In this document: positions 1-45,270 of the stretch, piece by piece | Numbering within the stretch: position 1 is the stretch's first letter | How the letters are laid out: each line of letters starts with the position of its first letter | DNA from: Betaproteobacteria bacterium | Lineage (GTDB): Bacteria; Pseudomonadota; Gammaproteobacteria; Burkholderiales; SG8-41 | Assembly: GCA_028292225.1 (NCBI GenBank) | Contig: JAQGMV010000113.1 | Location: 1 to 45,270 of the forward strand | Reading direction: 5' to 3' | Length of the DNA: 45,270 bases | The notes under the pieces: generated by a model | Database searches by the model: none | The model's input: only the letters and a program-made list of their open reading frames with translations | Told to the model about the DNA's origin: nothing | Program-made: the position numbers and the translations under genes

Positions 1-458
1 GGCTTCGCTTTCGCCAGGGCGATCAGCTCCCTGATCGAGCGTGCGGGCACCTGCGGGTTGACGTTGACGATATACGGTTGCGTCGTAGCCCAGATCACAG
101 GGGCGAAATCGCGCTGCAGGTCGTAAGCCTGCCTGCCTTGCAGGGTGCTGGTGGCGGCGTGCGTCGCGGAGATTATGACGAGCGTGTAGCCGTCCGCCGC
201 GGCGCGTGCGCCGGCCTCGATGCCGATGGTGCCGCCCGCGCCGGGCCGATTGTCGACGATGAACGGCGCGCCGAGCTTTTGGTTGAGCCTTTGCGCGACG
301 ACACGCGCCAGCGAGTCGAGGCCGCCGCCGGCTACGCTCGGCACGATGACCCGCACCGGCTTCGATGGATAGCCGTCGAGCGCCTGCGCGGTACAGGGGG
401 CGACCGCGAACACGCCTGCTGCCGCGCACGCTCTCACGGCTCTGCCGCAAATGCCCAA
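1..458 (-). CDS. Bug/TctC-family tripartite tricarboxylate transporter receptor, C-terminus cut by window edge
   Basis: Periplasmic solute receptor of the Bug family, which captures small carboxylates for a tripartite tricarboxylate transporter or acts as an orphan sensor. The minus-strand translation has an N-terminal secretion signal (about residues 1-24, ending near Ala-Gln-Ala), then the hallmark YPSKPVRVIVPSVAGGG stretch, the VDNRPGAGGTIG motif and an ADGYTL motif. About 152 residues are visible of a usual 320-330; the rest lies off the left edge. I chose the TTG at 458 because an AGGAGG ribosome-binding site sits five bases upstream; an in-frame ATG at 494 would add 12 non-signal-like residues. 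It diverges from the LysR gene at 594, which probably controls it. No TctA or TctB membrane gene is in the window. Confidence 0.85.
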   Translation of the reverse strand, partial: MGICGRAVRACAAAGVFAVAPCTAQALDGYPSKPVRVIVPSVAGGGLDSLARVVAQRLNQKLGAPFIVDNRPGAGGTIGIEAGARAAADGYTLVIISATHAATSTLQGRQAYDLQRDFAPVIWATTQPYIVNVNPQVPARSIRELIALAKAK

Positions 459-519
459 TCGCTCCTCCTGTTTTTCGCCGCCGCCCGAGCCCATCGATGT
501 AGAGGCCGTGGCGGCCGCT

Positions 520-533
520 GTATGATTGCATAC
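520..533. promoter_or_regulatory. Candidate LysR operator in divergent intergenic region
   Basis: The 135-base gap between the Bug receptor and the divergent LysR gene holds a short dyad, GTATG-ATTG-CATAC, which is AT-richer than its surroundings. LysR regulators usually bind an interrupted dyad related to T-N11-A in such gaps. The assignment rests on position and symmetry only. Confidence 0.3.
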
Positions 534-593
534 CGCACGTTCAGCAACAGTCTCGATTCGCGATCACGTGAACGCAATAACCGAAGGGTCGTC

Positions 594-1526
594 ATGGCCG
601 TAAGCCGCATGCGGCAATCCGTGGAGCGGTTGCGGATCAAGCACCTGCGGCTGCTCGAGTTGCTGGTCGAAGTCGGAACGGTTCGAAAGGCCGCTGAGCA
701 CCTGAACGTTTCACAGTCGGCGGTCAGCCAGATGCTGAAGGAACTGGAGGACGCGTTCGGCGGGCCTTTATTCACGCGCACGCGCAGCGGCGTGGAGGCA
801 AACGGTCGCGTGGCGACGCTGATGAGACGGTTGCGGCCGGTTCTGGGGGAGCTCGGCGCTGCGCAGGACGAGATGCTCGCGCCTGCGCAGGCGGTCCTGC
901 GCATAGGCGCCAATCTTCAGTTCCTGACTCGCCTGCTGCCGCACGCGCTCGAGCGCCTGAGATCCACTTATCCCGATCTGCGGTTCGTCCTGAGCGAGGG
1001 GCCGACGAATGCGCTCGTCGATGCGCTGCTGGCGGGCGATATCGACTGCACGATCGGCAGACTCTCGGCGAACACGCCGCGCGCCGCGGAGCTGCGCCTG
1101 TGGCCGCTTTACGGAGGCGAGCTGTGTCTGGTTGTCGGATCGTCACATCCTCTTGCGCGACGCAAACGCCTCACACTACAGGACCTCGCGGGGGAAGCGT
1201 GGGCGCTCGGCGGCAGGACCGGCCAGGCGCGCACGATCCTCGATCAGCTTTTCGTCCGCGCTGATTTACCGCCGCCACGGCCGGTCCTCGAGTGCAGGCC
1301 GCAATTCGCCAACCTGGCGTTCGTCGCAAAAATGCAGCTCGTCACCATCGCAACACGCGATGAGGCGCTTGTGGCGCAGCAAGCCGGTACGGTACATATC
1401 CTGCCGATCGAGCTTCCTGTCGAATCCGCGCCTGTCGCGTTCATCTGCCGCAAGGCATCCGCCGGCGACGTGTGGCTCGCGCGCACGCGGGACGCACTGA
1501 GCCTTGCCGGAGGACGTATCAAATGA
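594..1526 (+). CDS. LysR-family transcriptional regulator
   Basis: A 310-residue LysR-type activator or repressor. The N-terminal winged helix-turn-helix covers about residues 15-75, with the recognition region KAAEHLNVSQSAVSQMLKEL at about 32-51. The effector-binding domain runs from about residue 95 to 305. The start is the ATG at 594, preceded by a GAAGG site; a longer open frame upstream reads only low-complexity antisense protein over the divergent gene. The stop overlaps the ATG of the enolase-superfamily gene (ATGA, 1523-1526), so the regulator and enzyme are co-transcribed. The likely targets are the divergent Bug receptor and this enzyme, with the transported or metabolised carboxylate as effector; that is inferred from gene order. 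Confidence 0.9.
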   Translation: MAVSRMRQSVERLRIKHLRLLELLVEVGTVRKAAEHLNVSQSAVSQMLKELEDAFGGPLFTRTRSGVEANGRVATLMRRLRPVLGELGAAQDEMLAPAQAVLRIGANLQFLTRLLPHALERLRSTYPDLRFVLSEGPTNALVDALLAGDIDCTIGRLSANTPRAAELRLWPLYGGELCLVVGSSHPLARRKRLTLQDLAGEAWALGGRTGQARTILDQLFVRADLPPPRPVLECRPQFANLAFVAKMQLVTIATRDEALVAQQAGTVHILPIELPVESAPVAFICRKASAGDVWLARTRDALSLAGGRIK

Positions 1527-2653
1527 CAACCGCGGATCTGCGACCTGCGCGTATCGAAGCATTCGTTCTCGATGCGCCGATCGAAAATCCGGTCACGAAC
1601 TCGTTTAGAACCCTGACCTCGCGCACCTCGCTCTTCGTGCGGGTGACGGACGAGGACGGCGCATTCGGGTGGGGCGAGATCTGGTGCAACTATCCGCCTG
1701 GCGCAGCGGGGCACCGCGCGGAGCTGCTCGAGCGTGTGGTCGCGCCGATGATCGTCGGCCGCCGGTTCGCGCATCCGCGCGAGGTGTTCGCATACCTGGA
1801 GACGGCGACGCGTGTGCCCGCCCTCCAAAGCGGGGAACCGGGGCCGTTTGCGCAGGTGGTGGCCGGCATCGACATCGCACTGTGGGACCTCGCGGCGCGG
1901 CGCGCCGGAGAGCCGCTCTGGCGCTGGCTCGGCGGTAAGCCGACGGTTCGCGTCTATGCGAGCGGACTGGGCCCCGACCGCCCCGAGCGCCTGGCGGAAA
2001 AAAAACTGGCCGAGGGTTACACCGCCGTCAAAGTGAAAGTCGGGTTCGACACCGCCACCGATGAACGGAATCTGCGCGCGCTGCGCACGGCCATGGGAGC
2101 AGGCGCAGAGATCATGGTCGACGCCAATCAGCGCTGGGGCCTCGAGGCGGCGATCGAGGCGGCGCGATGGCTGGACGGGTTCGGACTGGCCTGGATCGAG
2201 GAACCGATACCCGCGGACGAGACCGTGGAGCGCTGGCAGGCGCTCGCACGCGCGTGCGGAACGCCGCTCGCCGCCGGTGAGAATCTGCGGGGTTACGCTG
2301 CGCTCGGCGCCGCGGTCACGTCAGGTGCGCTGAAAGTCATCCAGCCGGATGCGGCCAAGTGGGGCGGTTTCAGCGGCTGTCTCGACATCATGGGCAAGGC
2401 GCGCGAAGCCGGCGTGCAGTTCTGTCCGCACTGGCTGGGCGGCGGCGTCGGGCTCGCCGCCGCGCTGCACCTGCTCGCCGCATCCGGGGCTGCCGGATGG
2501 GGGGAGGTCGACGCGAATCCCAACGAGCTGCGCACATTGTTTCTGCCGGAGGGCTTCAGCGTCCACGCGGGCCGCGTCACATTGAGCGACCAGCCCGGCC
2601 TCGGGTGTATTCCGGATCCCTCACTCATGGCGCGCTTTCGCGTCAGGCGATGA
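1523..2653 (+). CDS. Mandelate racemase/muconate lactonizing enzyme family protein (enolase superfamily)
   Basis: A 376-residue enolase-superfamily enzyme that should abstract a proton alpha to a carboxylate. The N-terminal capping domain covers about residues 1-130 and the (beta/alpha)7-beta barrel the rest. Visible catalytic residues are the K170-x-K172 pair (VKVKVG), metal ligands D200 (VDAN), E226 (WIEEP) and E253 (AGENL), and an Asp-His dyad formed by D276 (IQPD) and H303 (CPHW). The KxK plus Asp-His dyad places it in the mandelate racemase subgroup, which includes many acid-sugar dehydratases. The ATG overlaps the LysR stop. The substrate cannot be told from sequence; the neighbouring Bug receptor suggests a hydroxy-acid or sugar acid brought in by that receptor. 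Confidence 0.88.
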   Translation: MTTADLRPARIEAFVLDAPIENPVTNSFRTLTSRTSLFVRVTDEDGAFGWGEIWCNYPPGAAGHRAELLERVVAPMIVGRRFAHPREVFAYLETATRVPALQSGEPGPFAQVVAGIDIALWDLAARRAGEPLWRWLGGKPTVRVYASGLGPDRPERLAEKKLAEGYTAVKVKVGFDTATDERNLRALRTAMGAGAEIMVDANQRWGLEAAIEAARWLDGFGLAWIEEPIPADETVERWQALARACGTPLAAGENLRGYAALGAAVTSGALKVIQPDAAKWGGFSGCLDIMGKAREAGVQFCPHWLGGGVGLAAALHLLAASGAAGWGEVDANPNELRTLFLPEGFSVHAGRVTLSDQPGLGCIPDPSLMARFRVRR

Positions 2654-2681
2654 CCGCATCGCGGCGAAAGGGCAGTAGCGC

Positions 2682-3506
2682 GTGATCGCCCACCTGGTAG
2701 ACGGGACCTACGAGCTGTTCCGGCACTTCTACGGCCTGCGCCGCTTCAACAAAGGGGAAGACCGGCCTTACGGCGCGGTGATCGGCGTGCTGCAGACCGT
2801 GCTCCAGATGATCGAGTCCGGAGCGACTCACGTCGGCGTTGCGACCGATCACGTCATCGAATCGTTTCGCAACCGCATGTGGGCGGGATACAAGACGGGC
2901 GTCGGCATCGAGCCGGCGCTGCTCGCGCAATTCCATCCGCTCGAAGACGCGCTCGCGGCGATGGGCGTCGTGGTGTGGCCGATGATCGAGCTCGAAGCCG
3001 ACGACGCGCTTGCCTCCGCCGCACGGATCGCGTCCGAAGACGAGCGCGTGGAGATCGTCGGCATCTGGGCGCCGGACAAGGATCTGGCGCAGTGCGTTCG
3101 CGGCGAGCGCGTGGTGCAGATGGATCGCAGGGGGAAGAAGGTTCGCGATGCGCAAGGCGTTCGCCAGAAATTCGGCGTCGAGCCCATTCTGATTCCGGAT
3201 TTCCTCGCGCTCGTGGGCGACGCTGCCGACGGATACCCGGGCATCGCGGGGATCGGCGCGGTGACCGCCGCACGGCTTTTGAACCGGCACGGCGCGATCG
3301 AAAATTTTCCGCCGCAGGTGTTGGGGGAGCGCCGCGAGCTCGCGCTCCTGTTCAAGGACCTCGCAACCCTCAGGACCGATGCTCCATTGTTCCGGAACGT
3401 CGACGAGCTTCAGTGGCATGGCCCTACGAGCGCATTCGCCTCGTGGGCGGACAAGATGGGAGCGCCCCGGTTGCTCGAGCGCGCGCTCAAGGCGCAACCG
3501 CTTTAG
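2682..3506 (+). CDS. 5'-3' exonuclease / flap endonuclease-like protein (PIN domain plus H3TH)
   Basis: A 274-residue stand-alone protein of the FEN/5'-3' exonuclease family, related to the N-terminal nuclease domain of DNA polymerase I. It cuts 5' flaps or degrades DNA from 5' ends with divalent metals. Acidic positions typical of the PIN-like active site are visible near the N-terminus (HLVDGTYELF), in the ELEADDALA stretch (about residues 107-115) and in WAPDKDL. A helix-three-turn-helix DNA-binding segment follows (LVGDAADGYPGIAGIGA, about residues 177-193). The start is GTG at 2682, 28 bases after the enolase gene, with only a weak upstream AAAGGG. Its role next to catabolic genes is unclear; it may simply be transcribed with them. 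Confidence 0.8.
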   Translation: MIAHLVDGTYELFRHFYGLRRFNKGEDRPYGAVIGVLQTVLQMIESGATHVGVATDHVIESFRNRMWAGYKTGVGIEPALLAQFHPLEDALAAMGVVVWPMIELEADDALASAARIASEDERVEIVGIWAPDKDLAQCVRGERVVQMDRRGKKVRDAQGVRQKFGVEPILIPDFLALVGDAADGYPGIAGIGAVTAARLLNRHGAIENFPPQVLGERRELALLFKDLATLRTDAPLFRNVDELQWHGPTSAFASWADKMGAPRLLERALKAQPL

Positions 3507-3594
3507 CGCGCATGCTTACAGCGCGAATCCGGCGCTACTGTCTGACAGAGCGGCAGGAGCATCAGAGCGGAGCTCGTTAATTGGTGGAGATCGA

Positions 3595-4275
3595 ATGCGT
3601 ATCCTCATTGTCGAAGACGACGCCATACTGTCCGACGGACTCGCGCATGCGTTGCGCAGCCGCGGTTATGCCGTCGATTGCATGGCGAACGGAATCGACG
3701 CCGACTGGGCGCTCGCTACCGAACAGTATGATCTCGTGGTGCTCGATATCGAGCTTCCGCTCATCGACGGCTTCGAAGTCCTGCGGCGGCTGCGCAAACG
3801 CAAGGCTACGGTTGCGGTGCTCGTGCTCACCGCGCGCGACTCGGTCCACGACCGCATACATGGGCTCGACATCGGCGCCGACGACTATCTCACCAAACCG
3901 TTCGAGGTGGGCGAGCTCGAGGCTCGCATACGTGCGCTGGTGCGCCGGGCGAGCGGCATGGCCGACAACGAGATCGCGATCGGCCGCCTCGTGCTCGACC
4001 TCAAGGGCAGGCGCGCTCTTGTGGACGGGGCCTGCGTCGAGCTTTCCGCTCGCGAGCTCGCTGTGCTCGAGATTCTCGCGTCGCGTGCGGGGCGCGTGGT
4101 TGCAAAGGACGCGCTGATGCACAGCCTTTACCAGTGGGATGAGGACGTGAGTCCCAATGCGATCGAGATCTACGTCCACCGGCTGCGAAAAAAGCTCGGC
4201 GAGTCGGGCATCAACATCCGGACCATTCGCGGATTGGGGTATCTGCTGGAACGTCCCAGTGCGGCAGGTTGTTGA
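3595..4275 (+). CDS. OmpR/PhoB-type response regulator (TctD/QseB-like)
   Basis: A 226-residue two-component response regulator. The receiver domain (about residues 1-118) has the acidic pocket VEDD (6-9), phospho-acceptor D51 (VLDIELP) and the conserved lysine in LTKPFEVGEL. The C-terminal winged-helix DNA-binding domain (about 128-222) ends in the typical NAIEIYVHRLRKKLG and IRTIRGLGYLL segments. The start ATG at 3595 follows a GGTGGAGA site. The stop overlaps the kinase start (TGATG, 4273-4277), so the two are translationally coupled. It resembles TctD, which controls tricarboxylate transport genes; assignment to that pathway is inference from family resemblance and from the Bug-rich context. 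Confidence 0.92.
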   Translation: MRILIVEDDAILSDGLAHALRSRGYAVDCMANGIDADWALATEQYDLVVLDIELPLIDGFEVLRRLRKRKATVAVLVLTARDSVHDRIHGLDIGADDYLTKPFEVGELEARIRALVRRASGMADNEIAIGRLVLDLKGRRALVDGACVELSARELAVLEILASRAGRVVAKDALMHSLYQWDEDVSPNAIEIYVHRLRKKLGESGINIRTIRGLGYLLERPSAAGC

Positions 4276-5729
4276 TGAAAGCTGCCGCAAAACGCCGGCA
4301 TCCGACGCTTCGAGGCCAACTCCTGTGGCGCCTCCTGCCGCCGGTGCTGATCGTCGTGGTCGTCAGCGCGTTCGCCGCATATACGCTGGCGCTGCGTTTC
4401 GCCACGGAAGCGTATGACACTGCGCTCTTCGATTCGGCACGCGCGCTCGCCCAGCAGATCCAGCCCGGGCTCAATGGTTCGCCGGTGCTGAACCTGCCCC
4501 AGGCCGCACAGGAGATGCTCGTTTCCGACCCGTACGACCGCATTTTCTATGCAGTCGTCGCGGCCAATGGCGCGCAAGTCGCGGGTAACGCGGTAGTGCC
4601 GGCGCCTGCCGTACCGCCGTCGCCCACGCACCCCGTGCTCTTCTACGATGCGCGTATCGGCGGGGAAAGCGTGCGCGTCGGAGCCTATGGATTGTTCGCG
4701 ACCCCGAGCGTGCCGACTGCGACAGTTCTGTTCGCCGAAACCATGGTCAAGCGGATGCGGCTCTCCAATCGCCTCCTCTTTACCCTGCTGCTGCCGCTGA
4801 TCGTCGTGACGGCCCTCGTCACCGCACTCGTCTGGTACGGCGTGCGTCGCGGCCTCACTCCGCTCAACCAGCTCGCCTCCGCGCTCTCGCAGCGCGGCTG
4901 GGGAGACCTGCGAAGCGTCGGCAACGAGCGCGTGCCGGATGAAGTGCTCCCGCTGATCGACTCGATCGACAGTCTCATGACCCGGCTCGGCGCTGCGCAC
5001 GACGCTCAGCAACGGTTCATCTCCGAGGCTGCGCATCAGTTGCGAACGCCGCTCGCGGGGCTCGCCGCGCAGATCGACCGGGCGCTACGCGCGAGCGACA
5101 TCAACGCCATCAAGCCCGCCCTCGAACAGGTCCAGTCCTCGTCGCGGCGGGTGACGCGGCTCGTCAACCAGCTCCTGACTCTCGCCAAAGCCGAGCCGGG
5201 GAGCGATCCGCAGCGCGACCTCGGGCCTCTCGACCTGTCGAAGCTCGTGCAGCAGACGTGCAGGGACTGGGTGCCCGAAGCCCTGGCAAAGGACGTCGAT
5301 CTGGGCTTCGCCGGCGACAGCGCCCCGCTGATCGTGGTGGGGCACGAGGTGTTGCTCGCCGAGATGCTGAACAATCTCATCGACAACGCCTTGCGCTATG
5401 CCGCGTCTCCGGGCGGCTCGATCACCGTCAGGCTGCGCCGCGAGCCGCAACCCGAAATCGCTGTCGAGGACGACGGCCCCGGTATTCCGGAAGCCGAGCG
5501 CACGCGCATTTTCGAGCGATTCCACCGGCTCCCCGGAAGCGCGGCCGGCGGCTGCGGGCTCGGTCTCGCCATCGTGCGCGAGATCGCGCTGCTGCACGGT
5601 GCCAGCGTGCTCGTCGAGCCCGGCGCCGCCGGCAGCGGCTCGGTCTTTCGTATGCGCTTCGCCGCTGTTCAGTCCAACGAGCGCGTGCCCGCGTCTGCGC
5701 GCAAGACTGCCGTGGTCGAATCGGCCTGA
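4275..5729 (+). CDS. Sensor histidine kinase (TctE/QseC-like)
   Basis: A 484-residue membrane sensor kinase and partner of the preceding regulator. Membrane segments lie at about residues 20-42 and 166-188, flanking a periplasmic sensor region of about 120 residues. The dimerisation/phospho-acceptor helix carries H254 in ISEAAHQLRTPLAGL. The ATPase domain shows the N-box (NNLIDNALRY, about 366-375), G1 box (EDDGPGIP, 398-405) and G2 box (GCGLGLAIV, 426-434). It begins one base before the regulator's stop ends and is followed by a strong terminator, so the pair forms a closed two-gene unit. The signal is probably an extracytoplasmic organic acid, by analogy with TctE. Confidence 0.92.
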   Translation: MKAAAKRRHPTLRGQLLWRLLPPVLIVVVVSAFAAYTLALRFATEAYDTALFDSARALAQQIQPGLNGSPVLNLPQAAQEMLVSDPYDRIFYAVVAANGAQVAGNAVVPAPAVPPSPTHPVLFYDARIGGESVRVGAYGLFATPSVPTATVLFAETMVKRMRLSNRLLFTLLLPLIVVTALVTALVWYGVRRGLTPLNQLASALSQRGWGDLRSVGNERVPDEVLPLIDSIDSLMTRLGAAHDAQQRFISEAAHQLRTPLAGLAAQIDRALRASDINAIKPALEQVQSSSRRVTRLVNQLLTLAKAEPGSDPQRDLGPLDLSKLVQQTCRDWVPEALAKDVDLGFAGDSAPLIVVGHEVLLAEMLNNLIDNALRYAASPGGSITVRLRREPQPEIAVEDDGPGIPEAERTRIFERFHRLPGSAAGGCGLGLAIVREIALLHGASVLVEPGAAGSGSVFRMRFAAVQSNERVPASARKTAVVESA

Positions 5730-5827
5730 GTACGAAAGGTTGTAGAAAGGTGGAGCCCGCATAAACTCGACATCGACACTTCGGACGTTTGCCCGAGTCG
5801 CACCCGTACGACGACGCCCGAACGACT

Positions 5828-5851
5828 ACCCGGCCGCGGCCGGGTTTTTTT
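5828..5851 (+). terminator. Rho-independent terminator after the two-component system
   Basis: A perfect GC-rich dyad, ACCCGGCC/GGCCGGGT, is followed directly by seven T residues. It ends the two-component operon and separates it from the secretion operon that starts at 5972. Confidence 0.9.
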
Positions 5852-5971
5852 AGAGCAACGCTCCGATAGCCACCCCCGGTGGCGGATCGGAGTAAAAAGG
5901 CCTGTACAAGAGCCGCGAGAACGCGCAGAGGAGCCCTACCTGGAACGCAACAAGCTGGCCGGGATGATGCG

Positions 5972-6406
5972 ATGCTGACATCACGCCCGCTGCACACCGG
6001 TTTTACCTTGCTCGAAGTGATGGTGGTGGTCGTGATCATCGGCATACTCGCCGCGCTGGTCGTTCCCAAAATCATCAGCCGCCCTGACGAAGCCCGCGTG
6101 ATCGCGGCAAAGCAGGACATCGCGAGCCTCATGCAGTCGCTCAGGCTGTATCGCCTCGATAACCAGCGTTATCCCACGACCGAGCAGGGGCTGGAGGCGC
6201 TCGTCACCAAACCTGCGAGCCTTCCGCTTCCACGCAACTGGAAAAATGGCGGCTACCTCGAAAGGCTCCCCAAAGATCCGTGGGGTAATCCGTATCAGTA
6301 TCTGAATCCCGGCACCCATGGGGAGATCGACGTGTTCAGCTTCGGCGCAGACGGGACGCCGGGCGGCGAAGGCAATGACTCCGATATCGGCTCGTGGAAT
6401 CTTTAG
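5972..6406 (+). CDS. gspG: Type II secretion system major pseudopilin GspG
   Basis: The 144-residue major pseudopilin, which forms the helical periplasmic fibre that pushes substrates through the secretin. A 10-residue leader ends in Gly before the processing site (HTG/FTLLEV), and Glu5 of the mature protein is present. The hydrophobic helix follows, then the conserved segments YRLDNQRYPTTEQGLEAL and LPKDPWGNPYQYL, and a C-terminal Asp-rich loop (residues about 125-140) matching the calcium site of GspG. I start at the ATG at 5972, which gives the short leader; no strong ribosome-binding site is seen. First gene of the gspGHIJKLMNCDEF operon. Prepilin peptidase (GspO/PilD), needed for its cleavage, is not in this window. 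Confidence 0.95.
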   Translation: MLTSRPLHTGFTLLEVMVVVVIIGILAALVVPKIISRPDEARVIAAKQDIASLMQSLRLYRLDNQRYPTTEQGLEALVTKPASLPLPRNWKNGGYLERLPKDPWGNPYQYLNPGTHGEIDVFSFGADGTPGGEGNDSDIGSWNL

Positions 6407-6424
6407 CGCCTCCCGACTCGGAGC

Positions 6425-6937
6425 ATGGTTCAATCTTTTCACAGCCGCGCCTATACGCTCATCGAAATGCTCGTTGTGCTGGTGATCGCAGGCTTGTTCG
6501 TCGCACTCGTCAGCACGATCGCGCATCCCGATGAAAAAGGTCTGCTTCGCATCGAAGCGCAAAGGCTCGCGCAGCTCTTCGACGTGGCCGCCACCGAATC
6601 CCGACTCACCGGAAAAACCATCGGATGGACGGCCGATGCATCCGGCTACCGTTTCTGGCGCCTGCGCGAGGTATCGGGCTGGACGCCGATCGGCGAGGGC
6701 GAAACACTGCGTGCGCGCGCGCTTCCGGACGGAATGACGATTTCCGCCCTGCGGGTAGAGAATGTGCCGACTCAGGCGGGCGTGCGGCTCGAGTTCGCCG
6801 CTTACGGTCCGGCGCTTTCGTTTGTCGTGCAGATGGCGATGGGGACAGAGCGTTCCGCAGTCGTCGGCTCCCCGTCGGGAGAGGTGCGGGTGGCGGTCAG
6901 CGAAGGGGGCATCGGTGTCGAAACGGCGCAGCGATAG
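6425..6937 (+). CDS. gspH: Type II secretion minor pseudopilin, GspH-like
   Basis: A 170-residue minor pseudopilin, placed between gspG and gspI as GspH usually is. The leader is followed by YTLIEMLVVLVIAGLFVALV, with Glu at mature position 5. Unusually the residue before the predicted cleavage site is Ala (SRA/YTLIE) rather than Gly. The remainder is a predicted beta-rich globular domain with little recognisable identity, as is normal for GspH. The 3' end overlaps the predicted GTG start of gspI by 23 bases. Minor pseudopilins form the tip or initiation complex of the pseudopilus. Confidence 0.85.
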   Translation: MVQSFHSRAYTLIEMLVVLVIAGLFVALVSTIAHPDEKGLLRIEAQRLAQLFDVAATESRLTGKTIGWTADASGYRFWRLREVSGWTPIGEGETLRARALPDGMTISALRVENVPTQAGVRLEFAAYGPALSFVVQMAMGTERSAVVGSPSGEVRVAVSEGGIGVETAQR

Positions 6938-7307
6938 GCGCACGGGCTTCACGCTGGTCGAGGTGCTCGTCGCGCTCGCCATCATATCGATCGCACTGCT
7001 TGCCGCGTTGCGCGCCGCCGGTCAGGGGACCAACAGCGTCGATAACCTGCGCTCGCGTTTACTTGCAGGGTGGGTCGCGGAAAACAGGCTTGCCGAGCAT
7101 CGCAGCCGCGGGGACTGGATCGCGCTGGGGATACAGCGCGGCAGCGCGCGGCAGGCCGGACTCGAGTTCACATGGCGCGAAGAGGTGACTGCGACGCCCA
7201 GCCCCTCATTCCGCCGGATCGACGTGTTCGTGTCCCCGGCACCGGACGCGTCGAGCTCGGCGGCTCGTCTGACCGGATTTCTCACGGCGCCTGAAGGGCT
7301 CAGGTGA
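6915..7307 (+). CDS. gspI: Type II secretion minor pseudopilin GspI
   Basis: A 130-residue minor pseudopilin. The GTG at 6915 is preceded by GAAGGGGG and yields an 11-residue basic leader ending in Gly before FTLVEVLVALAIISIALLA, with Glu5 present. The globular part contains the WVAENRLAE segment and a LEFTWREEV strand typical of GspI. It starts inside the end of gspH, and its stop overlaps the GTG of gspJ (GTGA, 7304-7307). GspI, J and K form the tip complex with GspH. Confidence 0.9.
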   Translation: MSKRRSDRRTGFTLVEVLVALAIISIALLAALRAAGQGTNSVDNLRSRLLAGWVAENRLAEHRSRGDWIALGIQRGSARQAGLEFTWREEVTATPSPSFRRIDVFVSPAPDASSSAARLTGFLTAPEGLR

Positions 7308-7894
7308 GCATGCACCGATCGGCCGGATCGCGCGGCTTTACCCTGCTCGAAGTCCTCACTGCGCTCTTCATACTGTCGCTGCTCGCTCTGCTGTCCTATC
7401 GCGCGCTCGGCGCGGTGCTCGACACGCGCGAACGGGTACAGACGGAGACGCAGAAGTGGCGAAGGGTCGCTTCGTTCTTCACGCGATTCGAGCGTGACGT
7501 GCAACTCGCGGCGCCGCGACCCGCACGCGGCGCGGACGAGACTCTTCCTGCATGGAGGGGGAAAGTCGATGCGTCCGGTGGAAGCGTGGAATTCAGCCGC
7601 TTCGCGTCTGCTGCAGGAACCGACATCGCCCGGCGTCTTGCCTACACGCTGAACGACAGGCAGGAGATCGAGCTGTGGCTGTGGCCCGCGCTCGACGTCG
7701 CGCCGGGAATCGTTCCTGCGCGCTATCCGGTACTTCCCGGCGTTACGCGACTCGAACTGCAGTACCTCGATTCCGAGCTCAAGTGGGTCGGCACGTGGCC
7801 CGCCGCCGCGCCAGACCTGCCGGTGCCGCGCGCCGTGCAGGTGCGTATCGTTCTCGCCTCGGGCGAAGAAATCGTGCGTGTTTTCGCGCTGTGA
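7304..7894 (+). CDS. gspJ: Type II secretion minor pseudopilin GspJ
   Basis: A 196-residue minor pseudopilin. The leader ends in Gly at the SRG/FTLLEVLTAL site, with Glu5 present. Conserved GspJ features include the FERDVQLAAPRP segment, a central GSVEFSRFAS strand and the ELQYLDSELKWVGTWP region near residues 145-162. The start is GTG at 7304, overlapping the gspI stop; its own stop overlaps a GTG that is the likely gspK start. Part of the pseudopilus tip. Confidence 0.92.
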   Translation: MSMHRSAGSRGFTLLEVLTALFILSLLALLSYRALGAVLDTRERVQTETQKWRRVASFFTRFERDVQLAAPRPARGADETLPAWRGKVDASGGSVEFSRFASAAGTDIARRLAYTLNDRQEIELWLWPALDVAPGIVPARYPVLPGVTRLELQYLDSELKWVGTWPAAAPDLPVPRAVQVRIVLASGEEIVRVFAL

Positions 7895-8811
7895 CCGTGA
7901 GATCGCGACAATGCGGCGCCGCTATCGTGCTCGCGATGGGTATCGTCGCAGTGGCCGCGATCGCTGCGACCGCGATCATGCTGACGCAAAGCACATGGGC
8001 GCGTCAGATCGAGCTCGGCGCCGACCATCGGCAAGCGCGCCAGCTCGTGCCCGCAGGCGTGGACTGGGCGCGCCGCATACTGAGCGAGGACCGGCGCTCG
8101 AGCAGCGTCGATCACCTCGGCGAGCTGTGGGCGATTCGATTGCCGCCGACCCCAATCGAGAACGGCACGGCTTCCGGATACATCGAAGACCAGCAAGGGC
8201 GGTTCAACCTGAACAATATCGTGCGCGCGGGTAATGTAAGTCCCGTGCAGCTCGAGCAGCTTCGCCGCCTGTTGGTCATCCTGGACCTCTCTCCGGCGCT
8301 TGCCGACGCCGTAGCCGACTGGATCGACACCGACAGCGTCGCTCAGGGCCCCGGTGGGGCCGAGGATGACTACTATCTCGGCCGGGAATCGCCGTACCTC
8401 ACGGCCAATCGCCCGCTCATCGATGTGGATCAGCTCTCCGCGATACGCGGCTTCGACCCTGCCGTCATGACACGCGTGCGTCCTTTCGTGACCGCGCTGC
8501 CGCGCGCGACTGCAGTGAATCTGAATACCGCGCCTCCCGAGGTTCTCGCTGCGATGGTCGAAGGCCTGGACATCGATAGTGCGAGAGCGCTGGTCGGTCA
8601 GCGGGAACGGGCTTATTTTAGGACGACCGAGGATTTTTCGAGTCGAGTGCCGCGAGGTTTGGTCGTTCCCGTGCAGGAGCTGACCGTGAGCAGCGACTAC
8701 TTCATGGTCACGCTGCACGTCAGCAGCGGCGAAACCGAGGCGCACGGCACAGCGCTGCTCGCGCGCGAAGACACCGCATGGCCGGTGATCGTATGGCGGA
8801 AATATCCATGA
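7891..8811 (+). CDS. gspK: Type II secretion minor pseudopilin GspK
   Basis: A 306-residue tip pseudopilin, larger than the others as is usual for GspK. Cleavage is predicted at QCG/AAIVLAMGIV. Glu5 is absent (Leu), which is the normal state for GspK and marks it as the fibre tip. The SAM-like helical domain and the GYIEDQQGRFNLNN motif (about residues 90-103) are clear, as are VNLNTAPPEVLAAM and the DWIDTD segment. The start is GTG at 7891 (GTGA overlap with gspJ), with GTG at 7897 as an alternative. The stop overlaps the ATG of gspL. Confidence 0.92.
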   Translation: MTVRSRQCGAAIVLAMGIVAVAAIAATAIMLTQSTWARQIELGADHRQARQLVPAGVDWARRILSEDRRSSSVDHLGELWAIRLPPTPIENGTASGYIEDQQGRFNLNNIVRAGNVSPVQLEQLRRLLVILDLSPALADAVADWIDTDSVAQGPGGAEDDYYLGRESPYLTANRPLIDVDQLSAIRGFDPAVMTRVRPFVTALPRATAVNLNTAPPEVLAAMVEGLDIDSARALVGQRERAYFRTTEDFSSRVPRGLVVPVQELTVSSDYFMVTLHVSSGETEAHGTALLAREDTAWPVIVWRKYP

Positions 8812-10019
8812 GCCTGCTGCGAATTCAGGGCTCGCTCGCCGACAGCGACTTGCACTGTCGATGGGCGCTCGTCGGCGACGGCCGCGAGCCGGTTCTCGGC
8901 GAGGGCCGGATAGACGGGCTGCCGCGTCGCGCGCAGCGCGTTCAGCTCGTGATACCCGCGGCCGAGGTATTGATCACGCGCGCACGCCTGCCGCAAGGCG
9001 CGGCTCGCCGCGGCGGCGCGGTGCTCGCCTTCGCCGTCGAAGACGAGACTCTCGGCGACCCCGAAGCCAACCAGGTGAGCTGGCTGGGCACCGACGGCGA
9101 TTCCGAGGTGCTCGCCGTGTTCGACAAAAACGGTTTGAGGCGTTGGCTCGACGCCCTCTCCGCGGCCGGTCTGGAGCCTGCCGAGGTCGTCTGTGAGACG
9201 CTGCTGTTGCCCTTGGCCCCAGGCGAATGGAGTGTGGGCTGGAATGGCATCGACGGATTCGTGCACACCGCACGACTCGAAGGCGCGGCCACCGACTGCG
9301 GCGACTCGCAGTCTGCGCCGCTCGGCCTCGCCCTGATGCTCGACGCGGCCGCGGCGCGCAACGCGCTGCCCGACATGATCGCCGTTCATCCGACGAGCCC
9401 CGACGAGGCGCCCGACCTCGATGCCTGGCAGGCACAACTCGGCATTCCTTTGCGACTTGCACCGCCGTGGGATTGGTCCCGCGCGCCGCGCGAGGCCGGC
9501 GTGAACCTCGTACGGCCGCGCAGCCGGTGGCGCGTTCCGCAAGCCGGCCTTTCGCGCCTGAAGCCCGCTGCGTGGATCGTCGGCGCTGCCCTTGCGATCC
9601 ATGCGGTGGCGCTCGTCACCGACTGGGCGCTCCTTGCGGACCAGCGCCGTACCGTGCGCCGACAGATGGAGGCGCGCTTTCGCACACTGTTTCCCGACAC
9701 TGTGGCGGTGGTCGACCCCGCGCTGCAGATGCGCCGCAAGCTCGCGGACGCGCGACACATCGCCGGCCAGCCCGACAGCGGCGATTTCCTGCCGATGATC
9801 GACGCGGTCGCCGCATCGATGAACGAGCTGCCGGCGGACAGCGTTCGAATCGGCTCCTACGAAACCGGCAGGCTGACGCTCGAGCTGGGCGCTGTCGACG
9901 AAGCCAGGTTGCGGCGCGTGGTCGCCCGCCTGCAGCAAGCGGGCTACGCCGTCGATATCGCGCGTGCGGCGACACGCCCCGGACAACCGACGGTGCTCGT
10001 CACCGTGCGTGCATCTTGA
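8808..10019 (+). CDS. gspL: Type II secretion inner-membrane platform protein GspL
   Basis: A 403-residue bitopic protein that links the cytoplasmic ATPase GspE to the inner-membrane platform. The N-terminal actin-like cytoplasmic domain spans about residues 1-240, one membrane helix covers about 254-275, and a periplasmic ferredoxin-like domain follows. Sequence conservation is low, so the call rests on the domain layout and on its place between gspK and gspM. The ATG at 8808 overlaps the gspK stop (ATGA); its stop overlaps the TTG proposed for gspM. Confidence 0.88.
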   Translation: MSLLRIQGSLADSDLHCRWALVGDGREPVLGEGRIDGLPRRAQRVQLVIPAAEVLITRARLPQGAARRGGAVLAFAVEDETLGDPEANQVSWLGTDGDSEVLAVFDKNGLRRWLDALSAAGLEPAEVVCETLLLPLAPGEWSVGWNGIDGFVHTARLEGAATDCGDSQSAPLGLALMLDAAAARNALPDMIAVHPTSPDEAPDLDAWQAQLGIPLRLAPPWDWSRAPREAGVNLVRPRSRWRVPQAGLSRLKPAAWIVGAALAIHAVALVTDWALLADQRRTVRRQMEARFRTLFPDTVAVVDPALQMRRKLADARHIAGQPDSGDFLPMIDAVAASMNELPADSVRIGSYETGRLTLELGAVDEARLRRVVARLQQAGYAVDIARAATRPGQPTVLVTVRAS

Positions 10020-10507
10020 GAGCGCGGCTGCGCGCGGCGTGGGCGCTTCGAACATCGCGCGAACGCAAGGTCATCGCGGTCGCCGCCGCGCTGCTGATCG
10101 CCGTGCTGTTTCTCTGGCTCGTGCATACGGCGAACCGCGCGCGATCGACCCTTCGCGCAAGCGTCACGACGCTCGAGGCCGATGCGATGCGCCTCGATCG
10201 GGACGCGGCGGAGATCGAGCGACTTCGGGCGACACCTGCGGCGTCGGCCTCCCACAGCGACTTACGCAACCTCGTCGGGGCGCAAAGCAACGCGACCGGA
10301 TTATCGGCGGCCATCGTTCGCATGGACGCGGCCGGCCCTGACCAGGTGTCCGTCGTGTTCGGCGCGGTGGCGTTCGCCGACTGGCTCACCTTGCTGCAAA
10401 GACTGCAAGCCCAGCATGTGCGCCTGGAAAGCGCACGCATGGAAGCCCTGGCGACGCCAGGCATGGTCAGCGTGACAGCGACTTTTACGCGCGCCGCAGT
10501 GCCGTGA
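10016..10507 (+). CDS. gspM: Type II secretion inner-membrane platform protein GspM
   Basis: A 163-residue protein with a basic cytoplasmic tail, one membrane helix at about residues 18-37 (VIAVAAALLIAVLFLWLVHT), a coiled-coil stretch and a small periplasmic domain, matching GspM. Dimerises with GspL in known systems. The TTG at 10016 overlaps the last codon of gspL (TTGA), which makes it the best start; no ATG is available near it. The 3' end overlaps the GTG of gspN (GTGA, 10504-10507). Confidence 0.85.
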   Translation: MRARLRAAWALRTSRERKVIAVAAALLIAVLFLWLVHTANRARSTLRASVTTLEADAMRLDRDAAEIERLRATPAASASHSDLRNLVGAQSNATGLSAAIVRMDAAGPDQVSVVFGAVAFADWLTLLQRLQAQHVRLESARMEALATPGMVSVTATFTRAAVP

Positions 10508-11238
10508 AGCACCTCGCATTGGGTCTTGCCGCATACCTGCTTGCGCTCCTCTTCACCCCGCCCGCGACGCTGGTGGACGCCGCCGTGCGGCACGCGAGCG
10601 ATGGCGTGCTGCGCGTGGCCGAAGCGCGAGGGTCGATCTGGTCCGGGGCCGGCCAACTGGAGCTCGTCGATTCGCTGCGGCATGCCGGCGTCGCGAAAGC
10701 GGTGAGCTGGCATCTGCTGCCGACATCGTTATGGCGCGGCCACGTGGTCTACGAAGTTCAGCTCGCCGATGCCTCGGCTCCGGCACACGTGACGATCTCG
10801 CCGTCGCAGCTCGAGCTTGCCGACGCGGTCCTCGAGATACCCGCCGGTGCGATCGTTATCGCCGCGCCCAAGCTCGCGCCTGCGCAGCTCACCGGCGACC
10901 TCTCGATCAGCACTGCACACATGATCGTGGACCGAAGCGGTGTGCGGGGCAGCGCCACGTTACGCTGGCGCAATGCCGGCTCCGGGCTGAGCCCGGTGGC
11001 GCCTCTCGGTGAGTACGAAATGCACGTGGACAGTGACGAGGCAGGCATGCGCGCGACTTTGGCCACCGTCAAAGGCCCACTCGAACTGAAAGGTCACGGG
11101 TCCTGGCGACGGGAGACCCCGTCCGCGTTTTCAGCGACCGCGCGAATGCCTCCCGAGTATGTCGAGCAGATCGCTCCGCTTTTACGCCTGATCGCGAGCG
11201 AATCCGCGGACGGCACTTTTCAGCTCGTGCTCAGGTGA
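10504..11238 (+). CDS. gspN: Type II secretion system protein GspN
   Basis: A 244-residue protein of the GspN family, an accessory component found in only some type II systems. It begins with a hydrophobic N-terminal segment (about residues 4-24) and continues as a predicted beta-rich periplasmic domain. Typical features are EARGSIWSGAGQLEL near residue 40 and the closing RLIASESADGTFQLVLR. The start is GTG at 10504, overlapping the gspM stop. About 150 bases separate it from gspC, the largest gap within the operon. Confidence 0.85.
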   Translation: MKHLALGLAAYLLALLFTPPATLVDAAVRHASDGVLRVAEARGSIWSGAGQLELVDSLRHAGVAKAVSWHLLPTSLWRGHVVYEVQLADASAPAHVTISPSQLELADAVLEIPAGAIVIAAPKLAPAQLTGDLSISTAHMIVDRSGVRGSATLRWRNAGSGLSPVAPLGEYEMHVDSDEAGMRATLATVKGPLELKGHGSWRRETPSAFSATARMPPEYVEQIAPLLRLIASESADGTFQLVLR

Positions 11239-11385
11239 GAATTCATGGCTGCGGCCGATGTTCCACACGCGCATCTCGAACGCCTGCACGGCGTCCACAT
11301 GGGTTAATCTCATGAACGACCCCTTGTGCTGCCCAACCACGCGCCGCAAGGTTCCCGCTGCGAGCCGCGGGGGCACATCGCACGC

Positions 11386-11979
11386 ATGACAAAGAAAGCC
11401 GACAGCTCAGTTCCGGCATCGACCGACCCGCTCGCGGCGCTCGCGTCTGCAGCGACTTTCGTCGCGATCGTCGCCCTCGGGTGCGTGCTCGCCTACTGGA
11501 CATGGGTCTGGGTTGCGCCGCGTCCCGGGCCTCGCGTGCCGACAATCGAGATTCCGCGAAGCGGCGCGGGGGCTTCGGCGCTTTTCGGCGCCGTCCAGCG
11601 CGACAGCCGGATTGCGGCGCCCACCGGTGCGGCCATGAAGCTGCTGGGAGTGGCGGCAGGCTCGCGGCAGATGCGCGGCTACGCCGTTTTGCAGGTCGGG
11701 GGCAAAGACATCGTTGCGATACGCGAAGGCGCGGACATCGTCGCCGGCATCCGGCTGGCCGAAGTGCACCGCGATCGCATCGTACTCGAGCGCAACGGCC
11801 TGCGTGAAACACTCGAGTGGCCGCAGTCGAGTGTTGCTGCCGCGCCTGCGCCGGCGAAGCAGAGCCTTGCTGGCGCTCCCGCTTCGTCGACAGCGAGCCC
11901 GCCTGGCGGTCCTGCTCAATCGCCTGCCGTTCCCGGGCCGCCGCCGTCAAAAGCCGATCGCGATCGGCTTTCCGATTAA
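11386..11979 (+). CDS. gspC: Type II secretion protein GspC (short form, no PDZ domain)
   Basis: A 197-residue inner-membrane protein that connects the platform to the secretin. It has a short cytoplasmic tail, a membrane helix at about residues 18-43 and a homology region at about 60-145 (ALFGAVQRDS to NGLRETLEW) that in known systems touches GspD. The last 45 residues are Ala/Pro/Ser-rich, and the PDZ or coiled-coil domain of classical GspC (about 270-300 residues) is missing. The start is ATG at 11386; an in-frame upstream start would add 20 residues but lacks a ribosome-binding site. A perfect 22-base palindrome overlaps the last codons. Confidence 0.85.
   Translation: MTKKADSSVPASTDPLAALASAATFVAIVALGCVLAYWTWVWVAPRPGPRVPTIEIPRSGAGASALFGAVQRDSRIAAPTGAAMKLLGVAAGSRQMRGYAVLQVGGKDIVAIREGADIVAGIRLAEVHRDRIVLERNGLRETLEWPQSSVAAAPAPAKQSLAGAPASSTASPPGGPAQSPAVPGPPPSKADRDRLSD
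11950..11971. repeat. Perfect 22-base palindrome between gspC and gspD
   Basis: The sequence reads AAAGCCGATCG followed by its exact reverse complement, CGATCGGCTTT, inside the final codons of gspC and 35 bases before the gspD start. No T-run follows, so it is not a standard terminator. It could form an mRNA hairpin that adjusts gspD relative to upstream genes, or be a DNA-binding site. Confidence 0.55.
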
Positions 11980-12005
11980 TCGATGAATCCCATTGTCTGG
12001 ATGTG

Positions 12006-14240
12006 ATGACCCGTCTCCGTTTATTCCTGAAGCATCACTGGCGCCGCCCCGCCTTCATGTGGATTGTCGCGGCCTTCGCGACCGGGCAGGCGCACGCGGC
12101 GGAACCGATCACGCTCGAGCGGGTGTCTCCTGCACGCATCCCACCTGCCGCTCCGGCGCCTGGCGGCACACCCGCCGGCACCGCCTCGAGAGTGGCCGGT
12201 CCGAACGATACGGTCACGCTCAACTTCAACAACGCCGACATCGAAGGCGTGGTGAAGCTCGTGAGCGAGATTACCGGCAGGAACTTCGTGCTCGATCCTC
12301 GAGTGCGCGGAACGATCAACATCGTCTCGGCGACGCCGCTCTCCAGAGCGCTCGTGTACGAGGTCTTTCTCTCGGCTTTGCGACTCCAGGGCTTCGCAGT
12401 CGTGGAAGAGCGCGGCGTCACCAAGATCCTTCCCGAGGCCGATGCGAAAACGCAGCAGGGCGCTGCATTCGGTCCGCAGGACAGGTCCCGCAGCACGGGA
12501 GACAGGATTCAGACGCAGGTGTTCGTGCTGAAGTACGAGTCGGCTTCCCAGCTCGCGCCGGTCCTGCGCCCGCTCATCGCGCCGGGCAACGCCATCGGCG
12601 CATATCAGAGCGGCAACGCGCTGGTGATCACCGATTACGCCAGCAACCTGCGCCGCATCGAGAAGATCATCGACTCGATCGATCAGCCGACTCGAACGGA
12701 TGGCGCAGCCATTCCGATTCGTTACGCCTCCGCGCTCGACGTCGCGCAGACGGTCAACCGTCTCTTCGCTGAATCTGCGCAAGCGCAGGGCGGGGCGGCT
12801 GATACGACGCAGCGCGTGATCGTCGTCGCGGATGCGCGCTCGAATACGCTGTTCGCACGATCGGACAACCCGTCTCAGCTCAACAAGCTCCGCAACCTCG
12901 TGGCCTTGCTCGATACGCCGACGAGCGCCGCGGGCAACATGCACGTGATCTTTCTGAAGAACGCCGAGGCGGTGAAGATCGCAGAGACCTTGCGCGCCGT
13001 TTATTCAGGCGAAACCTCAGGTGGACAAAGGTCTGCTCCCGCCGGATTCACGTCCGGCATGGCGGCCGGACCGCCGCTCGGCGCAACCGGCGCTTCTGCG
13101 CCGCCCGCGGGGGCGCCGGGTGCAACGACGACGTCATCGCCGCCGCCATTGGGCGCATACGCGTCACCTTTCGCCGGCGGGCCCGGGTCGGTCTCGTCCT
13201 CGACGGGCGGCATCGTGCAGGCCGATGCGGCCACGAATTCGATCATCATCACTGCGCCCGATGCGATCTACAACAATCTGCGCGCGGTCGTCGAGAAGCT
13301 CGATATACGGCGCGCGCAGGTCTACGTCGAAGCGCTCATTGCGGAGGTCACGGCGAATACCGCGGCTGAATTCGGAATTCAGTGGCAGAACCTCAGCGGC
13401 GCGGGCACCGGCAATACCGGCACCCGTGTTTTCGGCGGCACCAACCTCGGCGGTCCCGGCCAGAACATCCTGGGCATCGCGCAGAATCCCACCACGGCGG
13501 GCCGCGGCCTGAACATCGGCGTAATCAATGGTCGCGTCTCGATACCGGGTGTGGGCGAGATACTCAACCTGGGCGTCCTCGTTCGCGCGCTCGAGACCGA
13601 CAACAACGCGAACATCCTTTCAACGCCCACGCTGCTGACACTCGACAACGAGGAAGCGCGAATCATCGTCGGCCAGAACGTGCCGTTCATCACCGGGCAG
13701 TACGCGCTTTCCGGCGCCGCGACGACGCCGACCCCGTTTCAGACGATCGAGCGGCGGGATGTCGGCCTCACATTGAGGATCAGGCCTCACATCTCCGAAG
13801 GCGGAACCGTCAGGATGCAGATATTCCAGGAAGTGTCGAGCATCGAGGACCGCACCAATCCGGCGGGCGTCATCACGAACAAGCGCGCGGTGGAATCGAC
13901 GGTGCTGGTGGACGACGGGCAGATCATCGTCATCGGCGGACTCATCCAGGACGACGTCAGAAACGCCACGGACAAGGTCCCTCTGCTCGGAGATATCCCG
14001 TTCGTGGGCAGCCTGTTCCGCTACAGGACACGCTCGCGCAACAAGACCAACCTGATGATATTTTTGAAACCGACGCTGTTGCGGGATGCGCGAAGCGCGG
14101 ACGGCGTGACGGGCCCCGGTTACGACTACATCCTGCGCGAGCAGCTCCAGGGCACGCCCGCGCCCAGCGTCATCCTTCCGGACATGGAATGGCCGAGCCT
14201 GAAAATGAGGCTCTCGCCGCCCCCGGCCGAAACGCGATGA
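12006..14240 (+). CDS. gspD: Type II secretion outer-membrane secretin GspD
   Basis: A 744-residue secretin that forms the outer-membrane channel. A signal peptide of about 31 residues ends at AHA/AEP. The N0 domain starts near residue 60 (VTLNFNNADIEGVVKLVSEITGRNF), N1-N3 follow, and N3 contains a Gly/Pro/Ser/Thr-rich insert at about 338-400. The secretin core includes RDVGLTLRIRPHISEGG, VLVDDGQIIVIGGLI and VPLLGDIPFVGSLFRYRTR. The start is ATG at 12006; a longer frame upstream covers gspC in another phase and has no signal peptide. The stop overlaps the gspE start. No pilotin gene is seen nearby. Confidence 0.95.
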   Translation: MTRLRLFLKHHWRRPAFMWIVAAFATGQAHAAEPITLERVSPARIPPAAPAPGGTPAGTASRVAGPNDTVTLNFNNADIEGVVKLVSEITGRNFVLDPRVRGTINIVSATPLSRALVYEVFLSALRLQGFAVVEERGVTKILPEADAKTQQGAAFGPQDRSRSTGDRIQTQVFVLKYESASQLAPVLRPLIAPGNAIGAYQSGNALVITDYASNLRRIEKIIDSIDQPTRTDGAAIPIRYASALDVAQTVNRLFAESAQAQGGAADTTQRVIVVADARSNTLFARSDNPSQLNKLRNLVALLDTPTSAAGNMHVIFLKNAEAVKIAETLRAVYSGETSGGQRSAPAGFTSGMAAGPPLGATGASAPPAGAPGATTTSSPPPLGAYASPFAGGPGSVSSSTGGIVQADAATNSIIITAPDAIYNNLRAVVEKLDIRRAQVYVEALIAEVTANTAAEFGIQWQNLSGAGTGNTGTRVFGGTNLGGPGQNILGIAQNPTTAGRGLNIGVINGRVSIPGVGEILNLGVLVRALETDNNANILSTPTLLTLDNEEARIIVGQNVPFITGQYALSGAATTPTPFQTIERRDVGLTLRIRPHISEGGTVRMQIFQEVSSIEDRTNPAGVITNKRAVESTVLVDDGQIIVIGGLIQDDVRNATDKVPLLGDIPFVGSLFRYRTRSRNKTNLMIFLKPTLLRDARSADGVTGPGYDYILREQLQGTPAPSVILPDMEWPSLKMRLSPPPAETR

Positions 14241-15718
14241 TCGCCGCGAAGCTCACGAATGTCGTTCCCTACGCATTCGCCAAGACCCACGGCATCGCCG
14301 TCACCGCATGCGACAAGGGTTATGCCGAAGTCGTCGTTCGCGAGGACGCCGCCCCGGGAGCGCTCGCCGAAGTTCGACGGGTGCTCGGCATGCCGCTACA
14401 CGCAGGGCGCATCGGCATCGCGGAGTTCGACGAAGTCCTCTCGGCCCTGTACAACGGCGCAGGGAACGGCGCTGTTGCGCTCGCGGGCGACCTCGCGCAG
14501 GACATCGATCTGTCGCGACTGCTGCAGGAGATCCCGCGAGTCGAGGATCTGCTCGACAGCCAGGACGATGCGCCGGTCATCCGCCTCATCAATGCGTTGT
14601 TTACCCAGGCATTGAGGGACGGCGCTTCCGATATCCACATCGAGCCCTTCGAGACGCGCTCGGTCGTGAGGCTGCGCATCGACGGCACGCTACGCGATCT
14701 GCTCGAGCCCGCGCGCGCGCTGCACGCGGCGATCGTCTCCCGCGTGAAGATCATGGCTCAGCTCGACATCGCGGAAAAGCGTCTTCCCCAGGACGGACGC
14801 ATCACACTGCGGGTCGCCGGCAAACCGGTCGACGTGCGAGTGTCCACGATACCGACCGGGCACGGCGAGCGCGTGGTGCTGCGCCTGCTGGACAAGCAGG
14901 CGGGACGGCTGGACCTCTCGCGTCTCGGCATGGACGAGGCGACCGCAGCGCAGATGGACCATCTGATACGTCAGCCGCACGGCATCGTGCTCGTGACCGG
15001 CCCGACCGGCTCCGGCAAGACGACGACGCTGTACGCCGCGCTGTCGCGGCTGGACGCGACCTCGCTCAACATCATGACCGTCGAGGATCCGATCGAATAC
15101 GACCTCGACGGCGTGAACCAGACCCAGATCAATACCCGCATCGAGATGACGTTCGCGCGCGCGCTGCGCACGATCCTGCGCCAGGATCCGGACGTGATCA
15201 TGATCGGCGAGATCCGCGATCTCGAAACCGCGCAGATCGCGGTGCAGGCGAGTCTCACCGGCCACGTCGTGTTCGCCACCCTGCACACGAACGACGCCGT
15301 CAGCGCAGTGACCCGGCTGGTGGACATGGGCGTCGAGCCTTTCCTGCTTGCGTCCAGTCTCATCGGCGTGGGTGCGCAGCGCCTGGTGCGGCGCCTGTGT
15401 CCCGACTGCCGCAAACCCTTCCCTGCGGATGCCGCCCAGTTGCGGACGCTGGGACTGCTTCCGCGCGCCGGCACCTTCTACACCGCGCAGGGTTGTCCGT
15501 CGTGCAATCACTCGGGTTATCGCGGACGCACCGGAATCTACGAGCTCGTGACCGTCGACGACGATCTGCGCCGCCTGATCCACGACCGCGCATCCGAGCA
15601 GACCCTGCGCGAGCACGTCGTTCGCGGCGGCATGCGTTCGCTGCGCGAGGATGGCATGCGCTGGGCGTCCGAGGGCGTGACCAGCCTCGAAGAAGTCCTT
15701 CGCGTCACTCGCGAGTAG
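14237..15718 (+). CDS. gspE: Type II secretion ATPase GspE
   Basis: A 493-residue hexameric cytoplasmic ATPase that powers pseudopilus assembly. The N-terminal GspL-binding region is followed by the NTPase core: Walker A GPTGSGKTT starts at residue 255, then the Asp box (VEDPIEY), Walker B (DPDVIMIGEIRDLETA) and His box (TGHVVFATLHTNDA). The zinc-binding tetracysteine motif is intact (C388, C391, C420, C423), which separates GspE from most PilT-type retraction ATPases. The ATG at 14237 overlaps the gspD stop (ATGA). Confidence 0.96.
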   Translation: MIAAKLTNVVPYAFAKTHGIAVTACDKGYAEVVVREDAAPGALAEVRRVLGMPLHAGRIGIAEFDEVLSALYNGAGNGAVALAGDLAQDIDLSRLLQEIPRVEDLLDSQDDAPVIRLINALFTQALRDGASDIHIEPFETRSVVRLRIDGTLRDLLEPARALHAAIVSRVKIMAQLDIAEKRLPQDGRITLRVAGKPVDVRVSTIPTGHGERVVLRLLDKQAGRLDLSRLGMDEATAAQMDHLIRQPHGIVLVTGPTGSGKTTTLYAALSRLDATSLNIMTVEDPIEYDLDGVNQTQINTRIEMTFARALRTILRQDPDVIMIGEIRDLETAQIAVQASLTGHVVFATLHTNDAVSAVTRLVDMGVEPFLLASSLIGVGAQRLVRRLCPDCRKPFPADAAQLRTLGLLPRAGTFYTAQGCPSCNHSGYRGRTGIYELVTVDDDLRRLIHDRASEQTLREHVVRGGMRSLREDGMRWASEGVTSLEEVLRVTRE

Positions 15719-15724
15719 GCCGGC

Positions 15725-16930
15725 ATGGCGGCGTTTCGCTACGAGGCGCTGGATGCCACCGGGGCACTGGTGTCCGGGGTGTTGCACGCAGACAACGCAC
15801 GTCAGGCACGCACCCAGTTGCGCGCGCAGGGGCTGCTGCCATCAGTGGTCGATGCGGTCGGCACGCGCGAGCGCGCGAGTCAGCGGTGGTCGCGCGGTAT
15901 CGGCGCTGCAGAGCTCAGCCTGCTCACGCGCCAGCTCGCCACGCTGCTCGCCTCCGGTCTCACGATGGAACAGTCGCTGACGGCGCTCGTCGACGAAGCG
16001 TCGCAGCCGTTTACGCGCGAAGTGCTTTCCGGCGTGAAAGCGGAGATCACCTCCGGACTGTCGCTTGCCGGCGCGCTGGGCAGCTACCCCGGGAGCTTTC
16101 CGGATTTCTACATCGCGCTCGTTCGCGGCGGGGAGGAGTCCGGTGCGCTGCCGACGATGTTGCAGCACCTTGCCGAGTATCTCGATTCACGCCAGGCGCT
16201 GAAGCAGAAAACCACGCTCGCACTGCTCTATCCGGCGCTGGTCACCGTCGTGGCGATCACGATCGTCACCGGTCTCCTCGTATACGTGGTGCCCCAGGTC
16301 GTGCAGGTCTTCCAGCAATCGCGGCAGAGCCTGCCTTTCCTGACGCGGGCGCTTATCGCGCTCAGCGACTTCCTGCGTGCCGCGTGGCCCTACCTGCTGG
16401 CGGGCTTTGTCGGCGCCGGCATCGCGGCGCGTTACGCGCTGCGCCGGGAGCCGCTCAGGCTGCGCTGGCACGCCTGGCTGCTGCGCCTGCCCATACTCGG
16501 TGCGCTCATCCGAGGCGTGAACACTTCGCGCTACGCGAGCACGCTGGCAATCCTGGTGACGGGCGGCGTTCCACTGCTCTCCGCGCTCGATTCGTGCGCA
16601 CGAGTCATGAGCAACAAGGTGATCGCCAACGCCATCGGGCAGACGATGGTGCGCGTTCGGGAAGGTGTGAGCCTCGCGCGCGCCATGGGTGAGACGCGCG
16701 AGTTTCCGCGCCTTCTCGTTCATCTCGTCGCGAGCGGGGAAGTGAGCGGCAAACTCGAGCAGATGCTCGAGCGCGCCGCCCAGCTCGAGCTCCAGACGCT
16801 CGAGCGGAGGCTCGCGGTATTCCTCACCGTGCTCGAGCCCGTGATGATTCTGGTGATGGGCGGCATCGTGCTGATGATCGTTCTCGCGATCCTCCTTCCG
16901 ATCATCGAGATCAATCAGCTCGTGCACTGA
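15725..16930 (+). CDS. gspF: Type II secretion inner-membrane platform protein GspF
   Basis: A 401-residue polytopic membrane protein at the centre of the assembly platform. Two GspF cytoplasmic domains are visible (about residues 60-185 and 262-385), each followed by membrane helices at about 170-192, 222-240 and 372-396. Typical motifs are LTRQLATLLASGLTMEQSL and ARVMSNKVIANAI. It starts six bases after gspE and is the last gene of the operon. No strong terminator follows within the 203-base gap to the lipoprotein gene. Confidence 0.95.
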   Translation: MAAFRYEALDATGALVSGVLHADNARQARTQLRAQGLLPSVVDAVGTRERASQRWSRGIGAAELSLLTRQLATLLASGLTMEQSLTALVDEASQPFTREVLSGVKAEITSGLSLAGALGSYPGSFPDFYIALVRGGEESGALPTMLQHLAEYLDSRQALKQKTTLALLYPALVTVVAITIVTGLLVYVVPQVVQVFQQSRQSLPFLTRALIALSDFLRAAWPYLLAGFVGAGIAARYALRREPLRLRWHAWLLRLPILGALIRGVNTSRYASTLAILVTGGVPLLSALDSCARVMSNKVIANAIGQTMVRVREGVSLARAMGETREFPRLLVHLVASGEVSGKLEQMLERAAQLELQTLERRLAVFLTVLEPVMILVMGGIVLMIVLAILLPIIEINQLVH

Positions 16931-17133
16931 CCTACACATTCTGCCGCCGACCCCTGTCCACATCGTGGATTACGGGCGACAGTTTCGTGAAAGCAGTGAG
17001 CGCGCATACTGGGTGCGCAACAAGACCGCAATGCGGTGCGTCGCGCTCGACGACGGGTCGGTCTGACCCGCCATGTCGCACGGACTCGCCGGTAATTCCC
17101 ATACGTCGTTCTAAATCGATCGGGAGGAGTGAT
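16931..17133 (+). promoter_or_regulatory. Intergenic leader before the lipoprotein gene
   Basis: The gap after gspF holds a short hairpin (CGGGTC/GACCCG at 17054-17070, five-base loop) with no T-run, and a strong GGGAGGAG ribosome-binding site just before the ATG at 17134. It probably carries the promoter of the lipoprotein gene, but I cannot pick a convincing -35/-10 pair. Confidence 0.35.
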
Positions 17134-18549
17134 ATGAGCAAAAGATATTGGGCGCTGGCCGCCGCGTTGGCGGGGGCGGTGATGCTGTCGGGGTGTCCTT
17201 TTGACAGCAATAATAATTCGACGCCGGCCGCGTCCGGCCCGAGACTAGCCTCGATAGCCGCGGTGCCGGGCGTCACGAGCGCCGTGGTGTACTCGTTCGA
17301 CCTGAGTGCAACGGATCAGGCCACGGGGTTTTATTACGTCACCGACCGTACGACCAAGTCGATCGACGTCGTCAATTCGGCAACGAATACGGTCGTGAGT
17401 CAGTTTACGCCCGGGTTCGTGGGCTGCAGGAACGCTGCGGGTGCGGCGGTCGCAGGATGCCTGGCCGGCACGTCCAACGACACCTCCGGCCCCGACGGCC
17501 TCGATCTCGTTCCCGCGAACGCCGGGACGGCTTTCAAGACGCTGTATGCCGGCGATGCCAACGCGATGTTCGTGCTCAACGCGGCCACCGGTGCGCTGGT
17601 CAAGAAAATCGTGATCAACGGTCTCGGCCCGTGTGCGGCACCGTGTGCCGGCGGCCCGCCGCTGCTCGCGGGCGCCGCAGTCTCGCTGCACCGGGCGGAC
17701 GAAGGCTGCTTCGACGCCGACGACAACATCGAGGCGATCTCGAGCCCGGGTGAAAACCCGCCGTTCATGACGTTCATCGACACGCTGAACCAGAACGTCA
17801 TCGCAACGGTGTACTTCCCCTCCATCGGACTGGAAGCGTGCGTCTACGACACGACGACGAAACGGTTCTACGTCAACAACGACGGCAGTGGGACCAACCC
17901 ACGCGGCGAAGTCGACGGCGTCCCCGCTTCGAGCATCGCCGCCGTGCGGGCAGCCGGCACCGCAACCTGGCCGGGCGGCAATCAGTACGTCTTCCCCGGT
18001 ACCATCCCCCCGGGTATCAATCCCGCCCCGGCCGCTGCCGTTGCGCTTCCGCTCGTCGCCCCCGGCACGACCGTCGTTCAGCCCCTGAACGCGTGCGATC
18101 CGACCGGCATCATTCTCGGTGCCGGCACCGACCTCGCGGTCATGTGCAGGCAGGGCAACGTGGGAGAGTTCCTGACTTTCCAGATCTACAACAAGACGAC
18201 GCTCGGCCCGGCGAATCCGCCGGTCGCGAATCTGAACGCCGGCGGTGGCGACCAGATCACCTACGACGCGGCGACCAACAGGTACTACCTCGGGACCAGC
18301 CGCTGGACCGCGAGTGGTCTTTCCTGTGGAGCCGGCACCGCCGCGTGTCCGTTGACGCCGGTGCTCACCATCGTCGACGCGGCGACGAGGACCGTCGTCG
18401 CACGCCTGCCGGCCGGAAACAACTCGCACTCGATCGGCGTCGTCGGCGGGTTCGCGTACTCGCCCTTTACGACCTCGACGGTCGCAGGCGGCGGCGCAGG
18501 ATTCGATCCGAGCAACAACGGTGGAATCGCGATCTACCGCACGCAGTAA
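17134..18549 (+). CDS. Secreted lipoprotein with YncE/beta-propeller-like repeats, function unknown
   Basis: A 471-residue putative lipoprotein. The signal peptide ends in a lipobox (MLSGC) with the acylated Cys at residue 21, followed by an Asn/Ser-rich linker. The body contains repeated strand patterns such as FYYVTDRTTKSIDVVNSATNTVV, FKTLYAGDANAMFVLNAATGALV and YYLGTSRW, with VVARLPAGNNSHSIGV near the end. These resemble YncE- or NHL-type beta-propeller blades. Several Cys pairs suggest disulfides outside the cytoplasm. The start is ATG at 17134 with a strong GGGAGGAG site; an in-frame upstream start would destroy the signal. A terminator follows, so it is a single-gene unit. Being next to the secretion operon, it could be a substrate, but nothing shows this. 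Confidence 0.75.
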   Translation: MSKRYWALAAALAGAVMLSGCPFDSNNNSTPAASGPRLASIAAVPGVTSAVVYSFDLSATDQATGFYYVTDRTTKSIDVVNSATNTVVSQFTPGFVGCRNAAGAAVAGCLAGTSNDTSGPDGLDLVPANAGTAFKTLYAGDANAMFVLNAATGALVKKIVINGLGPCAAPCAGGPPLLAGAAVSLHRADEGCFDADDNIEAISSPGENPPFMTFIDTLNQNVIATVYFPSIGLEACVYDTTTKRFYVNNDGSGTNPRGEVDGVPASSIAAVRAAGTATWPGGNQYVFPGTIPPGINPAPAAAVALPLVAPGTTVVQPLNACDPTGIILGAGTDLAVMCRQGNVGEFLTFQIYNKTTLGPANPPVANLNAGGGDQITYDAATNRYYLGTSRWTASGLSCGAGTAACPLTPVLTIVDAATRTVVARLPAGNNSHSIGVVGGFAYSPFTTSTVAGGGAGFDPSNNGGIAIYRTQ

Positions 18550-18566
18550 TCTTCAGTGAGTGTCGG

Positions 18567-18595
18567 AAAGGCCGGGCTCCGCCCGGCCTTTTTTT
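18567..18595 (+). terminator. Rho-independent terminator after the lipoprotein gene
   Basis: An 11-base-pair perfect stem (AAAGGCCGGGC, loop TCC, GCCCGGCCTTT) runs into a T-tract. It lies 17 bases after the lipoprotein stop. Confidence 0.93.
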
Positions 18596-18663
18596 CGTAC
18601 GCCGCCTCTTCTTCTCGAATCGAGGGCGGTGCGTCGATAATCGTTTACCGAAGGACTCTCCCT

Positions 18664-19284
18664 ATGCATGGTTCCCTGCTTGTTCGCCTGGGCCTGGCCA
18701 CCGCCGGTTTCGCCATCGGGGCAAGCGCGTGGGCCGCCAATCCCCGCGTGGAGGTTCGGACCTCGCAAGGCACGATCGTCATCGAGCTCTATCAGGAGAA
18801 GGCCCCCAGATCGGTCGAGAATTTTCTCCGTTACGCGAAAGACAAGTTCTACGACGGCACCGTCTTTCACCGCGTGATCGACGGCTTCATGATTCAGGGC
18901 GGGGGATTCGACGAGAAGATGCAGCAGAAGCCCACTCGCGAGCCTGTCCCCAACGAGGCCGATAACGGCCTCAAGAACGATGCGGGCACCGTTGCGATGG
19001 CGCGTCGCGCCGACCCCCAGTCAGCGACGTCGCAGTTTTTTATCAACCTCGGCGACAACGCCGCGCTGAATTATCCGGGCCGCGACGGTTACGGTTACGC
19101 TGTTTTCGGCAAGGTGACCGAGGGCATGGACGTCGTGCAGAAGATAGCCCGGGTGCCCACGGGCGACTTCGGCATGCGGCCTGTCTACAAAAACGTGCCC
19201 GTCCAACCCGTCGTCATCCGATCGGTGAAAGTGTTGCCTGCCGCGAAAAATGCGCACGCCCTTACATCTCGTCCAGGATCTTGA
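18664..19284 (+). CDS. ppiA: Periplasmic peptidyl-prolyl cis-trans isomerase, cyclophilin type
   Basis: A 206-residue cyclophilin that isomerises prolyl peptide bonds. A signal peptide of about 24 residues ends at AWA/ANP, so it is periplasmic. The cyclophilin core is complete: VFHRVIDGFMIQGGGF with the catalytic Arg, MARRADPQSATSQFFINL, and YAVFGKVTEGMDVV. The start is ATG at 18664 with a GAAGGA site, chosen because it begins the signal peptide. The last 23 bases overlap the end of the convergent TonB/TolA-like gene. It may fold secreted proteins, but general housekeeping is as likely. Confidence 0.92.
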   Translation: MHGSLLVRLGLATAGFAIGASAWAANPRVEVRTSQGTIVIELYQEKAPRSVENFLRYAKDKFYDGTVFHRVIDGFMIQGGGFDEKMQQKPTREPVPNEADNGLKNDAGTVAMARRADPQSATSQFFINLGDNAALNYPGRDGYGYAVFGKVTEGMDVVQKIARVPTGDFGMRPVYKNVPVQPVVIRSVKVLPAAKNAHALTSRPGS

Positions 19285-20941
19285 GAGTGTTCTCGAAAGA
19301 CCAGACGCGCCGGATTTCGATCACATCGTATTGGCGCGCGAGCGGAGGGGGGAATGCGCTGTACGGAGCCAGCGAGCGCGCGATGCGCAGCACCGCTGCG
19401 TCGAGCTCGCGCACGCCGCTCGATTTGTGGATCCACACATCCTCGAGGCTGCCGTCGCTGCGTATGGACACGGTCACGACCGGGTTTTCGTGCGTCCTCC
19501 AGGCTGCCGAGGCCCGATAGTTGAGCGCGCCATTGCGCTCGATCTTCCAGCGCCAGCTGTCGACATACATCCGCAACCCGACATCACGCTCGATGCCGAA
19601 CAGCGCGCGCCGTCGCTCGGCGCTCGGAGACTGGGACGGGGGGCGCGCCGGATCGCCGCGAGGCGTTCCGGGGTTTCGCAGTTGATCGAGCGCTTTCGCC
19701 GCCAGTTCCGCGCCTGACGGCCCGCCCGGCGCAGGTCCCTGTTGCGCGGCGAGCCGCTCGCGCTCGCGCTGGGCCGCAGCCTCCATCTGTTTCTGGCGTT
19801 CGGTTTCCTTCGCCCGGGCAGTCGCTTCCTCAGCCTGCCGCTTCGCTTCCTGTTCTTTCCTGCGTGCGGCGTCCTGTTGCTTTGCCAGAGCCTCGGCGCG
19901 TTTGAGAGCCTCCAGTTCCAGCGTGATGCGCCGGCCTTCCTCCTGCTTTTTCAGTTCCTCCTGGATCCTGGCCGCTTCCAGCTTTCGAGCTTCTTCGACC
20001 CTGCTCGCGTCTTCCAGCTTTTTCGCTTCCTGCTCCTTCTGCAAGGCCACCGCGCGCTGCCGCGCGAGCTCTTCGGCCTCCTTGCGTGCGGCCTCTTCAG
20101 CGTGTCTGCGGGCCTCGAGCTCGAGCGCCTGCTTGCGCGCTTCCTCCTGCTTCCTGGCGTCCTCGAGCCGGCGTGCCTCCGCCTGCTTCTTCGCGTCCAG
20201 CGCCTTCTCGGCAGCGAGCGCGCGCTGGCGTGCGTCTTCCTCGGCGCGCTGGCGGGCTGATTCCTCGGCCTGCAGCCGGGCGGCCTCCTCGGCCTGCCTG
20301 CGCTCGGTCTGCTCCGCTGATTGCTCTGCCGGCGGCGTCTCTTCGGCCTGCTTCTTTGCGTTGCTCTCCGGCGCTCGCTGTTGCTCAGGTTCTACCGGTT
20401 TGGGGGGAGGCACCTTGAACGTATCCTGCCGCGGCGCGCTTTGCGCGAGGATTTGCGGCCTTGGTTTCGGCTGGATCTTCCGATCGCGCGCACGCGCCCT
20501 GGCTGCAGGAGACGGCGCGCTTGTCACGCGCCGCGGCGCGGAAAGCGGCATCGGGGGCGGGACTGCTTCCACGGCGCGGGGAACGAGGCGGACTTCCAAC
20601 GTCGTATCCGCGCGCGCGCGCGTCTCCGGCTTCGGCTGTCTGGCTGTCGCGAGCTCGGGCGACGTACGTAGCGCGACCGCAGGCGAGGCCGGCGCAGACG
20701 CAGGGGCGGGTTCGGGGGGGCGCGCCAGATCCGAAAGACGAATCGTGACCTGCAATCCCGGCTCGCGCTGCTCGGCCCACGGCATGCCGAATCCGGCGGC
20801 GCCGAACCGCAATGCAAGAATCAACGCGTGGATCGAAAGCGAAAGCGCAAGCGCGAATTCGAAGCGCTCGCGATAACGAATCGTCCGCGGCACGCGAGGC
20901 GAAGGCCAGGCGGGCAGGGTGACCGGGCGCTGTTTTTTCAC
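19262..20941 (-). CDS. TonB/TolA-like energy-transducer protein with long coiled coil
   Basis: A 559-residue protein with a basic cytoplasmic N-terminus, one membrane helix at about residues 27-48, a Pro-rich stretch to about 190, an Ala/Glu/Lys/Arg/Gln-rich region at about 190-400 that must be a long helix or coiled coil, and a C-terminal TonB/TolA-type domain (about 455-555; PVVTVSIRSDGSLEDVWIHKSSG is typical). The layout is that of TolA, which spans the periplasm. The tolQ, tolR, tolB, exbB and exbD genes are absent here, so its motor partner is unknown. The start codon is GTG at 20941; the upstream ribosome-binding site is poor, and a start slightly inside is possible. Confidence 0.8.
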   Translation of the reverse strand: MKKQRPVTLPAWPSPRVPRTIRYRERFEFALALSLSIHALILALRFGAAGFGMPWAEQREPGLQVTIRLSDLARPPEPAPASAPASPAVALRTSPELATARQPKPETRARADTTLEVRLVPRAVEAVPPPMPLSAPRRVTSAPSPAARARARDRKIQPKPRPQILAQSAPRQDTFKVPPPKPVEPEQQRAPESNAKKQAEETPPAEQSAEQTERRQAEEAARLQAEESARQRAEEDARQRALAAEKALDAKKQAEARRLEDARKQEEARKQALELEARRHAEEAARKEAEELARQRAVALQKEQEAKKLEDASRVEEARKLEAARIQEELKKQEEGRRITLELEALKRAEALAKQQDAARRKEQEAKRQAEEATARAKETERQKQMEAAAQRERERLAAQQGPAPGGPSGAELAAKALDQLRNPGTPRGDPARPPSQSPSAERRRALFGIERDVGLRMYVDSWRWKIERNGALNYRASAAWRTHENPVVTVSIRSDGSLEDVWIHKSSGVRELDAAVLRIARSLAPYSAFPPPLARQYDVIEIRRVWSFENTLKILDEM

Positions 20942-21104
20942 GTGCAGATTCTAGCGGACGCCGCGCGGCCGGAGCGGGATCGCGCCTCGACTCGCGCAAC
21001 GCCGTTCACCAATTCTGACGTCGGTGCGACAATATGCCGCGATTTGATCTTCCGGCGTGCTCTGCCGCAGTGGATCCGATGCGACACGTCACCTCGGGGA
21101 ATCG
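20942..21104. promoter_or_regulatory. Divergent intergenic region before the catabolic island
   Basis: This 163-base gap separates the TonB/TolA-like gene from the molybdenum-hydroxylase genes and must hold promoters for both directions. An AT-richer patch (ACAATAT) occurs near 21029-21035, but I cannot identify a paired -35 element with confidence. Confidence 0.3.
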
Positions 21105-21965
21105 ATGAAATTACCGGCATTCGAATACGCGGCACCGTCTACTCCTGCCGAAGTGGTGCAGCTTCTTGCCGCGCGCGGCGGCGACGCCAGAGTCATCGCC
21201 GGCGGTCAGAGCCTTCTTCCGACGATGGCTTTTCGACTGGCGCAGCCCTCGTTGCTGATCGACCTGCGTAACCTCGATGCACTGAAGGCGATCACGATCG
21301 ATGAGTCGGGTGTCGTGCTCGGCGCACGCACGCGCTGGTGCGACATCGAGGATGAAGCGGCGCTAGGGGCTGCGCATCCGCTGCTGGTGGAGGCGATCAG
21401 TCACGTCGCTCATTACCAGGTGCGTAACCGCGGCACCGTCGGCGGAAGCCTCGCCCACGCCGACCCCGCCGCTGAAATGCCGTGCATTGCCGCGACCTGC
21501 GAAGCGCAGCTGCGACTGCTCAGCCCGCGCGGGGAACGCCTCGTGAGAGCGGACGAGTTCTTTTGCGGGCCGCTCACGACCGCGCTCGCAGACGACGAGA
21601 TCATCCTCGATGTGCGGTTGCCGCCGTGGCCTTCAGGCCGCCGCTGGTCTTTCATGGAATTCGCCAGACGCGCCGGAGACTTTGCGCTCGCCGGCGTTGC
21701 GCTGTTCTACGATCTCGACGCGCAGCAACGCGCCCGCAACGTTCACATCGGTGTGGTGGGCGCTTGTTACTACTCGAAACGCCTGCCGCTTGCGGAAGGG
21801 ACAGTGGAAGGGCGCGTCGTCACCCCGGAGCTGGGTATGGCGGCAGGCGCGGCGGCCGCGGAAGAGGCCGATGCGGCCGACGATATTCACGCGAGTGCGA
21901 GCTACCGCAAGGCGCTCGTCGCAGAACTGCTCGAACAGGCGCTGAGCCGGGCTGCGACGAGGTAA
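21105..21965 (+). CDS. Molybdenum hydroxylase FAD-binding subunit (CoxM/CutM-like)
   Basis: A 286-residue FAD subunit of a xanthine dehydrogenase/CO dehydrogenase-family enzyme, passing electrons from the iron-sulfur subunit to an acceptor. The two FAD signatures are present: AGGQSL at residues 32-37 and NRGTVGGSLAHADP at about 108-121. The start is ATG at 21105 (MKLPAFEY, a typical N-terminus). It is followed after 19 bases by the 2Fe-2S subunit. The Mo-binding subunit is not next to them but on the opposite strand at 29766-32078. The substrate is unknown; such enzymes hydroxylate aromatic N-heterocycles, purines or aldehydes. Confidence 0.92.
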   Translation: MKLPAFEYAAPSTPAEVVQLLAARGGDARVIAGGQSLLPTMAFRLAQPSLLIDLRNLDALKAITIDESGVVLGARTRWCDIEDEAALGAAHPLLVEAISHVAHYQVRNRGTVGGSLAHADPAAEMPCIAATCEAQLRLLSPRGERLVRADEFFCGPLTTALADDEIILDVRLPPWPSGRRWSFMEFARRAGDFALAGVALFYDLDAQQRARNVHIGVVGACYYSKRLPLAEGTVEGRVVTPELGMAAGAAAAEEADAADDIHASASYRKALVAELLEQALSRAATR

Positions 21966-21984
21966 ACTCGCGACACCTCAGATC

Positions 21985-22491
21985 ATGAACATCCGTTTCG
22001 AACTCAATGGGCAGGGCGTCGAGGCCGACGTGCAGGCCCGCACCACGCTGGTCGATTGCATCCGACACCATTTCAAGCAGACCGGTACCCACGTGGGCTG
22101 CGAGCACGGGGTCTGCGGGGCGTGCACCGTCATCGTCGACGGTGACGCCGTGCGATCGTGCCTGATGCTGGCCGTTCAAGCGAGCGGTTGCAAGGTCACC
22201 ACGGTCGAAGGGCTGACGCCGCCGGAAGGGCTTTCCCCGCTCCAGGCGTCATTTCGCAGGCACCATGCGCTCCAGTGCGGTTTCTGCACGCCCGGCATCC
22301 TCACCACGGCCCACGCGCTGCTCACGCACGAACCGAACGCCGACAGAGCGAGAATCCGTCACGTCCTGTCCGGCAATCTGTGCCGCTGCACGGGTTACAT
22401 CAATATCGTCGAGGCGGTTTATGACGCGCGCGGGGCGTACGCCGACCCGGCGGGCGCTGCCGGCGACACGATCGAAAGGAACAGTCTTTGA
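21985..22491 (+). CDS. Molybdenum hydroxylase 2Fe-2S subunit (CoxS-like)
   Basis: A 168-residue subunit with two [2Fe-2S] clusters. The plant-ferredoxin-type cluster is bound by C39, C44, C47 and C59 (GCEHGVCGACTV and the SCL segment); the second by C98, C101, C133 and C135 (QCGFCTPG and NLCRCTGY). It carries electrons from the Mo site to FAD. Its stop overlaps the TTG start of the following enolase gene (TTGA at 22488-22491), indicating tight coupling. Confidence 0.95.
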   Translation: MNIRFELNGQGVEADVQARTTLVDCIRHHFKQTGTHVGCEHGVCGACTVIVDGDAVRSCLMLAVQASGCKVTTVEGLTPPEGLSPLQASFRRHHALQCGFCTPGILTTAHALLTHEPNADRARIRHVLSGNLCRCTGYINIVEAVYDARGAYADPAGAAGDTIERNSL

Positions 22492-23645
22492 GCCGCATCG
22501 CTTCAGTCAGCACGCTTGTCGTTCAGCTACCCACGCGCCGAGAACACAAATGGACCGGCCTGACCGAGCCGATCGGCCGCTACATCCTCACCCGCATCAC
22601 CGACGAGGACGGGCGCGTCGGCTGGGGCGAGGCGGCTGCGCTCAAGGACTGGGGCGGCGAATTCGGCCGTTATTTCGGTGAGTCGGTGTCGATCGTCGAG
22701 CTGGTGGTCGAGCGTTACCTCGCACCTGCAGTGACAGGCGTGGATACCGCCAACATCGTCGAGCTGCACTCCCGCATGGACGCGGCGATCAAGGGCTATC
22801 CCTACGCAAAGGCGGCCGTCGAATTCGCGGCGTACGATCTTGCGGGCAAACGGCTGGGCGTGCCTGTGCATACGCTGCTGGGGGGATGCGCTCGCCCGCA
22901 TGTGCCCGTGACCCATTCCATCGGCCTCATCTCGATCGAAGAAGCGGAAAAGGAGGCGGCGCAGGTCGCGGCCGAAGGGTTTCGCACGATCAAGATCAAG
23001 ATCGGGGTCGATGCGAAGCGCGACATCGACATGGTGCGCGCGGTGAGGAACGCTGCCGGACCGGCCATGGAGCTTTGCGTCGACGCCAACGAAGGCTACA
23101 AGACACCGGGCGAGGCCGTCACGGTTCTCAAGCAGATGGAGAAATTCGGCCTCAAATACGCCGAGCAGCCGTGCATGGGCATCGAGCGCATCGCCGAAGT
23201 GGCGCGGGCGCTCGATACGCCGGTCATGGCGGACGAGTCCGGGTGGAACGCGCACGATGCGATCCAGATCGCAGAGCAGCACGCGATCGACATCGTATCG
23301 ATCTACACGACCAAGCCGGGCGGGCTGTATCGCGCGATGGAAGTCGCAGCGGTGTGCCGCGCCGCCGGCATCCTGTGCAACGTCAACGGCTCGATCGAGA
23401 CCGGCGTCGGCAATCTCGCAAACCTCCAGTTCGCGGCCGCGTCGCCGGCCGTCACGCTTTCGTGCGTGATTCCGGTGTCGAGGCCCGCCGAGCATCAGAA
23501 CGGCAGAATCGGCGGGACGTATTACAAGGACGACCTCCTGCGCGACCCGATGACGGTCGTGGACGGGGCGATCGAAGTTCCGATGGCGCCCGGGATGGGC
23601 ATCGCGGTGGACGAATCCAAGATCGAGAAATACAGGGTGAATTGA
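22488..23645 (+). CDS. Enolase-superfamily enzyme, muconate lactonizing subgroup
   Basis: A 385-residue enzyme with the MLE-subgroup catalytic set: K169-x-K171 (IKIKIG), metal ligands D199 (VDAN), E226 (AEQP) and D249 (ADES), and a sixth-strand lysine K276 (TTKPGGL) that replaces the Asp-His dyad of mandelate racemases. Members include cycloisomerases, o-succinylbenzoate synthases and amino-acid or dipeptide racemases. The start is TTG at 22488, overlapping the 2Fe-2S subunit stop. It differs in subgroup from the enolase gene at 1523. The substrate is probably an acid made further along the island's pathway. Confidence 0.88.
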   Translation: MSRIASVSTLVVQLPTRREHKWTGLTEPIGRYILTRITDEDGRVGWGEAAALKDWGGEFGRYFGESVSIVELVVERYLAPAVTGVDTANIVELHSRMDAAIKGYPYAKAAVEFAAYDLAGKRLGVPVHTLLGGCARPHVPVTHSIGLISIEEAEKEAAQVAAEGFRTIKIKIGVDAKRDIDMVRAVRNAAGPAMELCVDANEGYKTPGEAVTVLKQMEKFGLKYAEQPCMGIERIAEVARALDTPVMADESGWNAHDAIQIAEQHAIDIVSIYTTKPGGLYRAMEVAAVCRAAGILCNVNGSIETGVGNLANLQFAAASPAVTLSCVIPVSRPAEHQNGRIGGTYYKDDLLRDPMTVVDGAIEVPMAPGMGIAVDESKIEKYRVN

Positions 23646-23648
23646 GCA

Positions 23649-24782
23649 ATGCGCAAAGAGATAGTCGACCGCCAGGTCGCGGCCATGAAAGCCGCCGGGC
23701 TGGATGCCATGATTTCCTGCTCTCCGGAGAACTTCGCTTATCTCACCGGGTTCGTCGTGCCGTCCCAGCCGCTGATCCGGCACCGCCACGCGATGGTCAT
23801 CGTGACGGCGGACGCGCGGAGCGCGATCTTCGGGGTGGACATGGAAGCGAGCACGATCAGCAGACGCGAGCCGGATACGCCGAGCCGCATCTGGGCCGAG
23901 TTCACCGACAGCGCGATGCTCGTGCTCGCAGATCAGCTCAAGGATCTGGGGCTTGCGCGCTCCCGGATCGGTATCGAGATGGATTACCTGCCCGCGGGAG
24001 ATTTCGCGAAGCTCCGGCGGGCCCTGCCCGAGGCGGTCTTCTCCGGTAACGAAGCGCTGCTCGCGCGGCTGCGGCAGATCAAGACGCGCGACGAGATCGA
24101 GCTCCTGCGGCGGCTGTCGCGTATCGCCGACCAGTCGATCACCGATGCACTCGCGGCGGTGAAGGCGGGGGACTCCGAGATGGATATCGCCGCCCACATG
24201 ACGCGCAACATCTACACGCTCGGCGCCGAGCACTTCAAGCTGATGATCGTCGCGACCGGAGAGCGCAGCCAGCTGCCGAACGTCGGCCCGTCCGAGCGGC
24301 GGCTGCAGCCTGAGGATGTGTGTCGGGTCGAGATCTTCTCGGTGATCGCGGGATATCAGGCGGGGGTGTGCCGCACCGCAGTCGTGCAGAAGCCGCCGGA
24401 ACACGCCGAAGCGATCTGGCGCAATCTGGTCGAGTGCAAGTATCTGCTGATGGACATGATCAAGCCGGGGGCGAGCTGCCGCGCGGTGTACGAAGCGTTT
24501 CTGCGCAAGCTCGCGGAGATCGACCTCCCGCCGATCTCGTTCGTCGGGCATGGTATCGGGCTGCACCTGCATGAAGATCCCTACATAGGAAAGACTCCCG
24601 AGATCGGCAAGACCGGCGACGCACGACTCGAAGCCGGCATGGTCCTCGGCGTAGAGCCTCTGTGTTACCAGACCGGATACGGCTACGGCATGCAGAACAA
24701 GGACATGATGCTGGTGACGCAGACGGGCTGCGAGCTGCTGTCGGACTACGCGAACACCGACGAGCTCCTCGTGATTCGTTAG
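23649..24782 (+). CDS. M24/creatinase-fold protein with degraded metal site
   Basis: A 377-residue two-domain protein of the Xaa-Pro peptidase/creatinase family: creatinase N-terminal domain to about residue 140 and pita-bread fold from about 150. Of the five metal ligands of true M24 metallopeptidases, only the His in VGHGIGLHLHE (H301) and one Glu (E336 in GVEP) remain. The first Asp aligns with E228, the second with G239 and the last Glu with K351. Creatinase itself has the fold without metals, so this may be a metal-independent hydrolase of a guanidino- or amide-type compound rather than a peptidase. It starts three bases after the enolase stop and sits in the same operon. Confidence 0.8.
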   Translation: MRKEIVDRQVAAMKAAGLDAMISCSPENFAYLTGFVVPSQPLIRHRHAMVIVTADARSAIFGVDMEASTISRREPDTPSRIWAEFTDSAMLVLADQLKDLGLARSRIGIEMDYLPAGDFAKLRRALPEAVFSGNEALLARLRQIKTRDEIELLRRLSRIADQSITDALAAVKAGDSEMDIAAHMTRNIYTLGAEHFKLMIVATGERSQLPNVGPSERRLQPEDVCRVEIFSVIAGYQAGVCRTAVVQKPPEHAEAIWRNLVECKYLLMDMIKPGASCRAVYEAFLRKLAEIDLPPISFVGHGIGLHLHEDPYIGKTPEIGKTGDARLEAGMVLGVEPLCYQTGYGYGMQNKDMMLVTQTGCELLSDYANTDELLVIR

Positions 24783-24785
24783 CCG

Positions 24786-25874
24786 ATGCGCGTCACCGTC
24801 ATAGGCGCGGGCGCGGGCGGCGCGGCCGCAGTCGCCGAATTCATGCAGTCCGGCCACGAGGTGCAGCTGTGGAACCGGTCTGCCGAAACGCTTGCCGGCT
24901 TTCAGCGCACGGGCGGCGTCGAGTATGAAGGCGTGCTCGGTGCAGGTCTCGTCCGGCCCCGGCTGATGACGACCGATCTCGCGGCGGCCCTCGAGGGCAG
25001 CGATGCCGTGGTGTGTACGCTGCCCACGTTCTCGCACGCGCCGGTTGCGCGCGCGCTCGCCGGGTGCAACATGTCGCATGACGTGCCGGTCGTGCTCAAC
25101 CCGGGGCACACCGGAGGCGCGCTCGAGTTCCGCGCTGCCTACGAAGCCTGCGGCACGGCGGCGCCGCCGATCGCCGAGTTCTCGACGCTCACTTACGTCG
25201 CACGCAAGTATCAGCCGCAGCGCGTGACCATAACCGGCCGCGCAAAAGCAGTGCGTGTGTCCGCACTGCCGAACGGCGCGGCCGCGCTGCAGGCGGCGCG
25301 TGAGCTCTTCCCCTCCGCAAGCCCGGTGCGGGACGTGCTGGCAACGGGACTTTCGAACGTCAACATGGTGCTGCACCCGCCCGGCGCCGTGCTCGGCGCG
25401 TCATGGGTCGAAGCCACGGGCGGCGATTTCACGTTCTACGTCGAGGGCATGACGCCCGGTGTTGCGCGCGTCATGAAAGCGCTCGACGAAGAACGCCGCG
25501 CCGTGGCGCTCGCGTTCGGCCACGTGCTGCCGAACCTGATCGAAGAGATGCAGGCGATCGGAACCGTGGAGGCTTCGGTCGTCGACACCGGGGACTACGT
25601 CGCCGCCATTGCGGGCGGCAAGGCCAACAGCGGGATCAAGGCCCCCGACTCGCTGGCGCACCGCTACTATCTCGAAGACTTCGGCCACGGCCTGCTGCCG
25701 TTCATCGCGTTCGCACGAATAGCCGGCGTGTCGATTCCGACGGCGCAATCGCTGTTCACCCTCGCCGGCACGCTCGTCGGTACGCGTTACGCAACGAACG
25801 GGCGAACCGCGGAGACGATGGGCATTGCAGGCCTCGATCGCGACGGGCTGCTTGCGCTCGTGCGCGGCTCGTGA
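24786..25874 (+). CDS. NAD(P)-dependent opine dehydrogenase-like protein
   Basis: A 362-residue oxidoreductase. The N-terminal Rossmann fold carries GAGAGG at residues 7-12. The C-terminal domain matches the octopine/nopaline dehydrogenase family (NVNMVLHPPGAVLGASW at about 195-211, with the catalytic His of the opine family in LHPPG). Such enzymes reduce or oxidise the C-N bond between an amino acid and a 2-oxo acid. It begins three bases after the M24 gene. Here it may oxidise an imported opine-like compound or a related hydroxy acid; direction and substrate are inference. Confidence 0.85.
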   Translation: MRVTVIGAGAGGAAAVAEFMQSGHEVQLWNRSAETLAGFQRTGGVEYEGVLGAGLVRPRLMTTDLAAALEGSDAVVCTLPTFSHAPVARALAGCNMSHDVPVVLNPGHTGGALEFRAAYEACGTAAPPIAEFSTLTYVARKYQPQRVTITGRAKAVRVSALPNGAAALQAARELFPSASPVRDVLATGLSNVNMVLHPPGAVLGASWVEATGGDFTFYVEGMTPGVARVMKALDEERRAVALAFGHVLPNLIEEMQAIGTVEASVVDTGDYVAAIAGGKANSGIKAPDSLAHRYYLEDFGHGLLPFIAFARIAGVSIPTAQSLFTLAGTLVGTRYATNGRTAETMGIAGLDRDGLLALVRGS

Positions 25875-25917
25875 AACCCATGGATCGAATCTATACCAGG
25901 ACCAACGGAGAGTCGAA

Positions 25918-26487
25918 ATGCCGGTTGTGACAGTGCAGTTGTGGACAGGCCGTACCGTGAACCAGAAGCGCAGGCTCGTGGCGGCGATCACCGACGCGAT
26001 GGTCCAGCATGGCGATTGCGGGCCCGATCACCTGCACGTCATCATCCAGGACGTTCCGAAGGACAGCTGGGGACGCGCAGGCCGGCTCGGCATCGACAAC
26101 GAGCCTGAGAAGGCCGACGAGGCCCCTCGCGCGCCGCGCATCCTGGCCTTCGCTCACATGCTGCTGCAGGTCGCCGACATCGACGCATCGAAGCGGTTTT
26201 ATGCGGGGCTGCTCGGCTTCACCGAGCGCAAGGCAAAACCGCTCGCCGACGGCCGCCCGTTCGTGCCCTTCCTGCAGGGGATCGCGCTCACCACAGGCGG
26301 TCCCGGCAAGCCTGCGCAGATCGACCACATGGCGTTTCGCGTGAGCGGGGTCGAAGCGCTCGCCGCTCGCCTGAAGGAGGGCGGAGTGAAGTTTTTCGAC
26401 GAGCTGCACGACGGTATTTACGGGCGGACGATTTATGTTGCCGATCCCGATGGAAACAAGGTCGAGCTGTACGAGGAACCGCGCTAG
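25918..26487 (+). CDS. Fusion of a 4-oxalocrotonate tautomerase-like domain with a VOC/glyoxalase-like domain
   Basis: A 189-residue fusion. Residues 2-60 are a tautomerase domain. After Met removal it has Pro1 (catalytic base) and Arg11 (in TGRT); the position of Arg39 is His (LHVII) and Phe50 is Trp (DSWGRAG). A linker at about 60-73 leads to a VOC-fold domain (74-189), with likely metal ligands H80, H137 (IDHMAF) and E183 (KVELYEE). The ATG at 25918 has a GGAG site and must be the start, because Pro has to follow Met. The pairing suggests two successive steps on one ring-cleavage or enol product. Confidence 0.85.
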   Translation: MPVVTVQLWTGRTVNQKRRLVAAITDAMVQHGDCGPDHLHVIIQDVPKDSWGRAGRLGIDNEPEKADEAPRAPRILAFAHMLLQVADIDASKRFYAGLLGFTERKAKPLADGRPFVPFLQGIALTTGGPGKPAQIDHMAFRVSGVEALAARLKEGGVKFFDELHDGIYGRTIYVADPDGNKVELYEEPR

Positions 26488-26507
26488 GCGCGTACGCGCA
26501 CCTTTTT
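26488..26507 (+). terminator. Possible weak terminator after the fusion gene
   Basis: A 12-base palindrome, GCGCGTACGCGC, begins at the fusion gene's stop and is followed by ACC and five T residues. The stem can be at most four or five pairs once a loop is allowed, so it may only attenuate transcription into the Bug receptor gene. Confidence 0.4.
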
Positions 26508-26627
26508 CGCGCTCGCGCCCGTCACGATGGTGCATCCCGATGCGCGCGAGTCCCCGCGCGGCCGTGGCGTCACAGGTGTCATGATCCTTGCTTTAGCGGC
26601 CGGGGCTTTCAACTTTCAGGAATTACG

Positions 26628-27620
26628 ATGACGCGGTCAGGCACTCGGTTCAGCTTGTTGTTTTTATCGACGCTCGGTCTGGGCATGGCAGGCGGCGCAC
26701 TCGGCCAGCCTGCCGGGGGTTACCCCGTAAAGCCGATCAGGGTCGTGGTCGGCTTCGCGCCCGGCGGCCCTGCCGACATCGTCGGGCGTCTGGTGGCGCC
26801 CAAGGTGACCGAAATCCTCGGGCAGCAGCTCATCATGGAGTCGCGCGGGGGCGCGGGCGGCACCATCGGCATGGACGTCGTAGCGAAAGCGCAGCCCGAC
26901 GGCTACACGCTCGGGCTCGGCAGCTCGGGCAACCTGATCGTCGCGCCGCACCTGTATCCGAAGATCGGCTACAGCGTGGCCAAAGACCTCGCGCCGGTCT
27001 CGAGTCTCGCGACGACGGCGTTCGTCATCGCGGTCAATCCGAGCGTTCCGACGCGGACCGCGGCCGAGCTCGTGAAGCTCGCCCGCTCGAAGGCGAACGC
27101 CCTGAGCTACGGCACGTCGGGCAACGGCTCGAGCTCGCATATCGCCGCCGAGTTGTTCCGTAACGCGATCGGCGCCGAGTTCGTTCACGTGCCTTACAAG
27201 GGCACGGGCCCTTCGCTCACGGCCGTCGTCGCCGGAGAAATCGACATGATGTTCGGCGATCTCATTCCGGCGTTGCCGCATGCGCAGAGCGGACGGCTGC
27301 GATTGCTCGCCAATCTCGGCAGCCATCGATCGCCGGCCGCGCCGAATGTGCCGACGATCGCGGAGTCGGGCGTCAAAATGCAGCCCATCAGCGGCCGCTA
27401 CGCGATCGTCGCTCCCGCCGGGACGCCGCGAGAAGTCATCGCGAAGCTGCACAGCGCGATCGCCGCCGTGCTGAAGTCGCCGGACACCCAGCAGCGATTC
27501 ATCCAGTCCGGTTTCGAAGTCGTCAACGATAGCCCGGAGCAGCTTGCCGCCACGCTGAAAGGCGAAGGCGAGCTCATCGGGGGCGTGATTCGCAAAGCCG
27601 GCATCAAACCCGATATGTGA
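26628..27620 (+). CDS. Bug/TctC-family periplasmic solute receptor
   Basis: A 330-residue receptor with a signal peptide (about 1-26, ending GALGQ). Family motifs are present: YPVKPIRVVVGFAPGGPAD, MESRGGAGGTIG, KAQPDGYTL, VHVPYKGTGPSLTAVV and a C-terminal IVAPAGTPREVI. It lies in the same direction as the catabolic genes, with 140 bases upstream that may hold its own promoter. It probably delivers the substrate of the island, but no TctA/TctB pair is nearby, so the membrane partner must be elsewhere. Confidence 0.92.
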   Translation: MTRSGTRFSLLFLSTLGLGMAGGALGQPAGGYPVKPIRVVVGFAPGGPADIVGRLVAPKVTEILGQQLIMESRGGAGGTIGMDVVAKAQPDGYTLGLGSSGNLIVAPHLYPKIGYSVAKDLAPVSSLATTAFVIAVNPSVPTRTAAELVKLARSKANALSYGTSGNGSSSHIAAELFRNAIGAEFVHVPYKGTGPSLTAVVAGEIDMMFGDLIPALPHAQSGRLRLLANLGSHRSPAAPNVPTIAESGVKMQPISGRYAIVAPAGTPREVIAKLHSAIAAVLKSPDTQQRFIQSGFEVVNDSPEQLAATLKGEGELIGGVIRKAGIKPDM

Positions 27621-27726
27621 AGGCCCGGCCGCCTGCAGGGCGTTTACGCGGCTGCCGCGGCGTAAAATTCCCCACTGCTCCTGCGGCCCACTTCGCGACC
27701 CCCGCGGCGCAACGGCACGCTGATGC

Positions 27727-28737
27727 GTGCCGCCGCCGCTTTCGTTTCATTGGAGGACCATCATCGCTGCTGCACCGATCTACCTGACTGCAAAACAGTG
27801 CCAAGAGCTGCTCACGCCCGACGACGTGCTTGCCGAAATCGAGCGCGTCATCGCATGGGACGCTGCGGGCCTCGTGCGCTGGCCGTCGCCGCCCAACATG
27901 AACATGCGCGACCGCTTCGAAAACCACTACCACCTGAAGGCGTGCATCCTCGATGAGATCTCGGTGGCCGGTTTCCGGCTGGTCTCGCACAACGCCACGG
28001 ACGAGACATCCCAGGACGCCACGCGCTTCGTCGTGCTGGTCGACGTCGAGAGCTCGAGACCCCTCGCTTTCGTCGACGAGACCTGGACTTACGCCCAGCG
28101 CACCGTGGCCTCGATCGTGATGGCGGCGCGCCGCCTCGCGCGCAAGGACGCCGGCACGCTCGCGCTCGTCGGCGCGGGCCGCCTGGCGACGACTGCGCTG
28201 GAGTACTACACGCGGCTCTTCAAGCTGCGTGAAGTCCGCATCGCCTCGCGGCGCCCGGAGACGCGCGCTGCGCTCGCGGCCAGGGCGAGCGCGACCTACG
28301 GCATCAGCGCGCGGCCCGCGGACAATATCGAAGCCGCGGTGCGCGGCGCCGATCTCATCCTGACCGCCACCAACAGCGCGAGCGCCATGCTCGAGGAATC
28401 GTGGGTCGCGCCGGGGGCGGTGGTCGCGACGCTCGACAGCGCCGAGCCCGGCCGCGACCTGGTGGAGAAAGCCGATCTGTTCGTCGTCGACAGCCGCGAG
28501 CAGTTGCGCAAGGAGCTTACCGAGCTGTTCGGCGCCGAAGCGCCGGGCTGGATCGATGCGACGGTCGCGGAGGTCGTCAGCGGCAAACACCCGGGCCGTA
28601 CGACCGACGATCAACGCGTGCTGATCGTCACCCAGGGCATGGCCAGCCAGGACGTCGCGATGGCCCATCTCGCCTACCAGCGCGCGCTCGAGCGCAGCCT
28701 GGGCCAGCCGATGGTGCCCGCGCTACCGTTGGCCTGA
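27727..28737 (+). CDS. Ornithine cyclodeaminase/mu-crystallin family protein
   Basis: Up to 336 residues, of the family that includes ornithine cyclodeaminase, alanine dehydrogenase (AlaDH type) and ketimine reductases. The Rossmann motif GAGRLATTAL lies near residues 149-158. The substrate-binding Lys is in HYHLKACIL, and ATNSASAML matches the family's T-N-S segment. The start is uncertain. The GTG at 27727 is the only canonical in-frame start, but a strong TGGAGG site at 27751-27756 points to an in-frame ATC-ATC pair at 27760-27765. It ends 21 bases from the convergent amidohydrolase. It may act on the imine or amino acid released by the opine dehydrogenase homologue. Confidence 0.85.
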   Translation: MPPPLSFHWRTIIAAAPIYLTAKQCQELLTPDDVLAEIERVIAWDAAGLVRWPSPPNMNMRDRFENHYHLKACILDEISVAGFRLVSHNATDETSQDATRFVVLVDVESSRPLAFVDETWTYAQRTVASIVMAARRLARKDAGTLALVGAGRLATTALEYYTRLFKLREVRIASRRPETRAALAARASATYGISARPADNIEAAVRGADLILTATNSASAMLEESWVAPGAVVATLDSAEPGRDLVEKADLFVVDSREQLRKELTELFGAEAPGWIDATVAEVVSGKHPGRTTDDQRVLIVTQGMASQDVAMAHLAYQRALERSLGQPMVPALPLA

Positions 28738-28739
28738 GC

Positions 28740-28752
28740 GCCGCTTCGCGGC
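28740..28752. terminator. Small hairpin between convergent genes
   Basis: GCCGC-TTC-GCGGC lies in the 21 bases between two convergent stops. There is no T-tract on either side, so any role in termination is weak or needs Rho. Confidence 0.25.
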
Positions 28753-28758
28753 CGCGAA

Positions 28759-29769
28759 TCAGCGCCTCGGCAGCTCGGACGGGAGGCGGAAAACCTTCCG
28801 CGCCGTCCTGCCGAGGATGTCTTCCTTCTGTTCGGCCGTGAAGCTCGCACTCTCGACGATACGCGTCGGCTCCGGATCGCCCATCGGAAAAGGCGAGTCG
28901 GAGCCGAGCATCACGCGCTCCGCACCGGCTTTGCGCGCGAGATATTCCAGCGCATCGGCGTCGAACACGCACGAATCGAAATACATCGCAGCGAATCCGG
29001 TGCGTGGATCGCTGGCCTTGCCTTTGAGGTTCGCGTGCCCGCGCGCAAGCCGTCCGAGCGCATACGGCAGCGTGCCGCCGCCGTGGGACAGGACGAGCTT
29101 CAGGCCGGGAAACCTGAGCAGGTGCCCCGAATACAGCAGCCTCGCAACCGCGATCGAAGTGTCTTCGAGGCGGCCGATCGCATTGTCCAGCCGGTAGTCG
29201 TCGAGGCGTGCCTGGCCGCAGAAAGCCTGCGGGTGCAGGTAGATCGCGGCGCCGAGCTTCGATGCGGCGTCCCAGAACGGATCGAGCGAGGCATCGTCGA
29301 GGTTGTCGCCTGCCGGGCCTTTGGGCAGGGTGCCGATCATGACACCCGCAAATCCCTGCTCGAGCGCTTCACCGAGCACCTCGGCGGCCAGACGGCCATC
29401 CTGCAGCGGCACCGTGGCGAGCGCCGTGAAGCGCGGCTCGCCCGCGAGCGCATCGCGCAGGCAGGCATTCTGGAACCGGCTCCAGGCGAGCCCTTCCTGC
29501 GCAGGAAGCTCGTAGCCGAAACCTTCGACCCATCCGCCTACGAGCTGATGGTCGATCGACTGGCTGTCCATCCAGGCGCGGCGCGCTTCCAGGTCCGCGA
29601 GCTGCGGCATGATCGAGCGCGCGGGCTCGCCGCCCGGAAACTGCAGCGAGGCCCCTTTGTCGTTGCGCCCGAGCTTCACGCCCGGAAACTGCGCAGCGTG
29701 TGCTTCGAATCGCTCGAGCAGCAGGTTCGGGGTGTAGTGCGCGTGGATGTCGATGACGATCGGCTTCAT
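28759..29769 (-). CDS. Amidohydrolase-2 family protein (ACMSD-like)
   Basis: A 336-residue TIM-barrel metal enzyme related to 2-amino-3-carboxymuconate-6-semialdehyde decarboxylase, gamma-resorcylate decarboxylase and lactone hydrolases. Metal and catalytic residues are visible: H9 and H11 (DIHAHYTP), H179 (YLHP), H229 (LSHGGG) and D291 (LGSDSPFPMGDPEP). In this family the zinc site often carries out non-oxidative decarboxylation. Its ATG overlaps the stop of the upstream Mo-binding subunit (29766-29769), so hydroxylation and decarboxylation or hydrolysis are likely steps of one pathway. Confidence 0.88.
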   Translation of the reverse strand: MKPIVIDIHAHYTPNLLLERFEAHAAQFPGVKLGRNDKGASLQFPGGEPARSIMPQLADLEARRAWMDSQSIDHQLVGGWVEGFGYELPAQEGLAWSRFQNACLRDALAGEPRFTALATVPLQDGRLAAEVLGEALEQGFAGVMIGTLPKGPAGDNLDDASLDPFWDAASKLGAAIYLHPQAFCGQARLDDYRLDNAIGRLEDTSIAVARLLYSGHLLRFPGLKLVLSHGGGTLPYALGRLARGHANLKGKASDPRTGFAAMYFDSCVFDADALEYLARKAGAERVMLGSDSPFPMGDPEPTRIVESASFTAEQKEDILGRTARKVFRLPSELPRR

Positions 29770-32078
29770 GCGGCGTCCTGGATGAGCTGCCAGATGCGTG
29801 GCGGAGAGAGCGGCAATTCACGCGGCTCCACACCGAGCGAGCCGAGTGCCGCGCCCACTGCATTCGCGATCACACCGCCGACGGGAATGATGCCGCCTTC
29901 GCCTGCGCCTTTCGCGCCCAGCGGGTTGTGCGGCGAGGGAAACAGCTCGAGCGCGACGGCGCGTATGTTCGGGAAATCGCCGGCCGTCGGCATGAGATAG
30001 TCTGCCAGCGAGCCCGTGAGGAGCTGGGCGTCATCGCTGTAGACGAGGTGCTCGAGAAAGACGCCGCCCAGCCCCTGCACGATCGCGCCCACCGTCTGGC
30101 CGTGCAGGGTGTGCGGATTGATGATGCGTCCCACGTCCTCCACGGCCACGTAATCGATGAGTTCCACGTGACCGGTCCTCGGGTTCACCGCGACGTGAGC
30201 GGCATGTGCGCCGTAGCTGTAGGTGCGCTTGCTGCTCGTGAAGCTGCCTTCGGCCGTGAGCGGTGCGGAAGTCAGCTCCGCGAGCGTCACCGATTTGCCG
30301 CCCGGACCGCGCACTTCGCGGCCCGCGACGATGTCGATCTCGTCCGGCGCACAGCCGAAGCGTGCGGCCGCGGTCTCCCTGATTTTCGCCAGCAGCGCCT
30401 GGGCGGCGTCGAGGATCGCGGAGCCGCCCATCACGGTGCTGCGCGAGCTGTACGAGCCGTAGCCGTCCTTGACGGTGCTGGTGGAGCCGTGAAACACGCC
30501 GCGGATCGACGACAGCGGCATGTAGAGCGCGTCGGCCGCGATCTGCGTCAGGACCGTCTCGAGTCCCTGGCCGACGGCCGACGAGCCGACGTAGACCGAA
30601 ATCGTGCCGTCGGTCTCGAGCACCAGGCGCGCGCTCTCCTTGGGGCCGGAGGCGCCGCCTTCGATGTAACAACCGATGCCGAGGCCGTGATAGCGCCCGT
30701 CGATGAGTTTTCCGTTGAGCCGAGACTTGGTCGCCCAGTCGAATTCGGCCAGACAGCGGTCGAGCGTCACGTGGTAGTTACCGCTGTCGGTCGAGGTTTC
30801 CCCGTTGTACGGCAGCAGCGTGGGCAGCGCGTAGGGGATTTCGCTTTGCGTGACCAGGTTGCGGCGGCGGAACTCGACGCGATCGATGCCGAGATCGGCC
30901 GCAGCCATGTCGAACAGCCGCTCGCGGAAGAAATCGGTCTCGAAACGGCCGGGACCGCGGTAGGTGCCCACCGGCGTCTTGTTGGTGAGGATCAGCGACA
31001 CGTCGACGCGGACGTTGGGAATCCGATAGGGGCCGGACGACACCTGCGCGACGTTGCGCGACGGCGTGACGCCGGTGGTGCGCAGGTACGCGCCCACGTC
31101 GGTCTGCGCATGACCTCGGAGCCCGGTGATCATGCCGGAGGCATCGCACGCGATTTCGAGCTCGCATTCGGCGTCCCGCGCATGATTCGTGGCAGTCAGA
31201 TGCTCGCGCCGGTCCTCGATCCATTTCACGGCCCGTCCCAGACGCATGGCGGCAAACGGGATCAGGAAATCCTCCGGATAGAATTCGCCGCGCACCCCGA
31301 ACGCGCCTCCGACGTCGCATTCGACCATCTCGATCGCGTCTACCGCCAATCCGATGCGCTCGGCGAGCATGCGTCGATTCGCGAAAGGCACCTTGGCCGC
31401 GCCGTACACCGACAGTTTGCCGCGGCTCGCGTCCCACTCCGCCCGCAGTCCCCGCGTCTCCATAGGAACGGCCGTGTGACGGTGCACGCGAAATCGCTCG
31501 CGCCTCGTGTACGCGGCCGCCGCGAAGGCGGCGTCGGTGTCGCCGCGGACCGCGCTCAAAGTGAGCGCGCAATTCGTCCCGCTGCCCTCGAACAGGAGCA
31601 CTTCCTGTCTTGCGGCGGCAGCGCGGTCCGCGATGACCGGGAGCGAGTCGATCTCGAGGACGATCGCCTCGAGCGCATCCTCGGCGAGCGCTGCGTCGTC
31701 CGCGACCACGACGACGATCGGCTCGCCGACGTAGCGAACCGTGGTGTCGGCGATCACAGGCTGCTCGAAGCTCTGCAGCTGCGGCAGCGGATCCTGGCGC
31801 AGCGGGATGCGCGGGATCGTGCCTTTCAGGACGGCGCTGATGTCCGTCGCGGTGAAGACGGCGCGCACGCCCGGAAAATCCAGGGCGGCAGACGTATCGA
31901 TGCGGCGTATGAGACCGTGTGCAACCGGACTGCGCAGAATCACCGCATGCAGGACGTCATCGCCGGCGACGTCGTCTACGTAACATCCCTTGCCCTTCAG
32001 GAGGCGCAAATCCTCGACGCGCTCGACAGGGCGTCCGACAGACGCGACAGGGGTACCGGTTTCGTGCAGTGGAGTCAT
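29766..32078 (-). CDS. Molybdenum hydroxylase large, Mo-binding subunit (CoxL/XdhB-like)
   Basis: A 770-residue catalytic subunit. The N-terminal part (RVEDLRLLKGKGCYVDD) and the a/b hammerhead domain are typical. The Mo-cofactor regions include GGAFGVRGEFYPED, GTYRGPGRFETD and SSAVGQGLETVL, and the active-site Glu is E727 in GAKGAGEGG. The active-site loop is YRGPGR, not the YRCSFR of true form I CO dehydrogenase, so this is not CoxL proper but a hydroxylase of unknown substrate. The start at 32078 gives a family-typical N-terminus; an in-frame upstream ATG at 32147 would add 23 atypical residues. It probably pairs with the FAD and Fe-S subunits at 21105-22491, 8 kb away and on the other strand. 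Confidence 0.92.
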   Translation of the reverse strand: MTPLHETGTPVASVGRPVERVEDLRLLKGKGCYVDDVAGDDVLHAVILRSPVAHGLIRRIDTSAALDFPGVRAVFTATDISAVLKGTIPRIPLRQDPLPQLQSFEQPVIADTTVRYVGEPIVVVVADDAALAEDALEAIVLEIDSLPVIADRAAAARQEVLLFEGSGTNCALTLSAVRGDTDAAFAAAAYTRRERFRVHRHTAVPMETRGLRAEWDASRGKLSVYGAAKVPFANRRMLAERIGLAVDAIEMVECDVGGAFGVRGEFYPEDFLIPFAAMRLGRAVKWIEDRREHLTATNHARDAECELEIACDASGMITGLRGHAQTDVGAYLRTTGVTPSRNVAQVSSGPYRIPNVRVDVSLILTNKTPVGTYRGPGRFETDFFRERLFDMAAADLGIDRVEFRRRNLVTQSEIPYALPTLLPYNGETSTDSGNYHVTLDRCLAEFDWATKSRLNGKLIDGRYHGLGIGCYIEGGASGPKESARLVLETDGTISVYVGSSAVGQGLETVLTQIAADALYMPLSSIRGVFHGSTSTVKDGYGSYSSRSTVMGGSAILDAAQALLAKIRETAAARFGCAPDEIDIVAGREVRGPGGKSVTLAELTSAPLTAEGSFTSSKRTYSYGAHAAHVAVNPRTGHVELIDYVAVEDVGRIINPHTLHGQTVGAIVQGLGGVFLEHLVYSDDAQLLTGSLADYLMPTAGDFPNIRAVALELFPSPHNPLGAKGAGEGGIIPVGGVIANAVGAALGSLGVEPRELPLSPPRIWQLIQDAA

Positions 32079-32159
32079 GGTCGAACGAGTGATGGGGAAC
32101 GTGCGAAAGGCGTGAGTATATAGGGACAGATGACTGCCGCCAGGCACCGACGAACAGCG

Positions 32160-33086
32160 TCATTTCGATGCGAGTCCGGCTTGTTCGACCGTCCGACGAT
32201 CGATTTTCGGCGCCACCATCTGGATGAAGTCGAGGGCGTAGCCACGCAGGTAGTGATTCCTCCGGATGGCGAGGTTGGCGCGATGCGGCTCGAACAGGTG
32301 GTCGACGTCCAGGGCGCGCAGCCCGGAGTCGCGCACCGGGTCGAACGCGAGGCGCGGAAGAACCGCGATGCCGAGGCCGGCTTCCACGAAAGCCTTGACC
32401 ACGTCGATATTCGGTCCGGAGAGCACGATGTTGGGCTCGAGGCCTGCGCTCAGGAACCGTTCGCGCATCTTCGCCTGGCCGCGCGACCCTGCGTGGAGCG
32501 TGACGAGCGGGTACGCCGAGATCGTCTTCAGGCTCAGCGAGCTGCTCGTTGCAAGCGGATGCTTGCGCGGAACGAACAGCGCGCGAGGAAGCTGGGCGTA
32601 TTCGAGCATGAGCAATTCCGGGAATGCAGCCGCGGGCCCCGCGGTGAGCGCGATATCCGCTTCGCCGGATACGACGAGCTTGCAGACCTGGTCGGAGCTG
32701 CCGTGCAGCAGCTCGAGCTGCACCTGCGGATATCTGACGACGAAGCGCTGCAGGACGCCGGGCAGCACGTATCGCCCGAGCGTGAAGGTCGCCGCGACGT
32801 TGAGCCGTCCCGTATGGCCTTCCAGGAATTCGTGAGCCGCCGCCTTGATGCTGTCGGTTTGCCGAAGGATCACCGCTGCGATATCCACGATGCGCCGCCC
32901 GGGTTCGGTGAGGTCGCTGATGCGGTTACCGCTGCGCACGAAGAGGTCGACCCCGAGCTCCTGCTCGAGCAGCCGCATCTGTTTGCTGATGCCGGGCTGG
33001 GACGTGTGCAGCGCAGCCGCGGCATTCGAAAAACTCAGATCGCGTTTTGCGATCTCGCAAAGATATCTGAGCTGGTGCAGCTTCAT
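32160..33086 (-). CDS. CysB-like LysR-family regulator
   Basis: A 308-residue LysR regulator. The N-terminus (MKLHQLRYLCEIAKRDLSFS to TSQPGISKQMRLLEQELGV) is characteristic of the CysB/Cbl branch, whose members respond to sulfur metabolites such as acetylserine, thiosulfate or sulfate. The helix-turn-helix is at about residues 19-38 and the effector domain at about 90-295. It diverges from the selenoprotein operon at 33217 and precedes the hydroxylase operon on the same strand (81 bases to its start), so it may regulate either. The target and effector are inferred from position and family only. Confidence 0.9.
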   Translation of the reverse strand: MKLHQLRYLCEIAKRDLSFSNAAAALHTSQPGISKQMRLLEQELGVDLFVRSGNRISDLTEPGRRIVDIAAVILRQTDSIKAAAHEFLEGHTGRLNVAATFTLGRYVLPGVLQRFVVRYPQVQLELLHGSSDQVCKLVVSGEADIALTAGPAAAFPELLMLEYAQLPRALFVPRKHPLATSSSLSLKTISAYPLVTLHAGSRGQAKMRERFLSAGLEPNIVLSGPNIDVVKAFVEAGLGIAVLPRLAFDPVRDSGLRALDVDHLFEPHRANLAIRRNHYLRGYALDFIQMVAPKIDRRTVEQAGLASK

Positions 33087-33123
33087 GCGCAGGCTTCCGG
33101 TGACGTTACGGCAAAGAATCAGT

Positions 33124-33172
33124 ATAACCGACGGGTATGAAGCATAGCTCTCCGGTCTTGTATGGTTATGAT
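33124..33172. promoter_or_regulatory. Candidate operator/promoter of the selenoprotein operon
   Basis: The 130-base divergent gap holds inverted arms ATAACC (33124-33129) and GGTTAT (33164-33169), 34 bases apart. The right arm runs into TATGAT (33167-33172), one mismatch from the -10 consensus, with no good -35 at the right distance. That pattern fits a LysR-activated promoter facing the operon at 33217, but is weak evidence alone. Confidence 0.35.
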
Positions 33173-33216
33173 CGTGTCGCTAGCATCGGGCGTCATTCGA
33201 ACTGTCGGAGGAAGAT

Positions 33217-33831
33217 ATGGCCACTCATGCAACCGAAACCATCGGCGGGATTTCGGTCTACGCGCCGATCGGCGCGGTCGACACGCAATCGAAGGTGCTC
33301 GCGCCGCGCCTGGCGAGCGTTCGCGGCGCGCGTATCGGCATCCTGGACAACTGCAAGGAATTCGCGGACCTCGTGCTGCGCGGTGTGGCCGACGTGCTGC
33401 AGCGCGAGCACGGCGTGACCGAAATCAGAGTCTGGCAAAAGAGCTATCTCGGCATTCCTTCGCCTTATGCGCAGGAGATGGCGTCGGAGTGCGACGCGGT
33501 CATCAACGGCGTCGGTCACTGAGGCTCTTCGACACCCTGGACCGCGCGTGACGCGGCCGCACTCGAAGATCTCGGAATCCCGACGGTCACCGTCATCAGC
33601 ACGGCTTTCGCGCCACTGGCGCAGGTCGTCGGCGAAGGCATCGGGCACGTGAGCCTGCCGATCGTCGTCGTTCCCCATCCGCTGGGCGACCGCGACGAGG
33701 AGGTGATCAGGCAGCGCGGGGTCGCCATCGCGCAGGAATGCGTGCGCATCCTCACGACTCCCATGGACGCGCTCGCGCTCGAATTCGAAGGCAAGCAACA
33801 TCCGCTGCCGCGCGGCGTGATGCCGCGATGA
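33217..33831 (+). CDS. UGSC-family selenoprotein, with in-frame TGA read as selenocysteine
   Basis: Read through the TGA at 33520-33522 this is a 204-residue protein with Sec at position 102. Before the TGA there are 101 residues in good coding frame (ARIGILDNCKEFADLVLRGV near 38-57; ECDAVINGVGH at 91-101). After it the same frame continues as GSSTPWTARDAAALEDLGIP to the stop at 33829-33831. The HUGSST context matches the family named for its U-G-S-C motif, known from bacterial selenoprotein surveys; here the Cys of UGSC is Ser. A strong GGAGGAAG site precedes the ATG. The final stop overlaps the next gene's ATG, as expected if ribosomes routinely pass the TGA. A hairpin starts three bases after the TGA. 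Family function is unknown; a redox or nucleophilic Sec is likely. Less likely alternatives are a nonsense mutation or a sequencing error. Confidence 0.8.
33526..33569 (+). promoter_or_regulatory. Candidate bacterial SECIS element
   Basis: Three bases after the TGA, TCTTCGA (33526-33532) pairs perfectly with TCGAAGA (33563-33569). Inside, GG-A-CCGCG (33539-33546) pairs with CGCGGCC (33552-33558), with one bulged A and a five-base apical loop CGUGA. The loop begins 24 bases after the TGA and has G among its first two bases, which fits the published outline of bacterial SECIS hairpins. It lies within the coding sequence, as bacterial elements do. The loop does not copy the E. coli fdhF loop. 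Confidence 0.65.
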
Positions 33832-34922
33832 TCATGCCCACGCGCATCCCCGATATGAATACGACTGAAGCCACTCCGCACGTCGTCGGCGCCGACGAAA
33901 GCGTCGATGCTGTGAACGACTACTTCTACGAGCGAGGATGGACCGACGGCCTTCCCATCATCCCGCCGAACGAAGAGCGGGTCGAAGCGATGCTCGCGGG
34001 CATGCCGTGGCGCGGCGCCGACGAGCTCATCAATATCGTGCCGCCGCGCATGGGCCGCGCGACCTTGCGACAGATCGCGGTCAACGCCGTCATGGCCGGG
34101 TGCAAACCGGAATACCTGCCGGTGGTCGTGGCTGCGCTCCAGGCGGTATCGGAGCCTGCCTACGGCCTCTCGCATCGCCAGACCACCACTCACGCAGGCG
34201 CACCGCTCATCATCGTCAACGGTCCGATCGTCGAGCGCCTGCGTATCAACTGCGGGCGGGGACTGTTCGGTCCGGGGTGGCGCGCCAACGCGACGATAGG
34301 CCGCGCACTGCGCCTGGTGCTCGTGAATGTGGGCGGCGCGGGCCCCGGCGTGGACGCGTCGCAGACGGGCCATCCGGGTAAATACACGTACTGCATCGCG
34401 GAGTACGAAGCCGCGAATCCCTGGGAGCCGCTGCATGTCGAGCGCGGGTTCGCGCGCGAGCAGAGCGTAGTCACCCTGGTGAATACCGAAGCCCCTCACA
34501 GCATGACCGAGAACATTCAGACGGTCCCCGAGGAGATCGTGCGCACTTTTGCGTCGTGCATGGCCACGCTCGGCGTGAACAATCTGTACTCCCAGGGCAA
34601 CCCGGTGCTCGTGCTCGGCATCGAGCACGCGCAGCACATCGCGTCGGCCGGATGGACCAAGCTCGATCTGCAGAAGGCGCTGTTCGAGCAGGCGCGTCAG
34701 CCGTGGGGACTCGCCAAAAACCGCGGCAAGTCGAAAGGACCCCGCTTTCCCGAATTCGTCGACCGCAACGATGACACGTCCATGGTGCCCATCGTGCGCG
34801 AACCCGGAGATCTGGTGCTCATCGTCGCCGGCGGCGCAGGCGGGAAATCGATGTTTCTGCCGACGGCCGGAGGCCAGAGCCTCAGTGTCTCCAGGGTGAT
34901 CGAAACGGGAGTAACAGTTTGA
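33828..34922 (+). CDS. Conserved-looking protein of unknown function coupled to the selenoprotein
   Basis: A 364-residue protein with no signal peptide and no membrane segment, so probably cytoplasmic. I do not recognise a named catalytic fold. Distinct stretches are YERGWTDGLPIIPPNEERVEAML (about residues 36-58), ATLRQIAVNAVMAGCKPEYLPVV, THAGAPLIIVNGPI, NCGRGLFGPGWRANATIGRA and a C-terminal ILIVAGGAGGKS-like Gly-rich turn. Several Cys residues occur in these stretches. The ATG at 33828 overlaps the selenoprotein stop (ATGA); an alternative ATG at 33855 is possible. Its 3' end overlaps the next receptor gene. The tight coupling suggests it forms a complex or pathway with the selenoprotein. 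Confidence 0.8.
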   Translation: MIMPTRIPDMNTTEATPHVVGADESVDAVNDYFYERGWTDGLPIIPPNEERVEAMLAGMPWRGADELINIVPPRMGRATLRQIAVNAVMAGCKPEYLPVVVAALQAVSEPAYGLSHRQTTTHAGAPLIIVNGPIVERLRINCGRGLFGPGWRANATIGRALRLVLVNVGGAGPGVDASQTGHPGKYTYCIAEYEAANPWEPLHVERGFAREQSVVTLVNTEAPHSMTENIQTVPEEIVRTFASCMATLGVNNLYSQGNPVLVLGIEHAQHIASAGWTKLDLQKALFEQARQPWGLAKNRGKSKGPRFPEFVDRNDDTSMVPIVREPGDLVLIVAGGAGGKSMFLPTAGGQSLSVSRVIETGVTV

Positions 34923-35899
34923 TGAACGTCGGTGACAAAACGGCGCGCGCAGTATTCGGGCTCACCCTCCTCGGTTTTGCCGGACCGGCCTTGTCTCAGT
35001 CGTATCCGAACAAGCCCGTTCGGATGATCGTTGCATTCGCGCCCGGCGGCGGCACCGACATCGTCGGGCGCATCGTCGGCCAGAAGCTGGCCGCGAAGTG
35101 GCCGCAGCCGGTCGTCATCGACAATCGCCCGGGTGCGGGCTCGACCGTGGGCACGGCCATGACGGCGAAAGCGCCGCCCGACGGCTACACGATCTCGATG
35201 ACCTCGATGTCGCATGCGATCAACGCCACGCTGTACCGCACGCTGCCTTACGATTCGATCCGGGATTTCGAGCCCATCATCCTGGTCGCGCGTGCGCCCA
35301 ACGTGCTGGTCGTGCACCCCTCGGTCGCGGCGCACACGGTGAAGGACCTGGTCGCGCTGGCGAAAGCACGTCCGGGCCAGCTCAACTTCTCCTCTTCCGG
35401 CACCGGCGGCGTGTCGCATCTTTCCGCCGAATGGCTCAACGCGGTAGCCCGGATGGACATGCTGCACGTACCCTATAAAGGGGCGGGACCGGCCATGAGC
35501 GCGCTGCTCGGCGGCGAGGTGCAGGTGATGATGGCGACCACGCCGGTGTCGCTGCCCCAGATCAAGGCGAACCGCGTGCGCGGCATCGCGATCTCGAGCC
35601 TGCTGCGCTCGCCGCTCGCGCCGGGGATGCCGACCATCGCGGAGTCCGGCTTTCCCGGATTCGAGACCGACACCTGGTACGGCATGCTCGCACCGGCCGG
35701 TACGCCTGCGGCCATCGTGCGGCGTCTCAATGCCGACACCTCCCGCGCGCTCGAGTTGCCCGACCTGAAAGCGGCTCTCGAGCAGCAGGGGGCCCAACCC
35801 GCCGGCGGGAGCCCGGACGAGTTTCGGCGATTCATCCAGACCGAAACCGAGAAGTGGGCGAAAGCCATCCGCGTCGCCAAAGTGCCTTCCGCCAACTGA
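34922..35899 (+). CDS. Bug/TctC-family periplasmic solute receptor in the selenoprotein operon
   Basis: A 325-residue receptor. The signal peptide is about residues 1-25, ending ALSQ/SYP. Motifs are YPNKPVRMIVAFAPGGGTD, VIDNRPGAGSTVG, KAPPDGYT, LHVPYKGAGPAMSALL and MLAPAGTPAAIV. The ATG at 34922 shares its A with the preceding stop, so it is translationally coupled to the unknown protein. Bug receptors bind small carboxylates, including amides and amino acids such as nicotinamide, glutamate and aspartate; this one presumably takes up the substrate of the downstream amidase-type enzyme. Confidence 0.93.
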   Translation: MNVGDKTARAVFGLTLLGFAGPALSQSYPNKPVRMIVAFAPGGGTDIVGRIVGQKLAAKWPQPVVIDNRPGAGSTVGTAMTAKAPPDGYTISMTSMSHAINATLYRTLPYDSIRDFEPIILVARAPNVLVVHPSVAAHTVKDLVALAKARPGQLNFSSSGTGGVSHLSAEWLNAVARMDMLHVPYKGAGPAMSALLGGEVQVMMATTPVSLPQIKANRVRGIAISSLLRSPLAPGMPTIAESGFPGFETDTWYGMLAPAGTPAAIVRRLNADTSRALELPDLKAALEQQGAQPAGGSPDEFRRFIQTETEKWAKAIRVAKVPSAN

Positions 35900-35904
35900 C
35901 TCGC

Positions 35905-36942
35905 ATGGCACTCACAGTGAAACCGGACAATGCATCCTCATCGACGCTGCCGCTCGTCCACGTCATCGGGACCGGCGGGAGCATTTCGTGCATCGGCGAA
36001 TCGCGCACGGACTTCATCGACTACAACTACGCTGACCGCCATTACACGATCGCGGAAATGCTTGCGCGCCTGCCCGAGCTGGCGGACCTCGCGGCGTTGC
36101 GTTCCGAGCAGTTCGCCAATGCCTATGGCGGGGAAGTATCCCCGTCCCAATGGGCCGATCTCGCCCGCCGCATCAACCGGGTATTTCGAGAGGCGCCGGA
36201 AACGGCGGGTGTTGCGGTCACGCACGGCACTTCGACGCTCGAGGAAACCGCCTATTTCCTCAATCTGACGGTGAAGTCATCGAAGCCGGTCGTCGTGACC
36301 GGTGCGATGCGGCCGATGACTGCGCTCAGCAATGACGCCGAGATCAACCTGCTCGATTGCGTGCGGGTGGCGGCGAGTCCGGACGCGGTGAAGCGAGGCG
36401 TCCTCGTCGTATTGAACAACCAGATACATGCCGCGCGCGAAGTCACCAAGTCCAGCACGTCGCGCCTCGACACTTTCAAATCCCCTGATCTGGGCTATCT
36501 CGGTTATGCCGATTCCGACGGGAAAGTCGTGTTCTATCGAGACCCGACCAAGCGCCACACGGCTGACACCGAATTCGACGTCGACGAGTCAGCCGACCTG
36601 CCGCGAGTGGACATCGCGCACGCGTACTCCGGCGCCGACGGCACGATCGTCGAAGCGCTCGCGAACGCCGGCTGTGCAGGATTGATCGCGGCCGGCCTCG
36701 GGAGCGGGGGCGGGCCGCGACCCTTTCTCGATGCGCTGACCCATGTCGCGCGCTCCGGAATACCGGTCGTTCTTACCAGCCAGGCCGGCAGTGGCCGGGT
36801 CATGGCGCGCAAGTCATACACTCAGCGCGGTTTCATCCTCGCGGATAATCTGACCCCGAGAAAGGCGCGCATCCTCCTCATGCTCGCTTTGACGCGCACG
36901 CGCGATGCGGTCGAATTGCAGCGCATGATGGAAACCTACTAG
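35905..36942 (+). CDS. Asparaginase-fold (L-asparaginase type) enzyme with altered substrate pocket
   Basis: A 345-residue member of the asparaginase/glutaminase family. The first catalytic Thr is in IGTGGSIS (T23). The second motif, normally HGTDT, reads THGTSTLEETAYFL, so T109 is kept but the Asp that binds the substrate amino group is Ser110. The catalytic Lys is kept in REVTKSST (K182), and the family's NDEIHAARE segment is NNQIHAARE. There is no signal peptide. The start ATG at 35905 lies five bases after the receptor's stop. It should hydrolyse an amide, but loss of the Asp argues against asparagine as substrate. Last gene of the operon. Confidence 0.85.
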   Translation: MALTVKPDNASSSTLPLVHVIGTGGSISCIGESRTDFIDYNYADRHYTIAEMLARLPELADLAALRSEQFANAYGGEVSPSQWADLARRINRVFREAPETAGVAVTHGTSTLEETAYFLNLTVKSSKPVVVTGAMRPMTALSNDAEINLLDCVRVAASPDAVKRGVLVVLNNQIHAAREVTKSSTSRLDTFKSPDLGYLGYADSDGKVVFYRDPTKRHTADTEFDVDESADLPRVDIAHAYSGADGTIVEALANAGCAGLIAAGLGSGGGPRPFLDALTHVARSGIPVVLTSQAGSGRVMARKSYTQRGFILADNLTPRKARILLMLALTRTRDAVELQRMMETY

Positions 36943-36976
36943 ATCGGTCGCAGGGACGTGGCCGCAGCGCGATCCC

Positions 36977-36998
36977 CTCGCGCATCACGCTGCGCGAG
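36977..36998. terminator. Hairpin at the convergent asparaginase/cysA junction
   Basis: CTCGCGCA and TGCGCGAG form an eight-base-pair stem with a six-base loop that includes the cysA stop codon. It serves both directions by symmetry. No T-tract follows on either strand, so it is more likely an mRNA 3'-end stabiliser or a Rho-assisted site than a classical terminator. Confidence 0.4.
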
Positions 36999-38157
36999 CG
37001 GGCACTACAGGCTGTGCATCGGGATGCGGCGCCGGCGCCGGCGTGACGCGCGGCACTTCGCGGTCGTCGATCGTTCCCCGCGCGGGGCCTGTGGAGTTGC
37101 GTTCATCGATGAAGACTCGCGCGCGTCGCGGCTTGAGATGGACGAGACCGCCGGGTACGAGGTCGAGTTGCGCGAACTTCGGCCGCGGCAGCTCGACTTC
37201 GACCGGCTCGCCGCCATCCCGGCGGGTGAGCTCGAGGCGCACGACCGGGCCGAGTTTCACCGTGTGATTCAAAGTCGCGGCGAACGACGCGTTGCTCGCC
37301 TCGGCGACGATGTCCAGATCGTGCGGCCGCACGTACACGACAGCGGGGGCGTGGGCAACGTCGGCGTGTTCATGAGCATCGACGTGCGTGCCGCTGATGT
37401 TCGCGACTCCCCGCGACACTACACCCTGGAAGCGGTTGGTGTGGCCGAGGAACTGGTGGACGAAAGCGGTCGCGGGATGGTCGTAGACTTCATCCGGCGC
37501 GCCGACCTGCTCGATGCGGCCTTTGTTGAACACCGCGATGCGGTCGGCGACTTCGAGGGCTTCTTCCTGGTCGTGAGTCACGAAAACGCTCGTCAGATGG
37601 ATCTCGTCGTGCAGCCTGCGCAGCCAGCGGCGCAATTCCTTGCGCACGCGCGCGTCGAGCGCGCCGAAAGGCTCGTCGAGCAGCAGCACTTTCGGCTCGA
37701 TCGCAAGGGCGCGGGCGAGCGCGACGCGCTGGCGCTGGCCGCCTGAGAGCTGGTGCGGATAGCGCCCGGCGAGGCGGTCGAGCTGGACCATTTCGAGCAG
37801 CCGCATGACCCGGCTGCGAATGTCGGCGTCCGAGGGGCGCAGCTCGCGGCGCCGCACGCGCAGCCCGAAGGCGACGTTCTCGAACAGGGTCATGTGACGG
37901 AACAGCGCGTAGTGCTGGAACACGAAACCGACCGCGCGCTGTTGCACCGACCTGCCGGCGACGTCTTCGCCGCTGAGCACGATCGTGCCGGAATCCGGGA
38001 GCTCGAGGCCTGCGATCATGCGCAGCAGGGTCGTCTTGCCCGAGCCCGAGGGGCCGAGCAGGGCGACGAGCTCGCCCGAGCCGACTTCGAGGCTCACCTT
38101 GTCCACCGCCGCGAATGGGCCGAAGTGTTTGGAGACGTTGCTCACCTGGATGCTCAT
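36985..38157 (-). CDS. cysA: Sulfate/thiosulfate ABC transporter ATP-binding protein CysA
   Basis: A 390-residue ATPase that energises sulfate import. Walker A is GPSGSGKTT, the signature is [16 protein letters not shown], Walker B is [12 protein letters not shown] and the switch His is in [12 protein letters not shown]-terminal regulatory TOBE-like region follows from about residue 240 ([10 protein letters not shown]). The start at 38157 gives the family N-terminus [13 protein letters not shown] and overlaps the cysW stop (ATGA); an open frame continues upstream but only shadows cysW. Last gene of the sulfate operon. Confidence 0.95.
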
Positions 38158-39029
38158 GACCGCTCTTCCTTGAGGTAACGCGTCTCGATGACGGTCTTGA
38201 CGACCACGGTCACGAGCGCGAGTAGAGCCAGCAGCGACGCGCAGGCGAAAGCCCCCGCGAAGTTGTATTCGTTGTAGAGGATCTCGATGTGCAGCGGCAG
38301 GGTGTTGGTCATGCCGCTGATATGTCCGGACACGACCGAGACCGCGCCGAACTCGCCCATTGCGCGCGCGTTGGACAGGATGACGCCGTAGAGCAGCCCC
38401 CACTTCACGTTGGGGAGGGTCACGCGCCAGAGGATGTGCCACGCGCCTGCGCCGAGCGACGCAGCGGCTTCTTCTTCCTCGCGGCCCTGCGCCTGCATGA
38501 GCGGGATCAGCTCGCGCGCGACGAACGGGAAGGTGACGAAGACGGTCGCGAGCACGATGCCGGGAACCGCGAAGAGCACCTTGAAGTCGTGGTCCGCGAG
38601 GCTCGCGCCGAACCAGCCCTGTAGCCCGAAGATCAGCGCGTAGATGAGACCCGAGATCACCGGGGACACCGCGAAAGGCAGGTCGATCAGCGTGATGAGC
38701 AGCGCCTTGCCGCGGAAATCGAACTTGGCGATCGCCCACGCCGCAGCGACGCCGAACACGAGGTTGAGCGGAACCGAGATGGCGGCGGCGGTCAGGGTGA
38801 GGCTGATCGCCGACAGCGCGTCGGGCTCCTGGATCGCCGCGAAGTAAAAAGCGAGCCCTCTGCTCAAGCCTTCGTAGAACACTGCGACCAGCGGCAACAG
38901 CAGGAAGAGGGCGAGGTAGCCGAGCGCGACGGCGCCGAGCAGCAGCGGCACCAGCGGCACCAGCGGCAGCGCGCGCGATTTCGAAGCCGCCCAGGCTTGC
39001 GCGGCGGGGGCTGTGAGCACGGCGGACAC
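38154..39029 (-). CDS. cysW: Sulfate ABC transporter permease CysW
   Basis: A 291-residue inner-membrane permease with about six membrane segments, the first near residues 27-50. The ATPase-coupling loop ([20 protein letters not shown], about 195-214) and [18 protein letters not shown] are typical of CysW. The start is GTG at 39029, two bases after the cysT stop. It pairs with CysT to form the channel. Confidence 0.94.
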
Positions 39030-39031
39030 GG

Positions 39032-39874
39032 TCAGCTCCTCTCCTCACCGCGGCGGTGGCGCATCCACCATTGCAGCGCGTTCACCGCGAAGAGCAGCGC
39101 GAACGACCCGAGAAGCATGACCACGGCGACTGCGGTGGCCCCCGCGTAGTCGAACTGCTCGAGCTTGGTGACGATGATGAGCGGGGTGATCTCGGACACC
39201 ATCGGCATGTTGCCCGCGATGAAGATCACCGACCCGTATTCGCCGAGCCCGCGCGCGAAAGCGAGCGTGAAGCCGGTGAGCAGCGCCGGCAGCACCGTGG
39301 GGAAAATCACGCGGCTGAAAACCTGCCAGCTCGTGGCGCCGAGCGACCTGGCCGCTTCCTCGAACTCGTGCTCCATGTCCTCGAGCACCGGCTGGATCGT
39401 GCGCACGATGAAGGGCAGCCCGACGAAGATGAGCGCCATCAGCACCCCGAGCGGCGTATACGCGACTTTGATGCCGAGGCTTTCCAGCGGCCCGCCGAGC
39501 CAGCCGCTGGTCGCGTAGATCGCGCTGAGTGCGATCCCCGCGACCGCGGTCGGCAGCGCGAACGGCAGGTCGACGACTGCGTCGACGAGACGGCGGCCCG
39601 GAAAGCGGTAGCGCACCAGCACCCACGCGACGATCAAACCGAACACTGCGTTGATAGCCGCGGCGAGGAGCGAAGCGCCGAACGAGAGGCGCAGCGAAGC
39701 GAGCACCCGGGGTGCGGTCACCGTGTGCCAGAACGATTCCCACGTCAGGCTGAACGTCTTGATGAACGCAGCGGAGAGCGGGATCAGGACGATGAGCGTG
39801 AGATACAGCAGCGTATAGCCGAGCGCGAGGCCGAAGCCCGGGAGCACGCTGTGAGGACGTTTGAGGACGCTCAT
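39032..39874 (-). CDS. cysT: Sulfate ABC transporter permease CysT (CysU)
   Basis: A 280-residue permease with about six membrane segments beginning near residue 14. The coupling loop [20 protein letters not shown] and the [19 protein letters not shown] segment identify CysT. The start is ATG at 39874, overlapping the binding-protein stop (ATGA, 39871-39874). Confidence 0.94.
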
Positions 39875-40881
39875 TTCGCCCCCGGCTGGTAGATCTGGTC
39901 GAAGATCGCGCCGTCTGCGAAATGGGTTCTGTGCGCGTTGCGCCATCCGCCGAAAGCCTCGTCCACCGTGAAGAGGTCGAGCCGGGGAAACTGGCCTGCA
40001 TATTCTTTCGCGACTTTAGGCGAGCGCGGACGGTAGAACTGGCTCGCCGCTATCGCCTGGCCTTCGTCGCTGTAGAGATACCGGAGATAGGCTTCGGCGA
40101 CCTTGCGCGTGCCGCGCTTGTCGACGACCTTGTCGACCACCGCGACCGGAGGCTCCGCGAGGATACTGATCGAAGGCGCGACGATTTCGAATTTGCCCGC
40201 ACCGAACTCGCGCAGGGCGTACAGCGCCTCGTTCTCCCAGGCGATCAGCACGTCGCCGACGCCGCGCTCGACGAAAGTCGTGGTCGCGCCGCGCGCGCCG
40301 GAGTCGAGCACGGCGACGTTCCTGTAGAGGCGCCCGACGAAATCCTTCGCCTTGGCGGGATCGCCGAGCTTGCGCTCTGCATAACCCCACGCCGCCAGAT
40401 AGTTCCAGCGCGCGCCGCCCGAAGTCTTCGGGTTGGGCGTCACCACGCTCACGCCCGGCTTTGCGAGGTCGTTCCAGTCCCTGATCCGCTTCGGATTGCC
40501 TTTACGAACGAGAAGCACGATGGTCGAGGTGTACGGCGACGCGTTGTCCGGCAGGCGCATTTGCCAGCCGGCTGCGATCAGCCCGGACTTGCGGGCGATC
40601 TCATCGATGTCGTAGGCCAGCGCGAGCGTGACCACGTCGCCGCCGAGACCGTCGATCATCGAGCGCGCCTGCTTGCCCGATCCGCCGTGCGACTGTCCGA
40701 ACCTGACCTTCTCGCCCGTCGTCGCCGCCCAGTGTTTCGCGAATGCTGCGTTGAACGTGCGGTAAAGGCCGCGCGTCGGATCGTACGAGACGTTCAGCAG
40801 CGATACGTCCGCTGCGCTCGCCGCCCCCGACACGATGAGCGCGTATGCGAAGAGCCATACGGCTCTCATCGGGGGCGGCAT
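39871..40881 (-). CDS. sbp: Periplasmic sulfate-binding protein
   Basis: A 336-residue receptor of the Sbp/CysP family. A signal peptide of about 23 residues ends at ASA/ADV. Family motifs include [37 protein letters not shown] with sulfate-contacting Ser/Gly residues, [16 protein letters not shown] and the closing GAIFDQIY. Whether it prefers sulfate or thiosulfate cannot be told; the accompanying activation genes favour sulfate. It follows cysN by 24 bases in one operon. Confidence 0.94.
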
Positions 40882-40905
40882 TGTGGGTGTCCCTGCGCGT
40901 TCAGC

Positions 40906-42171
40906 TCACGGACTGCCGGCGGGGCTCGGCACCACCATCCCCGCGCCGACCGTGTGGTTGGTCACTTCGTCGATGATGATGAAGCCGCCGGTCGCACGCA
41001 CGTGCGCGTAGTCGTCCACGATCAGCGGCCGCTGGAGCTTGAGGCGCGCCGCGCCGATGTCGTTCAGCGCGAGCTGTGTCGCCGAAGTGTCGCGCTCGAG
41101 GGTCGTGATGTCGAGGCGGTAGTCGAGGCGCTCGACCACGGCTTTCACCGTGTTCGTCGTGTGCTTGATCAGATACCTGCCGCCGCGCTGAAGCGGCGCC
41201 GCATCCATCCAGCACAGCACGACGTCGAGCGTGCGCACCGGTTGTGCAGGCGTTTCCGGGTGCGTGATGAGGTCGCCTCGCGAGATGTCGATCTCGTCGG
41301 CGAGCACCAGCGTCACCGATTGCGGCGCCTGCGCGCACTCGCGCGAGCCTTCGAAGGTCACGATGTCGCGCACGGTCGATGACAGTCCGCACGGCTGCAC
41401 CAGGACGCGGTCGCCCTTTTTGATCCCGCCCGATTCGATCCGGCCCATGTAGCCGCGGTGGAACGTTCCGGGCATGCCCGGCATAGCCACGTACTGGACC
41501 GGGAAGCGCAGCGGCGCGCCGGTGGACTTCTTGACTTCGACTTGCTCGAGCAACTCGAGCAGCGCGGGTCCGCGGTACCACGGAAGGTTCTTGCCGCGCG
41601 CGACGGTCATGTCGCCTTCGAGCGCGCTGACCGGCACGAAATGGACGTTCGCAAAATCGAGCTTGGCGATGACCGCTGAAAACTCGGCCCTGATCGCTTC
41701 GAAGCGCTCCTGCGAGTAGCCGACCGCGTCCATCTTGTTGACGGCGACGACCAGGTGCGGAATGCCGAGCAGGCTCGCGACCGCGGCGTGGCGGCGCGAC
41801 TGCGGCTGCACGCCTTTCTTCGCGTCGATGAGGACGATCGTGAGATCGGCAGTCGACGCGCCGGTCACCATGTTGCGGGTGTACTGCTCGTGGCCGGGCG
41901 TGTCCGCAATGATGAACTTGCGCTTCTTGGTCGCGAAGTAACGATATGCGACGTCGATCGTGATGCCCTGCTCGCGCTCCGCGGCGAGGCCGTCGGTGAG
42001 GAGCGCGAGGTCGAGCCCCTTGCCGCCGCGGCGCTCGGTCGTGCGTGCGAGATTGGCCACCTGGTCTTCGAGGACCGAGCGGCTGTCGAACAGCAGGCGC
42101 CCGATGAGCGTGCTCTTGCCGTCGTCTACGCCGCCGGCGGTCGAGAAACGTAACAATGTTTGTGCGGACAT
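40906..42171 (-). CDS. cysN: Sulfate adenylyltransferase subunit 1, GTPase CysN
   Basis: A 421-residue GTPase of the EF-Tu type that drives APS formation by CysD. GTP-binding motifs are GGVDDGKSTLIGRLL, ADTPGHEQYTRNM and VAVNKMD. Domains II and III follow from about residue 230. At this length it lacks a fused CysC (APS kinase), which fits a pathway that reduces APS directly. The start at 42171 (MSAQTLLRF) overlaps the cysD stop by one base; the longer open frame upstream is within cysD. Confidence 0.95.
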   Translation of the reverse strand: MSAQTLLRFSTAGGVDDGKSTLIGRLLFDSRSVLEDQVANLARTTERRGGKGLDLALLTDGLAAEREQGITIDVAYRYFATKKRKFIIADTPGHEQYTRNMVTGASTADLTIVLIDAKKGVQPQSRRHAAVASLLGIPHLVVAVNKMDAVGYSQERFEAIRAEFSAVIAKLDFANVHFVPVSALEGDMTVARGKNLPWYRGPALLELLEQVEVKKSTGAPLRFPVQYVAMPGMPGTFHRGYMGRIESGGIKKGDRVLVQPCGLSSTVRDIVTFEGSRECAQAPQSVTLVLADEIDISRGDLITHPETPAQPVRTLDVVLCWMDAAPLQRGGRYLIKHTTNTVKAVVERLDYRLDITTLERDTSATQLALNDIGAARLKLQRPLIVDDYAHVRATGGFIIIDEVTNHTVGAGMVVPSPAGSP

Positions 42172-43169
42172 CAGAAATATCCTTCCTTCTTGCGCAGCTC
42201 CATCGAGGCGTCGGAGGTCTGGTCGTCGAGGCGTGTCGCGCCGCGTTCGGTATGCGTGGCGCAAATCGTTTCCTCGATGATCGCCTCGTACGTGTCAGCA
42301 TCGGACAGCACCGGGCAGGTGCAGGTCACGTCGCCGAGGGTGCGAAAGCGCACGCGCTTTTCCATCACTTCTTCGCCGGCTTTCGGCTGCACCAGGTCGG
42401 AGACCGGGAGGTAAAGACCGTTACGGACGATGACCGGACGCGTATGCGCGAAGTAGAGCGAAGGCAGCGGAAGCTTCTCGCGGCCGATGTACTGCCAGAT
42501 GTCGAGCTCGGTCCAGTTGCTGATCGGGAACACGCGCATGTTCTCGCCCTTGTGGACGCGGGTGTTATAGAGGCTCCACAGCTCGGGACGCTGGTTCTTC
42601 GGGTCCCACTGGCCGAATTCGTCACGGAACGAAAAGATCCTTTCCTTGGCTCGCGACTTCTCTTCGTCGCGGCGCGCGCCGCCGAAGCAGGCGTCGAAGC
42701 CGAACTCGCCGATGGCGTCGAGCAGGGTCACGCTCTGGTGACGGTTGCGGTCTTCGTCGGGACGCTTCAGGCGCACGCGGCCGCTCGCAATCGAATCTTC
42801 GACCGAGCGCACGATCAGGCGCTCGCCGAGCTCGGCGGCGCGCAGGTCGCGGAACTCGATGAGCTCGGGGAAGTTGTGGCCGGTGTCGATGTTCAGCAGC
42901 GGGAAGGGGAAGCGGCCGGGACGGAAAGCCTTTTCCGCAAGGCGCAGCATCACGAGCGAATCCTTGCCGCCCGAGAAGAGCAGGACCGGATTCGCGCACT
43001 CGGCAGCGACTTCCCGCATGATGTGGATGGCTTCGGTCTCGAGCCATTCGAGGTGGTCGTGCTCGGCGGCGCGAACAGGCTCGACCGCGCGCAGCTGCAC
43101 GCGCGGCTGCGCGGACGACGCCGGTGCGTCGAGCTCCTGCCGACGCAATACGTTTGAAGCCTGGGTCAT
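42171..43169 (-). CDS. cysD: Sulfate adenylyltransferase subunit 2 CysD
   Basis: A 332-residue ATP sulfurylase subunit. The PP-loop motif LLFSGGKDSLVMLRLAEKAF binds ATP, and NIDTGHNFPELIEFRD, GGARRDEEKSRAKERIFSFRD and the C-terminal TCTCPVLSDADTYE region are diagnostic. The N-terminus has about 30 extra residues before the core. The start at 43169 has an AAGGAG site and overlaps the cysH stop (ATGA). Confidence 0.96.
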   Translation of the reverse strand: MTQASNVLRRQELDAPASSAQPRVQLRAVEPVRAAEHDHLEWLETEAIHIMREVAAECANPVLLFSGGKDSLVMLRLAEKAFRPGRFPFPLLNIDTGHNFPELIEFRDLRAAELGERLIVRSVEDSIASGRVRLKRPDEDRNRHQSVTLLDAIGEFGFDACFGGARRDEEKSRAKERIFSFRDEFGQWDPKNQRPELWSLYNTRVHKGENMRVFPISNWTELDIWQYIGREKLPLPSLYFAHTRPVIVRNGLYLPVSDLVQPKAGEEVMEKRVRFRTLGDVTCTCPVLSDADTYEAIIEETICATHTERGATRLDDQTSDASMELRKKEGYF

Positions 43170-43861
43170 GCTTTCACTCCTTGAGGATGTAGCCCGCATT
43201 CCTTGCCTGCACTCGATTCCCACCACCAGCGGCCGGCCCGGATGTCTTCGCCCGGTTGAACCGCGCGCGTGCAGGGCGCGCAGCCGATGCTCGGGTACCC
43301 GCGGTCGTGCAGCGCGTTGTAGGGCACGCCGCGCGAGCGGATGTAATGCCATACGTCTTCTTCGGTCCATTGCGCGAGCGGGCTGAACTTGTACAAACCC
43401 TGTGTCGTATCGAAAGCGACTTCGTCGAGCTGCTGGCGGGTGACCGCCTGGTCGCGGCGCAATCCGGTGACCCAGGCCCGCTTGCCTGCGAGCGCGCGCT
43501 TCAGCGGCTCGAGCTTGCGTACTTCGCAGCAGTCTTTGCGCTGCGCGGTGCTGTCGTAGAAACCGTTGATGCCGTTGATGCGGACAAAGCTTTCGACCGC
43601 CTCGTGCCGGGGCGAATAAATCCGGACCTTGCAGCGATACGCCGTCGTCGCCTGCTGGATGAGGTCGTACGTCTCGGGCGGCAGACGGCCCGTATCCAGA
43701 GTGGCGATCTCGATCTCGCGGAACTCGCGCGCGATGAGGTCGAACAGCACCATGTCCTCGGCGCCGAAGCTGCTCGCGAAGACCGCGGGTGCGTGATTAC
43801 GGGCGGCGTCCAGCCGTTTCCTGACCTGGTCGACTTTCGCGTCGACCGCCGGGGCATGCAT
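43166..43861 (-). CDS. cysH: Phosphoadenylyl/adenylyl-sulfate reductase CysH, APS-reductase type
   Basis: A 231-residue reductase that makes sulfite from APS using thioredoxin. The [4Fe-4S] cysteines that mark the APS-specific type are all present: C111-C112 (KDCCEVRK) and C194/C197 (GCAPCTRA). The catalytic C222 is in the C-terminal KECGLHP motif. The start is ATG at 43861 with a GAGG site; an in-frame upstream GTG at 43924 would add unlikely residues. First gene of the cysHDN-sbp-cysTWA operon. Sulfite reductase (cysI) is not in the window. Confidence 0.95.
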   Translation of the reverse strand: MHAPAVDAKVDQVRKRLDAARNHAPAVFASSFGAEDMVLFDLIAREFREIEIATLDTGRLPPETYDLIQQATTAYRCKVRIYSPRHEAVESFVRINGINGFYDSTAQRKDCCEVRKLEPLKRALAGKRAWVTGLRRDQAVTRQQLDEVAFDTTQGLYKFSPLAQWTEEDVWHYIRSRGVPYNALHDRGYPSIGCAPCTRAVQPGEDIRAGRWWWESSAGKECGLHPQGVKA

Positions 43862-44085
43862 CGTGAACCTCGCTTGTGGGGCTGATCGGTGCGCATCCCG
43901 GCTCCGGGGAGCCTCGTGCGCCACCCGATACGGTTCGCAACGACGCAGCCCTGCCGAAGATTCGACAGGGCGGGGCCGATAGAGGAACAGTGCGGGCAGG
44001 GTGTTTTACGGCACGTGGCGGGGAAAACTTCAGTCGGGCTGCCCAAACCACGGCACTTGCCGGCGTGCGGTTGTCCCTGCCCGCG
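43862..44085. promoter_or_regulatory. Upstream region of the sulfate operon
   Basis: No gene is visible here. It must contain the promoter of cysH on the minus strand. A short dyad CCCTGCCGAAGATTCGACAGGG (arms CCCTG and CAGGG around 43960-43981) is present, but I see no convincing CysB site or -35/-10 pair. Confidence 0.3.
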
Positions 44086-44323
44086 TCAAGACCGCGCCGC
44101 CGTCGCGATTCGCGGGCCCAGGTCGGTGCCCGCGCGGAGCATGCCGTCGATCGCTCGCGCGGCGGCGACCGCCTGCTCCGCGCGCCACGAAGGTGTAGGC
44201 GCGGAGCTTCGCGTTGCGCGCATCGATGCGCTTCAGGAATTCACGCGCGGCCTGCTCGGTGCTCGTCTTGCCCGAACGGAGCTGACGGCCGTACGCTGTG
44301 ATGTCAAACGCTCTGTCACTCGT
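44086..44323 (-). pseudogene. Amidase (GatA/AtzF-like) N-terminal remnant, frameshifted and truncated
   Basis: On the minus strand, codons from 44323 read SDRAFDITAYGRQLRSGKTS and then a helix ending LRAYTFVA, which matches the N-terminus of amidase-signature enzymes. The expected ATG is ACG. After about 50 residues the match jumps one frame, to RAEQAVAAARAIDGML and RAGTDLGP (ending near 44113), where homology stops; the new frame closes with TGA at 44086-44088. The Ser-Ser-Lys catalytic core is entirely absent. A GGGAG lies just upstream of the ACG. It is therefore a dead fragment left by deletion, not a gene. Confidence 0.65.
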
Positions 44324-44341
44324 GTCTCCCTTTTCCCGTTC

Positions 44342-44370
44342 TTGATCGTTGTTGCGCTGCTCTATATCCT
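44342..44370 (+). promoter_or_regulatory. Possible promoter for the acyl-CoA dehydrogenase gene
   Basis: TTGATC (44342-44347) and TATCCT (44365-44370) are 17 bases apart in an AT-richer stretch 40 bases before the gene. Both boxes deviate from consensus, so this is only a candidate. Confidence 0.3.
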
Positions 44371-44410
44371 AGCTGCCTGCGCAACACCCTCTGAAATTCT
44401 CTCCGGTATC

Positions 44411-45270
44411 ATGAAGACTCTCGATTCTCCCCAAGATCCCCATGCCGAGCTGCGCGAAGGCGTACGCTCGCTCTGCAGCCAGTTCGATAACGCGTACTGG
44501 CAGAAAGTCGACGAGGAGCGCGGCTACCCCGAAGCGTTCGTCGACGCGCTCACTCACGCCGGCTGGTTGTCGGCGCTGATCCCCGAGGAATACGGCGGCT
44601 CCGGACTGACGCTGACCGAAGCGTCGGTGATCATGGAAGAGATCAATCGCTCCGGCGCCAACTCGGGCTCGGTGCACGGCCAGATGTACAACATGGGCAC
44701 CGTGCTGCGGCACGGCTCGGCTGAGCAGAAGCAGAAATACCTCCCGAGGATCGCGACCGGAGAGCTGCGGCTGCAGTCGATGGCGGTGACCGAGCCGACC
44801 GCCGGCACCGACACGAGCAAGATCAAGACGACGGCGGTGCGCAAAGGCGACCGCTACGTGATCAACGGCCAGAAAGTGTGGACCTCGCGGCTCCAGCACT
44901 CCGACCTCATGATCGTGCTCGCGCGCACGACTGCGCTCGACCAGGTGAAGAAGAAATCGGAAGGCATGTCGATCTTCATCGTCGACGTGAAGGAAGCCGG
45001 CAAGGCGCTCGTCATCAATCCGATCCGCAACATGGTCAACCACGAGACCAACCAGCTTTTCATCGACAACCTCGAAGTGCCGGTTGAAAACCTGATCGGG
45101 GAGGAGGGCAGGGGTTTCAAGTACATCCTCGACGGCCTGAACGCCGAGCGCATCCTGATCGCCGCCGAATGCATCGGCGACGGCTACTGGTTCGTCGATC
45201 GCGCGCGCAACTATGCGTCCGAGCGCGTGGTGTTCGACCGGCCGATCGGCCAGAACCAGGGCATCCAGTT
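44411..45270 (+). CDS. Acyl-CoA dehydrogenase, 3' end cut by window edge
   Basis: The first 286 or so residues of a flavin-dependent acyl-CoA dehydrogenase (full length usually about 380-390). The N-terminal helical domain contains LIPEEYGGSGLTLTEASVIMEEI. The FAD/substrate strands carry QSMAVTEPTAGTDTSKIKTTA and GQKVWTSRLQHSDLMIVLART, and the C-terminal helical domain has begun (GLNAERILIAAECIGDGYWF). The catalytic Glu region lies beyond the window or cannot be placed. The start is ATG at 44411 with a poor ribosome-binding site. The preferred acyl chain cannot be judged. It is not clearly linked to the sulfate operon, which runs the other way. Confidence 0.92.
   Translation, partial: MKTLDSPQDPHAELREGVRSLCSQFDNAYWQKVDEERGYPEAFVDALTHAGWLSALIPEEYGGSGLTLTEASVIMEEINRSGANSGSVHGQMYNMGTVLRHGSAEQKQKYLPRIATGELRLQSMAVTEPTAGTDTSKIKTTAVRKGDRYVINGQKVWTSRLQHSDLMIVLARTTALDQVKKKSEGMSIFIVDVKEAGKALVINPIRNMVNHETNQLFIDNLEVPVENLIGEEGRGFKYILDGLNAERILIAAECIGDGYWFVDRARNYASERVVFDRPIGQNQGIQ

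Follow-up and report, generated by a model that had tools for sequence, protein, structure and literature searches.

A UGSC-family selenoprotein gene and its overlapping partner gene in a betaproteobacterial genome: a probable two-part selenoenzyme with many paralogues

The gene at 33217–33831 of the window, by which we mean the whole 45,270-nucleotide stretch of DNA that was analysed, almost certainly encodes a selenoprotein of the UGSC family, judging from its sequence, and its product very probably acts together with the protein encoded by the overlapping gene downstream, the two forming a two-part enzyme. The gene carries the signals for selenocysteine (Sec) coding, it is linked to the partner gene, it is one of 17 UGSC genes in its own genome, and its clade has exchanged one conserved motif for another. 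The explanation set out below, in which a Sec protein works with a partner protein and may share the chemistry of the selenoprotein GrdB, is as a whole one that we consider probable. The features of the gene itself are as follows.

33217..33831, + strand: predicted UGSC-family selenoprotein gene, 204 aa, Sec as residue 102 in the motif VGH-U-GSSTPW, with a PF24696 match
33520..33522, + strand: UGA codon predicted to be read as selenocysteine, TGA in 23/23 relatives and Cys in 5/73 family rows
33207..33214, + strand: Shine-Dalgarno-like GGAGGAAG, seen in the sequence itself just 5′ of the ATG at 33217

The frame opens with the ATG at 33217, passes a single in-frame TGA at codon 102 and continues for 102 sense codons to 33828, ending with the stop TGA at 33829–33831, which shares an ATGA with the start of the partner gene at 33828. 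The original prediction had described just such a frame, and its coordinates proved exact; it had also anticipated that a standard gene caller would see a 101-residue protein, and the standard-code open reading frame indeed spans 33217–33522 and encodes 101 aa. An open frame past a TGA was rejected as evidence by itself, as 34 of the 1049 TGA trinucleotides in the window (66% GC) are flanked on each side by 100 or more open codons. The gene stands above this chance level because homology spans the TGA, because the TGA is present in all 23 relatives, and because conservation at synonymous sites peaks over a hairpin 3′ of the codon.

The Pfam UGSC family, PF24696, matches the read-through protein over residues 14–180 with 147.1 bits (E 7.6e-43, cut-off 25), and the match therefore crosses the TGA. 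The best NCBIfam model was UGSC_fam (NF041046; E 1.7e-32), at 112.5 bits under its equivalog cut-off of 125, with the Pfam threshold passed. Scanning the contigs of other assemblies, all metagenome-assembled genomes (MAGs), yielded 23 relatives of 61–85% identity, every one with TGA at the equivalent codon in the context V-G-H-U-G-S-S-[TA]-P-W, so that assignment of the gene to the UGSC selenoproteins, as originally predicted, was upheld. Whether Sec or Cys fills position 102 across the family had been proposed as a check, and TGA was found in 68 of the 73 aligned family rows and Cys in the other five, including C65a from the same genome. Nonsynonymous divergence was lower than synonymous divergence (dN < dS) on both sides of the TGA in six of six pairwise comparisons, with pN/pS of 0.30–0.50 before the TGA and 0.15–0.43 after it. 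In a tree of the family, 22 rows of the window clade form a supported group (100/99); the deep branching is unsure where long branches meet, and our claim is limited to this 22-row group. The protein thus resembles the UGSC family (PF24696/NF041046) in the sequence of the whole domain including the Sec site and in the exchange of Sec and Cys there, and differs from it in having a UGSS motif, a Cys at position 175 that is absent from the other rows aligned, and a score under the NCBIfam cut-off.

Downstream of the UGA lies a short hairpin that could direct its decoding.

33542..33556, + strand: putative bSECIS hairpin, core CCGCG / loop CGUGA / CGCGG, core exact in 23/24 window-clade sequences, under the synonymous peak

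The hairpin has a contiguous 5-bp stem and a 5-nt loop, C-G-U-G-A, that starts 24 nt after the UGA and carries G-U at its positions 2 and 3. A 2026 review gives the bSECIS rule, in the part available to us, as a stem of 4–16 bp and a loop of 3–9 nt with a G in the first two positions, 16–37 nt from the UGA (PMC13188914), and the window hairpin satisfies this rule. In the one remaining clade member (L029), a single C-to-T change in the core leaves a G-U pair. Across the window gene and 22 relatives (without the truncated L046), pairs that share a residue averaged 0.55 in codon identity against 0.44 expected from codon usage, while codons 109–114 (33541–33558) reached 0.98 against about 0.40 expected, the largest excess of 196 six-codon segments. 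The proposed hairpin appears in the minimum-energy fold of 20 of the 24 window-clade sequences, with L027, L029, L041 and L043 folding differently, and the fold of the window's own sequence is only mildly better than that of shuffled sequences (z −1.81). No Rfam family matched in the window at gathering thresholds.

Covariation within the window clade says little, because the pairs hardly vary there, and the paralogues were used instead. From 49 Sec-site fragments, 24 were picked by hand, leaving out six with a different motif and 19 from genome G004 that mostly repeat one hairpin, which L100 among them does not adopt. The 8-bp hairpin of these paralogues was 96.9% paired, with 14 double-change cells against a shuffled mean of 4.1 and none of 500 shuffles as high. 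The shuffle control is weakened by the relatedness of the paralogues, and the hairpin bases are also constrained by the protein motif. The covariation score was 0.259, compared with at most 0.063 when the hairpin was slid along the alignment; three pairs showed a double change, a count that was reached in 52 of the 500 shuffles.

The genome that contains the window (G000; 5.4 Mb in 544 contigs, 93.6% complete, 4.65% contaminated) encodes tRNA-Sec (anticodon tca), selA, selB and selD, each above its cut-off; the original prediction had named the absence of this machinery as grounds for abandoning it, and all of it was found. The selD gene (L065, contig C108:405-1334, minus strand) has an in-frame TGA, and the SelD of this organism is, by its sequence, probably itself a selenoprotein. 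Among 40 genomes, the own genome and 39 relatives, UGSC matches were present in 27 and selA in 29; 25 genomes had both, two had UGSC only, four had selA only and nine had neither (Fisher p = 1.1e-4, in a test that ignores phylogeny). The two genomes with UGSC and without selA are MAGs, 91 and 92% complete.

These observations bear on two other accounts of the TGA. If it were a true stop, the gene would encode a 101-residue protein followed by a pseudogene remnant, or the codon would be a sequencing error, and the frequency of open frames after TGA in the window shows that an open frame here could be fortuitous. Such an account has to contend with a TGA kept in every relative from other assemblies, with dN below dS after the TGA in all six pairs, with homology that runs across it and with the synonymous peak over the hairpin, and we regard it as highly improbable. 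Nothing was found in favour of a changed genetic code, with UGA reassigned to a residue other than Sec, and a frame left open by another code does not in itself count as evidence; such a code sits poorly with the presence of tRNA-Sec, selA, selB and selD, with Cys at the Sec position of some homologues, with a bSECIS-like hairpin 3′ of the UGA, and with termination of the window gene and many of its paralogues by TGA itself, and its probability appears negligible. Reading of UGA 102 as Sec is thus strongly supported by comparison of the sequences.

The gene stands at the head of a putative operon, with a regulator gene on the other side.

33828..34922, + strand: partner gene of 364 aa without a match in Pfam or NCBIfam, its start overlapping the end of the selenoprotein gene at an ATGA
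34919..35899, + strand: TctC-type solute-binding protein, PF03401 at 246.9 bits, next gene of the putative operon
35854..36942, + strand: asparaginase-type open reading frame of the putative operon, TIGR00520 at 310.7 bits, just under the cut-off of 314.3, true start probably downstream of 35854
32160..33086, − strand: LysR/CysB-like regulator, divergent, from profile matches

The partner protein had no match in Pfam or NCBIfam, and a profile built for its family, a domain of about 350 aa, found 19 places in the own genome. Seventeen of these pair with the 17 UGSC genes, seven by fusion and ten by adjacency (two of them cut by contig ends). Because all 17 UGSC genes are either fused or adjacent to a partner domain, the UGSC domain and the partner would, with high probability, form a two-part enzyme. 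The two remaining places are a contig-edge fragment in C271 and a copy without a neighbouring UGSC domain (L114, C451:3687-4691), perhaps an orphan or an enzyme in its own right. In the window clade, the partner lies 3′ of the UGSC gene in 21 of the 23 relatives, and in the other two, L025 and L046, the contig ends too early. Fusion of UGSC to a conserved domain named Unknown_1 is already in print in the portion of that paper that we could consult (PMC2398784), and Unknown_1, whose alignment was not compared here, is presumably the family of the window's downstream gene. A PDB sequence search with both proteins found no credible relative (best E 0.053). In a structural model of a fusion (pLDDT 80.6), the listed fold matches of one search fall on the Sec domain, and the other search gave none at E ≤ 0.001.

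The remaining neighbours are less constant. Eight of the 24 window-clade loci have the asparaginase gene clustered with the pair; besides the window, one member was scanned with Pfam. Adjacency of the TctC gene was rejected as weak functional evidence, as the genome holds at least 150 TctC genes in 5.4 Mb (150 of 435 candidates scored). At four loci (L031, L032, L035 and L044), MmgE/PrpD-like genes flank two TctC-cluster genes 5′ of the selenoprotein gene and divergent from the UGSC pair (one member scanned), and genes for a luciferase-like monooxygenase and a flavin reductase lie near some other relatives' loci. Elsewhere in the window, sulfate import and assimilation genes occupy 36985–43924 downstream on the opposite strand, recognised by eye from their translations, and type II secretion genes occupy 7552–15715, among them GspK and GspE by NCBIfam.

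PF24696 gave 19 matches in the own genome. In two cases a pair of matches represents one gene broken by a contig end, with exact overlaps of 127 nt, and the total is therefore 17 genes, of which 16 have one TGA and the last is a Cys form (D-C-G-T-S). All 23 of the other genomes examined from the same bacterial family have UGSC matches, from 2 to 58 each, compared with 3 of 16 genomes from other families of the order and 3 of 298 other genomes in a sample of the phylum (at most 11 candidates scored per genome). G004 (5.7 Mb; completeness 98%, contamination 2%) is the richest genome, with 58 matches, counted without merging genes split at contig ends, of which 51 have a single TGA, three have a TGA and another stop, and four have no stop. 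Among the 29 rows compared from G004, pairwise identity was at most 69.5%, and they are therefore not strain duplicates. For comparison, the consulted part of the 2026 review puts the largest bacterial sets at 57 selenoprotein genes, for an Olavius symbiont, and 63, for a Methylomirabilota MAG (PMC13188914).

The match to the UGSC family's Sec site that had originally been put forward stood for the family and failed for the motif, as the window protein reads U-G-S-S rather than U-G-S-C. Three residues after Sec, Ser is found in all 24 window-clade sequences, whereas among the 51 other rows Cys occupies this +3 position in 47 (46 Sec rows and one Cys form) and Ser in four CGTS Cys forms; overall, 46 of the 68 aligned Sec rows have the +3 Cys. 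Position 175 shows the converse, with Cys in 22 of 22 window-clade rows and in none of the 51 others; L042, outside that alignment, also has Cys175, and L046 ends before it. The partner, too, has a Cys, at position 189, that all 21 complete window-clade partners share. The simplest reading of this pattern is that, in the window clade, Cys175 or a partner Cys stands in for the +3 Cys.

The AlphaFold2 model of the window protein, built from 25 rows, has a pLDDT of 89.2 and a pTM of 0.83 and predicts an alternating beta/alpha arrangement with U102 between a strand (94–100) and a helix (105–118). Its PDB fold matches include lumazine synthases, CheY-like, B12-binding and periplasmic sugar-binding domains, among others, with a best Foldseek E of 1e-4 and Z of 8.8–10.9 among the matches listed, values that can mean a common arrangement only. 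No thioredoxin entry is among the 50 fold matches listed, an absence that does not count against a thioredoxin fold; a guess made in 2008 that the family is thioredoxin-like is not borne out by the predicted structure but keeps a minor probability.

Profile comparisons point in another direction, to the selenoprotein B subunits of the glycine, sarcosine, betaine and D-proline reductases. The NCBIfam GrdB model matches 24 of 27 aligned UGSC rows at E ≤ 0.1 (best 2.7e-7), whereas the strongest model not belonging to the selenoprotein B group matched four rows (best 0.0059); the window protein itself scores 19.5 bits, far under the GrdB cut-off of 602.2. Related genomes encode PrdB/GrdB-like proteins with an in-frame TGA, and 8 of 10 fetched loci show D-A-V-[LV]-L-[ST]-P-V-U. 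At these PrdB-like loci (L105–L109 and L111–L113) the motif reads L-[ST]-P-V-U-P-[NV]-C-T-C-A-V; matches to PF07355 (GRDB) there stop near the UGA, and the two proteins that were scanned (407 and 412 aa) have PrdB as their best model, below its cut-off, with about 180 aa extending beyond the match. The own genome has no PF07355 match. In a profile alignment of UGSC with seven of the eight PrdB-like selenoproteins, Sec falls on Sec, and with 73 UGSC rows the alignment scored 25.6, whereas 60 column shuffles reached at most 23.6 and the reversed profile 17.8. The program hhalign gave this pairing a low probability, 3–6%, and an E of 0.007–0.013. An hhalign comparison of UGSC with the partner (96%, 30 columns) was discarded as a control for being confounded, as the first 215 residues of the fused rows reach into the partner.

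Taken together, these profile matches make remote homology of the UGSC Sec domain to the selenoprotein B domain likely but not proven. The family shares with GrdB, GrdF, GrdH and PrdB weak, repeated profile matches over the Sec region in which Sec aligns with Sec, and under the proposed model it would also share the use of a Sec protein with a partner in substrate-specific pairs. It differs in that the UGSC protein is shorter, in that PF07355 is absent from the own genome and in that no GrdE/PrdA-like partner is recognised; the partner gave no match to GrdE/PrdA-type families at the thresholds used. Its best conserved Cys is not invariant, being Ser in L024 and Gly in C401 and C285, and formation of a pyruvoyl group from that Cys therefore cannot be general. 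According to the section consulted of a published study, several GrdB/GrdE-type pairs that differ in substrate can occur together in one organism, and among them is a fluoroacetate pair (PMC10838667). The FarB/FarE system of Cloacibacillus described there resembles the present one in joining a Sec protein with a partner, as one of several substrate-specific paralogues, with a transporter in the operon; FarB and FarE differ in being annotated as GrdB/GrdE homologues and in belonging to a smaller set, of eight grdB genes in the strain (PMC10838667, same section).

In the mechanism that we propose, SelB and tRNA-Sec would decode UGA 102 as Sec at the bSECIS hairpin, whose loop begins 24 nt downstream, and the selenoprotein would work with the product of the overlapping gene, the two being a single polypeptide for 7 of the 17 UGSC genes in the own genome. 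The Sec domain would be distantly related to that of selenoprotein B, and its selenolate, held between strand and helix, might attack a substrate bound by the partner and break a polar bond in it, after which the selenolate would be regenerated through thiol reduction. A nucleophilic selenolate combined with a substrate-binding partner has likewise been proposed for GrdB/GrdE and FarB/FarE pairs. Resolution of the selenium would fall to the +3 Cys in most family members, and in the window clade to Cys175, to a Cys of the partner or to an external thiol. The many paralogues may have specialised on different organic compounds that are imported as substrates. Chemistry of the GrdB kind, drawn by analogy with those reductases, seems to us plausible at slightly less than an even chance, and bond cleavage, substrate binding by the partner and substrate diversity are likewise our suggestions.

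The main competitor to this mechanism is that the Sec protein is an ordinary thiol/selenol oxidoreductase, thioredoxin-like or peroxidase-like, that works through a UxxC redox pair, which is the suggestion made in the 2008 survey. The +3 Cys of 46 of the 68 Sec rows would suit such a pair, and the 2026 review, in the part consulted, names UGSC in a sentence that ends with proteins of thioredoxin-like fold, although whether UGSC is meant is ambiguous (PMC13188914). The confident AlphaFold2 model speaks against it, with an alternating beta/alpha arrangement and matches to lumazine synthases and to CheY-like, B12-binding and sugar-binding domains, as does the Ser at +3 throughout the window clade; 17 copies, each with its own partner domain, would also be unexpected for a general redox protein. 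We therefore consider an ordinary oxidoreductase unlikely, and favour the two-part enzyme with a selenoprotein B-like Sec domain. More broadly, and only tentatively, UGSC proteins and their partners may represent a large unrecognised class of modular selenoenzymes, in which a GrdB-like Sec domain is combined with a partner of about 350 aa in tens of substrate-specific copies per genome, within one family of bacteria that import many organic compounds, and in which the resolving Cys of the window clade has moved from +3 to 175.

Knowledge of the UGSC family goes back to 2008 or earlier. The published passages on UGSC selenoproteins that we could consult in the open-licence literature describe its occurrence, its fusion to Unknown_1, and selenoproteins with the UGSC motif from actinobacteria in which tRNA-Sec decodes UAG; no function for the family was found in those passages, and no title among those listed from the same literature concerned UGSC expansion, a constant partner or the UGSS/Cys175 variant. 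The presence of UGSC in every genome examined from this bacterial family, with 2 to 58 matches each, together with one partner per UGSC copy in the one genome that was fully checked, points to this selenium chemistry as a major trait of the group and opens the question of function to testing. Under the standard code UGSC genes end at the UGA, and the NCBIfam cut-off omits the window variant; the selenoproteins of such bacteria may therefore be undercounted. If the kinship with GrdB is true, reductive Sec chemistry would reach new organisms and substrates.
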